Shown here piece by piece: positions 1-64,000 of a stretch of DNA of 64,000 nt (the stretch's first letter is position 1; every line of letters begins with the position of its first letter). The stretch spans positions 17,209,501 through 17,273,500 of the forward strand of contig NC_088111.1 of NCBI RefSeq assembly GCF_036370855.1. Reading direction: 5' to 3'. This DNA is from Dromaius novaehollandiae. Lineage: Eukaryota; Chordata; Aves; Casuariiformes; Dromaiidae. Both the position numbers and the translations under genes were made by a program. The notes under the pieces are model-generated. The model saw nothing but the letters and a program-made list of their open reading frames with translations, searched no databases and was not told the origin of the DNA.

Positions 1-1182
1 GCTTGAATTACCCATGTATATCTGGTCTGACTGTAATTAAAATATAAGTTGACAAATGTCAACTCATCAATACTAGACTTTAAAGTAATAAACAAGATTT
101 TAAAATGTATACATCGATTCACTGTTAGAGAACCTTATAGGTTTCAAGAAAGACTCATTCACTCTAGATATGTTGAAAACAATGGAATAATAATTTTTAA
201 AAAATCAATAGAATTGCAGAGTAAGTAGTTGAAGCATTACATATATTGTTGAGAGAGTCTGAAATTCTACAGTGTCCTTGCAAACCTTATACGAATAAAA
301 TTGCTTCAAATATTTCTGTTCCAGTAATCCTATTTCCTCTTAACTATGGGAAATGTATCATCTTGTTTGTTCATAAAGAAGTCAGGAAAAGAACTGACAC
401 TAATTTGAACGACATGCGGAACAGAAATAAAATCCAAGCTGCAAAAATGTTTAAATAAAGGTCCAATTCAATGGATTTTGAACAGGAAGGAGACTGCTGC
501 AAAGTAGTTCAAACTCCAAAAAGCATTTTACCAAGGAAACAAACTCAAGAAAGTTAATGGGTAGCATGCACAAGCATTTTCAAGAATAATAAGCATAACA
601 GTTGCAGCTGTAATCAGTGTAATAAAGGAATACTGCAATAACAAAAAATAATGATCCCAATGAAACTGGCAATATTGCAATTTTATTGCAGCTAATAAAG
701 TTGATTATGTTAATAAAATGGGGGAAAGAACAGTAAATACCCACTCATTTGTACATGATTATATTTTCCTATTTTTTTTAATCAAATTGTTTGTTGAAAT
801 AAGAGATGCAAGAAATCCTCCTAGCCAGATTTGTTCTAAACAAAAATTCAACCTTTACATTGGTGGGAATCGCCAGATATAACAGTGGAAAAAAGTGCAT
901 GAATCACATCTGATTATTGCCTCTTCCAAGGCAATCTAGGAAGCCATATTGGTCTAGTGCAGTACGTTTTAATCTGTGAGCTGCACGCACAAAGGGTAGA
1001 TCATAAAGACTTTTCAGGGATGCATGAGGCATTCACAATGTTTTACAAATGGCATCAGATAAAATCTCATTCATCTGCTTTCCTTGCATGTTAATCTTCA
1101 AGGTTGAGCATTGTCTCTGAAATTTTCACATCACACACAAACCAATGAGTTTGGCATGGCTTTATGGTTTTATTTTCTCACA
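1..1182. other. AT-rich intergenic DNA, no gene seen
   Basis: AT-rich sequence with only short chance ORFs (70 codons or fewer). I see no splice-flanked coding segment, RNA gene or clear repeat. It ends where the CR1 tail begins. Confidence 0.6.
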
Positions 1183-1620
1183 GACTCACAGAACAATTGA
1201 GGTTGGAAAGGACCTCTGGAGATTGTTTAGTCCAAACCCCCTGCTTAAAGCAGAGTCAGCTGGTGCAGGTTGCCCAAGACTGTATCCAGTTGGGTTTTGA
1301 GCATCTCCAAGGATAGGTACTCCACAATCTATCTGGGCAATCTGTTCCAGTGTTCAACCAACCTCACAGTGAAAAAGTGTTTTCTTACGTTCAGATGGAA
1401 TTTCCTGTTTCAATTTGTGCCCATTGCCTCTTGTCCGTTCCCCGCATGTCAGTGAGTAGAGTCTGGCACTGTCTTCTTTACCCCCTCCCATCAGGTATTT
1501 CTACACACTGATAAGAACCCCCCCAAGCCTTCCTCTAGGCTAAACAGTCCCAGCTCTCTCTGCCCCTCCTCACATGCCAGATGCTCCTGTCCCTTACTCA
1601 TCTCCATCGCCCTCTTTTTC
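1183..1620 (-). mobile_element. CR1 LINE 3' end (avian), truncated
   Basis: Read on the plus strand, this begins with the reverse complement of the avian CR1 3' terminus: a CACAGAxTCACAGAA start, then GGTTGGAAAGGACCTCTGG, a run of Cs, and the phrase TTTTGAGCATCTCCAAGGAT. The downstream text on pooled 'ttgtgcccattgcctcttgtcc' type sequence also fits the CR1 3' region. The element therefore lies on the minus strand with its 3' end at about 1183, and it is 5'-truncated near 1620, as is usual for CR1. No intact ORF remains. A second CR1 tail with the same phrases occurs near 60.5 kb. Confidence 0.9.
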
Positions 1621-4600
1621 TTACTTTTACAGTTAATACAGTGTTGTGAAGCTAATTAGCTCATTTAGAGCACTGTGTTAATTCAGTGATCCTACTTTTG
1701 GTGCCACAGCTATCTCTGAATGTCTGTGCTCAGCACTACCTTCTGCAGTGTAGATACATCAGTAAAACATTTTGGGTGATGATGGTTGTTATGTCAAGTT
1801 CCAGTGCCATGAAGCATGTTTTAGCTGATGCCTCTAGACACTGAAGTTGGGTAATGTAAGTGGAGAAGGGACCAGAAAGGGAGAGAGAACTATTTACAGT
1901 GATAACTTAAAACACCTAATTTAGTGCTTACAATTAGCTAACTAATAGCCTTGAAAGTAACATTCAGAGCTGGGCTTATCTCTTGACATTGCCTTGGAGC
2001 CATGGGGACCACAGTCTCCAAATGCAGGTATCTACTGTCCAATAAGAACATCAAAGTCTTCAAGTCAGCATGAACAGCCTGAAGACTCATTGCTTCCTCA
2101 ATTTTTTCCTTTGGTTCTAAGCTAGGATTACGGTTTCTTGTAATTTGACTTAGTAGCTGGTGTCATCCTGTATCATCCTTTCTTCTATTACTTCTGTAAT
2201 TCCCTTTCATTAGAATTAGAACTAAGTAGGATGTGTCTTTTGCTTTACATGAAGTTTCTCTTTGTAAAATTAACTTCTTAAGTAATTTTTGACCTTTCCA
2301 AAATCCTAAATGATGTAGGAAATGTCACAGGAAACATTTTTTCCAGACTTATGAGCCTCAGGTTAATAATCTATAATTAAAGTCAGTGGAGAAAAAAATA
2401 AGTGCTGAAAATTGCTATTTTAAAAGTCATTTAATTAAATCAAAATACTATAAACTATTTATGGAGGTGGGATTATTATTTTTATTAAAGTGAGTTGGTC
2501 AAGGTGACCCAATGAATCAGTGACCTAGATAAGGAGAGAATCCAGGAATCCTGACTGCCAGTTCTTATTGTAACTGCTACGCAGGATCCCCCTCTCTCCC
2601 ACTCAAACCATGTTTGAGTATGGTCTTCTATCCTAGCCAGGCAAAGATTCTGTTTTATCACTATACTCACCCTTTTTTCTTGGTCCCCGCCCTAATCCAA
2701 AAAATCCTGATATCAGAAGGGCTGATTCCTGAAGATAGCTGAGAGTGCTTGGTGGAGGCTTAGATGAAGTGTTGTTCCCTATCACACTCTGAGATGTGCA
2801 AAGACTCACTTCCCGGCACCCAGCTTTTACTATCTATCCTGGCAGAGGTTACCTTGCTTATTCTGCCTTGCTGTTAGGATGCTCACTGTAATTGCTCATA
2901 CCAGGCTGCATAAGGAAACCTGTGGTGAGACAGAAAGTTCCAGTAGGAAGGACGAATGAATTCTTTTGGAAAGAAACTATGTCTGACATAATGAAAATAT
3001 TTGACCTTGCTTTTGTCTTGTTTCCACACTCAGTTTCAATTATGTAAACCTGACACAATGCTACTAAATTCAATAATACAGCACAGTTGCTTAGGATTTA
3101 CCAGAGTATACTGAAGAGTATACAGAAGATCATCTACAAGCCTGTCCTTTAAGTTCTGCTTCTGCCTGGCCTACAGCCTTCTTTTGATTCTTCACCTACA
3201 CTTAAGCCATTATATCTGAGAATACAATGTGAAGCAGTGTTCTTCCCTAAAACACACGCACACACACGTATACATCATGACAGCACTTGCATGACATGCT
3301 GTGAATCATAAAAAATTGCACTACTCACTGATATAATAAACAACAGGAAAAACAAGTTCTTCCTTATATAGGGTCTCCAGTGCCTGAAAGCTCTTTAATA
3401 CAGCAAACAAGATCCAAGGAGGGAAGGTGAAGTCAGCACATTTATAAGTCAAAATAATAGTTGTTAGAACTTTTCCAATGAGTGTACTTAATCACCAGGA
3501 TAGCTTCCTACAGTATACAACGCATCCATCATTTTAAGTGTCCCTGAATGGATCTCTTTCTAAAATATGTGCTATAGTTCAACCACAAAAAACAGATTCT
3601 CTGGAATGACTGCAGGAGACACTGACTGAAGCTCTGTTGCCTGGAGATCAGAAGAAATTATCATAGTGATATCATCTGGCAATAAAATCTATTAACTTCA
3701 GATCCATGGTCCATGAAAAACAAGGCACAACTTTTCATTTACTTGAATGAGACTTGAATGAGATCCAAATTGATGTTTGCTACCTACCCATGGCCAGAAG
3801 CTTTCTTCAGCTTCTAATTAAAAAAAAAAAAAAGTTCTGTGTAAGTCTGGATTTTAAACACAGCTTTCTTTCAGTTCACTGAGGACTAAATTTTATGCTA
3901 ATCTGATTCCAATATGAGCTACTCACATTTATTGCAGAGTCACCTTAAAATAGCTGTGTTTCGTAAAAAAATCACAACATATATCAACATATTTGCAAGA
4001 CAGATCACATCAAAATCAAAATGGTGCAGAAGCAAAAGATATTTTCCATAATACACGGCAATATGCTTGAAATTTATCCAGGGAGTTGCCAGGGTAATGG
4101 AGATCTGCAGCAAAACCCGAAATGCAGTGTTCTGTGACAAATCAATTGTAGAGAACAAAGATCTTTAATTATATAATAATGAAAATATATTTTGTGTACC
4201 TTGTACACATAAAAGCAAAATCAAAACCCTTTGGCAACACAGTTTCAATAAACCAGTCATTTAATAAATGTTCTCACTTCATTCATCTTTCTTTCCCTGC
4301 ATAATCAGTCTGTCTCAGGTCACAGAAAATCAAAATCCATCTCCTCTCCCTAGTTTCTGATTTTTGGAATCTTAATGTACTTAGGGACATATCAGGTTTC
4401 ATAAAAATCTGAGACCCTCTTTCACCAGCATGACTATATCTACTTTTAAAGCACTGAGTGGTTGACACCAACAGAATTACACTGCCTCATTTGTTTTTGA
4501 CAAAGAGAGTCAAGTTAGGGTCAAAACTGCTAGAAGCCACGAGTTCTTTTAGAGCTGCCTTTCCCTAAAAAAGGTCAGTGGCTGACCTCTGAGCACAGCA

Positions 4601-6706
4601 CCAAAGGTCCTTGATTCTGGGAGAGTCTCTAAACAACCTGAAAGAGCAATTATTGGAAAGCATCCTGCAAAGTGCCTCCAACCAGTTGCCCATGACTGAT
4701 AAACTTCCCTACCAAATAGACATTTTGATCAGCAGAACTTTTGATTCATAGGATTTGTAAGAAGGTGTTTACAAAACAACACAAATTTGGAGAGGCAACC
4801 AAAAACCAGCCTGTGTGTACCTGGCTACCTAACAACGCAGCATGCCTCTAGTCCTTAAAAAAAAAAAAAAAGGGGGGGGGGGGGGGGGGAAGCTAGGTTC
4901 ATACTTAGGTATGTGGAATGCTTCCATGATCCTAGAAAGTGGGAAAAGAACTATGCTGTGAGCATACCATGCTCACATGCCACATACCATGTGGAGCAAC
5001 CATGTAGCTTGAGAGACAAAACTGGACAGGGGACTAACCAAATATAAAAGCAAGATGGTCTTGCATTCTGTTCCCTGCTTGTGAAAATGGTTTTGACGCT
5101 CTGCCTTATGTGACATAAGATAGCATTCACTGAATGCCTTTCTAGAGACTTCTGGTGATTAATTCACCTTTGTCAACACTTTCATAAGTGCTGAAGTTTA
5201 GTATAGCAGCACTTTATGAACATCATAGACAAAACTACATTTTGACTGGTTCTCTATTTTCTATGAGGCCTCCAGCTACCTTCTGCACTAAAATGCAGGA
5301 AATAAATGTAATACTTAAATGTACAAATTCTTCTGCAAATAGTGAAACAACATCCCAGAACAACAGACCTGTGGCATTGTGAAGACGCATATTTCCAGAC
5401 ATCTTGCCACTCTTTCCTCCTAATCTTCCATTCCACTCCTCACTGCTGGTCTCTAGCCTTCCTCGAACCTGCCACGCTGAAGCCCAGAGGATTTCAGCAG
5501 CATGTGGTGAGGATTCCCCTTCCACAACTCCCACCTCTCCTTTGTATGTGCATTCATACAAATTCAGTTGCTTTCTCCTCTTTTGAAGGGTTGCATTAAT
5601 GTAGTCGTGTTTACCATTAGTTTTATTGTACTCCATGTACAAACACTGCTATTCATACAGTGTTCTCAGGCACTTTATGACATTTTAAGCTTATTTCATG
5701 CCATAATTTAATCATTAAAGAACTGCTATATGGCTCCAATGGCCACTATCCTGTTGTCTTTCCTGATGCATCTCTTTTGCTTTTCTCTATCTGTAATCTG
5801 CCTGTTTACTTTATAGTCTCTTTGGGAAAGCCTGTCTTCTCCCATTAAGAACAGAGTCTACAAGATAAATGAAAATGACACAGTACAAGTAGAGAGGATA
5901 ACGAATCCAAATCAGAGCTCTCTAGCTTTAAGAAAGGTTGAGTCTCAAAATGTGCTACCATCTCGCCTAAATTTATCATGCATCTTTTTTCCTTAAAGGC
6001 TTTGCCCCAGATATCATGTTATTTTATGAGAATGTTGATTTTATCTATAAATTCAATTTCTAACTTTCTTGGCTGCAGAGGAAATCTGGAAAACATGAAC
6101 AATCAGATTCAAATTTTATGGCAAAGAAAAAGACTCTAACTGTTCTTACTTTTTTCTTTTTTTAGCTTCCATGCTTTCTAGCCAAAAGTAGAAATCTCTA
6201 ATAATATCTACCCTCTAATGACTTTTTGCTGCATGAGGCAGCTATAGGTAGAGCGAGGGAGAAGGGAGAGAGAAAGAGAAAATAGTTCATTTTCCATTTT
6301 CATTCAGAACTTGACTTTTCTATAGAGCAACTATCACCAAGCTATCAACAGTATCTTTTGCAGGGGCACAGGGAGTATGGCACAATAGATTGCCAAGAAG
6401 AAATGTAAGAGGATACATCTAATATATCTAATCAACCCACCAAGCATTCCTTAAATAAACCAAGACCTCAGATTCATTTCATATTAGCTATCAAGAGGAA
6501 TAAACAGTCATTTCCAATATATTGGGTTTTTATTAGTCCTGCAAGTTTTCTTCGTCTGCATTTTGCCTGAATTTTCTGCACAGATCACATAGATCTGCTT
6601 AGTACACGGATGAAGTACGCAGCTGTCAGAAATAATTGACATTACAGATTTTTGTCTTGTTACTAACACAATATGAGTATCACCTTCCCTCTTCTCAGTT
6701 TTTCAG
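1621..6706. other. Intergenic DNA, no gene recognised
   Basis: About 5 kb of AT-rich DNA. It includes a possible old MIR-like fragment near 2490-2600, a short CA repeat near 3253 and a poly-A/poly-G tract at 4857-4889. The largest ORF is a 135-codon minus-strand frame at 5235-5642, which has no family signature that I recognise. I looked here for upstream exons of the ENPP7-like relic (the catalytic-nucleophile exon) and could not find them. Confidence 0.5.
4857..4889 (+). repeat. Homopolymer junction A15/G18
   Basis: Fifteen A residues (4857-4871) are followed directly by eighteen G residues (4872-4889). An uninterrupted G18 run can fold into a G-quadruplex and is length-unstable in copying and sequencing, so the exact counts are uncertain. 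Confidence 0.85.
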
Positions 6707-9700
6707 GGGAAAAAAACAGCCTCATTCCATTATCCCAATGATGGTGCCACTTATACGGGCCAGGCATTTGACAGAAGCCTTGTGGTATCATTTGATCATC
6801 CTGACAGCAACGAGACAGTGATTAGGCAACAGTGGCATAGTCAGAAGCTGCTTCTCTAAGGAGGATTTTGATTTTGTCACACTTTACTATGGAGAACCTG
6901 GTAACGTAGGTCATGAGTGGGGTCCAGAAACAGCTCAGAAAAAAGATCATGATTCAATGGATAGACAGAACTATCAGTTACCTACTAGAAGCTATTGTAA
7001 GACATGGTTTGAAGATAAACCCAAAGTCACAATTTCTGCAATGTCACCATTACACCTGATGGTAGTATGACTAAAGAAGAAACTTGTTGTATAGATCTTA
7101 TTGTCCAACTATATCATTCTGGATTATGGTAGTTTTTTGAATGATATTGCTGAAACCAGGAAAAAAAGAGAGAATTTATGAAGCACTGAAGAATGCTCAT
7201 CCTCACCCAAAAGGGTGCAGAAGAGAAGAATTTCCTGTACAATTTCACTATGCTAAACTTAACTGTTTGTGGTGATTCCAGCTACAATATTAATTGGGTA
7301 AGCTCATTACAGAAGTCGAAACAGTCTTAAAATTTCCTAGGCCTCTGCTTTTGCTACAGACCAGGTCTCAAAGGAATTCCACAAAAATCTACGTCCAACC
7401 AGTATTTTATTCTATCACAGCCCTTAAGAGTAAGATATTAAATTTATCCTTCCACCTTCCTTTTAGTGTATCAGACCTTATCATTACACGCATTATTTGT
7501 GATCAGTCCAGATCCCTAAGCAGTAACAAAGATATTCTCTAAAGTTTCTTCTGTTTCTTAGCATCTGATAATTATAAGTACAAACTAAAAGCAGTATTTG
7601 TGATGACACAAAACTGGTACAGAAACTGTTACCTCTCTGTCAGCAGCAGGACTAAATTACACAGTCAAATTGCCTTTCAGCTGTTGTCTACTACCTTACT
7701 AACCATTATTCCAACTTGACTGATATCCGTGTCTCTCCCTCCTGATTGGCATGTGTTTTCTGGATCGTTTTCTCTATTTTTTCCCTCCCAACCAAGATAT
7801 ATTTACTGATTTTTTTTCTATCTTGAATCTCATTTCATTATTTCACACGCCCACCTTTCTGCTCTACTTAGGTCCTATTGCATTATTTCCCTCTGTTCCA
7901 CCATCATTTCTAGTTTTGGTATTATCTTGAGTTTCACTAACATGCTACTTTCACTGGTCTTTAAAGAAAAAATGAAATACGATGGACTGTGCAGTAACTT
8001 CTGGTGCAGATTTCATAAGCAAACCCCAATCTCATCTCTGATATTTATCAATTAATATTTTATATTAATTAATATTGATATCAATATTTATAAAACATTA
8101 ATAAGCTTTTATGCATGTCCTTTTGTTTTTTTTTTCTCACTAAAGACATTTTAAAATAAACATTTTGGCCTTTTTTATCATGAATTTCCTCTACTCCTAG
8201 TTTATCTGTGGCTTTCACCAGCTGGTGGAAAGGCTTCACTGATCAGAAAACTTACATGAGAGTTTTTTCTCTCCCTGCTCCACAAGAAACTTCCACAATT
8301 GGAGTCACAGGGACCTCTGGCTTGTACCCTCAGTTCAAGTGACAATCATGGCCTTTAGTAGGAGAGCACTGAATTCTATTATTTCCTCAAAACCAAACAG
8401 TTTCTTTTCTAGCATTCCCTATCCTCTCTTCAGTTGCCTGATTGCCCTCCATTCCTAACCCTACCTCCTAACTCCATTTTGGTGTGAGCCATCCAGGCAA
8501 ACCCTGCAGCATCCCAGTGTCCAGGCAGCATCATTGTACCATGGCCTAGGAACGTTTTCTCTGTTGTATTTTAATTCCCTCATTCCCATCTACTTAACTT
8601 TTTCTACTTCTACTTCTGCACTTCATTCTCCCCTACAAACCTTAAGTGATGTGGTATATTGTTGCAGGAATTTTACCTTGTTCGTCCTTTTAATTTCATC
8701 CACTTCCCATTCCTTGTATTCTGTCTTGAGGAATGGACTCCTGTGAAACCTAAATTACGCCATTATAAATCTCCTTGGGATGAATGCATGCTTGAGAAAG
8801 GAATAAGCAAATGAAAAAGGACATATGAACTGGACTCATACACATTTCATCAACTAAAGGTTTGCTTGTTTGTTTAAATTGAAATCATTATGCAGAATAG
8901 ATATGAGAGGGCTTGCTAGTGATTTAAGCAAAGGTTCCCAAAATCAGAACTCCCAGATTATGTTTTTAGCACTGAGCAGCTAGATGCATCTCTTGGAGAT
9001 CTGCAAAATATACCCTTCTCTCAATTTTTACTTATATAAGGTGCCTTATTTTGCTTCTCTGCACTTCTGCTGAATTTTGAGAAAATTCTTTGTTAATATA
9101 CTATGAGGTTTACCCTGTTTATGGTTCTAGAAAACATACCAGAAACCCAGTGTTTTTAAGAAAAAAAAAGGGCTTTTTTTTTTTTTGGAACCTGTGGACA
9201 GCTCTAATAAAGTGCTCTTTTGCCCAGTTTTTCAAAATTAAAATTTTTTCTTAGTTGGATTAGTTGGTGATAGGTCTCATCCAAAAGTAACAGAAATGCA
9301 GAAGTGCATATTACAGCTTCCAAGGTTTTTTTGTCTTCAGAAGCTAAGGTCAAGTTATCTTTGACAAAATAATGTGCCTACAGCCATTTTGTAGAGCAAC
9401 AGTGACATACAGTGGCCACCGAAGCAATTCCTAAATCTTGCTGACCCTTTATGATTGCCCTTTAAACCTGGGAAGATCAGGCTGGGAACATTTAGCATAC
9501 ACTGCCACTGTCTCTACGGATCACAGTTCTTTTTCCCCTTCCTTCTGTCCCCCTCCTCTTGTACGTTGCAATGTAATATTTGTGAAGGGCAGAAAAGCTA
9601 TTTTCTATAATAGATTATCACAGCGGTTTTAACAATACAATTTTTTGTTTTGAAGGTCTTCCTTGAAAGTCAGCTGTTTTGCATATCACAATAAAAATCA

Positions 9701-10715
9701 TAGTTAAATAGATTCCAACTGCATTAGCATTAGCCCAAAGCAGTGCATCCTACAAATTGAACTGCAAGGATTAGGTAGTATGGAAGTCTTCCAGAACCAT
9801 TCATTTTGTTAACATTTCATTCAGAGTTATCTCAGCATTCTGGTATTAAGCTCAGTTCATTCATCTAGGGTTTTGCTTTGAACCCAGAGCAAGAGGCACT
9901 TGCTGCTTCGGAGGATTTCAAAGTCCCTGTTTCCTACTTCCCTTCATAAGAAGTCCCCCTTCCCCAGTCTATGTACCCCTATGACACAATTTTAAAGTAT
10001 GTCCGCACAACTCTGCACACTAAGTTGGGAGAGAGGAGCAAAGCCAAAGCTGCCCCGGCTGAATTAGTGCGGTGCTGCAAGCAGCTCCCTCCCTGCCCCA
10101 GGAGCCAGGCGTTCGCAGCAGCCAGGCCCAGGAACATAGGGCATCGCTTACCTCCCCTGCAGCACAATCCAAGTCACAATCTGTCTCACAGCGCACGTTG
10201 AACAATCAGGTCCAGCAGCCACTAGCAGAGTTCAGGTTTGCTCTTTCTGGCTGTTTTAAAATAGACCTAGGTTCATTTGGTGTAGGTTTTAGGAAAACAA
10301 GTGACAAGAGCAGGAATGATCAACACTGACTGAAGCACAAAGTACATCCCTGAACCTGCATGCTATTCCTCCCATTTCTTCCTGAAGCTACAGCCCACCT
10401 GCCTAAATTCAGTGCCCAGCTCAAACTTTGATCCCTCACGTATACATGTGCATGTGTGTGTACTGCTGTGTACCATTAGATGCCAACTACACTTCCCTCC
10501 ATTATGTTCTGTTTTGTTACAGTCTTTCTGAGATTCAATATACTTTAACAAAAGGAAATCATGCGTTTAATATTAAGGACCTAAAGATGATACTCAGATC
10601 TTTTGGTTCTGATTTTAAACAGAATTACTTAGCTGAACCCTTCCACAGCATCTAGATAAATCCACTGATGTGTGAACTCCTGGGAGTCCACCTCGAGCCC
10701 CGTAATGGGTCTCCA
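6707..10715 (+). pseudogene. Decayed ENPP7-like gene, two exons, unprocessed
   Basis: Two stretches on the plus strand translate, across frameshifts and stops, into successive pieces of an ecto-nucleotide pyrophosphatase/phosphodiesterase closest to ENPP7 (alkaline sphingomyelinase). Exon A (6707-7297) follows a TTTTTCAG acceptor and ends before a GTAAG donor. It shows YPNDGATYTGQ, then KEDFDFVTLYYGEP and GHEWGP (family pattern LYxxEPDxxGHxxGP), NVTITPDGSMT (family NVIITSDHGMT), IYEALKNAHPHPKG, EEFPVQFHYAK and GDSSYNIN. Exon B (10523 to about 10715) follows GTTACAG and shows KGNHAFNIKDLKMILRSFG, FKQNYLAEPF and MCELLGVHLEPRNGS. The two exons are collinear and join where the family sequence is contiguous. 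Damage: an in-frame TAA at 6857, frameshifts near 6858, 7170 and 7265, and a TAG at 10653. Metal-ligand positions are also lost (EPD reads EPG, DHG reads DGS). The kept intron and splice sites argue against a retrocopy. The upstream catalytic exon was not found. Confidence 0.8.
7298..10522. other. Intron of the ENPP7-like relic
   Basis: The segment between the two relic exons. It is AT-rich, with an ATTAATATT-type palindromic stretch near 8050-8100 and A/T homopolymers near 9165-9187. A mildly GC-rich patch occurs at about 10020-10140. I see no coding exon or repeat family. Confidence 0.45.
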
Positions 10716-13700
10716 GTATTTGCACAGAAAATGCCTATTGCAAGATGAAAGGATGTGTTCAGGAGAAAATCAGACATTCAGCTAGTGTCATTTTGAGTGC
10801 CATAGCAGCAGTTCGTGCACTCATCTTGTCTGTATCATACACTGCCTTTAAGGAAGAAGGAATAAATGAATACCTGCATAACTGGAAATCTATTGAAAGG
10901 ATAGAGATGAGAGTCTCACGAGGAAACTGAGTGGATGAAACAGAAAGCTTTGCTATTTGACTAATTAGGGGATAACAGCACATGACTATGTCTTCCTGAG
11001 CACACTCATTTCACTGAGCACCAATTCCTTTTTTTCCCCACTTAAGGCAATATTTGCAATTAGTGTCCCAGTTTGGGGAAAGCCTCAGCGTTATTACCTA
11101 TATGCCCAAGCCCACAAGCAGCTGTGAAATCACAGCACTGCAGTTTTTCCAGTCATTTACTGAAGTTATCCTTCAGGATTCCTGAATTTAAAGGCTATTT
11201 CAGGGATGTATGATCTGTCCTGACCAACCTTCCTCCCTGTAAAGAGCTGTGAAAATGTTTTATAGATTTAAGCACAGCCAGGAGTTTCTTTCAGGTAGTG
11301 CTGTAATTTCTCTTTGAAGAACTTAAAATTGTGCTCTAATATAATACTGCCCTCTCCAGTCATTTATTTTCTTCTGTCAGCCCTGTTCCCAAGTCATAAA
11401 CAACAGCACTGGTGGGGACGCCTGCACGGCAGACTGACGGGTAGCCTAGATTGGGCCATCTCAGCGCAGCTCATTTACCAGCAGCAGGTCAGCCGCAGCA
11501 GCGGGGAGCTCGGCTGCTGACTTCTTCTGATTCTCAGCCATCTTAGTCCACACTGAGCTTTGTGTTGCCTAAATAAATTGCTGCAGGATTAGAATTATTT
11601 TATTCACCACCAGCTCAGCTAACTCTTAAGCTACATTTCAACAGCAGCGTAGATGCATTTTGAACTATCAGAAACCTGGAACAAGAGCAGGCACTAGAAA
11701 TGTTTTCAATTCTGAGGATGACAGTCACACTCTGCTTGCCAAAGCAAGGTTTTCCTCTCCCTCCTATCCCATGTAATAGTTTCACAATGATCGTAAACTC
11801 TTAAATCCCCTGCAATAACAACAAAGTCCTGTGATGCTGGAAGTTAGTCAGTTCTGCAAGGCTTCACATATTCTCCCTCATTGATTGGGTCCACATAAAT
11901 TACCTCTTTCTAAATTATTTCCATTTATTTAGGTTCCACTGCAGATTGGCAGCTTAAGCTTATCACAGGATGTTTGGAAAGAAATCAGTTATTCAAATGT
12001 TTTAGCATTCAGCAGGGTATCATCTAAGTATAACAAAGAGGCTGTGATAGGCGGCTACATAAAACCCTGTCGATTTGCTTTTCAAATGTGACTGAAAGCC
12101 CAAAGCTCTCTTTTTAAGTTGTCACCTGGGTCTTCTCTTTTCTGTTCTTTGAATCCATTTTCCTTGCAAATACCCACTTTGAAGATTATATGTGAACAAC
12201 CCAGACTGAATTAGGTATGGCCTCCAGCTTATCATTTATATATGGTAAGTAATGAGAGTCATAAATTAAATTCATTTCATTTTCTATAGTTCACATGAGA
12301 ATTAGCGCTGATGTTCCCCCCCCCGAAATCTATGGATGAGGTTCCAGGACTAGGGTGGCGATTCAGTTACACATTCCTCATGTATTTTCTGTTATCTGCC
12401 AGACCTCTTCTCTCCTTTCTACTGATAAATGGTGAGGAGGCTACTTAATAAGCTCTTTTCCTCCAATATCGATGATTTACTCCGCCAGCGCAGTGCAACC
12501 CATTCTCTTCGAAGCACTAGCAGAGCTGATTCGTAGCCACACCACCCTGCTTTCCAGCATTTCAGCAACTTCAGTTGCATTGCAACAAACCCAAAAGACA
12601 CTATGGAAGCGCATGCTCGCCAGTCTTCCCCTTAAACTTACTTTATGTGGCAGCATTTGATAAGGCCCTCTAGCTCATGTCTTGTGACTATGCCTTTTTA
12701 TTGTTTGCACGTTATCAGAAACGGCAAGCAAAGGGAACGGGCCTCCAGCATCCTTGCTTTAGACACACAGAAGTCAGATAGCAGCTATGCCCGTGTGCTT
12801 TGGCAGTATTGGCGCTGGGCTGCCACAGCAGGCAGCACTTCTGTTGGGCTCTGTCCCCAGGCACAGGTTCACTGAAAACAAGAGTCGAGCAACTTCTTGT
12901 TTTACCAGAGGCACACTGTTAAAAAGATTTTCCTCTGAAGGAATTTTTAAGACACCAAGTGGGCCTTTTAATACGTTTTTTATCGTACTGAAATCCAAGG
13001 AGATATGAGCAGTTATCACTTTGGCTATGAACACTTCCAGCTCAAGTTCTAGCAGTGCCTGTTTGTGTAAGTACATATTGCACAGATGTTGTCTCTGTCT
13101 GCAACCACTTGCATGGCCCAGGCTGGTCACCGCCTCTTCTCTGGCCTGTTTCAGCACGCTTGGGATGCTCTCTAACTTTCTTAACCAGTTGCAGTATTTC
13201 CACTCATTTCACAAATCTATTACATTTAATAGCTAGCCTTGCAGCTAATCTTGCTGTGATTTAGTTAAGATGTAAACAAAACCTCAGAGGTAAACAAGTC
13301 ACATCTAAATATTTTGCCTCATTTCTTTCTAAATTGGGCATTTCCTTAGGAAATGATGACATATCCATCAGCAAGTTTTATGTTTATAACCATCCATCCT
13401 TTGGAGTTTTGAGCAATATTGTTTTTCAAAATACTAGCAAATAATGGAATTCCCTGAGCTTTTCCATTATTGCCAATTTTGTCTGTTTTACAGACTGAAT
13501 TATCATTTTTGCCAATATCTTCCAGAAATGTCATGATCTATATTAGAATTCCTATTTCCATCACATGTATTAGAAACAGAACTATACTTATATGCCTTAG
13601 GGCAGTCCATTTCTCCTTTTCCCCGTGGGGCAGCTTTTCTTCCTCATGGACTGCTGTAAGAAATTATTCAAATGCTATGGCAAATTCCAGTTTCTTGGTA

Positions 13701-14289
13701 TGTCCTTGCCTTGCCTTCTGCTGATCTTCACTAGCAAAGCTGAGTCTGCTGGAGTATCAATGAATAGCAGCTTGCCAATTTATCTTAGGAGTCATCATCT
13801 ATATCAAACACATCAAAAGCTCGTCTCCATACATACTCTGCCAATCTCTTTTCCATTTAGCTCTCACCTACTCCCTGGCAAGCTGAAGTTACTGGCTGAC
13901 TTTAAACAGCACAGCAAAAGCTGTACAGTCTCTTTTTTCTGGACATAAATTTTGAACATCATCAAAGTTGTTTTAATGAAATTTGCTGCAACAGAATCCC
14001 CTTTTTGTCCATCTTCTGAGGCACTGATTTGTACACTGATGCTGAACTGTGCTAAACTGACCATTCAAGTAGTTTTGCAACATTTTGCTTTCATTTGTAT
14101 GAGCAAAACAATCCAAAATACCTCCAAAGTAGGCAATGGTTGGAAATTACCAATAGTTTCTCACTGGTCCAGTTCCAGTCCTGACCGGCTTCTGCTCTGA
14201 TCTGTGAACCTTGAATTTGTCTCAGTGTGATTTCTTAGCTCCTTAAGTTCTTGTAAATTTTAACTAAAAGTCCAGTGCTCTCCTTATCT

Positions 14290-14396
14290 GGCGAAAAATC
14301 AAGTTGCTTATCCAAGATCACAAAAGAAATCTGCAACAGAGAAAAGAACTGAACCAAGTCTCTACATCCAGACTTAGCAGCCTAACCACTGCATTA
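14290..14396 (+). repeat. Possible ancient MIR-like SINE fragment
   Basis: The text 'ttgcttatccaagatcacaa' followed by 'gaactgaaccaagtctctac' and 'cctaaccactgcattag' follows the word order of the MIR/core-SINE family (tcacacagc - gaacccaggtct - cagtgctctaaccact). It is highly diverged and recognised only by pattern. Confidence 0.35.
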
Positions 14397-17300
14397 GTTT
14401 GAATACAGGGTAAGCCTTAGAAACCAGAGTTGATCTGACAGATGCTTATCTTTAGAAATGCATGCTTAATAAAGTAAAAATATTTCACAGAAACATCAAT
14501 GTAGCTATAATTATGAAGGAAAATTATTAAAACATTTTTTCAGCAAGGTCAAAATGACTTGTGAAAATGATGTAATTCTAAAAGCAAAACAGTAAAATCA
14601 AAAGAGTATTTCTAGGCTTTCAAGCCAAGTATTTATATACAGCTGTTTTGACATTTCAAAAATTATTTCTTATATTTTCCCTTCATGGAAAATGTCAGAA
14701 GATCTTTTGTCACTCTTATTCCACTGTTACGGAATCAGAAGGATCGCTGCTATCCCAGGCCTCCTTCGGGGCACTTCTTACCCCTGCATACATGCTACCT
14801 TCAGCTTCCACCTTGAGTTTTCTTAAGATACTCCACAACCCAGTTTCTGTTTTCAGGTAGTGCCTAGGTTACTACACTACTGTAAGCAGCCTTACACCCC
14901 TCTTTCTAGGGTACTACTAACAGTTGCCGTAAGTTTCCTTCCTATCATCAAGGAAGAAAATACAGTATAATTTTTCTTTTAGAGCCTTGCTGAGGACTCG
15001 GGACATTTGCAATTCCTATTAATCAGACAGACTCACTCCACTTCTCTTTTATTGCTGATCACTGATTAACTCCAATATGGAGCTAAACTAATTTTTCCCA
15101 CCTTGGGAAGGGTGCTGACTGGCTCACTGGCAGTGCAAAATCTTTGGAGAATAAAAGCTCTAGCTGTCCACCTGATCCCAAACTCTTTTTTTTGTACATC
15201 TGTTTCAGTGATAAAGAGAATGGTATGAGGCATAATTCATTACAGATCTTGTAATATACTCTCTTGAAACATTATTACCAACACCTGTGCAGACTTAGAC
15301 CAGTGCTCCTTATCTCCTAATCTCAAAGGAAACTCATGCCTGAAGGTCTAATGTTTTGTCTCAGAATCAGAGTGTATATATCCACATGGTTATGGCCCCA
15401 TGAGATACGAAAGAGTGAAGAGTCAGATTTGCTGTCCAGGCCCAACTGAATGACTGCTTGCAACTCAGGATTGTCTTATACCTTTCTAGTACATGTGCAA
15501 ACAGCTACGCATTATCCCAGGCAGCAGAAAACCAAGAAGAATTAGCTTATCTTCTGGTGAAACCAAGAGCAGACTGCACTCTTTGGGCCTGACCCTCTTT
15601 TTTTACATTATTTTTGGAGAGAAATTCCAGTGAAGCTAAGAGTATAATACTGATTTAAGTCAGATTAGACCTTGGCCACTTACCAAAATTAGCAAGGGGA
15701 AATACGCAAATTATCAGGTAAGCAGAGAGCTTATGGTCCATACAGATGGTCACTGTGCACATATTCTGCATGAAAGACGATAAATGACAGGTATTGACAT
15801 GAGCTTCTCATAGAATAGTTCTGAACAGTTAAAAGGACATACAGCCAAAAAAAAAAAGACTTTGTTTAAATTTATTTATAAGAAGGAAACTTCTGTAGCA
15901 CAAACTTTTACCACAACTCAGCAGTATGACAGCAGTAATAGTCTCTGGTGTTCTAGTTTCCTGATATGAAACTGTTCCATAAATCCCTAAGCTTCTCATT
16001 ACTGATTAAATAATATTTATCTATGCTAAAGAAAGGAATAAAATGTTGTTACAATTAAAAAGAGTATCAGCAAAAATGTGATGTATTTCAGTACGTAGTA
16101 AGTTGTTCATAGCAAATTATATTTTATTCACTGCTTTAAAATATACAAGACTCCAAAATTGCATTTCCATTCCTTAAAATCTCAGTAAAACATTGTTTCA
16201 GTCATCTTCCAGCCATCATTTAGTCATGTTTCACACGCACATTGATTATTCTGGATGAAATATAAAAGTGAACATTATTATATTCAATGAAAACATTCTA
16301 GTAAACAGCATGTAGCCATAAAACACTTCATTATAAAGGATTCTATCAGCTAGCAGTTATGAGGATCATTTTTCTTCTAACATTATAAAAATTTTCAAGG
16401 AATTCCAATTCTGCTTTATATTAGTTTAGGTCTTCAGAGGGACTTTAATAGAACTAGCTGTAGCAGAAGGGGCGTAGTTCAGGCTGAGTTCGTGGAAAGA
16501 AGCTGTTGATTTCATTGTGATATATTGGAGTCTGGTAGAAAAGTAAAAAAAAGCTACAGGAACTTTGGTCCTCAGAAGTAGGGCTGCTCCCATGTCCCAG
16601 TTTTTTGACAAATTCAACTTTCTGGCTGGGTAATTACAGCCAGACTTTCAGCCGGGCTGAGAACATATAGTCCCAGCTGGAGGCTAAGGAAGATGGAAAG
16701 GACAGGGCCCCTGGAAATCACGCTCTTTAAAATCCTGAATTTATGCGAAGCCTCTGCACTCTGACTGCGTGATACTGCAAGTCGAGCGCAAAGCTCATTG
16801 TTGCCAGCAGGAAATTCTCCAGGCCTTGCGTTTTCACATTAGGACCCTGCCTTAGTATGGGAACGAGTCTCACAGTGTAATAACAAAGTGCTACGGTTGG
16901 GAACAGAGAATAGTAAAATGGTGATATAATAGACTTGTCCAGATATTATTACAACTACTACTCTTGTGCGATGGGACAAATATAACCCTGCCAGAGTCTT
17001 AACAATAAAGAGACCAAAATCAAATTGGACAATAAAATACTAGATATTTGTTCTGGGACAGCATACCCAACTTGAGAAAGGCAGACTGTGAAGTTAATCA
17101 CTTCATTTAGGTAAGTCCTTTTTCCAGTCAGAGGCTGAGAGTGTTGTTATCAAACTCCTTCTTTAGGATAAAGTAATACCTAATAATGTACTATTTTAAT
17201 GCAAAAATCTTTTAGCAGAATGTATTGTTTACTCTACCAACTGCTACATAATTTTAAACAAGTTAAAGAGGATTTCTAGTTACTGTCCAAGTAGGAAAGC

Positions 17301-18727
17301 ACATTACTACACACCTTTTTATTCTTCTCGAAAAATATGGCATCCTGTCATGAATCACATTCCTCACTGCCACGTAAGTACAGTATTGTATACCATCATC
17401 TGTCTCTGGGTACAAGGCTCTAGAAACGGCTTCAGCAATCTATTACAAGCCACGGGAATCTGCAAACGGATGAAAATAACTGATTGAGAAAACCGTTTCC
17501 AAAGCTTTCCTTTTGGGGGAGTGTCTGTTTGCCTTTGGGTCCATAGAACGTGAGATGTAACATCCACAGAATATGAAGGACCTTGTCTACCATTTGTGAC
17601 ACTAAATTTGAGAAATGAGCAAGATTTAGTCACCTAGATGTCACCACAAGAAACTGATACCAACAGAAATGAAAACTCTGCTTAACAGGATTCTTCCAAC
17701 ACTAGACTATGCTAAATATGTTGCAATCTGAGGTTCTGGGTGGCATGTATTCCAGTATAAAAAGAGAAAACCTGCATTTCCACCTTATGAAGAAGGAGGA
17801 CTCAACATGTGAATCAAAAGGCTGCCTATTTAATGTCTGTGGGTTGTGGGGTTCAAGTGTGTGTTTCTCTAGTTTCACTCCTGCCACTACCTGATTTAAT
17901 CTCCTATGAGTGAGCCCAAACTGGGGGATCCCACGTGCTTCTAGTCAAAATGAGCACCGGCAGATCCAAGTCACTACTGCTCCTGCTGGGTTTCTAAATT
18001 ACTTCTAATTGTATATATTATACCTGCTTTAGGGCAGTGAGACTGATACTTAATTGCCTCAGACCTCCCCCCCCCCAACGCAGGTCTCAAGCCCCTTGTT
18101 GCTTACATGCAATCCCTCCTATCTCCATCACGCTGGAGGCATCCTCTATTTCTCTTCGAACTACCTCAGGGACCATACAGCTGACAAGCAAGAAATATGG
18201 GCTCTGCAACAGTATTTCTGATACAGTCACTTTTGCATTTACAAGCACTGGAGAGCTACAGATTTTTGAAAAGGAACAATTTCAGGAACAAAATGTCCTG
18301 AATACCAACACCCTTCCTCTGAACTACATGCCATTTCTCATGAGTTCGGAATTCATCAGTGTCTTTAGCCTGGGCCATTCCTCCTGCCTTCTCCCTTCTT
18401 TGGTCCTTTCACATCTTTCTCCTTATTCTCACCAGCATCCTTTCTTCAGAACATTACCTCTCCCTTTTTACTCTCCTATCCTTCAGATAAAGTTGTTTCA
18501 GACTAAGAAACCAATTCAAGCTGTTTTCTGCGTGGACTGTCAGGACAAACTGTTGTCTCAAGAGGGGGGAGTCTATTTAGCAGCTCTCTCAAGGGCATAG
18601 AATTTTACTTACAAAAATAAAGGTTGAAAAATCAGGCCAAATTATTCCTTCTGTTTATGTCCCTGAATTTCCATAGCTATACTATACTAGTGAGAAGTAA
18701 AAACAGTCCTATTCCACTGGCTACTTT

Positions 18728-18843
18728 ACGGAAATGTGAGTGCAGAAAGGGTAAGCAACTTCCCAAAATTAATGCAGGAAATCTAGGCAAAGCAAAGAGT
18801 CAAACTCAACCTAGAGCCTATGACAATAACCGCTAGACCATTT
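18728..18843 (+). repeat. Possible ancient MIR-like SINE fragment
   Basis: It shows 'gggtaagcaacttcccaaaa', 'gagtcaaactcaacctagag' and 'aataaccgctagaccatt', in the same order as MIR/core-SINE consensus text. It is heavily decayed. Confidence 0.4.
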
Positions 18844-19292
18844 CTCCTCTTTAATTCCCCCTTGTTAGTTTATACTATTATTCTATTACTTAGATTCTGT
18901 TTTTAAACTGCAGGATATTTTAGCATTTGCCAAATATCTCAGAGTTTAAAGGTTTATAGCAGCTCAACATCAATTTGATCAAAATATTCAACAGGCCTGC
19001 AGTCACAACAGACAGGCATGACAACTCAGTAGATTTCACAAGACAAGAAATAATGTGTTTGAACAGTCTGAGGTCTCCAAGGAAAAAAACCCTGAGCTGT
19101 ACAGGAAGTAATCATGATGAGTTAGTGACTGACATTGAGTTAAATCAAATTCAGCTGTTTTACAGTCATTGATGCAGTTGGAGTTACTGTCTTTCAGATG
19201 TTATGCAAAGTCTCCAGAATGAAGTATATACTCCACACTTTTTTGGTAACAGAAAGCCTATAAGGTCCTACATACTCAACCCATTTTTTCAC

Positions 19293-19531
19293 CTGTTCAT
19301 TAAATTCTGCCTTTCTTCTGCAAATGTTTTTTTTTGCTTCCAATCTAAAGAATTGTGTCCCATTGCTAAGTACTGTTTAAACTCATCCATGTTTTCCTCT
19401 TGAAGTTGCATGCCTTTCACTGCAATAATGAAATCACTCACCAGAGTACCAACCTTCTGGTTCTGAATGCAGAAGAGCGATACAAATAGTAGGAGGCTGT
19501 GATAACGACTCACATGAAGATAGAAGTTTAC
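19293..19531 (-). other. Orphan exon-like ORF, 79 codons, unrecognised
   Basis: On the minus strand, a TTTTATAGCTTTTCAG acceptor precedes 19531 and a GTGAAA donor follows 19293. Between them 79 codons are fully open in phase 0, ending with two bases of a split codon. The translation begins VNFYLHVSRYHSLLLFVSLF and includes GTLVSDFIIAVKGMQLQEE, MDEFKQYLAMGHN and KKTFAEERQNLMN. It looks amphipathic-helical and protein-like rather than low-complexity. I cannot name a family and see no clear partner exons nearby. It may be a live exon of an unannotated minus-strand gene, a relic exon or chance. Confidence 0.3.
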
Positions 19532-22500
19532 CTGAAAAGCTATAAAACATTTTATGAGGATGTTCTTCTGCCAGGGAAGGAAAATGTTCCCTGCCTGTGT
19601 GCCCAACAGAGGTCCTAAAATATTCCAGTGCCAGATTCCAGACTGAGTTAGGCAACTACATGAGGAACTCTAGCCTTATTTGTAAAAATAGTAAGGTTCA
19701 GAGCAGTCTTCCTAGTTCCATAGGGAAGTTTGAGCACTTCACCACAGTACACACTAAAGCCTCAGATCCTCAATATTTACTACCAAAAACTATCTAATTT
19801 TTGAGCCAATCCCATGTTTAGGACTGACCAGTAATTCTCAGTGGTTTGGGATTCGCAGTCCTGGTATCAAAGAGAAACACAGGGAAAAGAAATAAAACTT
19901 CCCAGCCATGCTTTAAGGCTGTGGCATTTCCACGCTCTGTGTCACAGAAGCTGTACTTTGATTGCCTTCTAGATTTTATTCCTCTCCACTGGCCAGTCAA
20001 GAGCAAATTGATGATTACTTAAAAGACTCATTTGTTTGCATTAGAGAGACCCTGAGGTAAGGTTGGAATAACTCATTTCCATACAGGGAATTAAAAAACT
20101 GTGAAATAACAGAAAGCTAATAAAATGCCAGGCACTGATGACTCCAGCGCGATAACATTTTTATAAACACAGAAGAAAAAGATCTCCTTTTATTGCAAGG
20201 ATAGTCTAGCAATGTAAACACCAACCTACTCCTAAAATTTCATTCTGGAGTATTATTACCTTCATAAAGAAAAAGAAAGAAAGCTATTTCTCTACTCAAT
20301 AACAGTGTAAAGCTAAGAGATGTATGTGGTACAATATCAAAGCAGAAAGCAAATTACCTAAAGATCTCTCAAGCAACCCTGGGCAATCTAATGATACCCT
20401 CTTCCCCTTCAAATGAAAAACTAAACCAATCAAGTTTTAGGTGTATTTCAGGAGGTTTAAAAATATACCTTTTATCCCCATTTCAGCCACAAATTGAGGC
20501 ATTTAAGAAAAAAGTAATGGTCTGAAATGCCTTTTTTATACACAGGGTAAGAAGGAAACTTTGTGCAAATTGACGTAATTTGGTTGATGGCGAGTTATTC
20601 CCAACTCCTTATGCTTCTTGATAAAAGCCCAATAGAATTGTTAGTGCCATGTACAGAATTAAGTGTATCCATTTGGGAATAATTTCTGGGAATTTGCAAA
20701 TAGCATTCCCAGATCTTCATTGGTGTTATCCAGCTGCTTGCCAAAAGCAGTCTCCATGACAAGGACCCCAACAGTCTCAGTGTAATGTGCTACGGGAGAC
20801 CACGCCTACCGCTTTTACCAGACAGAAGTGAACTACATCAGCTTATTCTAGAATTTATGACAAAATTCCCTATTCATGTTCTCCATGGAACTATCTCCAT
20901 ACACCTGCATCCTCATATGTGCACTCAGCACCAGTGTCCAGGTTGTCTGCCCATGAGTTTCATGATCGTTTCCTTTAAACGGAGTACTGGACTAAGAGTG
21001 AAAACACTGCCTTCCACCCCCCAAAATTTGCAAATCTATGCTGGAAAGACAGATTTAGATGGAGGAAAAGCAGAAGGAATCAATGAGTCTACTAAAAAGC
21101 AGGATGAGGGGCAGGTTCTGCCCACTTGCTGCTGCTGCTGGTGTCAAATTTTCTAGCCATCCCAGCAGGGAAGTTTCAAGCAGGAAGCTGAAGAGTAGCC
21201 CATCCCATATTAGATTTGGGCTTTCGAACTTTTTAAACTATCTACTGCCTCAAATTTCCAGACCAGTTAAATAGAAATGAATAGCTAAAACAAATCCTCT
21301 TAATTTTCAAGTGCAAAACACATCTTGACTTTGCCTTTTCGAATTTAAACCACACAAATACAAAATGTATCCCTGTGTGCATATGCTATATCAAACATTA
21401 TGCTTTATCTATGATTTTTAACCCTGGTAAGCTAAAGAAGCATCCATATATGATCTGATGTCCGTTATGCTCTTCAGTGTGCCATGGGAAGGCATCAGAT
21501 TCAACAGTAATAAAGGTGGAAGAACATTCAGTAGAACTGAATTTTCATTTTACAGATGAAATAAGTGACCTACACAATGCCGCAGAGCAAGTCTATGCTG
21601 GAGATGTCACAGCTACTGGCACATCATCCTTTTTCTTAACAAGCACATGATATTTTTATGCCATCTGTATTTGAAACAATCAATACAGAATAGAAAATGA
21701 AAATAGTAAGGGGTAGGAAATCTATAACATACAAACCGCATAAGGTCCTCAACATGATTTCACACACCTTGCAGCTTAACTCATTTTTAACATTATTCCT
21801 AGATAACACTAAAGTTAATGCCTGGCCTACCAAAGGTGTCTGAAATGCTTATTTTCCTGCACTGCTAAACCGTTTTTTTAACTTTTGACTACTAGGCCTA
21901 TCTACCCTTTCTTTTGAATCCTTTATTAAATAAGCAGATATTATTTCAGAGCAGTAGTATATCAGCGTATGAATGAAGCAAATATATCTGATAATTTAAA
22001 AAATATCAGACCAATTAAAAAGCTCAGAAATAGAGCTTTTTGTTAATATGCATGAGGAAGAAAGAGGAAGAAATATGAAGAGAAATATTCAGCGCTCTAG
22101 AATCTTTGCAAGTTAGAACGTGGATGATGAGGAGTCAGGTTTAGCTTTATGAGAGTACTTACAGAAATATATTTATATGCATGATAAAATACTAGCAGCA
22201 TTTGATTCTTGAGTCAAAATTCTCATTTAGTGTAATTCAAGCTATTCAGGCACTAGCTGAGCATGAGATCGGAAGAGCAAAGAATCCTATTATCTTGTGA
22301 TGCACTCCGCAGATCCAATTTTGATTTTTTTTTTTTTTTACAAATTTTCCCAAAGGACATGAAAACTCTCAAAACTTCAATCTTCTTTTATTCAAAGACG
22401 TACTAAGAATATGAAACCAGTCCTAAGAGACAATACAGGTATGTGGCCTGGGCAAGATGCACTGGAATACTGGAATGGACATAGCAATGTTCAGCACAGA

Positions 22501-23600
22501 AAGGTAATTTGTGTTGACTGGTAAATGGACACTATGTAATGATCAGGATTTGGCAAAGACCAAAGGAGACAGTCAAAGGATGGGCTAGAAAAATTGAAAA
22601 CAAATGCAGAGAGATGACACAGAAAGGAGAAAGCATAGCAAAGAAAGAAAAACATAGAAGACTGATGTGAAAGAACCAAAATTAGCAGTGTGTATTAATA
22701 ACATCATCTTTGTCTCAAAATAAACTTCTGTGCTGATTGGTGCAAGAATTTCCTGTTGCTGCTTTCCTTCGATCTGATTATGCATGTATCTTTCTACAAG
22801 TATCACCATTTCCTCCCTGTCTTATGACCTTCTTCTGTTTCATTGTTACATACTATATATAATAACAGTATGTAATCTTGTAAATATGTTCTTTAATTAC
22901 CATTCACTGCCTCTGTTAACAAAACATACCAGTGAAAGTCCCAGCAGCCTTTCAATTTCCAGGAAAAACTTACAAAACCATAAACTTCCAGCTTCCATTC
23001 AAAACAACAAAGGGTTAAATCCTGATACCAGAGCATCTTGTTATGATACAAAACCCAAACTGCACAAGTGATTTTCCTTGCTTTCACCTTTTAAGCTGAA
23101 TGCATTAAAAAAAAAAAAAAAAGGAAGACTCTTAGAAGTGGAATGCTATTTTAAAGTTCTTTCTGCATTAGCAAACAGTAACCTAGGACAACTATAACGG
23201 CATTAAACTACGTTTTACTTTCGAAGCTGGTAAAACTATCAGAATTTCTACAGGCAAAGTGCTTTGCATGAACCCTCCGGGACAGCGGTTTCCGGAAGGA
23301 ACAAACACCTCCAAGCTACATCTCAATACGAGGACAAAAGTTGTTTCACCCAGCCAACACTTAACCCCCAAAGACAGCTTCAAAACTGGTTTAATATGTT
23401 ACTAGGAAGTGCCACGCCTGACTCAATTAGTGTATACTGGTGTTTTTTTTTTTCTTTTACAGGTCTTGCATGAACACCGTGCAATAAAAATGGTCCATCA
23501 AATAAATTTTCTTCTTCCACCTTCATTAGCTGATCTTGGACGACAAGGTTCATTTTTACTTTTAAGACATGGCTCGTCCTATTCTGTTCTTGCAAAGCAC
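19532..23600. other. Intergenic DNA upstream of EEF2KMT
   Basis: AT-rich DNA with poly-T (about 22325-22339) and poly-A (about 23107-23122) tracts and possible MIR-like scraps near 20475 and 21540. I recognise no coding exon. A near-perfect tandem copy of a 13-base CCTTTAGGAAA unit follows at 23769-23793, just outside the CpG island. Confidence 0.45.
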
Positions 23601-23819
23601 CACGTAAACTTCATTTAGTATCACTGAGCATGGCAGAAGGGAGCGTTCTGGGAGACCCAGGAGCGCACCTGGAGCCCAGTCAACACGCAATGCCACGTAA
23701 CACGCCACGCGTGTTATTTTGCACCATATGGGTTCACCTCCGTGAGGAAAACAAACCACTTTATGAAGCCTTTAGGAAAGCCTTTAGGAAAACAGGTGGG
23801 GCTGGACCACAGCACAGTC

Positions 23820-24340
23820 GGCCCAGAGACGGGGGCACGGGCGCAGCAGCCCACACCTCATGGCGAGGGCGGCAGCCCGCCCCGGCCAGCGCTGCGGGGA
23901 CGTGGGGCACGGAGGCACGCAGGAAGGGCGCGCGCCCCGAGGGGAGCAGGGAGGGGACGCGGCCGCCCCTCGCTCGCTGCCTCCCTTGCTTCCCACCTTA
24001 GCCGCCGCCGAGGCAGCAGCGGGCCGCCGCCCGGGGGCGGCGATCACGCGAGGCCGGGGACGCGGCCTGCTGCGGGGCGGCGCCGCCGGGGCCATGGCCG
24101 CCGCCGAGGAGGAGCTGGCGCTCGGCTTCCAGCGCCGCTTCCTGGCGGCTCGGCCGCTCCGGTCCTTCCCGTGGCCGGTGAGTCGGGGCGGGGGGAGGGG
24201 GGGCGGAGAGCGGCCCCGCCGGGCGCCTCGCTGCCCCGCGGCGGGTGATCGAGCGGCGGCGGCGGGGCAGGGGCCGCCCCGGCCCCACCATTTTAGGCCC
24301 CAGCTGCTAGAAGCAGCCAGCGGCGGCGCAGCGGTTGTAC
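23820..24340 (+). promoter_or_regulatory. CpG island, EEF2KMT promoter and exon 1
   Basis: There is an abrupt change from AT-rich DNA to dense CpG, with several GGGGCGG-type GC boxes. The island surrounds the EEF2KMT start codon at 24094, which sits in the strong Kozak context GCCATGG. No TATA box is visible, as expected for a housekeeping promoter. The island continues into the start of intron 1. Confidence 0.8.
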
Positions 24341-27300
24341 AGCACAACTGCCCCACGTGAAAGGCAGTTCCGCAGGACAAGTAACATTAACGTGGAGGAT
24401 TTTGGTTCCTCTCCCGCAATGTTTGTGCTTCGCGGTTCAGTTCATCTGCTCGTAGCATCTGGTGTTACAGAAAAGTTAATTTCAGAGAATCAGTCCGGCA
24501 GCGCGTATAGGCAGTACGCTCAGCAAGGCGTGCTAGCAGCTCCTGCCACGCGCCGACTGCTGCGCAACTGCAGAAGTCGGAGTTTTCTAGGTGGAATTTG
24601 GCACTACCGTATTGCTGAGCCCTCCCTGTTCCAGGGGAGGTGCACGTCGTCTTTCCAGGATCAGCAGCTATGGCTATCGACCCCTTTTACAAATAAATTA
24701 ATTTTCACAGAACAATTTGTTTTGTGCAGGATTTGCGGTTTACAGACTGCAAGTGTACTGACACAATTCAGGACATCTGCTGCACTTCACTACCAGCTGA
24801 GTTTTACTGCAGTTGAGTTCACTGTGAATATATTCCACTGCATCAGCAACTCTGCTGATAATGAAGAGCCCAAGCACCACTTACCCAACCTGCATGACTG
24901 ATCCCCATGACTGCAGTGAAAGCAGTCATGTAAGTGCTCAAAATTAACTATCGGTGGGTCAAGAAAGTGGCCTAAAAATTTAACTTGCTGCAAAGGCTAT
25001 ATTCAAATAGCAGGTACGAGGACAAGATTTTGATTCACAGCAATGAATGTGATAAATTGATGTGAAATTTGATCATAGTCTGATCCCAAAGTTTCGAGTG
25101 TCTAGAATGAGATATTCAATTCTACTCCTAGAGGAGGAAGGATTTAATATTTATGACTTCACTGGGGCGAGAGGCTTTGTCCATCAGTGTAGGAAAGTGT
25201 ACTGTTCTGTCACCTGATTTTTACCTTTGTTTTGTATTGCTTTCCTTACGAATTAATAATGGTCTATTTATATTGCATAATAGATTATGTTAACATCATC
25301 CTTCACAGCAGGCTTCTTTGCTTCCACTGTGTAGAATTTGGGTGACTTTTGTTTTCTAATTAGCATTTATCGTAGTTGGATTGTGGTGTATCAAATACTG
25401 AGGATGGGGGAAATTCTCATTTTTTTCCCTATTTTAGGAACTTGAACAAAAACTAAAAACTTCATCGGATTCTTCGCTGCTGGTAGATATATTGCACAAG
25501 GTAATGTGGACTAATTTAATATCATGACATTTAAAGACACACTATAGAGCAGGCCAGAACTGTTTTGATCATATGGTACCCCTTACGCAAGCAGAAAAAT
25601 TGCTGCCTTGCACTGCTTTTTGTTGACAATTAGATGGATAGGGAAATCATAGCAGTTTTTCTCTGTGCCCAGCAAAACAGGAAATTTTCTTTTATTTGTG
25701 TTATTTAGCTGTTCATCATTAGCACCAAAATTAAATTTGAGCACGGATGTCTTTAAGACTGCTAACAAGTCAGACAAGTTGATCTCATATAAATGGTGCT
25801 CTAATTATTAAGAAGGAAGTAGGTGATCTAAATCACCATCAGAATTCATACACCTTTTTTGTATTTAAACTTTGTACATAAACAGCAAGTCACAAATAAG
25901 AAAAAAGAGTCAGTTGGACTCTTTTTCCACCCACTTTTCTATTTACTTTTTGAAATGCATTTGCTTCCTCAGATCTCTACCCTGCCAAACTTACCAGAAA
26001 TCACCAAATTTAATTTTCTGGCTTAGTATCACTTCTTTTAACTACAAATTGAATCACTATGCATTTCATGGTGCAAAAAGAACCAGGTTCCATTAATGGC
26101 TCCCTTTTCTTTCTCTGGCCCTTTATTACCTTTCATAAAATTTTCACTTGGTAATTGATTTCATTGCCGTTGTTGGTTTATGTTTCAGACTATTCTCCAC
26201 CCCCTGTGTGTAAAATATCCCTCTTCAGTCAAGTACAGAAGAGGCTTTTTAACTGAACTCATTAAAAAGGTAGTGTTTACTTTTCATATGGCATGGAACC
26301 TTTTTTTTTAATCTTGGGATGGGTCTTCTTGTTAAATGGATTCTTACAAATCACTTGAAAATATGACATTTTTACATTATGGACCAAGCTGAATTCTTTG
26401 TAATAACAAAAACTAGCATTCAGTGTAAAATGTTATAGTAATGGTGTATTGAAATGGTATTTGATTTGTGTATAGTTTCTGCTTCAAGATTGATAAATTG
26501 GTATCTGAAATCTTGTACTATTCTCTTTCACACAGCATGAATCCACAACAGCTGAACCCTTGGATGAATTGTATGATACACTAGCAGATATTTTAAATAA
26601 AGAAGAATCTACTCAATGTTACAAAAACTACTTACTGGTAAAAACAATATTGCATTATTATAAATCACTTTTAATCATCTAAACTAAGCAGTAATTGGCT
26701 TAAAAAGTAACCCCCAGAAACCCAGCGCACAAAGTGCTTCCTACCTTTCTCCAGATGCTAGTACTGATTTTAAACTGTAAAATATGTTGTCTGTGCTGAT
26801 GCATCTTTCTTTTCCTGCGTGTGTCTTCCAGCCCACAGGAGAATCTGTTACCCTTTCTGAGAATGTGGCAATCATCTCACGAGGAACCACAGGGCTTGTC
26901 ACATGGGATGCTGCTCTTCATCTTGCTGAATGGGCAATAGAGAATTCTACAGTTTTCAGTAACAGGTAACAATCACATCTCAGATAGAAAGATGGGGAAT
27001 GGTGCTAAGGTATCTTCATCCATATCGTGAATGAGTTACGCAACTATAATTTGATAATACACATTATTTACCCCCCCCAAATAACTAAAATTTAAAATAA
27101 TGTGTGACTTTTAAATGTGAGCAAGAAAGAGTCCCACTGAGGTAAGTCTTAGCAATTCCTAATTTCCCTTCCCTAAGCACTCTTACATCATTAAGAAATT
27201 AAAGAATCATACAGTACTTTTGTAATTTTATCTCAAGATCTCAGAGCACATCACAGATGTTGATGAGAAACAGTGCCTCTATATTTTCCTGGTTTTGCTG

Positions 27301-30300
27301 ATAGTAATGGTATGGCACAAAGAAGCTGGTTGACTTGTTTCTGACACCGTAAGCCTCAGGGCGTAATGACTACACCCTTTCCCCACTGGCTAACTGCTAC
27401 TCTTGTCAGTACTGTTCTGCAACAGTTGAGCTTTAATCCAGCAGAAGACTTCAGAGATACTTTAAGACAGGTATTAAGATCAAAACCATTACACCATGCA
27501 GTCTGACCTCCTCTGTTCTGTAGACTATTAAATTTCAGCTACCCCACTGTCAAGCCAATAACTTTAATTAGTGCACTTAGCTCCATGATGGGAATCATTT
27601 TACCTAACTTTAGATGATTACAGTGCAGATGTCTACATCTCATTATCTAAACTCTGTTTATAACCAGTGGAGAAGAACAAACACTTTTGGGGAAAGATTC
27701 AGCTGACTTATTTTAAGTATCTACCTCACAAGTAAATGGATTGTGCTCTAGAAGTCTGTTTCTCTTCCCTGACTATGAAATGAACTGGACAACCAGTTCA
27801 GATGGAGACAACCATGCTGCAGATGTCTAAAGTTGGGTGGAACATGTCTCACCCCAGGGAGGGAAATGCTTTCTACCATATGCAGAAGCAGGAGACTGAA
27901 GTTCCTTCCTTTCTTCAGGCCCAGACAGTGGGAGAGAAGTGATTAAGAGAAGCACATCTAGATGATCCTGTTGGCTACTGCTTCTAACCCCCGTTCTTTC
28001 CCCACAAAACATAAAGTATCTTTGCTGAGCAAGCTTTGAAGAAACTTTCTCAACCCAGCCCTGTAAACCAGTTTGACATTAGGCAAATTAGCAAGACATC
28101 AGCTGAAAAAGAGGTACTATGTTACTGACCAACTATCTGCTTTTGTTTTAAAGTGATTTGAGATCTGATTTCTCTGTAGGGTTACTTGGCTTCATCCCAG
28201 CATACTTCTCTTTTTAATCCCCATGCAAGATGTCTGATCTGGAACATCCAAACTTTTTCTTGTGGAAGTCAATTCAGGGCAGTTTAAGGAGGTATATTAG
28301 AAGCATAGCATAATTTTGACTAAGAGAATATTTGGATCACTATCAGGGGTGCACAGGAGCTGGATCTGGGGGCCATATAGTGTCATACTCACATGATGTG
28401 GGAACAGGCGCTTAAGCTTGTTTATAAGCCTTATCTTTGGGTGTCTGCATACTGTATCTCACATAAGTCTTCCAGTTGCTCCAGAAAATGTTAATTTTAT
28501 ACATATTTCAGTAACTGATTCTTATGCTTAGAATTGCATCTTCATTACTTTTATGTTCTGATTTCATAATTCAAATTAGAGTCCTAATAAATACTTATTT
28601 TACTCCATTAACCTTTAGGACAGTCTTGGAATTAGGAAGTGGGATCGGCTTCACTGGAATTGCAATCTCTAAAACCTGTAACCCCAAGGCATATATATTT
28701 AGTGATTACCACCATTGTGTTCTCAAACAGCTGACAGAAAACATTTGTTTGAATGGCTTTGTTTTGGAGCCTGAAACTACTAATCATATTGAAACGCAGT
28801 CCCAAGGCCAGAATGTGGAAGTGATGAATTACCAAAAACCAAAACTAACTGTTGCAGAACTTGACTGGGCCTCAGTTACAGAAAAACAACTGCTGGATCT
28901 TCAACCTGATGTCATCATTGCAGCAGGTACCATACACTTCTGACTGTGCTTCCCTGTGTGATATCATGCAGCAATAAGTAAATTAACAGGGACAAAATGC
29001 GAAAATATTTATGTGGAGGACTCAGTCATTTCAGTTATCGTATCTGAAAGTGTATGACAGATGTACTTCCAAATCATTTCACCATTCTTTTTCAGATATT
29101 CAACAGCTGTTTACATATCATTGAAAATCAAATTTTGTCCTCTTATTTTTCTTAATTGTGAAACAGAAGATGATAAGAGCTTATCAGTTAGAACTGGCAA
29201 ACTTTGCAGTCTCATAAGGAATAATGCATATTAAGAAAATGTTACTTTTTTGGAACTTACATACAAATCTTCAGGGACTTCATAAACAATTGAAGATGTT
29301 AAATCTAGCAGTAGTAAAATTTCAGAGCTGCAGTTACAGGCTTCCCTGATTTGGGGCTTTGCAAAGCAAAAATTGTCTAAGAATTCAGGTGAAGTAATAA
29401 AAAAACATTGTCTTTGTCATCAAAGGCATAACATTAGATAGATTGTGAATTCTATAAAATGAAGTCGCTGCATGTTATCTAATCCCAACCATACTGCTCA
29501 CAGAATGCACAAAACAGCATAACTTAGATTCATAAAGTCATGGTAATTCAAAACTGAGGGTGAATTACATATTTATCACTTTCCATTACTAGCTACTGCA
29601 GCACAGACTTTTGTTATGTTTCATCAAAAGTAACTGGTACGTCTGTCACTGGTACATGCATATGCCTTGACTTTTCTATGTCATGAACAACCACCTCTCG
29701 AATATCAGTTCATAACACAAGACTGACAGACTTCAGATTCACACTGCTAAACAGTAAGGCTGATATTTTGTACTCCTTAATGGTCAGTTTTACATACTTT
29801 CATAAGTATTCCTACTGTTAACAAATTGTTCAAGATAGAAGCTGCTGCAGTTCAAATCAAGTGTTTTGTGATTAGCCACTGAAATACACGTCTAATAATT
29901 CAGTTTCATCCTGCTAAGGACAGTCATAAATGAGAGTACCAATGCTCAACTTTTTTGCTTGAGACGCTGCATGAACTAAACACAGTATTTGAAAATCCAT
30001 TTGCAAAATGGAGTGCCAGTTTTTCCTGGGTTTGCACTGATACTACAGATGAGGGCAACTTGGCACAGCACATACAATGGGATATGTTTTCTAAAGGCTG
30101 TTCTGGAAAACTTTTAACTCCTCAATTAAAAAAAAAATTCTGCTTTAAGGTAAATATTTTATATTTTCATTTTGTAGTTTTCATTCTGCTTTTTGCCTTT
30201 TTCTCAATAAATACCATATACTTTTCTTTTTGTGCAGATGTGGTATATGATCCAGAGATAACTTTAGCCCTTATTGGTATGCTACAAAAACTCTCCACTT

Positions 30301-31176
30301 TCAGAGCAGATGGAAAACCTCCTGAGGTCTACATTGCTTTTACAGTTCGTAATCCCGACACGTATCATCAGTTCAAGGCTGAACTTGGTAGGTGCCTTCT
30401 CATTAAGTGTATCAATAGTTTTGGCCTCCTTCCCAGTTACTTAATCTGTAATAGAGATGAACAGGAGCATTTTTTTAGCGATGGCTATTTTCTGATAGAT
30501 TCTTATCCTATAGCTAGATCCAGCAGAGGTCAGCTAAAGAGCCATGACCTTCCACATGGATTGGATCAGATTGGATCGCAGCTTTTTGCTACATCCTGCC
30601 TATTGTAACTCACATTTATCATAGTGCCAGCTTGTGATGAATTGCAGGCTTGGCGGTAATAAGAAAGATCATTACAGTTAAGATTAAAGGAGGAAAAACA
30701 TCTGTGCTGCACTGTTGTAGTGATAACATTCCAGATGCAGCCTAAAACTTTTACCTTGACTAATTGTTCTTTGAGGATTAAAAAACTAGAGATGAAATAA
30801 AATAAGGAGGAATGTTGGACTTTGCTTCACATACTCTTCAGAAGCCTGTCTTCTGCAGCCTACTGGCTGTACAGCTAGCCTTCAGCAATTGGTTAATAAA
30901 ATTGTCGACCACATAGCACAAGCATATCTCTTAATTTTTAAAAATACATACTCATAAGCATTTGCCTGTAGCTTGAACAGCATCCTAAAAGATCTCTTCT
31001 TACAGAACTTGGCGCACAACTTTTGTTCTTCATTTTGTTAAGCAGAAATGTAATTCCTAGTGTTTCTTTTCACAGATAAAATTGGGATTGCATGGCAGAT
31101 TATTCCAGCCCACAGGAACAGTATTTTCCTCTATGATCTGCATTCAAACGTAACTATTCTACAACTATTGATATAG
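24094..31176 (+). CDS. EEF2KMT: EEF2KMT: eEF2-lysine methyltransferase (FAM86 family)
   Basis: Eight exons: 24094-24177, 25438-25500, 26189-26269, 26536-26637, 26832-26965, 28619-28926, 30238-30387 and 31076-31176. They join in phase to 340 codons plus TAG, close to the human protein (330 aa, also 8 exons). All introns are GT-AG. The product is a cytosolic class I SAM-dependent methyltransferase that trimethylates a lysine (Lys525 in human) of elongation factor 2. Residues 11-28 carry the FAM86 N-terminal motif (FQRRFLAARPLRSFPWP). Residues 111-155 hold GESVTLSENVAIISRGTTGL then VTWDAALHLAEWAIEN. Motif I (SAM binding) is LELGSGIGFTG from residue 158. The post-II motif is AADVVYDP at 256-263, split across the exon 6/7 junction. 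The C-terminal beta strands include EVYIAFTVRNPDTY. Everything expected appears intact. It is transcribed toward ALG1. Human carries many FAM86 copies and pseudogenes; here I see one. Confidence 0.95.
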
Positions 31177-31558
31177 ATTTGGTAAATCCAATACAATTAG
31201 AATTTTTGGACCAACAGGAGCTATTTCATACATACAAGATTATCTTGAATTCCAGAAACAAATGAGAGGCATTAGAGATAGAACTGTAGGCACATACTGT
31301 TGTCAAAGCACGTTACATTTCCTTCTGTAATTGTCATCATGCATGGGAGCAAGCAGCTGCCCCTTGGAAGAATCTGTAGGCTTCGAGTTGTAGGGAAAAA
31401 AAGCCCTAATCATACTGCACTTTGATTCTGTATGCAAGCAACAGAACTGAACTGTATAGTTTCAACTCTGCTTTGATTTGTAAATAATGGAGGCACATCT
31501 GCAACATCACAGGATTAATATCTCACACTGAGAAGGGAGCAGAACAATGTTTCATAGT

Positions 31559-31564
31559 AATAAA
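31559..31564 (+). terminator. Candidate poly(A) signal, EEF2KMT (proximal)
   Basis: AATAAA 383 bases after the EEF2KMT stop codon. A second AATAAA follows at 31658. Either could end the transcript. Confidence 0.5.
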
Positions 31565-31657
31565 TAGTTTTTAATATTGAAAACATTTGTAGATGGTCGT
31601 AAACTTTTTTATACGTGTTTGTATGTATTTGTATGCTTGCAATGTGAGTTATCTTAG

Positions 31658-31663
31658 AATAAA
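31658..31663 (+). terminator. Candidate poly(A) signal, EEF2KMT (distal)
   Basis: AATAAA about 480 bases after the stop codon, followed by T/G-containing sequence. It is an alternative to the site at 31559. Confidence 0.5.
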
Positions 31664-34600
31664 ATGAATAATACCTACAATGCACACAGTAGATAGCGTC
31701 ACAAATTTATATGATGCTATAAAAGAAGGAAATTGATTCTGCTGTAAATTAGATGCATCTTTACTCTGCAGTGATGACAAAAATCAGAATTTGATTTACA
31801 TTTCTCTCACATAAGACCTGACACAACTAGCTATCAGGAAGCCATCCTCTCAGACTGGCCAGAAAATGCATACTCCACATACTCCACTTGTCTAAGTGAA
31901 CTGCAAGGAGGAAAAAATTATCTCACCTTTTCTGAAACTTCTGATAATCCATTAATCACTTTCCTGTTTGACAGTATTAGTCTTGAAGCAGATAACCAAA
32001 TGTGTTGCTCTTTCTCCTGACTTCCAGTTCTGTCCCTTGTTTTAAAAGCTACTTAAGAGAAAACAAATACTTGGTATCCTTCTTCCATAGCAGTGGAGAG
32101 GAAGTAGGTAGATGATAGATAACTTGAAACTTGAAGAGCCATCTTATTCTTCAAGTTGAAGAATATGAGTGTTAGTATAAATCAGATATACAGAAGTAAA
32201 CCCATTACATCTTTTTGTTTTAGCCACCTCTCCCCAAAAAGGAAGAATTCAAAGGTGCTATTTATAAAATGCACGCATGCTCACAGCCCAGATAGGAGCT
32301 CCTTTATCTTGCTTGGCACAAAATTCTTCATGTCGCCCAAAAGTTATATAAAGCTTTTTTCTTGATCTTCATCTTCTGATGGCTTTTTGATCTAAAAAAA
32401 ATATTATTGTAGAAAAATGAAAACTCTTTAGAGAGTTCAGCATGATCATTCACATTAGAGAATTTATCTCCCTGTGCATGTCATTGGCTAAAGGGGACTT
32501 GACATACTATTGGACAGGGTTTTGTTGGAAAACAGTGAAAAATCAGTGGTAAATCTTTATGGCTCATTCTCCAATCAGTAAAATAATGAAACTGCCACTC
32601 TCCTGCAGTAAACAACTTGGCCTCATATTTTCATGTTCCCACTAGTGGAACCAAATCTCTCTCAACTATCACTTTTAACAAAAGAATGTGTCTACTGTAA
32701 ACACTGTGCTGAAAGAGAAAGGGAAGACTACCAAATGGCTGTCTGGTTTGACAAAAGCAGATACTAAATGATAACCAGGTAAGCTGGTTTAAAAACACTG
32801 GTGAAGAATTCATTGTAATGATCCACCACCACTGAACTAGGAATTCTGAAGGGAGGGCCTGATAAGCCATCTACCATTTTTCTTTAATTTTATAAGCAAG
32901 ACGAGCTTTATAGTGAGCTCTTCTCAATTGTACAACTTATCTAGATGACTTTCCCTAAGCCGGGACTAAGCGAGTAGGACAGCTGTTTAGACTGCCCAGC
33001 TAGTGCTGAGTATTTTTCATATACATCTCTGTATTAATGAAGTACTTTCCTATGCTGGTACAAGGAATTAAAAATACTCTCATTTTTGCAACATATCTGA
33101 TATGCCAGAATTCAGAACAACAGAGACTTTTTTTTACACCCACATTTAAGCTGTGAGGAAAAAATACTACATCCATTCACTGTAGTATGGAAAAATGACT
33201 CAAACATCTTTGCAAGGGTTTTTCCCTATTTCAGCTAAATCAGAGGTTCATTATTAAGGTACAAACCTCTTCAAAAGTACAGCTCTTTATTCCTGAAGCC
33301 CCTATTTAAGTTGGTTTTCAAGTTCTCAAATTGTTCCATCATCATTTTAGTGTTCTACGATGATGATCACAGAGTACTTACTACGGGAAGTCACCAAGTG
33401 AATGTTTATATTGAACAATATTTTGTACTGCCCTAGCTCTTGACAGAGAATACCAAGGTCAATAATTGAGGCGTTTCCAGTTAAGAACCAGAGGACACAC
33501 AGCACCTCCTGTAAGACTCAGTAATATTTAATTCCAGTAAGAAAAAAAAATTTTCAGGCACACTGCAAAAGCACAGTTTGTAGAAAGCCAGCAGAAACTG
33601 TCATTCTCCAATAAATATAGCTGAGAATGGCAAAATAAGCAGTAGCAAAAGTACAGCTCCAAGACAGACAAGGTTTTGGGCAACTGGCCCAGTTTGCTGA
33701 AACAGCCATTAATCAAGTAACAGAAATGAACAGAACTATTTTTTAACTGTCAGGGAAGACTATTTGTTAGGCCAGTGGAACTAGAAAATGAATAAAGCTA
33801 AACCATCATCCTATCTTTACTTGTCCAAGCAGCAACCATATGATAAAACCAAGCACATTTACTCCTTAAATGACTGACATCTATTTTATAAAGAATCATA
33901 AAGATGATGAAGTAAGCAGCCCGTAAGTACTGGGTCTGCATGTGAATATTAACTATATTAAAAACAAGGCTATACCTGAATGAGCATTCGGAAAGTGAAC
34001 TGCCTTTTTATTGGATTATACATACTTTAATAATCTTTTCTCCTCTTCATCTGTTCAAATAGGAATAATTTTATGTTCTTTCTCAAGGTAAATGGGCACA
34101 TTTACTTCAGTGTACAAGGACAACACTCATCAGAAGTTTTCCTCTCACTGTTCAGTAAAACTGTTATGTACCAATGTGCTTCCATACTCTTGCACACACT
34201 GTAAAAGGGAAAAGAACTTTGAAGCTAAATGGTTCTCCTTCATAAAAATATACAAGAGGATATTCAGTATTTGTCTAGGGAAGACTAGCCAAAAATATGA
34301 ACTGTTACAAAAAAAAAAAAAATACCCACAGTATCCTCAGTTCAAATAAAAAGCATCTCCCACTTAAAGGGAAAAGAAATCTCAAATCACCTAAAGCGCT
34401 TACTTCACAGGAAGAAGTTATAAGTAACAAATACTGTATGTACAGTAGGTATGACTGGTATACTTCATACACACATTCAGTATCTACACCACAGAGTAAC
34501 CTTTAAGCAACACAAGTAACAGATTTTGCATGTATGAGTTCCCAGAGTAGTTGAACCCTCTCCCACTTTCTAAAGGTTAATTCCAGGTGATAAGAAAAGG

Positions 34601-34808
34601 TAGTCCAGATGGCAAGGCTCAAGCTCTTTAGGGCAGGAACCCTGTCATTCCTCAATACTTAAACAGTCAGCACACAACCACCTCAACTGCAACTTCGGCA
34701 CTACTCTTACTTGCACATGAGACTCAAATTGTGAAGAGTGAGGCATGTTTAAACACTTGTCCCAAGGTAAAATGATTAAAAACTGCAACAAAATCAAAAC
34801 ATAAAATG

Positions 34809-34814
34809 TTTATT
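34809..34814 (-). terminator. Candidate poly(A) signal, ALG1
   Basis: Plus-strand TTTATT reads AATAAA on the minus strand, 73 bases beyond the ALG1 stop codon. Its use would give a very short 3' UTR; other signals farther on cannot be excluded. Confidence 0.45.
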
Positions 34815-34886
34815 CACCATTTATCACATCTATGCAAATCCGGGAATGTATTAGCTTTTTTTCCACACACCTTCCCCCGCAAAAAG

Positions 34887-37800
34887 TCATTCATTCTGCT
34901 TAAACAAAGGAAGAACAGTCTGGTCCCAACTCTCATCCCAGCGCAGCTGCTTGGATGCCCGAAGATTTCTTCTGAAATTGTGAAGTTTGCCTTCCAGTGT
35001 AGGAAATTCTAAGAAGAGCATCTGTAAATTGTTTATTAAAAAAAAAAGAGAGAGAGAGAAAGAGAGAGAAAAAAAAATACCATCATTATTACATTTTAGG
35101 CTCATTCTAGCCTTCCCAATTTTTACCCTAAACTACAGTGTTACATAAAAAGGAAGCTCTTTGGTCTGACCCTCTAAATAACATAAGATGACAACATTTA
35201 AAATCTTACTGACAGCTTCAGATTCATACACAAATAGAAATATGGCTAATAAGATTTGCCAGGCAAAAGAATATCCTCTGAGACCGCAAAATACATAGAT
35301 GATAGTCAGATATGAAAAGGCAGCTCACATGGTAACACCTTTCTAATTATAGCCAACAAGAAAGAAAAAGAATCGGTCAAGCCTTTACCTTCAGCTGTTC
35401 TGCAAGTTCATTTGAATCCCTAAATATCAGACCATTTTCATTGTGTTTCACGAGTTCATGTAAACTGTGAAAAAAGTCACAGAAGAAAACATGAGAGAAA
35501 AAGCAGCAAATGGGATATGCATATTTAAAGTTACACAGCACTACCTGCAGAGACTGTGCTATGATATCTGTAACATTAAGATCCTGGATATGCATGTACG
35601 AGCTTCATTCCTGGCAAAATGGGATAAAGAAGCCAGATAAATTTAACGATTGTTTCCCCTCCTATGTGTCAGCTTATCCAGGTCTACCACTACAGTAAAG
35701 TGCCCTCCCTCTGTCTTTGTGCCATTCATTTGGACATACGTTACAAGTTAGGGCAATGATCCTTGTGTTAAAATTAACCCACAAGGCAAATCTGTCCATG
35801 ATCTAGTTCATGGGATTTTCATAAAATTCTGCCAGCACAGGAGAAGAAGGAAGAACAGTGGCAAAGGGAAGAAAGCAATGACTGAGGAAACCATGTTAGG
35901 TGCATCAAACATATTTACAAGGTTGAACTTGCCCTTCAGAAGAGGCTCGACTGAACTGTGCTACCACAAATGATTTTAAGATTTTTTTTTCTGGTAAGTA
36001 GTTTTAAGTGATACAATCTTCTGTTCTAAAATCACTTGAAAAAATTATTCAGTAGTTACAGTGTTATCAAGACATCACAGCACAAAGAATGTATTTTCTT
36101 TATAAAAGCCATTGTTTTCCCAAAGAACTGTAAATTGTATAGCTAACTATACATACACTCATCCTTTCATAGGACACAGACATGTCTATGTGGAAGGAAG
36201 CATTTTTTAATTAAGTATCCAGAAACAAATCCAGATCCACCTGGGATTACAGGGCAGTTATTCTTTATGGCAACTGGCTGCATTAAGTACTCTCAATTTT
36301 GCTGAATCTACTGTTAATCTTTTAACAGACCTGAAAGAAAACAATCTTGATGTCTACCATTTATCTTACTGAATCAAAAAAATAGAAGTTACTATGGCAT
36401 AATACTGGAATCACATTTGATATATGGAGAAGCTGCTGAACTGTTGCTTTGTAAAAGAGAGTATTGGGTTTTTTTAATCATCAACTTAAATTATATCAGA
36501 ATAAGCAAGCTCTTACCATTCAAAGTGTATTGCACATACAGGTAAACAACAGCCAAACATATCTACCACCTTCATAGGTAAATCCAAACCACTGGATGAT
36601 TTATGGAGACACACACCCAAATCTGCTGAGCCTGAAAAGCAAACAAAATCAACAACAGCCTAAATTGTCTGAAAGCAACTCTTCTAATCTTATTGTAAAC
36701 TTTTTTTTTCTACGGGTGACATGAGCTAAACATAAGCCACTTTTCAACACCATCCGGACTGACCCAATTTCAGGCACTAAAAAAAAAAAATACTATACAA
36801 CATATTTTGTTACTAAAATTAGCCAAGTTTTAGAAACATACTAGACAAGCTGATAGTAAATTAAAGAGAATTTTAAAACCTCACATATCTTAAGCAGCCT
36901 TTCTGCCCCTTAATCTCCTAAGAATGAGTAAGTGTACAGAAAAACTCTATCAGAATGCAGGCAAGATGTGCTTCATGGCTTACGAGCAACCTCTTCCAAT
37001 TCAAGTGATTTCAAAACACAGAAATTACATTATCATTTTACAGACGCTATATTATTCAGAAATTACAAATTACCTACTTTTTAAAGCCACATAAATGAGC
37101 AATCTCTAAGCCTCCAAAAAGTAGATCAAGTTGAATTTGTATTTTACTATGGTATTAGGCTTACTGACACTTTATGCTATTACAAGGAACATGCTGAAGG
37201 AACACTGTTCCAAAGACATGTTAATTTAGAATTTCAACTACTTTTTGTTGCTCAGCCAAAAACTTTATCCCCAAGGTCAGTTCAGTAAAGCAAATCATAA
37301 ACTGGAACATATATATAGGCACATTGTATTTCAGCATACCTATACAAATGGAGGGCTGCAAAGACCAGATTAAAATACAATGCAGATACTGTGTCTGCTT
37401 CTCAAAATAGCTAGAAAAGACTGTATAGTTACAGAAGCTCAGCAGTTTTGCTGGCATGAGGAAAAAACACAAGCACTATACATCTCTACTGTCATTAATG
37501 AGCAATTTCACTCACCTACTGTATTCACCTGTGCAAAATTTGGATCGGCTATCTGCAACTTTGCTAATTTGTTTTCATACATTCTCATGTCTACTTAGTA
37601 ATCCACTATTTACCAAGCAAAAGGGGGTAATCCTCAGCTTCAAGCCATGGTGTACAGATCTGGATGTGTTTGAAGTACAATTTATCAATCAGTTGGTTGT
37701 AGTACTCTTTTAGGGGTCCTTTGCCTTTTTAAAATAGAAAAAAATATATCAGTGATTTTATTGGGATGACTGAACATAAGGTGCAGTCTGTGCATCATAG

Positions 37801-40800
37801 TGTACAGTTGACAAAATCCTGTTGTCTCAGGCAAGTCAAAAAAGATACCCCCATGATCTCCCAAGAGACTATGTTCCCTTGAAAGCAACGTGAATCTAGA
37901 CTTCATCTCTTGAACAGTAATTAGAAGAGCTTGCCATTGATATCTTCCAGTCTTGTCCTACTTTTTGCCTACAGCTATAAGATTACAAAGTAACTAATGA
38001 CAAATTTCATCAGCATGATAGCCCTTTAAAAAAAAAATCACACTATTAATGAGAAAGTTAACCAAACAGCATCCATTCTATCTGCACCACTTTTTTTCAA
38101 AACTTGCTTGATGAGTATATCTCCTTTTCCAGAACTAAATAAAAACCTTTCTGCTGAACAGACCAAACATCAGAATTTTACATATCTTTTGCTGCGCTAT
38201 CTCAATGTTCAAAATGTTAAGATTAAAGTATGTGGAAACTGAAGTAGTACTAGATGGATGAGCTGAGAAATTCTCCTGTTTACAAATATGGCATGGTTAC
38301 TTTGCTTCAACAGTCCAAATAATTTATTACTTTTATTTATAATCAGACATAAAGACAACAGTCCCTCCTATCTCTTCACCATCAGTAGAAGAGTTAGCAT
38401 AGTGTGATGGTCTTTTGTATTAGCACTGAAAGAGAATTCTAAGACAAAGAAGCTATTACCTGTTATCACACATACTAAAGATGGAAGCTTGACTCCCTCA
38501 TTGATACACCTTTCATAATCTGGAGGAGATAAAAAAAAGTTTTGAGTTGATAAATATATGGACACCTGTCTGATCCCGGAATGATCACAGTTTACAAATC
38601 ATTACTTCCTACTTCAAGCAATTTCTTTAAAAACATATACATATACATATATAGTAAGAGTTGTAAATTTAGCAAACAAACTTCTATAAAAATAAACTAT
38701 GGTATGTTTGAAATGCACTGTTCATAAATCATTTGTTCAGCTATCCCAGTTCAGTGGTTTCAATGTACTTAGAAACTGTAGCCGCAAAGTCTACCAAATA
38801 GATCAACATATATTTCCATCTTATTTTCAAATGCTTATGGAGAGTACATATAATGGCTTAGAAAGTAAAATTGCAATTTGCAAGCTAGTTAGAAATATAA
38901 ACTCCCTCCCCCCAAACAACTGCTTTGATTGAATCCAGATGTTGCACTTCTCTATTTTAATACCTACACTTAAACCACTGGCACTTTTTCAAATACATTT
39001 GTATTTTCACTTGAATTTAGAGGCATTGTTGTTTACAGAAAGTCTTCATAACTGTTCAGAATACAGCCATATCCATTTGAATAGCAGAACTGAACTCCTT
39101 AAAACCTACCTTCTAAAGCTTTTAAAAGGACAGAAAAATCTTCATCCTCTGAAAGAGAGGGCTTTATTAGTGACATTCATATTACTATTATTTGTAATAA
39201 CCTATTGTCTTTAAATTATAATCTTTAGGTAACAGTGAGAAAATCATGATTATTAAGCATCCTACTGAAAATCTTCTATAACTATTATTTTCATAAATAC
39301 AATCCTATACCATGCCAATAAGAGCAGGAAACAAGCATTGTGTAACTCTTCAGACAAACAAACCACAAATAGCGCACATTCCCAAAAGACAGACCGTATC
39401 AAGTTAATTCTCTAACTTTAGAAACTAGAAATTTTTAAGTGCAGAAATTGTCCTGTGAATTCAAAGGTATCAACAATTCTGCCCATGGTTACTAGCAATA
39501 GATTTTTCCCCCCGTTCCTCTTTTTTCATACAGACAGGAAAAAAAAGTGAGAAAATATATGTAACATGCATAATCGTAAATAAGAGAGTAAAAATTATAA
39601 TTTCTTAGGGTCATTTTACAGCACCATAAAAGATCATATGTCTACAGTGAAAGTTAAAAAAAGAAGTAGAAAATTTCAGCATCTCATCTGTAGCTCTATA
39701 ATAAAAAAAATACATATTTTTTAATTACTCACTGTTAGCCACTGAGGTATATTCTATACAACTGATCTTCAAATTTTTCCAACCAAAGCAAAGAAAAATG
39801 CAACTTTGCCGCTAATAATGCCAGTTTAGCATGACAAGCATCACATGTGGGGAAGCAGAAAACAGCCCTAGTTTTCTTTTTTGTTAAACGGTGGTTAAAT
39901 ATTAAAAACAAATGATTTATTTCCAAACCTGTCCAGCTTGTGCTGCTGATTAGAAGAGCTGGCCGTCCTCTGGTTTTTATCACACATCCATTTTTATGAT
40001 CCATTTCTGTAAAGGCAGACCTCTCAGCACTCGAATTGACAGACTCTGTGCTATGTAAACAGAATTTTCTAAATATGGACTACACAAACAGCCAATAAAC
40101 ACAGAAGCAAATACTGCGCTTAACTGGCAAGAATTTCCAAATGCTTTGTTTCAGATTTGTTGCTCAAATTCTCTGAAAACATATTTATTGAAGTACTGAT
40201 CTGCAAAGAGATACCTGATCATAAGAGAGATCATTTTTCATTTTTAGTACTGCTACCAAGAGCCTCGTAACACTACTTCTACAGGCATGATTCCATCCTC
40301 TAACAAACTATTTTCCTTAACAAGTTGATAAAACAATCAGCCTGTCTTTCCATCTCTGTCTTAAACATGTATTAGAAGATGGTGGCCCACAGTACATTTA
40401 TGCATTCTGTGCCGTAAATTTTCAAAAAGAAACTGCCATATGCTATGGCTTTCTCCTCCTTTCAAGGCACTGGTTTGGTAAAGTAACGTCAAGTTAAGAT
40501 ATCTACTAAGCTTATAGTAGGTAGCCAGAGAGGAAAGCTTAACACTTGCACAAAGACCGTGAAAACTCTCCGCAGTAAATGAAAGGAAGGGATATTATCA
40601 ACGTAGCATCCAATAAGTGCCATCTAGATCAGCAGGAAACACAGCTGCTGCCTTTCACCCTTTAAATGTTCTATTACAGATTCCCTCAGTACTTAGGCCA
40701 TTTTTTCAAAAAAAATATTTGTCTTATTTTATACATTAAGAATTGTGTGTTGCCATTTACTAATTTCACTTATTCTGGCCTCTCTCAATGACAACTAAGG

Positions 40801-43800
40801 TAACTTGCACATCATCTCCTCCTGGCCAAAAGCACATGAAGACCCCTCTGCCTGTTGATGTTCAGTAACTTGTGACCCTGTACAAAAATATTTCTAGTAA
40901 CTAAGTTCAATAGCCTTATGTCATTCAGTTAAGGACTGTAATTGCATTTTTTACTTACACATACTGCGCTTTGAAAGGTTCATAGACTTTGGCAAGCTTC
41001 ATATACAATTGATGTTGAAGTTCTAAAGGTGTTTCCTTAAAATAAGAAGCTGGCTTGTCATACAGAGTTACTGCCCTGTAATAATATAAATTAACAAGTT
41101 AAAAAAAAATAGATGTAACAAGATGCAAACTGTAAAGAAAGAATGACAGGCTACAACACTGTAACATGGAAAATAAATGAATTAGTTAATAAAACAAAAT
41201 AATGATTTGACTCTTACGACTTTTTATATTCCTAAAGTTTTCTGGAATAGAACAAACTTGACATATTAGAGTGAACCCAGCAACAAAGAATCCCTTTTTA
41301 TGCGCATATTCAAGGGATGTAATGCAACCATGAAAACTGCAAACATAATTATCCTAATTTTTTAACTTACCTCATAACTGTGCCTGAGCAGCTTTGATTT
41401 TAAAGCCCTATGATCGCAAAAGAAAAATCTGTGGGACGGACTAACTGTAAGTTAATGCAGTGATTAGTGCTCAGTGTGATTCTATAGGCAGCTTCACAGC
41501 AAAGTTCCATAAAATCTAGACTCCCACCTTCTAGCCAATAGAGTGTTAATTATGAAAGCTAATGAAGATTCTTGAATGCCCACATTTCACTAGCTCATTA
41601 AAAAACAGAACTAATGTGCTTCAGTGGTTATGGACGGAAAAGGGAAAGTTGCTTTTGTAAGATTTCTCTATATCCAGAATCATCAGGGCTATGGATTTTA
41701 ATCTTACTGCAAGTATGTACATAATAACGTTAAGAGATATTTGACTTACTTTATATTGCACTTCTCCCATAGATCTTCTTTCATTGCGTTAGTGACACAG
41801 AAGTTATAGTCAGACAAACGCCCAAAAAGCTTTTCATACCTGACAAAAATTAAGTCTCAGTTAGGCACCACAGACAGGTAATCTCAATAGCCAAACAGTA
41901 GCTTCTCACCAGCTGCAATGAAAAAAAAATATACATATATAAAAGCAAACAAACAGAAACCCCAGTAATTGAAATTTAATTATGAATTATGTACTGACTC
42001 CTTATACTGGAATAATATCAGTCTATGAAAACTGATACAGGATTACTCTCTTATGCCTTAAGGCCTGAGAACACAATACTCAAAACCCTTTACATACCTC
42101 TAGCAAGGTGAATTCAGCAAGAAACACAAGTACCGTTAAAGATGGGTTGGAGTGTAAAGCAGCAATTAAGAACAAAAAACACTAGACTTAAAGTCATTAT
42201 AATAAAAAGATCAAAGTTTGCATATATACATAAAAGTAACCTGCCTACCTCACAAAGTCAGAATAAGAGACATATGCAAATCACAGATTTTTATCCATAT
42301 GAATGAATCTGTTAATTCCTATGACATTCTCTAATCTACCCGAAAATGCACAGGTTTCTAAGACTTTAATTTCCTATTAACAGATAGCTCACATACCACA
42401 GGCATGTATCTACATTGTATTGGGATACCGTATTTCACTTTTAAGTTTAAAATGGAATAGGCCTTTTTAGAGCCTGGACTTCTTACAATGATGTGCATTC
42501 TTTACAGTTTGCACTGTGTGTATACACACATATATCTGGAAGAATATTCCTTACCCTTAAAGCCGAAAGGGAGTCCTTACAGTACACAACAGAAAATAAA
42601 GACAGGTTTTCTTTTAGAAGCTGCTCACAAATTCCCTTATGTAGATTAATATAATTCCTTCAGATTACTTAAATCATTTTATAGAATAAAACAACCTAGA
42701 CTGAATTTTTAGCATGTTTTGCAGGAAGCCACCTACCATCACCTTCCCATACATTAACAGAGGCATTTTATAGAATTTGCTTTCTGAAAAGGAAACAAGA
42801 TCAAGACAGCAAAATCCGGAACTTTAAAGAATTAGCCCTTTGCTAATTACACTCTACTCCCCGCTCTCCATTCTTCTGAATATTGCGAAGGTACATAATT
42901 TGTAAAGAGAAAAAGAAATTACTATACAAACCATTTTGCAATTTGTACTAGGAGGTGATTTCTTCCATGAATCAGACTCATTATAGTATATCCATAGTTA
43001 TGCCAATCAATTATCAGTTTGCTTCTCCACACAAGACACGCTACCCAGGCAACAGCTATACTAGGTAGACCTGGAGGATTCTGTTTAATACATAAAACAA
43101 ATACAAGCAGTGTGAGATTGTGGTCAAGGGACAAACACTTAGCAACTACCAGAAAAAGAACAGCAACAGACTGAAATTACATGGTTTTTAGGAATCGCAA
43201 TGAACACACAATTTTGTATTCTCCAACTGTGTAATTTCCACTTTTTGCCATGAATACTGGTAGGCATTTCAAATGTTACTGTCAAATCTGGATCAAAGTT
43301 CCCCTCCAATAAATATACGAGCTTTTCCATTGAGATTTATTCTTCACTAATGTCCATACCAATGAAGTTTGAAAGCTCAAAAATTAACAGGAAAATGAAA
43401 TATGAGTTATCAACAGGAAAATCAAAAATTAAAACCAAATACATATTTTTATAAATAGGTTAACACCATGGAGTATGCCGGTTTCCACTCTAAAGCAGTT
43501 AGAACAATGTTCCGGACTGCTAAAAATGCCCTCTAATGTAATACTATCCTTTTTTTTTTTTTAATCAAAGTTACACACACAAAACGTACCTGAAGAAGCA
43601 CATAGGATGGCTGATCTATCGTCAACATTGTGTACAGTAATTGCATTGCTTGTGCAATGACTTTTACAACATACTGGAAAATCTTAGGGCCAACTGCAAA
43701 GTGACAAAAAAAGTTAGTAAGAATATTACTCCAGCTCTCCGAACAAAAACATGCTTTTCATATAAAACCAACCATCTTTGCAGGGAAAATCTTAGAGCGA

Positions 43801-44642
43801 AGGCACTCTGTAAAAAGCTGTTTTTGAAAAGACAGTACCCCATGATCCTTCCAAACCACAATTCTACATTTCATCTAGAAAAAAAACAAAATCAGAGTAC
43901 ACATGGACAAGCAAACACAGACGGAAAAGTTAAAAAACAACCCCCTTCTATTCCAACCTGCATCAGAACTGGATTAACATGCTGCAAAATCATAGATGCA
44001 AATACTCCCAATATGTAGCAATGCAACTAATTATTTGTAGCCTACGTATACTGCTAGGATAAACCAGCGCATAATTTATGCTCCTGGAGCAGAGAGAGGC
44101 AATGCACCGTCACACTTTTTGTGTACATAAAACTCCTTTTTGTTTTTCTCCTGGCCCCGAAAACAAGCAGCCTCGGACCCTAACGCCAGCCAGGCCCTGA
44201 CTGTTACTTCCCAAAACAACCCTTCACGAGGGACTTCAAAGCAGAACGACGCCGTACGCCGCTCGACTGAACTTACCCTGCAACGCTTTAAGGTCCGAGA
44301 TGGGAACGATCCGTATGTTTTCGTTGCCCAAAACGTCGCTGTGGGGCTTCGTCTCTGCAAGAAGATCAAAGGCCCCCGTGAGAGAGGCGGCCGCCGCGGG
44401 GGCGCGCGGGCGCGGGGGAGGGGCCGGCGGGCGCACTCACGCAGGTAGCCCAGCAGCGTGACGCCGCGCCCGTGGCGGGCCAGCGAGAGCGCGTGGTACT
44501 GCATGCGCGGGCTGCGGCCCAGGTCGCCCAGCACCGCCACGCACACCCGCCCCGCGCCGCTCGCCGCCCGCCGCCGCCGCAGCCACAGCAGCGCCGCCAG
44601 CGCCAGCGCCAGGGCGCCCAGCGCCGCGCTGCCCGCCGCCAT
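34887..44642 (-). CDS. ALG1: ALG1: chitobiosyldiphosphodolichol beta-mannosyltransferase
   Basis: Thirteen minus-strand exons in transcript order: 44441-44642, 44277-44354, 43590-43693, 42932-43080, 41750-41839, 40965-41075, 39929-40050, 39110-39148, 38460-38519, 37614-37724, 36517-36631, 35389-35464 and 34887-35021. They join in phase to 463 codons plus TGA (human 464 aa, 13 exons). This GT33 enzyme of the cytosolic ER face transfers mannose from GDP-Man to GlcNAc2-PP-dolichol, the first mannose of the N-glycan precursor. Residues 5-21 are the membrane anchor, followed by [24 protein letters not shown] starts at 39. NPPGLPS (129) and [18 protein letters not shown] form the N-terminal GT-B half. 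[15 protein letters not shown] and [18 protein letters not shown] start the C-terminal half, and [20 protein letters not shown] (20 residues) is the donor-site region. The protein ends with [14 protein letters not shown]. Exon 8 is only 39 bases. ALG1 diverges from C16orf89. Confidence 0.95.
35038..35077 (-). repeat. (GA)n purine tract at the ALG1 last-exon acceptor
   Basis: An uninterrupted A/G run on the plus strand, read as a (CT)n-T-rich tract on the minus strand. It lies only about 16 bases upstream of the ALG1 exon 13 acceptor, so it forms or extends that intron's polypyrimidine tract. Confidence 0.8.
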
Positions 44643-44830
44643 CTTGGGGCGCGGGGAGGAGCGGCGGGCGCCCCCCGGCGGCTCGGCGGGCCGCTCCCTG
44701 CCGGCCCCCGGCCCCGAAAGGGCTGGGCGTCGCGGGGTGAGGCCGGTGCTTCGGGGCCCCTGGGGCCCGCCAGCCCCCGCTGGTGCACACCGGCGCTTGG
44801 CCGTCGCCACAGGGGCCCGTCTGCTTGTTC
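44370..44830. promoter_or_regulatory. CpG island, ALG1 promoter and exon 1
   Basis: A dense CpG block covering ALG1 exon 1 and about 190 bases upstream of its start. A second, smaller GC-rich block lies at about 45060-45200, inside the shared upstream region with C16orf89. No TATA box is evident. Confidence 0.8.
44635..44646 (-). promoter_or_regulatory. TISU element / YY1 site at the ALG1 start codon
   Basis: On the minus strand CAAGATGGCGGC matches the published TISU consensus SAASATGGCGGC at every position, with its ATG being the ALG1 start. TISU binds YY1 in DNA and directs scanning-free initiation on mRNAs with very short 5' UTRs. The transcript start is therefore predicted only 5-30 bases upstream. 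Confidence 0.8.
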
Positions 44831-46083
44831 AGGGTTTGCACTGTTCAATGGCAGCGATGGTATCCTGTGTCCCGCGGTGGAAAGATGCAAGAGTCGCATA
44901 CACGACCATCGCGGCACCCAGCATTACACCTGGGTGCACCCCAAATGGTCTCCTGCGGTTCGGTTTCCCTTTCCAGCTATGTGTTCGTTCCCACGTAGCG
45001 TACATACTCCCTCTTCTGGGAAAATTTTGTGAGGTATTATTTGAAGCCAGCAGCAGGGCAGTTTCTGGGCAGAGTCCCCCCCACCGCTGGGGCCCGCGCG
45101 GGTCGGTGCTGGCGGTTCGCCATCCCGCAGCCCAGCGCAGCCGGCTCCTCTCGCCGCCACTGCCGCCTGCTCCAGGGCAGCAGCCCGCCAGCGCCTTCTC
45201 ACAGGCTCTCTGAAACGATTCCTCCTTGGAAACTGGTTTAAAAATAGCTTTTGATTAGAGATCTGCCAACCACAGGGAGTTGAAATGTGTCTTTTAGCAT
45301 AGGTAATACATTGCAGAGCTACGCAGTCTTAGTACTGTGTTTCCCTTAGATCTCACTAGCCAGGCGGTGTTAAGCCTAGATACAGGATGAACAAATTCCC
45401 TGGGTGAACGCTCTACACCCCGTAGCATACAGCGAAGCCCGTCCTCCTCAGCCTTTCATTTCCACGCCTACAACTCTCCCTTTTCCCGACGACGCTGGCC
45501 AAGCCTTCCCCACTCTCCGGGACCGCTCCAAAGCCCACCTCATGCTGGGGCAGAAACGGCTGCAGCAGGCCGGACGCTCAGCCCCAGGGAACGGAGGGGG
45601 ACGAGCTGTGAAGAGCGGGTCTATCTTCCCCAATGCCCCAGAGTATTTTACTCACCTGCTCATAGGCACTCATGCCTTGACACCACCCCCTCCTGGCTGC
45701 ATGGGAATGATTTCTCAGCACCTCCTCACCTGCACTCCCAGCTCTGCGTTCCCCAGGTGCGGACTGACAGGCTGTTACCTCTCCTTGTCTCCGCCTGTGA
45801 GCACGAGGGTTCCTCCCTACTGACTGCCGTTGACAACAGTTTTATCCAAGCTAAGGATGGAGGACTGGATTTGACCTGGTGAACCGAATGGCCAAGCGCT
45901 TTGGCTGACATTAAAAGGAATGAGACATTTGCCTAGCACTGAAGACAGCATCCAGGCTTTCTGCGAGACCGCGGCATACCTGTGGTTACCCTGGGAAGGG
46001 GAGGCATCCAGTCACCCAGAACAGGAGCTGCAGGGAGCAGCTGACATTTACAGCTTGCACAAACATCTCTGAACAAAGTGGCC
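44643..46083. other. Divergent ALG1 / C16orf89 upstream region
   Basis: The interval between the two start codons. The ALG1 side is CpG-rich. The C16orf89 side (about 45240-46083) is of ordinary composition with no CpG island, consistent with a regulated, tissue-restricted promoter. A TTAAAAGG sequence at 45911 is the only TATA-like candidate, about 170 bases before the C16orf89 start; this is weak. No other coding exon is recognised, although GC-rich chance ORFs are plentiful. Confidence 0.6.
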
Positions 46084-49000
46084 ATGTCCTACGCTCTGCT
46101 CTTGCTGCTGCTCTCTCTGTCCGAGCCCAGCTTGTTGGAGAGCGAGCCTGATGCGAGGAGCTCCGTCATTCTGGCACTCGAGAAAGCGACTGTCTTCATG
46201 GAGAGTCAGTATCAGGACATCAATTTAGATGCGGTGTTGGGATTTCATATTTTGCAAGGTACTGTGACTTGGTTGCTTCTAAAAATGTCAGACTAAGCTG
46301 CTATCAACTTTCTCACCTTTAAATTTGCTTTTTATATAAGTAGACCTGATTGCTAGTAACATGATGTATCTTGTAAGATTTCTAAATTCTTTTTTTTTAA
46401 TATTTTGAAGAGTCAGCTCCTTAAATGTGACGACAGCAGCAGTGATCCAGCTGTTCTTTATATCAAATATATGTCTTAGAAGAAACCTTGATTTTTCTTG
46501 CTCTTAACAGGCATCACTTGGGTTAATCTCTGGGTTAGGAAGAATGAAATGAGCTGTAAGAAGAATATTTCAAACTCTGATCTATTTGATAATGCTGGAT
46601 ATTATATCCCCCTGTAGAACCCAAACTAATAATTGATACAAGTTGCCTTTGCACACACAATTTTGGGAGCTAATGCAAGTTACGGTCAACTTATGCATGC
46701 TCCATACTACACTCAGCAGCAACGCTGCCATCTCCCAAGGGGCCATTGCTGAGGCTGGGATGCGAATTCAACGGCATTGCCCCATCTCCCATCTTCAGTA
46801 CCTTCCTCACCCAAATTGTGGGTGCAGTGGGGACAGAAAAGCACTCTCTGAGCCCATCCACGCTCCTTCCAGTGTGCTCGAGGAGCTCTCGAGTAGGAGG
46901 TGGCCTGACTACGTGGCTGCCTTGTCTGTGTGGATGCATTCCAGTCCCCTCTGTAAGGGGCCAGGATCTGATCATTGGGTGAGAAATTCTTTTTTAGAAA
47001 GCAGTGTAGTTTGTATGAAGACAATAAAAGCAGTAAAGTAACATCAGTGAAACAAGCTTGGAGCGCAAGCAGATTCACAGCCAGCCAGCCATAGCATTTG
47101 TCTTTTTATACAGAAATTAAAGGACTAACAGAATGCACTGTGAGCATTTCCAACTCACTATGAACAGCCTAAAATCAGGTTCACAGGAGCACAAAGGACA
47201 GTATGCAAACATATAACAAGAACAGTGGTTATCTACCATCTTGCATCTGATTAATAAGTCCCTGGCTATAAAGGAAGCATGAGTGATCCCTTGGTCTACA
47301 TAGAGAATTTTTTAGCATTTGATAAATCTTCTTTTTTTCCTGTATGGATGCTATCTAGCTGACTGAGCCTTGCTGGATTAGCAGACGTTGAAACATAGCA
47401 TACTTTTTCTCTTGTAGAGGTGAAGTCAGCTTGGTAAATAATGTGGAAGTAGTGAAAAGCGGAGATCTGTCTCAACTATCTCCTTAATTGCCTTTCTTCT
47501 CGGATTTCTGCAAAGAAATCTGAGACAGCAATATCATTTCTTCAGCCAAATATTGAAGCACCTGTATAAGACAAGTTGGCATCCTCTTTTCCTAGTATAC
47601 CTAGTTTCAAGTGCTCAAAAATCATCAGTCTAGTCCCAGAGTCATGAAAATTGCTTTCAAAGTCACTTGTGCATGTGTGTGACTATTTCAAAGGTCACCT
47701 TTTGTATATTTTTTGAAGTTATGTAACCATGGAAGGCTAAATAAACACATATGATGTTGAGAGTTCATAATATTATTTTTCCCACATGAAGCATTAGTTT
47801 TTTCTTCCAGGAGATGATGTCTGGAATTTTACAGATCAGTCTTTCAGTGGAGGTGAAACCAGTGATATGGACTGTGATATCTCCAAAGTAAGAGAACGGT
47901 TTCTCCTGGAGTTGAGGTGATTCAAACAGTGTGTACACAACCATTTTCTTTCCTGGAATCGCTAATTCATGGTTTGTGAGAAAAAAGAATGGACTCCACA
48001 TCAAGAGCATGAAGCAGAGAGCAAGCTTCCAGGCAGCTCATCTGTCCAAAAGCCTGTATTTACAGAACAAACATCTGTTTTCCCAAGACTTAACATGTAT
48101 GAAAGAAGAAAAAAAGGAGGAATAGAGAAGTACTTGATTTCCTCTGCAACATCATAACATGCTGCCTTACAGAATCACCTTAACCATATTGCACATCTAT
48201 AGTTTCTCCCTTCTTTCTTCATATTACATAAAGAAATAGTTTGGCTTCTAGTTACAGTAGCATTGTGCTTGGCAGTAAGGTACCTGCTAATCAAGCAACA
48301 GGAGATGCTCCTTAGATTAGTACAATAGTACATTGGATTGCTTAACATTCTCCAGGTTAAACCTCAAAAAAAAAAAGTGTGTGTGTGGGGGGAATGGCAG
48401 TCACTACAGAAAGCTGCAAAACTCTGTATTTTACAATTAAAAAAATGGGGATGGGTTGGGAGTTTATGCTCATATGCAAAAATATTTTTTTCTTTCTTTC
48501 TGCAGGTTATTTGAGAGGAACTCTAGAAAAATGGTCCTCAGCGCATGAATCGCTTGCTCAGCATGCCCGAATTGAAAGCTTGCTGAGGAAGCTATCTTCT
48601 CTGATTGAAAAAGCAGCACATTTTCTAGCACAGAATGACCCCAAATATTTCAAAGGTAAAAGTAAGTCGTACTAATAGTGGTGAAGAAAAATAATTCTTG
48701 CTCAAGTTTGAGCTATTTGTATTGCACTGTTCTTTCCTTTATGCAATGACTCTGTGAAAAAAAGATGCTAATGAAAAGAAACAATATACTTAAAGTGAAG
48801 GCAATATTTGGTATACATCTTGGAAATGCTTAGAAAAGGGCTTAGAAAAGAAGCCCTGGTGGCTTGACAGTGAAGTAGCAGTGATGCACTTAATTGATAT
48901 ATCTTGAAAAATAAAGATTTTTTTTCTGGTATAGTTTTTTTCTAAATTACACACCTGTCATTCTGTGGCACTACCATTATTTTAATAGGGTTCATTTTGC

Positions 49001-52000
49001 TTCTGTTGCTTTGGGCAGAAAGAAAGTACCTCACTATGGTATGTCCACAAGTTGGCTTTACCTCAAACAGACTTTTAAAAGGATGTTTCTGCAGAATAGC
49101 TACATGCATACACATACAGGAGTACCCTTGGGTACAGGCAGACACTTAAGAAATCAGGCAGGACCTGGCAACTCCCTCTACCAAAGCACTAATTATGTGA
49201 CTTCTTTGATTTGCTTTCAGAATTTGAACCAGTTTTAGGACCACACTTTTGGGTCTTTCCTCGGTTGTGGAACCAGACTGATCCCTTGCTGGCCTACACT
49301 GCCTTTGGTAGTACCAAGTGTCTTACAGAAGAAATGAGTGACTCATGCTTGACTTATTTGCTGGGAACATGGTATGTCTTAAAAAGATATTTTCTTACTG
49401 CCACTGTTTTATGAGGCATTTCTACCTTCTGCTAGCATTTACACTGACAAGCAGGGAATGAGATTTACAGCCTTCTGCACATGTATAGGAAGCAGAACAT
49501 GTCTTATTGAGCCATTCATATCAAACTCTTGAACTCTGTATTGCTGTTCTTATACAGGAAAGAAAGTGGCAAGTCCTGCATTGTCACAAGCACCTGTAGG
49601 AACATAATGACAAAGCCTGGTTGCTCAGATTACTCCCTGTCCCATCAGCTTTTTTACTTCCTATTTGCTGATATGGTAAGTGACAAGTTTTATTACACAA
49701 GATTGATTAATCTTGGCAGCCAACATCATGCATAGAGAAACAAAGCAGTATGACATGGTGGATTGTGCAATAGGAAGGTAGAATTAACAAAGAGGAAGAG
49801 CAAAGCCTCACCAGAGATATTTATCTAATTATAGAAAGCAAACAGAAAATTCAAACTCCATTTCTAGAGGAAAGCAGGTAAATAAAGAAAAAAGGCAGAA
49901 GTGGCAGTACAATCATTTAGTTCTGCATTGAAGCAAGCCAATATCTTTTAATGCTAATGTAAACAAAATGGTAGACATGAATAGAGGAAAGGGAGGAAGA
50001 GTCTTTCTAGAAGAGTTCACCTGAAAGATACAGGAGATTGCAAGAGGGAAAAAAGAAACTCTTGGTGGAGCTGGACCTGGAATCCTGTTAGGACTGGGTG
50101 AATGCGGGGAGGGGGGAGCCTGCATCAGTGGTATGTCTGGGAATAAACATGGGGGAGAGAGGAGAATAGATTATGTAGTAACTAGCTTGTTGCACTTTGT
50201 CTAAGAGGTAACTACTGATCCATTGATCTTTTCAGTGAATTAAAATATATCAAGAAAATACTTAAATTGTGACAAGAAGAGTTATGATTCTGCCAACTGT
50301 CTGTCAAAGAAGACAACCAAAAACTTTGAAATTATCTTTCCCGACAGAAAACAGTCTGGAATAGAAGAAAAGAGCAAGGGGGGCTGCATCAAAAGGAAGA
50401 TGGAGGAGAAAGAATTAAAGAGAAACTGAGAAAAAGGGCAGGAAGGGGAAAACAGGTCTAACCTCTGGCATAAGGCAGGTTTCTCTGAATACTGTATCCA
50501 AGCCAGGTATAGACAAAGCAAAGGACCTCTGGTTCTGATTCCATTTACAAATACCCTAAGATACCTAGGAGTACATTTGCAGTTTTATTGGCCATGTTTT
50601 CCCCTATCTTCCCACCTTGATTTTATTAGGCCACTCCTTTCTTTCTTGATTGACTCCAGTACTTTATTTAGGTGCTTTATCATGAAGACTATACAACAGA
50701 CTTTCCAGTTGCAAAGGATAACACGCACATTAGTTGTGTGACACATTTCCAGTAACCAATTCTATGATACTTGTACCTAACTAGTGCTTAGGCACCAGGC
50801 AACATATCTTTGTTGGAAAAACTCCATGTATAAACACACAAACAAGCTGGTTGAAAATCCTATTTCATATACTGTTACAGTCTTCAAATTGATGATGGTC
50901 CCTGCTTCCGGTATAGGGATCATATATTGATGTTCTTCTCAATTCCCCCCAGGCATGTTAAAAAGGAAAGTTATATTTGTGCAGAGCCTATGGTCCATGA
51001 AAATGCTTCCTGCTAAAGATAATGTTACTAGATCAGATAATCACAGAAGACTTGAATCAAAACAGGATTTTCAATTGTAAATAACAGCTTGCAGATCTGG
51101 TCTTCCCTACTCCAGATTGGGGCAGGGGGTGTCTAATAAAATGCAATGCAATATTTCAATTCTCTTCTTTATCTAGAAAGGATGCTCAGATCATCTGTTC
51201 CTGAGGGCCCAGTATTACAAGAATATTTTCTGTGCTAGCATGATGAAAATAAACCTGGCAATTGAAAGCAATGGATTCAAGTTCTATTCTCGAGATCTCT
51301 TCATGGAAAATAGTATGTAACCTATGCCCAGTCAATCAACAATATGGCAGATATTATTGTTAAATAATAAAAGTAAACCTTTCACTTCAGGGGGAGTGAA
51401 TCATCAAACAAAAGATATAGAAAAGATTTGCTATGTTACAGTAGCAAATTATACAGCATTTAAAGCTTCAAATACCTGAATTTTACAATCTGAAGCTTTG
51501 TCTCAACTTAAGCAAACTGTATAAAATAAAGCTTGTAATTCCATTATATGCATTAGCTATACCATAAGGGCCAACATTTTCAAGCCTGGAATTTATTTGC
51601 CCAAATGCAAAGTATGTCATCTAATCCTGGCAATCTATTTTATAATATTGATTCCTTTGGTTAAGGTTTATGAGCATCTTTCTTACTGGGGATCAAATAT
51701 ATAAGGAAGCAAACATGACAAAAAAAGCTGTGGTTTTCTGCCCCCCCTCCCCCTTCTTTTTTTCCTCCTCCAGTTATGTTCTGTGGCATGTCTGGTTTCT
51801 CTGACTTCTACAAACTCAGATGGCTGGAGGCCATTCTCACCTGGCAGAAGCCTAAGGAAGGATGCTTTGGAAAACCTAGTGAGTAAGCCTTACCCTACAG
51901 GAGTGAGGTGGTGTGATCCAAACATGTAAGATTTAGACTGCAAATCAAAGGGCTATGTTACAGCCCTTCTGTTGGGTCTTATTGAAAATATAGATTCAAA

Positions 52001-54117
52001 AGATGTCCTCCGTATCTCCACTGGAAAAAGAACAATCATTAGTGTTTTTTACATCCCAAACCTTTCACAAATGCTACACCAGCTTCAGTGCTAAGAATGT
52101 ACCCAGTTATATAGATTCCCAGAACCCTAGCTCATTTGTAATATGCTTCCTCAGTTGAAGTCTGTCTTGTCAGCTGTGACGTAAGGTCACCTAATCTGCT
52201 TCAAGAACACAAACTTTGGAAACAGAGGCATTAGCAAGAGTTTTCCTCATTGTGAAGGAAAGAGCCCTCTGCACTGAGGAGTAATCAGTTTCCATTATTT
52301 CTTCTTTTTCAGGTAAAAATTTTGAAGACACCTCTGGAGGAGCAGACCAAAAGCATCTGCTAAGGAGAATTAAGAGAAGGGAGAAGTTGTTTGCAGGTAA
52401 AAATAGTGGAAGTATTTAAAGGAGAGGGATTTTTGCAAAGCTTTGTTCCGATTAGCGCTGAACAATTGCTGCACAAACTTATCAGTAGTATAAGTCAAAC
52501 CCATTGTTACCAAGGTAATTCTAACTTCTTTTTCTTACATATAAGTGGTTTTCTTTTCTCTGTAGGAAGGTTTGCAGAAATAGAAGGTGTCACAAATGCT
52601 TGCATGATCCTGAAATAGTCTCCAAGATTTTTATCAGGCAGGAATCTTTCTATTAGGTAATAGTAACTTCAAAGTTTAGAGGGAAATCTTACAGCATGAG
52701 TGCAGAATGAGAACTCAGATCTGTGCCTGCACTGAACAAATCAGCAAAATCAGGCTGAAATGGGATTGGAAAAAATATTCTGAATAACAATGCCATGGAG
52801 CAGCAAGGGCCAGTTGTTTCCTAAGGGAAGGCAAGCCAAGGGTGACCGAGGGAGCAGCACAGCCCAGGTAATGAGCTCACCAACAAGGCACCATCCCATA
52901 GCAACCTGAGCCAGGAGAGCAGAGCAGGGTGGTGACAGGAATGGGTCCTACCAACAGTTCCAGTGATCATCAAACAAAGCAAGGCAACAAATCCAAGGTC
53001 AATCCAGGAGATCCAAACAACAATTCCAGAGCTAGACTAGAAACAGGGATACCTACAACATAGCTCAAGCAAGAACTGAAGACCCAGGCCTGAGCTTAAA
53101 TGAGATGCATGGGCTGGGTGTGATAAGGGGGAGGAGGGGGGGTGGAGGTGCCAGGTGAAGCCAGTCAGAGAAATTAAGGCCTATTGGTACACTCAGGGTC
53201 CTGACCAACAAGTATTTACAAGCACCAGGTCCATTTGCATTTAACTTGTTAATGTAAAAATTGGCTAAATTTCACATTTATCAGTTTGACCATATTATCA
53301 TCTTACCATGTATCAATATAGCCTTACAAAAAAGAAAGTGCTTCTGAAAGACAATGAATACAGCATTTGTAGAATAAAACACTTGAACAAACGCTGCCTA
53401 CATTATCCAAAGCAGCCTGTTTAAAGTAGTTGGAGAACTAATATTCATTATCATCCATGAAATGAGTCAGATGTCTTCCTATCTGAGTTCTTAAGCAGGA
53501 TGCCTAGCACTAGGGAAACTCAGAAATCCTAAAATTCTTTTATCTTCAGCTCATATGGGAACTCCCATATTGATCTATCTGGCTGTCCATGTTTCTGATC
53601 TTTGGAAATGCAGAAGTCTTGCATTGAGGGATAGCAACTGAAGCTATTCTTACTGTGATAGACTGATTCATATAAAGAAATAAAAAGTTTTTCATTATAT
53701 GAAGGGTAGATGTTTTTCTTCAGTGGCTCTCAAAGTACTTTCAAAACATTTCTATAGACTTGCAATGTTCCTGTTAGGTAGAAGAATCTTATCTCAATAG
53801 CTGGGTAAAGTAGAGCACAGAGAGTATTTTATTCAAGGTCAAATGATGAGCCCAAGGTCACACAAATCTTGGGGCAAAGCTGAGCGTAAAATCTAGTTGG
53901 AGTTCTGACTCCCAATTCAGTTTTACCATTTGATCTCCCTAACTAAACACTATTGTAGCCTTAAAAATGCATACGGATTTAAAATCAGGAATACAGATCA
54001 TCACCTATGCAAGCCACGTAATGACATTCAGTGACTTTCTCCACAGATGGATGCTCCTCTCATAACACGGCTGTTGCAGTAGGAGCGCTTGGGGGGTTCC
54101 TGTACTATTACTGCTGA
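46084..54117 (+). CDS. C16orf89: C16orf89 homologue: secreted protein (UPF0764), function unknown
   Basis: Eight exons: 46084-46258, 48506-48655, 49221-49371, 49558-49675, 51177-51312, 51774-51878, 52313-52396 and 54047-54117. They join in phase to 329 codons plus TGA, somewhat shorter than I recall for the human protein. The start chosen is the ATG at 46084 because it opens a clear signal peptide (MSYALLLLLLSLSEPS). Conserved blocks: GYLRGTLEKW (from 59), GPHFWVFPRLWNQTDPLLAY (115 onward, exon 3), the cysteine-bearing IMTKPGCSDYSLSHQLFYFL (exon 4), and MFCGMSGFSDFYKLRWLEA (from 245, exon 6). There is a basic RRIKRREK stretch in exon 7 and a Gly/Tyr-rich tail ending YYYC. The human protein is described as secreted and thyroid-enriched; its molecular role is undefined. 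It lies head-to-head with ALG1 and in tandem with NAGPA, as in human. Confidence 0.92.
52745..53160. repeat. CAAGG/CCAG-rich segment in C16orf89 intron 7, unclassified
   Basis: Purine-rich text with many near-repeats of words like 'caagg', 'ccaggag' and 'caacaa', ending in a G-rich run (about 53127-53150). It stands out from the AT-rich intron and resembles the inner part of some interspersed repeats, but I cannot assign a family. Confidence 0.25.
53720..53935 (+). repeat. Possible ancient MIR/CR1-L3-like fragment
   Basis: The phrases 'tctcaaagtactttcaaaac', 'atgagcccaaggtcacacaa' and 'agttctgactcccaattcag' occur in the order typical of MIR/L3-related amniote repeats. It lies in the last intron of C16orf89. 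Confidence 0.45.
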
Positions 54118-57100
54118 CAAGGATGGTGCATTACAGCCTGTCAACTGGGAATGCCACTTCCACACAGAGGTGATTAACTGGCCCTTGAATAATACCAGTG
54201 CTCACTCCAGAGTGAAATGACTTTAAAGCACAATCTTCTCTTGTAACACAAGGAGCAGCCTCACATTGGGAGCCAGTTTTTAATTATAGCAATACTGGAT
54301 AGTCCTGCTCAATGCTGTTTTTACTAACAAGTTTCAGAGTATCCCAGAGGGTCAGAGATTGTTTCAGCGCAGCCCTATTACCACTGACCACATACATTTT
54401 TCTCTAGCTCAAATTCCACTATTTCCAAAGAGATCTTCAACTTTATTGGAACTGGATTAATATCTTGGTCATTTCTGTGATATCTCTCAATTTGCTGTCT
54501 CAAGCCTTCATCCTGCCAGGTAATAAATACCTTCAACACCTGCATTCCACTGGGTGCTACTATATACACATAACAAGCAATTTCCAACTATTTTGAGTTT
54601 GCTGATACCTATTTTCTGGTGGAAATGCAGATGTCAAGAGCAAACAGATGCCTCCTGACACAAACATTTACATTATTGCCTTGCCAACACCCTATGGAAA
54701 TAATTGATGAACCCTAGGGTGAAAATCATTAAGTTAGAGCCTTTTTTTCACGAGGTCGAAGCTCTGTTAGTTGCATTGACCATGAATGAAATAAAATGTG
54801 TCACAGAGTACAAAGAACAAATGGTATTTCTTCGCTACAGATAGACATGAATAAAGGATGCTCTTCCACCGACCCTGATGGCCACCCAATCTGAATGTTG
54901 CCATCGTGGTACTCCGGTTATTTTGCAAAATTTTTCTTTCTTTTACCAATATTACAAAAACAAATGTTAGATATTCAGCTTCCACTATAATTCAATTCTC
55001 CATATTGCTTACCACCAAATTTGTAGTAGCAATAAAACCTCTTATACCATGCAACTAATTAGATGTGTGGGCATATTGGCTCAACATGATAGTAAAGCCT
55101 TGAATGTTTGCTCAAAGATCCGTTTTGGAATGAATCTTTTTCTAATTAGAGAAACAAAGACCCAAGTCTTTTCAAGGGAAGACAGCTGGCCCTGATCCCT
55201 AAGCTACCCTTACACATAACCCCTGGCATTGTCAGACACATCTATGCAAACTTGTAGGAGATCTGTGCTTTTGGGATCTCTTGTTTCATTCTCACCTAGT
55301 ATCTGACAGCTACTTGCTTATGGTAGTATATTCACTTAATGCAAAAGGGAAATTGCTTTTCATATTTACTTCCTTGAATAGAGTGCAAATATGATGTCCT
55401 GTGATGGCATCAATGACTGATTGTTTCCTGGAGGCATAACACTGCTAATTCCATATATTTGTATTTTCTGTCAGGTTATTAAATTACTCAAAATTACTTA
55501 AATTTTTATTAGCTTTATAGAAATAGTGATGTGAGTTTATATATGTAAAGTTGCAGTGTCTATTAGTTCTTTTGGCCTATCTAGTCTTCAGAGCACTTGG
55601 CTTCAGAAAGATAAATATGGTATAGTCATCACTTATATCTGAAGTTCTGAAAATAGGAATAGAGCAATGAATGGATTTACAAGAGATGCATTTTGTGAGC
55701 GAACTGATTTCTGCATGTAAAATTCTTCATATTTGTTGAATAACAATTAAAATTTTTGGAATGCTCTTCCCCCCTTTACTTCCTGTGCCATTTCAGGAAG
55801 TTTGGAAATGCGTTTTGCATTTTTTTTTTTTCTGGAAACTGTCTACTGAAACTTAGCGGGTCAAAGTCTAGCCCCAGCACCAGTTCCCTAAGGCTGTTTG
55901 GCTTAGATAGTCAGTTTGTGTGCATCCCAGCAATACTTGCTTTCAGGAGCAGCACTGAGTTAGCAGATTTCTCTTCCAAGTCACTTGGAGATACTCTACT
56001 TCTGGAAAGACCGGTTCTCCTTTTAATTCCTTTGTCATCCATGTTAATGTCTCAGGGTGTTTGCCAAAGCAGAATGACCAGTTAGCCGCTGTGCTAGTCA
56101 CTGGGTTACACTGCAGAGCTTTTAAAAAAACAAGCTGCTACAAGCTTTTGAGTCATGTCTGTTCCTGTGAGCATTATGAAACATGTTCTCCCTGACAGAC
56201 AGACACTGCATACTAATTCCTAGATCAATACAAGGCTGTTGGGAGTGTAGGCACTTAGCATCCACCTCAGTATTCCTCCCCTTGACAAATTGCTGTGGGT
56301 GCAGTACGTAGAGACATGGAAGCCTAAATCCTTCTGATTAGTGGAACTTCACTATTCTAGAAATCACAAGTCTCAAGTTAACCACACAAAAGCCTGCTGC
56401 CACCTTGGCTATTCTTACTGCCACGTAAGAATATTTGTAGTACAAGCCTTTTCAAAATTGTTTTATGTTTTTTTAAGTTGCACTGAAAAAACTCAAAATG
56501 GAGTAGCTCAATAACAGGTATTTGCACCAACCACACCTGCAGTGCAGGGGTACAGACTAGCAGTAGTCATAAAAACAATATGATTTCAAAGGGTGCAGAC
56601 TACTGAGGCTCTGCTGTATTTTAGTGTAATAAATTACCGCCATTTTTTAACAGCAAGTAATTTACTTCTTGTATTTGTTCTCCTGTTTGTTCAGATTCTA
56701 AAGAACAGTCCCAGATGCTCTGCTACAGGGGTGCTGAAAAGAGACAATCACAGAATAAGCTCCACTTGGAAGCAGTTCTAGGTAGTCTGAAATGCTATTG
56801 AAGGTAGCCTAGCACAGAGCCCACAGCCTGTCTTAATACTGCGGAGAATCTTCTGTGCCTTGCTCAGTGCAGTGAACATGAAAAGACTGTAGTCTTTCAA
56901 AGGTAGGACTCCCAGCCTCAAGCCAAATGTTCCCCTCTAGACCACCAAGCTGCAAAATATGAGATTCATTTTATTCTGCTTAGTACATGTGGCATGTGAT
57001 CTGTATGGCTGCCTAACCAGATCCAAAATCAGCCATTCTCCACTTTATATTAAGACTACAGCTAGCAGTGGACAAAACCATAGTACTGAATTTTCTTCAC

Positions 57101-58600
57101 CAATTTTTGCAACCTCAGCCTTCCTTCTTGAAGGGAAATTGGGGTGACCCTTCTAAAAATGCCCCTTTCTCCACCCATAGTATCTTCTACCAGTCCAGAC
57201 TCTGTACTTTTCTTTCAGTTTCTGCCTTTTAATCTCACTAACTGTTTTTTATCAGCTTAATTCATTTTCTCCCCACCCTGACCCAATAAGAAATCCCTAA
57301 GGCAAGTATGAAGGTAAAAAGAAGTGACACAGGAGCAGTTCTTAACTGACTACCCAAAGACAGTTTCTCCTGGCAGATTTGTGTTGGTTAGACATATTTT
57401 CAGACAGGTAGAGGTATATCCTACAGAAATAAATTGTAGTCTTCCATCCAGTTTTACATATGTGGCTGTAGAAGAGGAAGAAGGGAGACTGGTGAATCAG
57501 AAAGAGAAGAGCCAATATATCTGGCTTATGAGAGTCTCAAAAGTTCTCACAGACAAACTACTTGCTTTCATTCTAGTTTGTATGAGGTTTCTGTTCCCTG
57601 TGGATTTCCAAAGGCAGCTTTTGGCCTGTGGCTTTTACACTTTACATTGTGACAATAGCCCCTCTTATAAGCTAAGCAAAAGACTGGGTGAGTTTGGTTT
57701 TTGGTTTGAAGCTTTCTTATGAAGCACTTACTACAGGATGTTCCCTGTGAAAGGTTTAGGGTATTTGTGTCCAGAGACGACGTGTGGTTGAGCATGAGAA
57801 AATGCACGGTCATGAATGAACCCCCAGAGCACTCTGCTTGCTACCTCATGTGGAGCTGAGTTTAGACCATTAAAGCCACACTGCTAGGCCACCATGGAGT
57901 TTCACCTGGGCAGCTCTGTTTCCAGCCTGAAACACAAGCAGGGCACATGCAGCCGTCCATTCTGTGAGTGTAAATGAAAGCACAGGCATGATAATCCATT
58001 TGCTAAGATTGTTTCATGGACTGGTTTGTGCTAAAGAAGTTGTCTGGTCTACTTCTAAAATAAAAGTGTAGTTTTCCACCAACCAGTACCTGAGCAGCAC
58101 ACTTACCTGTTCCAGGTACACATATACTGGGAGAGCTGGGGCATTAGCCACGTAGCACTGGCCAAGGAAACACTGGCTTCTGCCACTTATACTATGACCT
58201 CGGGCACCTGGCTCTGCAACCCCAGCTTCCCCCATTCACACATGTGATACCTGTCCTTGTGCAACATTGTGTACAGGACCAAATACCCCAAAATAAGGAA
58301 ACCACTAACTGAACTCATCATCAACATCAGACAGCCTGAACAGACTAAACACACATAAACATACCTCACCTCAGGCAAATGTAATGAACCGTTTTACAGT
58401 AAGAATGGGGACTTCACAGTGCTTCCTCCTTTAACCACCCCTCCCAAACCCAGTCACTTAGCAGCTCAAAGAAAACAGAGGCAATGCAGCTCAGCAGTAT
58501 GCTTGGTTTTTTTCAATCAAAATATGAAACGTCTCTATTTTAAGCAACTGATTTGTATGCAGGGAATGAAAAGAAATAGGTTAATCACATCCCTCATCCG
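54118..58600. other. Intergenic region, C16orf89 to NAGPA
   Basis: Probably starts with the C16orf89 3' UTR. AT-rich, with no recognised exon. The longest plus-strand frames (55756-56085 and 57324-57722, 109 and 132 codons) show no family motif and have no convincing splice context. Confidence 0.55.
54522..54527 (+). terminator. Candidate poly(A) signal, C16orf89
   Basis: AATAAA about 405 bases after the stop codon. Other AATAAA copies occur at 55031 and nearby, so the true site is uncertain. Confidence 0.35.
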
Positions 58601-59151
58601 GAGAGCACAGGAGCATCTGCGGCCGGGCTGGCACCGGCGAGCGTCCCTCCGCATTCACAGATGTCAGAAATCTGTGGCAGCAGCCGGCCTGCAGGGGCAA
58701 CAGGGCCGGGATTTTATTGTCGGCCGCGTGAGCCAGGGAGCAGACGGCACTCCTGAGAGATCCATTTCATTTACAGCATAAAAAATTCAGGACATTTTAT
58801 TTCCAACGTAATGACATGCTGGCGGCATTTCCCTCAGCGACAGGCACAGTGCAGAGCGGTGAAGCACTGAAACGAGCTCCGCAGAGGGCCCTGGCATCGC
58901 TTTGGAAAGCAGTCCCCAACCCTGGAGGCCGGTGGTAAAAGAGGGTCCTGCGTGGGCCCAGAGGCGCCCGCGGGCACCCTGCCCCGGGGCCGCCCGGCGC
59001 CGCATCCCTCCTGCCCCTGCTGGGGCCCCTGCCGGCGCCACCGGGCGCGTCCTGCCCCTGCGGGGCCGCCACCGCCTGTCCTGAGGGAACGAACCAAGGC
59101 GGGACGCGGCCCGAGCTATCCCTCCCCCCGCCCCGAGCCGCCGGCCGCGGG

Positions 59152-59188
59152 TAACGGCTGTAACCGCCGCAGGTAACGGCTGTAACGG
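59152..59188 (+). promoter_or_regulatory. Four MYB-type sites in a 37-base cluster
   Basis: TAACGG at 59152, TAACCG at 59161, TAACGG at 59174 and TAACGG at 59183 each fit the MYB half-site YAACNG. They arise from two copies of the 15-base unit GGTAACGGCTGTAAC (59150-59164 and 59172-59186), 60-96 bases before the start codon. Confidence 0.55.
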
Positions 59189-59228
59189 CACCGGGCGGCA
59201 GAGGGCGCGCTGCGCCGCGGCCGCGCGC

Positions 59229-59234
59229 CACGTG
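59229..59234 (+). promoter_or_regulatory. CACGTG E-box just upstream of NAGPA
   Basis: A palindromic CACGTG in the context CCACGTGAG, 13 bases before the ATG. It partly fits the TFEB/TFE3 CLEAR motif (GTCACGTGAC), which is common in lysosomal genes; USF or MYC/MAX binding is equally possible. Confidence 0.45.
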
Positions 59235-59243
59235 AGCGCCCGC

Positions 59244-59255
59244 CAAGATGGCGGC
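59244..59255 (+). promoter_or_regulatory. TISU element / YY1 site at the NAGPA start codon
   Basis: CAAGATGGCGGC is a perfect match to SAASATGGCGGC, with the NAGPA ATG inside it. This predicts a very short 5' UTR and YY1-driven transcription. The same 12 bases occur at the ALG1 start. Confidence 0.8.
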
Positions 59256-62200
59256 GTGCGCGGCGGCGGTGGCGGCGGGGGGCGCGGCCGGGCGGCGGCG
59301 GGCGGCGGCTCCGCGGGCGGTGGTGGCCGCCGCCCTGGCGGCGCTGGGCTGGCTGCAGGCGGCGCGCGGCGCCGGGTGAGTGCGGCGAGCCCAGGCGGGG
59401 CGGCCGCGCCCCGGGCAGGGGCAGAGGCAGAGGCAGGGGCAGGGGCGCCGCGGGGAGCGGCTCCCCCGGGCTGCGCGCGGGCGGGGGAGGACGGCGCGGA
59501 GGCCGCCGCCGCCCGCCAGGTGCCTTGGCCACGTCCGAGCTTCCGCGCCGAGAAGCCGCCGGCGCCGGGCGGCCCCGCGGCCTGGGGACGGTGCCTGCCG
59601 GGCGGCGCGGCCCTGGGCGGGCACGGCCTGGTGCGCCGCGCTGCTGCGTGAGAGCTGGCACTAAGTCACCCGCTCTTCTCCTTCCAGGGATCCCTTGAAC
59701 GACGATTTGTTACGGCCGTACTTCCCCTCCCGCCACGGCCCGCGGCACCACCACAGGTACGTCAGAGACTGTCAGCCCATCAAGCACGGCAACATGACGT
59801 ACGAGTCCTGGCCCGGCGACGAGAGGACAGATGTTCCCGTGGCTACTACACGAACGTTTGTTTCTTACGTCCCCGCTGCGGGTGAGAATCGCAAAGTGGT
59901 CTACGGCCACTTCACTTTTGTGAGAAACCCCCTGAGAACTGTCTCTGTGTTAGAGCCCGGTGGCACAGGAGGCTGCCAAGCTCACCGCAGAGTCCCCGTG
60001 GAAGAGACCGCACAGCTTGGGAAGTGTCTGGTGGCCCAAAATGGCGGGTACTTTGACATGGGAACGGGGGAGTGTCTTGGGAACGTTGTGAGTGATGGAA
60101 GGCTGGTGAGAAATGCCAGAGGCCTGCAAAACGCTCAGTTCGGCATCCGGAAGGATGGCACCATGGTGTTCGGGTAAGAACGTGGGTAGCGTTTTGAGAG
60201 TGCTCTTCTCCCTCTCTGAAGACTAGTAGGAATCTCTAAGGCAGGAAGCACTGCCTCCATGGCCTCTCCTGGTTAGAGCACCAGGATGGCTTAATCTTTT
60301 AAATTAGAGATGTCCTACCTGAAACCCATTGAGGTATTTCTCTGCCTTTTGGCTTTCTTTCCTGGGATGAAAATAAGCTAGATAAATTACTCTGATCCTC
60401 TCTAGATACTTAGGCTCCTGGTTCTCCTTCCCCACCATGCTGCAGCTATGCTTGATTGTGGTTGAAGGGGGAGAGGTGTCTGTCCTGCCCCACAGAGAAA
60501 AGAAGCAGAGAAGGGACTAAACAGCTGCTCTGGCTACAGCACAGAATCACCAAGGTTGGAAGGAACCTCTGGATGTCTGCAGTCCACCCTTCCTGCTCAG
60601 AGTCCCTGCTCCAGAGCTCAGGGCCAACTGGAGCAGGGTGCTCAGGCCCTTGTCCAGTCAGGTTTTGAGCATCTCCAAGGATGGAGGCTCCACAACCTCT
60701 CTGTACAACCTGTTCCAATGTTTGACCACCCCCACAGTAAATTTTTTTTTTTTATTTTTATTTTAAAGTAGAAATCCAGACATCTCCTGAATTGCTTGTG
60801 CCCCACTGTGTTGCCCTTCTAGCAGATATCAGAGTGGTTAAAATCCCCCTTGAGTACCAGGGCCTGTGAGCGTGAAGCTTCTTCCAGTTGTTTGGAGAAG
60901 GCTTGATCTACTACTTCCTGATCAGGTGGTCTCTGGCAGATACCCACCAGCCCGCATTGGTCTGCCCTCTGTTCCTAACCTGCAAGGTCTCCACTGGCTT
61001 ATCTGTCCCAAAGCAGAACTCCATGGATTCCCAACTACTTCTCCATGTAAAGGGCAGCCTCTATCCTTCCCAAAGAGCCTGTATCCATCCATTGCAGCAG
61101 CCCCGTCGTATGAGCTATCCCACCACATCTACATGATCCCAGTGAGGTCGTAGCCCTGCAACTGCACACAGACCTTTAATTCAGGCTGTTGGCTACCCAT
61201 GCTGTGTGTTACTGTACAGGCACTTCAGATAGGCACCTACTCACGCTGATTTCCCAGTGAGAGCTTCCCCCGTAAGTTCTCTCAGCACTTCCTTGTTTGC
61301 TACATATGCTTGAGGCAGCCCCCCTTCTGCCCACTTTCTTTTTTGGAGGGGGCAGGGGAAAGCAGGCAGATTTCAAGGTCTCTTGTCAACATTACCCTGC
61401 AGCCTTTGCTTGCCAACCCGGTCTACCACTTCCATGCTTGACTGTGGGCCATCATCCCCCTACCCTGTCATTCCAAGTTTAGAGCTGCCCTCACCAAGTT
61501 GGCCAGCCTGTTTTCAAAGATACTTTTGCCTCACTTAATCAAATGGATGCCATCTCTCCCCATCAGCCCTCAGGAAGGGTCCCATGGTTGCAAAAGCCAA
61601 TTTTCTGTTGTCAACACCAGCTGCACAATCAGGTATTGACCCACAGGATCCATCCGCTACTCCTCAAGCGCTTCCCCCTCACCATCAGGACTGAGGAAAA
61701 ATCTACCTGGCCCGCCATGCCCTTGCCTATAGCCCCCCGAGTCATGTGACTACTGTTGATATGCTGCAGGTCTCCCCTGGCAGTATGGTTGGTATTCACA
61801 TGGAGAAGCAGCAGGGGGTAACAGCCTGAGGGCTGGAAAAGCCTCAGCAGTGTCTCTACAACATCCTCAGTCTGAGCTCCAGCAAGCAGCAAACCTGCCT
61901 GCACAGGTAGCATATGGGGGGCCTGTGTCCCTCGCAGCAGGGAGTCTCCACAATCACTCACCACTTCCTCTGGTGCTGCTGCATGGTTCAGGCTCAGCTG
62001 GTGCAGATGCTTCCTTTGACAGAGCTTCCAGCCCCTTGGAGGCTTCCAGGGCACTGAACTTACTCTAGGGGCAGATCTTCAGGTGGAGGAAGAGCTGCTC
62101 TCCTGGTGCCAGAACTCTCAATCTTGCAGCCTTCATCAGCACCGGAGCTTCCATTTGTCACTGGAGTGAACGGAGATTCTCGCTGCTCCTCCTGGGCAGC

Positions 62201-64000
62201 TTGAGGTTCAGGCTCTTGTTTCTGGAGGGTATCAGAGAAGATCTTTTAATCTTTCTCATCATCCCTGCTACTGTACAGTCCACTGACCTCTTCCTGTAGC
62301 TCCCTATCTGGAAAAAGAGCTCCTTAACCAACACACACAAGGACACCGTTTCTCTTGGTCCTAGCGTTAGCGAGAGGCACACCAGGTATTTCTGCAGCCT
62401 GAGGACTGAAGAACTACATCCTCCCTCTGGAGTCTGGTCTGAGTTGAAGCCTCTGGTGTGCCAGGGATAGTTGCTCTATCAGTGTTGGAGACTGCACCCT
62501 GTAATGTGTCACCACCACTGACCACACAGACCCAGACTGGCCTCAGCAGAGTTTCTGGCTCCCTGCTGCACAAGCTGCAGCATGTGTCAGCTGCTTCTGG
62601 GAGCTGTGCTCTGGGTCTGGCAGTTATATAGGCCTCTCCCTAGCACCAGCTGAAAGGATGCTTGACACTTCCTTAATTAGGAGGCAGCTGGAGACAAAAG
62701 CTCAGAGCACCCTTTGATCGGGATTAGCTGACACAGCTCATTTGAGACTGTTTGAGCTTGCTAGAAATAAAAGTTTCCTTTAGCTGTCCTTTCCCTGAAG
62801 TTCCTAGAAGGGTTCCCAGAAGTCCTCTGATGCTCGCATAAGTTGCTCCCAGATTTAGAAGCAGGGCTGGGAAACAGCTGCACAAACTGCTGTGTCTGTT
62901 GGCTGCTCCCATTAGCTGCATTCTTCCTGCTTCTGTGAGTCTGTTCCCACCTGCCTGCAGACCTCAGCAGGGCACAGGGAAACATCCCTGTAGAGCCAAA
63001 CTGACTGTAGAGTGCAGGCTTAAGCACCACTGCTTTAACTTACTTGGTAGAGGGACTACTGGCAGAGCTGGTGACATTTCCACCTTAGTGAGGAGGCTTT
63101 TGCATCAGGGACCAACAGCAAGCACAAGGTCACTGCTGAGTCTTTAATCCCAGCTCTTCCCTGACTCCCTCCTGCTATTGCAGGATGTCCCCTGTTAATG
63201 GAGCTGGCTCCAGGTCATTGTGGCTTTTGAAACATGACAACAAAAATAGTTTTGATGTAGGCAACTGAAATTGTCAAGATGGCTGAGGAAGTAGTGCACG
63301 CTTGAGTCTTTCGCTCTACGTAATGATCAGCACAACAGCGTACTAGGGCACATTGTTACCCAAAGCTTAGGAAAGACACTGCCTCTGCCACCTAGATTGG
63401 GAATAAATAGTTGAAAGATTTAAAAGCTGCCAATCAAATTAGTCCATGCTCAAACTGTTGTGCCATTTGATCAATTTTCAGCTGTGCTCATTTTGTCTTT
63501 GTGTTCGCATCTGATGTTTGCAGGGATTTCTTTTTGCATGTTTTCCATTCATGTATTTTCAATTATGCTTTTGTACAAAGTGGTGTGATTTGTTCAGCTG
63601 CACTCACGTAAAGTAAAAAACTAGAAGCTGAGCTTCTGATCCCACAAGATGTGCAGTGCATATAGAGCAACCAGTTAAAACCACAAAAAAAAAATACATT
63701 TGCAGAGCTCACAGTGGAAGCACAGCTGTTCAGCCCCAACCTTTGCCGCTGTCCTCTTCTGTCTGTTGCAAACATCACTTAGCATCTGGTTATAATGAGG
63801 CAGATGTTGCTCAGCAGCCTAATTCCTGAGATAAGAATATCCCTAGAGAAACATTCCACAGTGACATACGACCCTTGTCATGGAGATGGTAGCTCAACAG
63901 TCCTTCATTACTGTCTAACAGTAAAAGAGGGAAAAGGGAAGAGTAGAGGATAACTCTTTGCCGGACAGAGGGGAGCAGCATCTGGCATTGTCTTCCCCTC
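59248..64000 (+). CDS. NAGPA: NAGPA, 5' part: exons 1-2 of the uncovering enzyme
   Basis: Exon 1 is 59248-59375 and exon 2 is 59688-60173; the donor at 60174 opens an intron that runs past the window end, so about 204 residues are seen. NAGPA is the trans-Golgi phosphodiester glycosidase that removes GlcNAc from GlcNAc-P-mannose on lysosomal enzymes, exposing the mannose-6-phosphate signal. Residues 1-42 are Ala/Arg-rich with a hydrophobic core (VVAAALAALGWLQAARG), the likely signal peptide. A propeptide with an HGPRHHH stretch ends at RYVR (66-69), a furin-type R-x-x-R site just before DC, matching the human cleavage before Asp-Cys. The catalytic domain then starts: TRTFVSYV, SVLEPGGTGGC, VEETA, VAQNGGYFDMGTGECLGNVV and RGLQNAQFGIRKDG. 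The human protein continues with EGF-like repeats, a membrane helix and a cytosolic tail, none of which is in this window. Confidence 0.93.
60541..60738 (-). mobile_element. CR1 LINE 3' tail
   Basis: Plus-strand text starts CACAGAATCACCAAGGTTGG and continues with GGAACCTCTGGATGTCTGCA and TTTTGAGCATCTCCAAGGAT, the reverse complement of the avian CR1 3' UTR. It ends at an A/T-only tract (60739-60767), beyond which the sequence jumps to the CR1 ORF2 endonuclease. Confidence 0.9.
60771..61320 (-). pseudogene. CR1 ORF2 remnant: N-terminal endonuclease only
   Basis: The minus strand, read across stops and frameshifts, gives the start of a CR1-type APE endonuclease: HSMGSQQPELK, QLQGYDLTGI, MWWDSSYDGAAAMDGYRLF, then EASRSQALVLKGDFNHSDIC. 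GDFNH carries the catalytic Asp/Asn pair of the family. The reverse-transcriptase part, which should follow, is absent: the endonuclease stops at 60771 against an A/T tract and the CR1 3' tail. Confidence 0.8.
61440..62620 (-). pseudogene. CR1 ORF1 remnant with SGNH esterase-like domain
   Basis: The minus-strand reading frame 62054-61629 and its continuation to about 61500 match the ORF1 esterase domain described for CR1-like retrotransposons. Block I is VVSDCGDSLLRG (about 61964-61930). The GTND block is decayed to HVNTNHTA (about 61785-61820), and the Asp-His block survives as GRDGIHLIK (about 61541-61567). Upstream (62060-62620) is a charged, coiled-coil-like ORF1 N-terminal part broken by stops. 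The order ORF1, ORF2 endonuclease, 3' tail on one strand shows a single element or nested copies of one family. Confidence 0.75.

Follow-up and report, generated by a model that had tools for sequence, protein, structure and literature searches.

A dead ENPP7-type gene lies upstream of EEF2KMT in Dromaius novaehollandiae, and it is probably the whole-genome-duplication partner of ENPP7, lost later in this lineage. ENPP7 is the alkaline sphingomyelinase of the gut. The genome examined is assembled in 271 contigs that total 1.468 Gb, and the window, the whole 64 kb stretch of DNA that was analysed, is C14:17209501-17273500. Sequence comparison confirmed that two forward-strand segments of the window are the decayed coding exons 3 and 4 of this gene (Table 1). 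The gene is dead and, as its sequence reads, has no function now as a protein.

Table 1. Features of the relic, its neighbours, and the paralogous contigs. Positions without a contig name are those of the window; a slash marks an exon boundary.
Feature	Position	Strand	Remarks
Relic exon 2, decayed	C14:17205692-17205838	+	two adjacent stops; E 4.8e-12; 49% identity to bird exon 2
Relic exon 3, decayed	6707..7297	+	acceptor tttttcag/GGG, donor TGG/GTAAGC, both phase 0 like intact ENPP7
Relic intron 3, retained	7298..10530	+	3.2 kb, ~0.6 kb in intact ENPP7; same position and phase
Relic exon 4, decayed	10531..10712	+	perhaps extends to ~10745, about 30 bases more
tblastn pieces, human ENPP7 query	6704-6826, 6825-6947, 6940-7257	+	joint E 5e-19
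tblastn piece, human ENPP7 query	10488-10709	+	E 2e-8
EEF2KMT (FAM86A), apparently intact	24127..31173	+	8 ordered tblastn pieces, none with a stop; human query
ALG1, apparently intact	34905..44558	-	12 tblastn pieces, 11 without a stop; human query
RBFOX RRM exons	C18, 16.33 Mb	+	four exons
RBFOX RRM exons	C14, 15.73-15.74 Mb	-	two exons, 21 + 13 residues, 100% identity; stretch partly N
SEC14L	C18, 7.78 Mb; C14, 17.30 Mb		
GRIN2	C14, 13.87 Mb; C18, 9.43 Mb		also C1, C41

Identity of the relic

A preliminary description of this DNA had proposed that two ordered, exon-sized segments on one strand encode parts of an ENPP7-type phosphodiesterase. This proposal holds. Human ENPP7, searched against the 64 kb window by tblastn, gives four ordered pieces, all on the forward strand, and they cover both segments. 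The pieces score 30.4-47.8 bits, against at most 27.3 bits from 50 shuffled queries. In the rest of the window, all tblastn rows for ENPP7, ENPP5, and ENPP4 have E values of at least 0.8, bar one ENPP5 row. That row (37706-37885, reverse strand, E 0.013, 28.9 bits) overlaps an ALG1 exon and was treated as a chance match. By frameshift-tolerant alignment, the two segments scored 282 and 104; the highest of 40 shuffles for each reached 45 and 51, respectively.

A joined relic reading was made by concatenating the pieces and placing X at the breaks. Among PDB chains, its top match by phmmer is human ENPP7 (E 2.2e-39, 138.6 bits), followed among the other ENPPs by ENPP5 (3.6e-19, 72.3 bits), ENPP4 (1.2e-14), and ENPP6 (1.2e-10). 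The Pfam family Phosphodiest also matches this reading (E 6.9e-10), and the three relic pieces submitted to Pfam one by one gave no ENPP match. Both the top match and the tree position described below place the relic in the ENPP7 branch.

Searched against the whole genome, exon 3 DNA matches only itself. The read-through relic protein has six matches, four on C14, all within the relic, and two on C18 (16173911-16175344). Neither search found a second relic copy in the genome. The Phosphodiest profile has 22 matches in the genome, on C2, C3, C4, and C18, which fit ENPP1-7; the relic falls below those listed. ENPP7 excepted, the gene names for these matches are putative and go by position.

Exon plan and splice sites

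The exon limits of the relic were fixed by comparison with the intact ENPP7 on C18. That gene lies on the reverse strand and has four exons with 64-82% identity to human ENPP7 (tblastn). Its exon 2 ends in CAAAGACAG/GTAAAG, and its exon 3 runs from ctaacag/GGC to CATGGG/GTAAGA. The acceptor side of intron 1, intron 2, and intron 3 all fall at the same codon and phase in the relic and in ENPP7. One large relic exon spans profile positions 99-306, and its counterpart on C18 spans 99-324. The plans of other ENPP genes differ, with one exon covering 1-258 or 1-263 in two genes on C3 and several small exons in a gene on C4.

The preliminary description had taken the 3.2 kb intron as evidence against a retrocopy. 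This intron stands at the ENPP7 position and phase, and intron 2 (10.4 kb) is retained as well, in a gene whose frame is broken, as in an unprocessed pseudogene. Two retained introns, with exon limits and phases the same as those of ENPP7, exclude a retrocopy. The splice sites described as still visible are so in part. The acceptor and GTAAG donor of exon 3 are there, but the acceptor of exon 4 has lost its AG (tttctg/AGATTC in the relic against ctttcag/AGATTC in ENPP7, CTG for CAG).

A look into the adjoining assembly for the upstream part of the gene had been proposed, and it recovered one of two exons. In the 60 kb of upstream DNA searched, exon 2 was located 3.7 kb beyond the left edge of the window, separated from exon 3 by 10.4 kb. 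Its acceptor AG and donor GT are intact, and its stops sit at two former tryptophan codons. Exon 1 carries the nucleophile. A search of the 66.7 kb preceding exon 3 did not reveal it: the best tblastn E value was 0.49, and a frameshift-tolerant scan peaked at 40 on the forward and 46 on the reverse strand, against up to 50 in 12 shuffles. A scan of the 26 kb preceding exon 2 did not find it either, its best score of 36 being reached by 27 of 30 shuffles. Intact ENPP7 exon 1, the positive reference for the scan, scores 336. Against the whole genome, bird exon 1 had five matches up to E 10, none of them on C14 among the best candidates scored.

Damage and loss of function

Relative to bird ENPP7, the relic has 129 identical codons in 298 aligned, eight frameshifts, and three or four stops. 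The lesions of exon 2 are its two stops. In exon 3 (77/190 codons identical), the frame shifts six times, the length changes at several places, and there is one stop whose presence hinges on the alignment. Exon 4 (29/60) carries two frameshifts, a TAG at 10653, and a deletion of two codons. The relic has lost a stretch of 7-12 codons. A looser alignment to human ENPP7 gave eight and five frameshifts in the two segments; some of these fall in the intron, and the counts against bird ENPP7 are therefore preferred.

In ENPP enzymes, the metal ligands are D39, D199, H203, D246, H247, and H353, and the nucleophile is T75 (ENPP7 numbering). The relic has replaced D199 with G (EPD to EPG) and H247 with G (DHG to DGS), both in exon 3, and has kept H203, D246, and, in exon 4, H353. 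D39 and T75 belong to exon 1, which was not found. The relic therefore does not have the full set of ligands and the nucleophile of a working ENPP enzyme. Each kind of damage on which the preliminary description had based its call of a non-functional gene, namely stops, frameshifts, and both ligand changes, was seen again here. Eight frameshifts in ~0.9 kb, together with the exon that was not found, suggest as a rough estimate that the gene died tens of millions of years ago or more.

Neighbourhood in the window

As first described, the relic is upstream of EEF2KMT, which shares its strand and is seen from about 24.1 kb onwards. Pfam Methyltransf_16 matches one of the two EEF2KMT exon readings submitted (E 1.9e-10). 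The one ALG1 piece with a stop (41749-41952) probably extends into an intron, and the first exon of ALG1 by itself had no Pfam match. A NAGPA-like reading frame is seen at 59665-60177, where Pfam NAGPA scores 21.7 bits, under the cut-off of 25. The order EEF2KMT-ALG1-NAGPA is that of human 16p13.3. SEC14L5-like exons occupy C14:17301500-17319601, some 28-46 kb beyond the right edge of the window, and their sister gene is on C18 at 7.78 Mb.

Five long open reading frames had no Pfam match over the cut-off; they comprise four of the five of at least 110 amino acids at 10.7-21.2 kb and one at 5.2 kb. Rfam gave nothing at gathering thresholds. Repeats of at least 40 bases were absent from positions 1-24000. 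Positions 1180-1600 hold what we take to be a CR1-like repeat, typical of birds.

Relationship to intact ENPP7

A six-row tree was built from the relic, bird ENPP7, human ENPP7, ENPP4, ENPP5, and ENPP6, with ENPP1-3 left out. The relic and the two ENPP7 sequences form one group against ENPP4, 5, and 6, with support of 100/99. Within this group, the relic falls outside bird and human ENPP7 with weak support (64/53). The AU test rejects neither a pairing of the relic with bird ENPP7 (p 0.21) nor one with human ENPP7 (p 0.14). Decay has lengthened the branch of the relic and blurs its placement.

The relic is identical to bird ENPP7 at 124 of 291 positions and to human ENPP7 at 121 of 293; on the columns of the relic, bird and human ENPP7 are identical at 205 of 291. 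Bird and human ENPP7 differ at 86 sites; of these, the relic has the bird residue at 23 and the human residue at 20 (binomial p 0.76). This is the expectation if the relic split off before the bird-mammal parting. By these counts, the relic is as close to human ENPP7 as to bird ENPP7.

Paralogous contigs and probable origin of the relic

The RBFOX, SEC14L, and GRIN2 families occur on both C14 and C18. These are three of three families tested, but they were picked as known duplicates of these regions and are no random sample. RBFOX has a further match on C1. On C18, ENPP7 (reverse strand) lies 156 kb away from the RBFOX RRM exons (forward strand), 5' of them. On C14, the relic (forward strand) lies 1.47 Mb away from the RRM exons (reverse strand), again 5' of them. 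The relative order and strands of the ENPP7-type gene and the RBFOX exons are thus alike on both contigs, as judged from the positions of the RRM exons. Linkage to the other families is loose: SEC14L and GRIN2 are 6.7-8.4 Mb from ENPP7 on C18, and GRIN2 is 3.3 Mb from the relic on C14. The relic has the paralogous neighbourhood of an ohnolog of ENPP7, as judged from these chosen families and linkage across megabases. The shared families and the like order and strands make a whole-genome-duplication pair more likely than a tandem duplicate or a late copy, short of proof.

Under the preferred reading, a second ENPP7-type phosphodiesterase ectoenzyme gene, here called ENPP7B, would have arisen in the early vertebrate whole-genome duplications. 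It would have held its place between RBFOX1 and EEF2KMT and died later in the lineage of this genome, by relaxed selection while ENPP7 persisted. Three points here are our inference: whole-genome duplication as the source of the shared families, enzymatic activity of the ancestor, and relaxed selection as the cause of death.

Copying could instead have been late. An interchromosomal segmental duplication after the bird-mammal parting could have placed an intron-containing ENPP7 beside EEF2KMT, where it then decayed. The exon plan, equal to that of ENPP7, suits this explanation, and so does the AU test, which allows the relic to pair with bird ENPP7. We consider it unlikely, since bird-specific residues are not in excess in the relic and the order and strands shared with RBFOX, as well as the human linkage of ENPP7P to FAM86 described below, would have to be coincidence. 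The self-match of exon 3 DNA also speaks against a late copy, though long decay could explain it too. An ancient duplicate of ENPP7, tandem or dispersed, could predate the amniotes without any whole-genome duplication. Such a copy would be equidistant from bird and human ENPP7, as the relic is, but would leave unexplained the families common to C14 and C18 and the shared order and strands, and we regard this origin as improbable.

The preliminary description had offered two choices, a unitary loss or a tandem-duplicate relic. A tandem relic was rejected, as the window holds no other convincing ENPP match and the intact ENPP7 is on a different contig. The earlier statement that no intact neighbour explains the relic is upheld, with ENPP7 on C18 as the nearest intact relative. 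Unitary loss stands insofar as no intact copy is left at the locus, the sister ENPP7 having survived elsewhere. That the gene is a working one spoiled by assembly or base-calling errors is barely credible. Frameshifts taken alone could be so read, but no support for this was found. EEF2KMT (8/8 pieces) and ALG1 (11/12) are free of stops in the same window, making poor sequence an unlikely source of the lesions. Such errors would also fail to account for the failure to find exon 1, the deleted codons, the replaced metal ligands, and the lost acceptor.

Human ENPP7P pseudogenes and FAM86

In the human genome, an 88 kb duplicon at 16:5 M with ALG1 and FAM86A has at least 11 copies (PMC3048570). 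These are at 3:127 M (ALG1L), 11:67 M, 11:71 M (FAM86C), 11:3 M, 3:76 M, and 4:9 M, with further copies at 3:131 M, 4:4 M, 12:8 M, 8:12 M, and 8:8 M. That paper does not name ENPP7. Other papers place ENPP7 pseudogenes. For one signal, at 8:8.3 M, the gene list includes ENPP7P1 and FAM86B3P, both marked e (PMC8991226). The HML-2 provirus at 3q21.2 sits in ENPP7P4 with FAM86JP nearby, and ENPP7P11 is near HML-2 4p16.1b (PMC12922068). ENPP7P7 is inside a chromosome 11 segmental duplication, and ALG1L1P is tied to the same duplicated-element family, in a paper that does not name FAM86 or EEF2KMT (PMC13333887).

All four ENPP7P copies with a place in these passages match sites to which the ALG1-FAM86A duplicon was copied, one by chromosome only (11) and one via the gene list of a signal (8:8.3 M). 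The matching of bands to megabases is our own, and other ENPP7P copies are named there without a place. None of the passages states an origin of ENPP7P at the FAM86A locus; the link is drawn here across papers. As the relic adjoins EEF2KMT, such an origin is likely, and the relic and the human ENPP7P family may share one ancestral gene. A fuller account, towards which the evidence tips slightly, is that ENPP7B was once an eighth ENPP gene of jawed vertebrates, fixed between RBFOX1 and ALG1-EEF2KMT, and that it died separately in this lineage and in the one leading to primates. Segmental duplication would then have spread the dead primate copy together with ALG1 and FAM86A and made the whole human ENPP7P family, whose members would be copies of ENPP7B and not of ENPP7 on 17q25.

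In the open-access literature searched, with subscription papers outside the scope, no report of this relic was found. The same literature gave no paper pairing ENPP7 with EEF2KMT, nor one combining ENPP7, pseudogene, and segmental duplication. The papers found there on ENPP7 with FAM86 include none on birds by title.

Comparison with known systems

The closest known system is ENPP7 itself, represented by the copy on C18 and by the human structure 5TCD. The relic resembles it in sequence, intron positions and phases, and exon plan. Unlike ENPP7, the relic is disabled and is on another contig, and its share of identical codons with bird ENPP7 is well below the 205/291 between bird and human ENPP7.

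STK33 of neognath birds is likewise an intron-containing gene that decayed in place, with exons lost, frameshifts, and stops (PMC4509753). In the available passages, its authors date its death in neognaths to ~100 million years ago. That age rests on many bird genomes, whereas the relic is known here from one.

The human ENPP7P family resembles the relic in that its members are ENPP7 pseudogenes named alongside FAM86 copies in the passages cited above. The human copies are many and were spread by duplication, whereas the relic is single and beside EEF2KMT itself; the two are likened by location. The relic would add a lost eighth member to a much-studied ectoenzyme family. It also offers a simple origin for the large family of human ENPP7P pseudogenes; those passages leave the link of that family to FAM86 copies unexplained. 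Should an intact ENPP7B survive in other vertebrates, it would be a poorly known relative of a gut sphingomyelinase.
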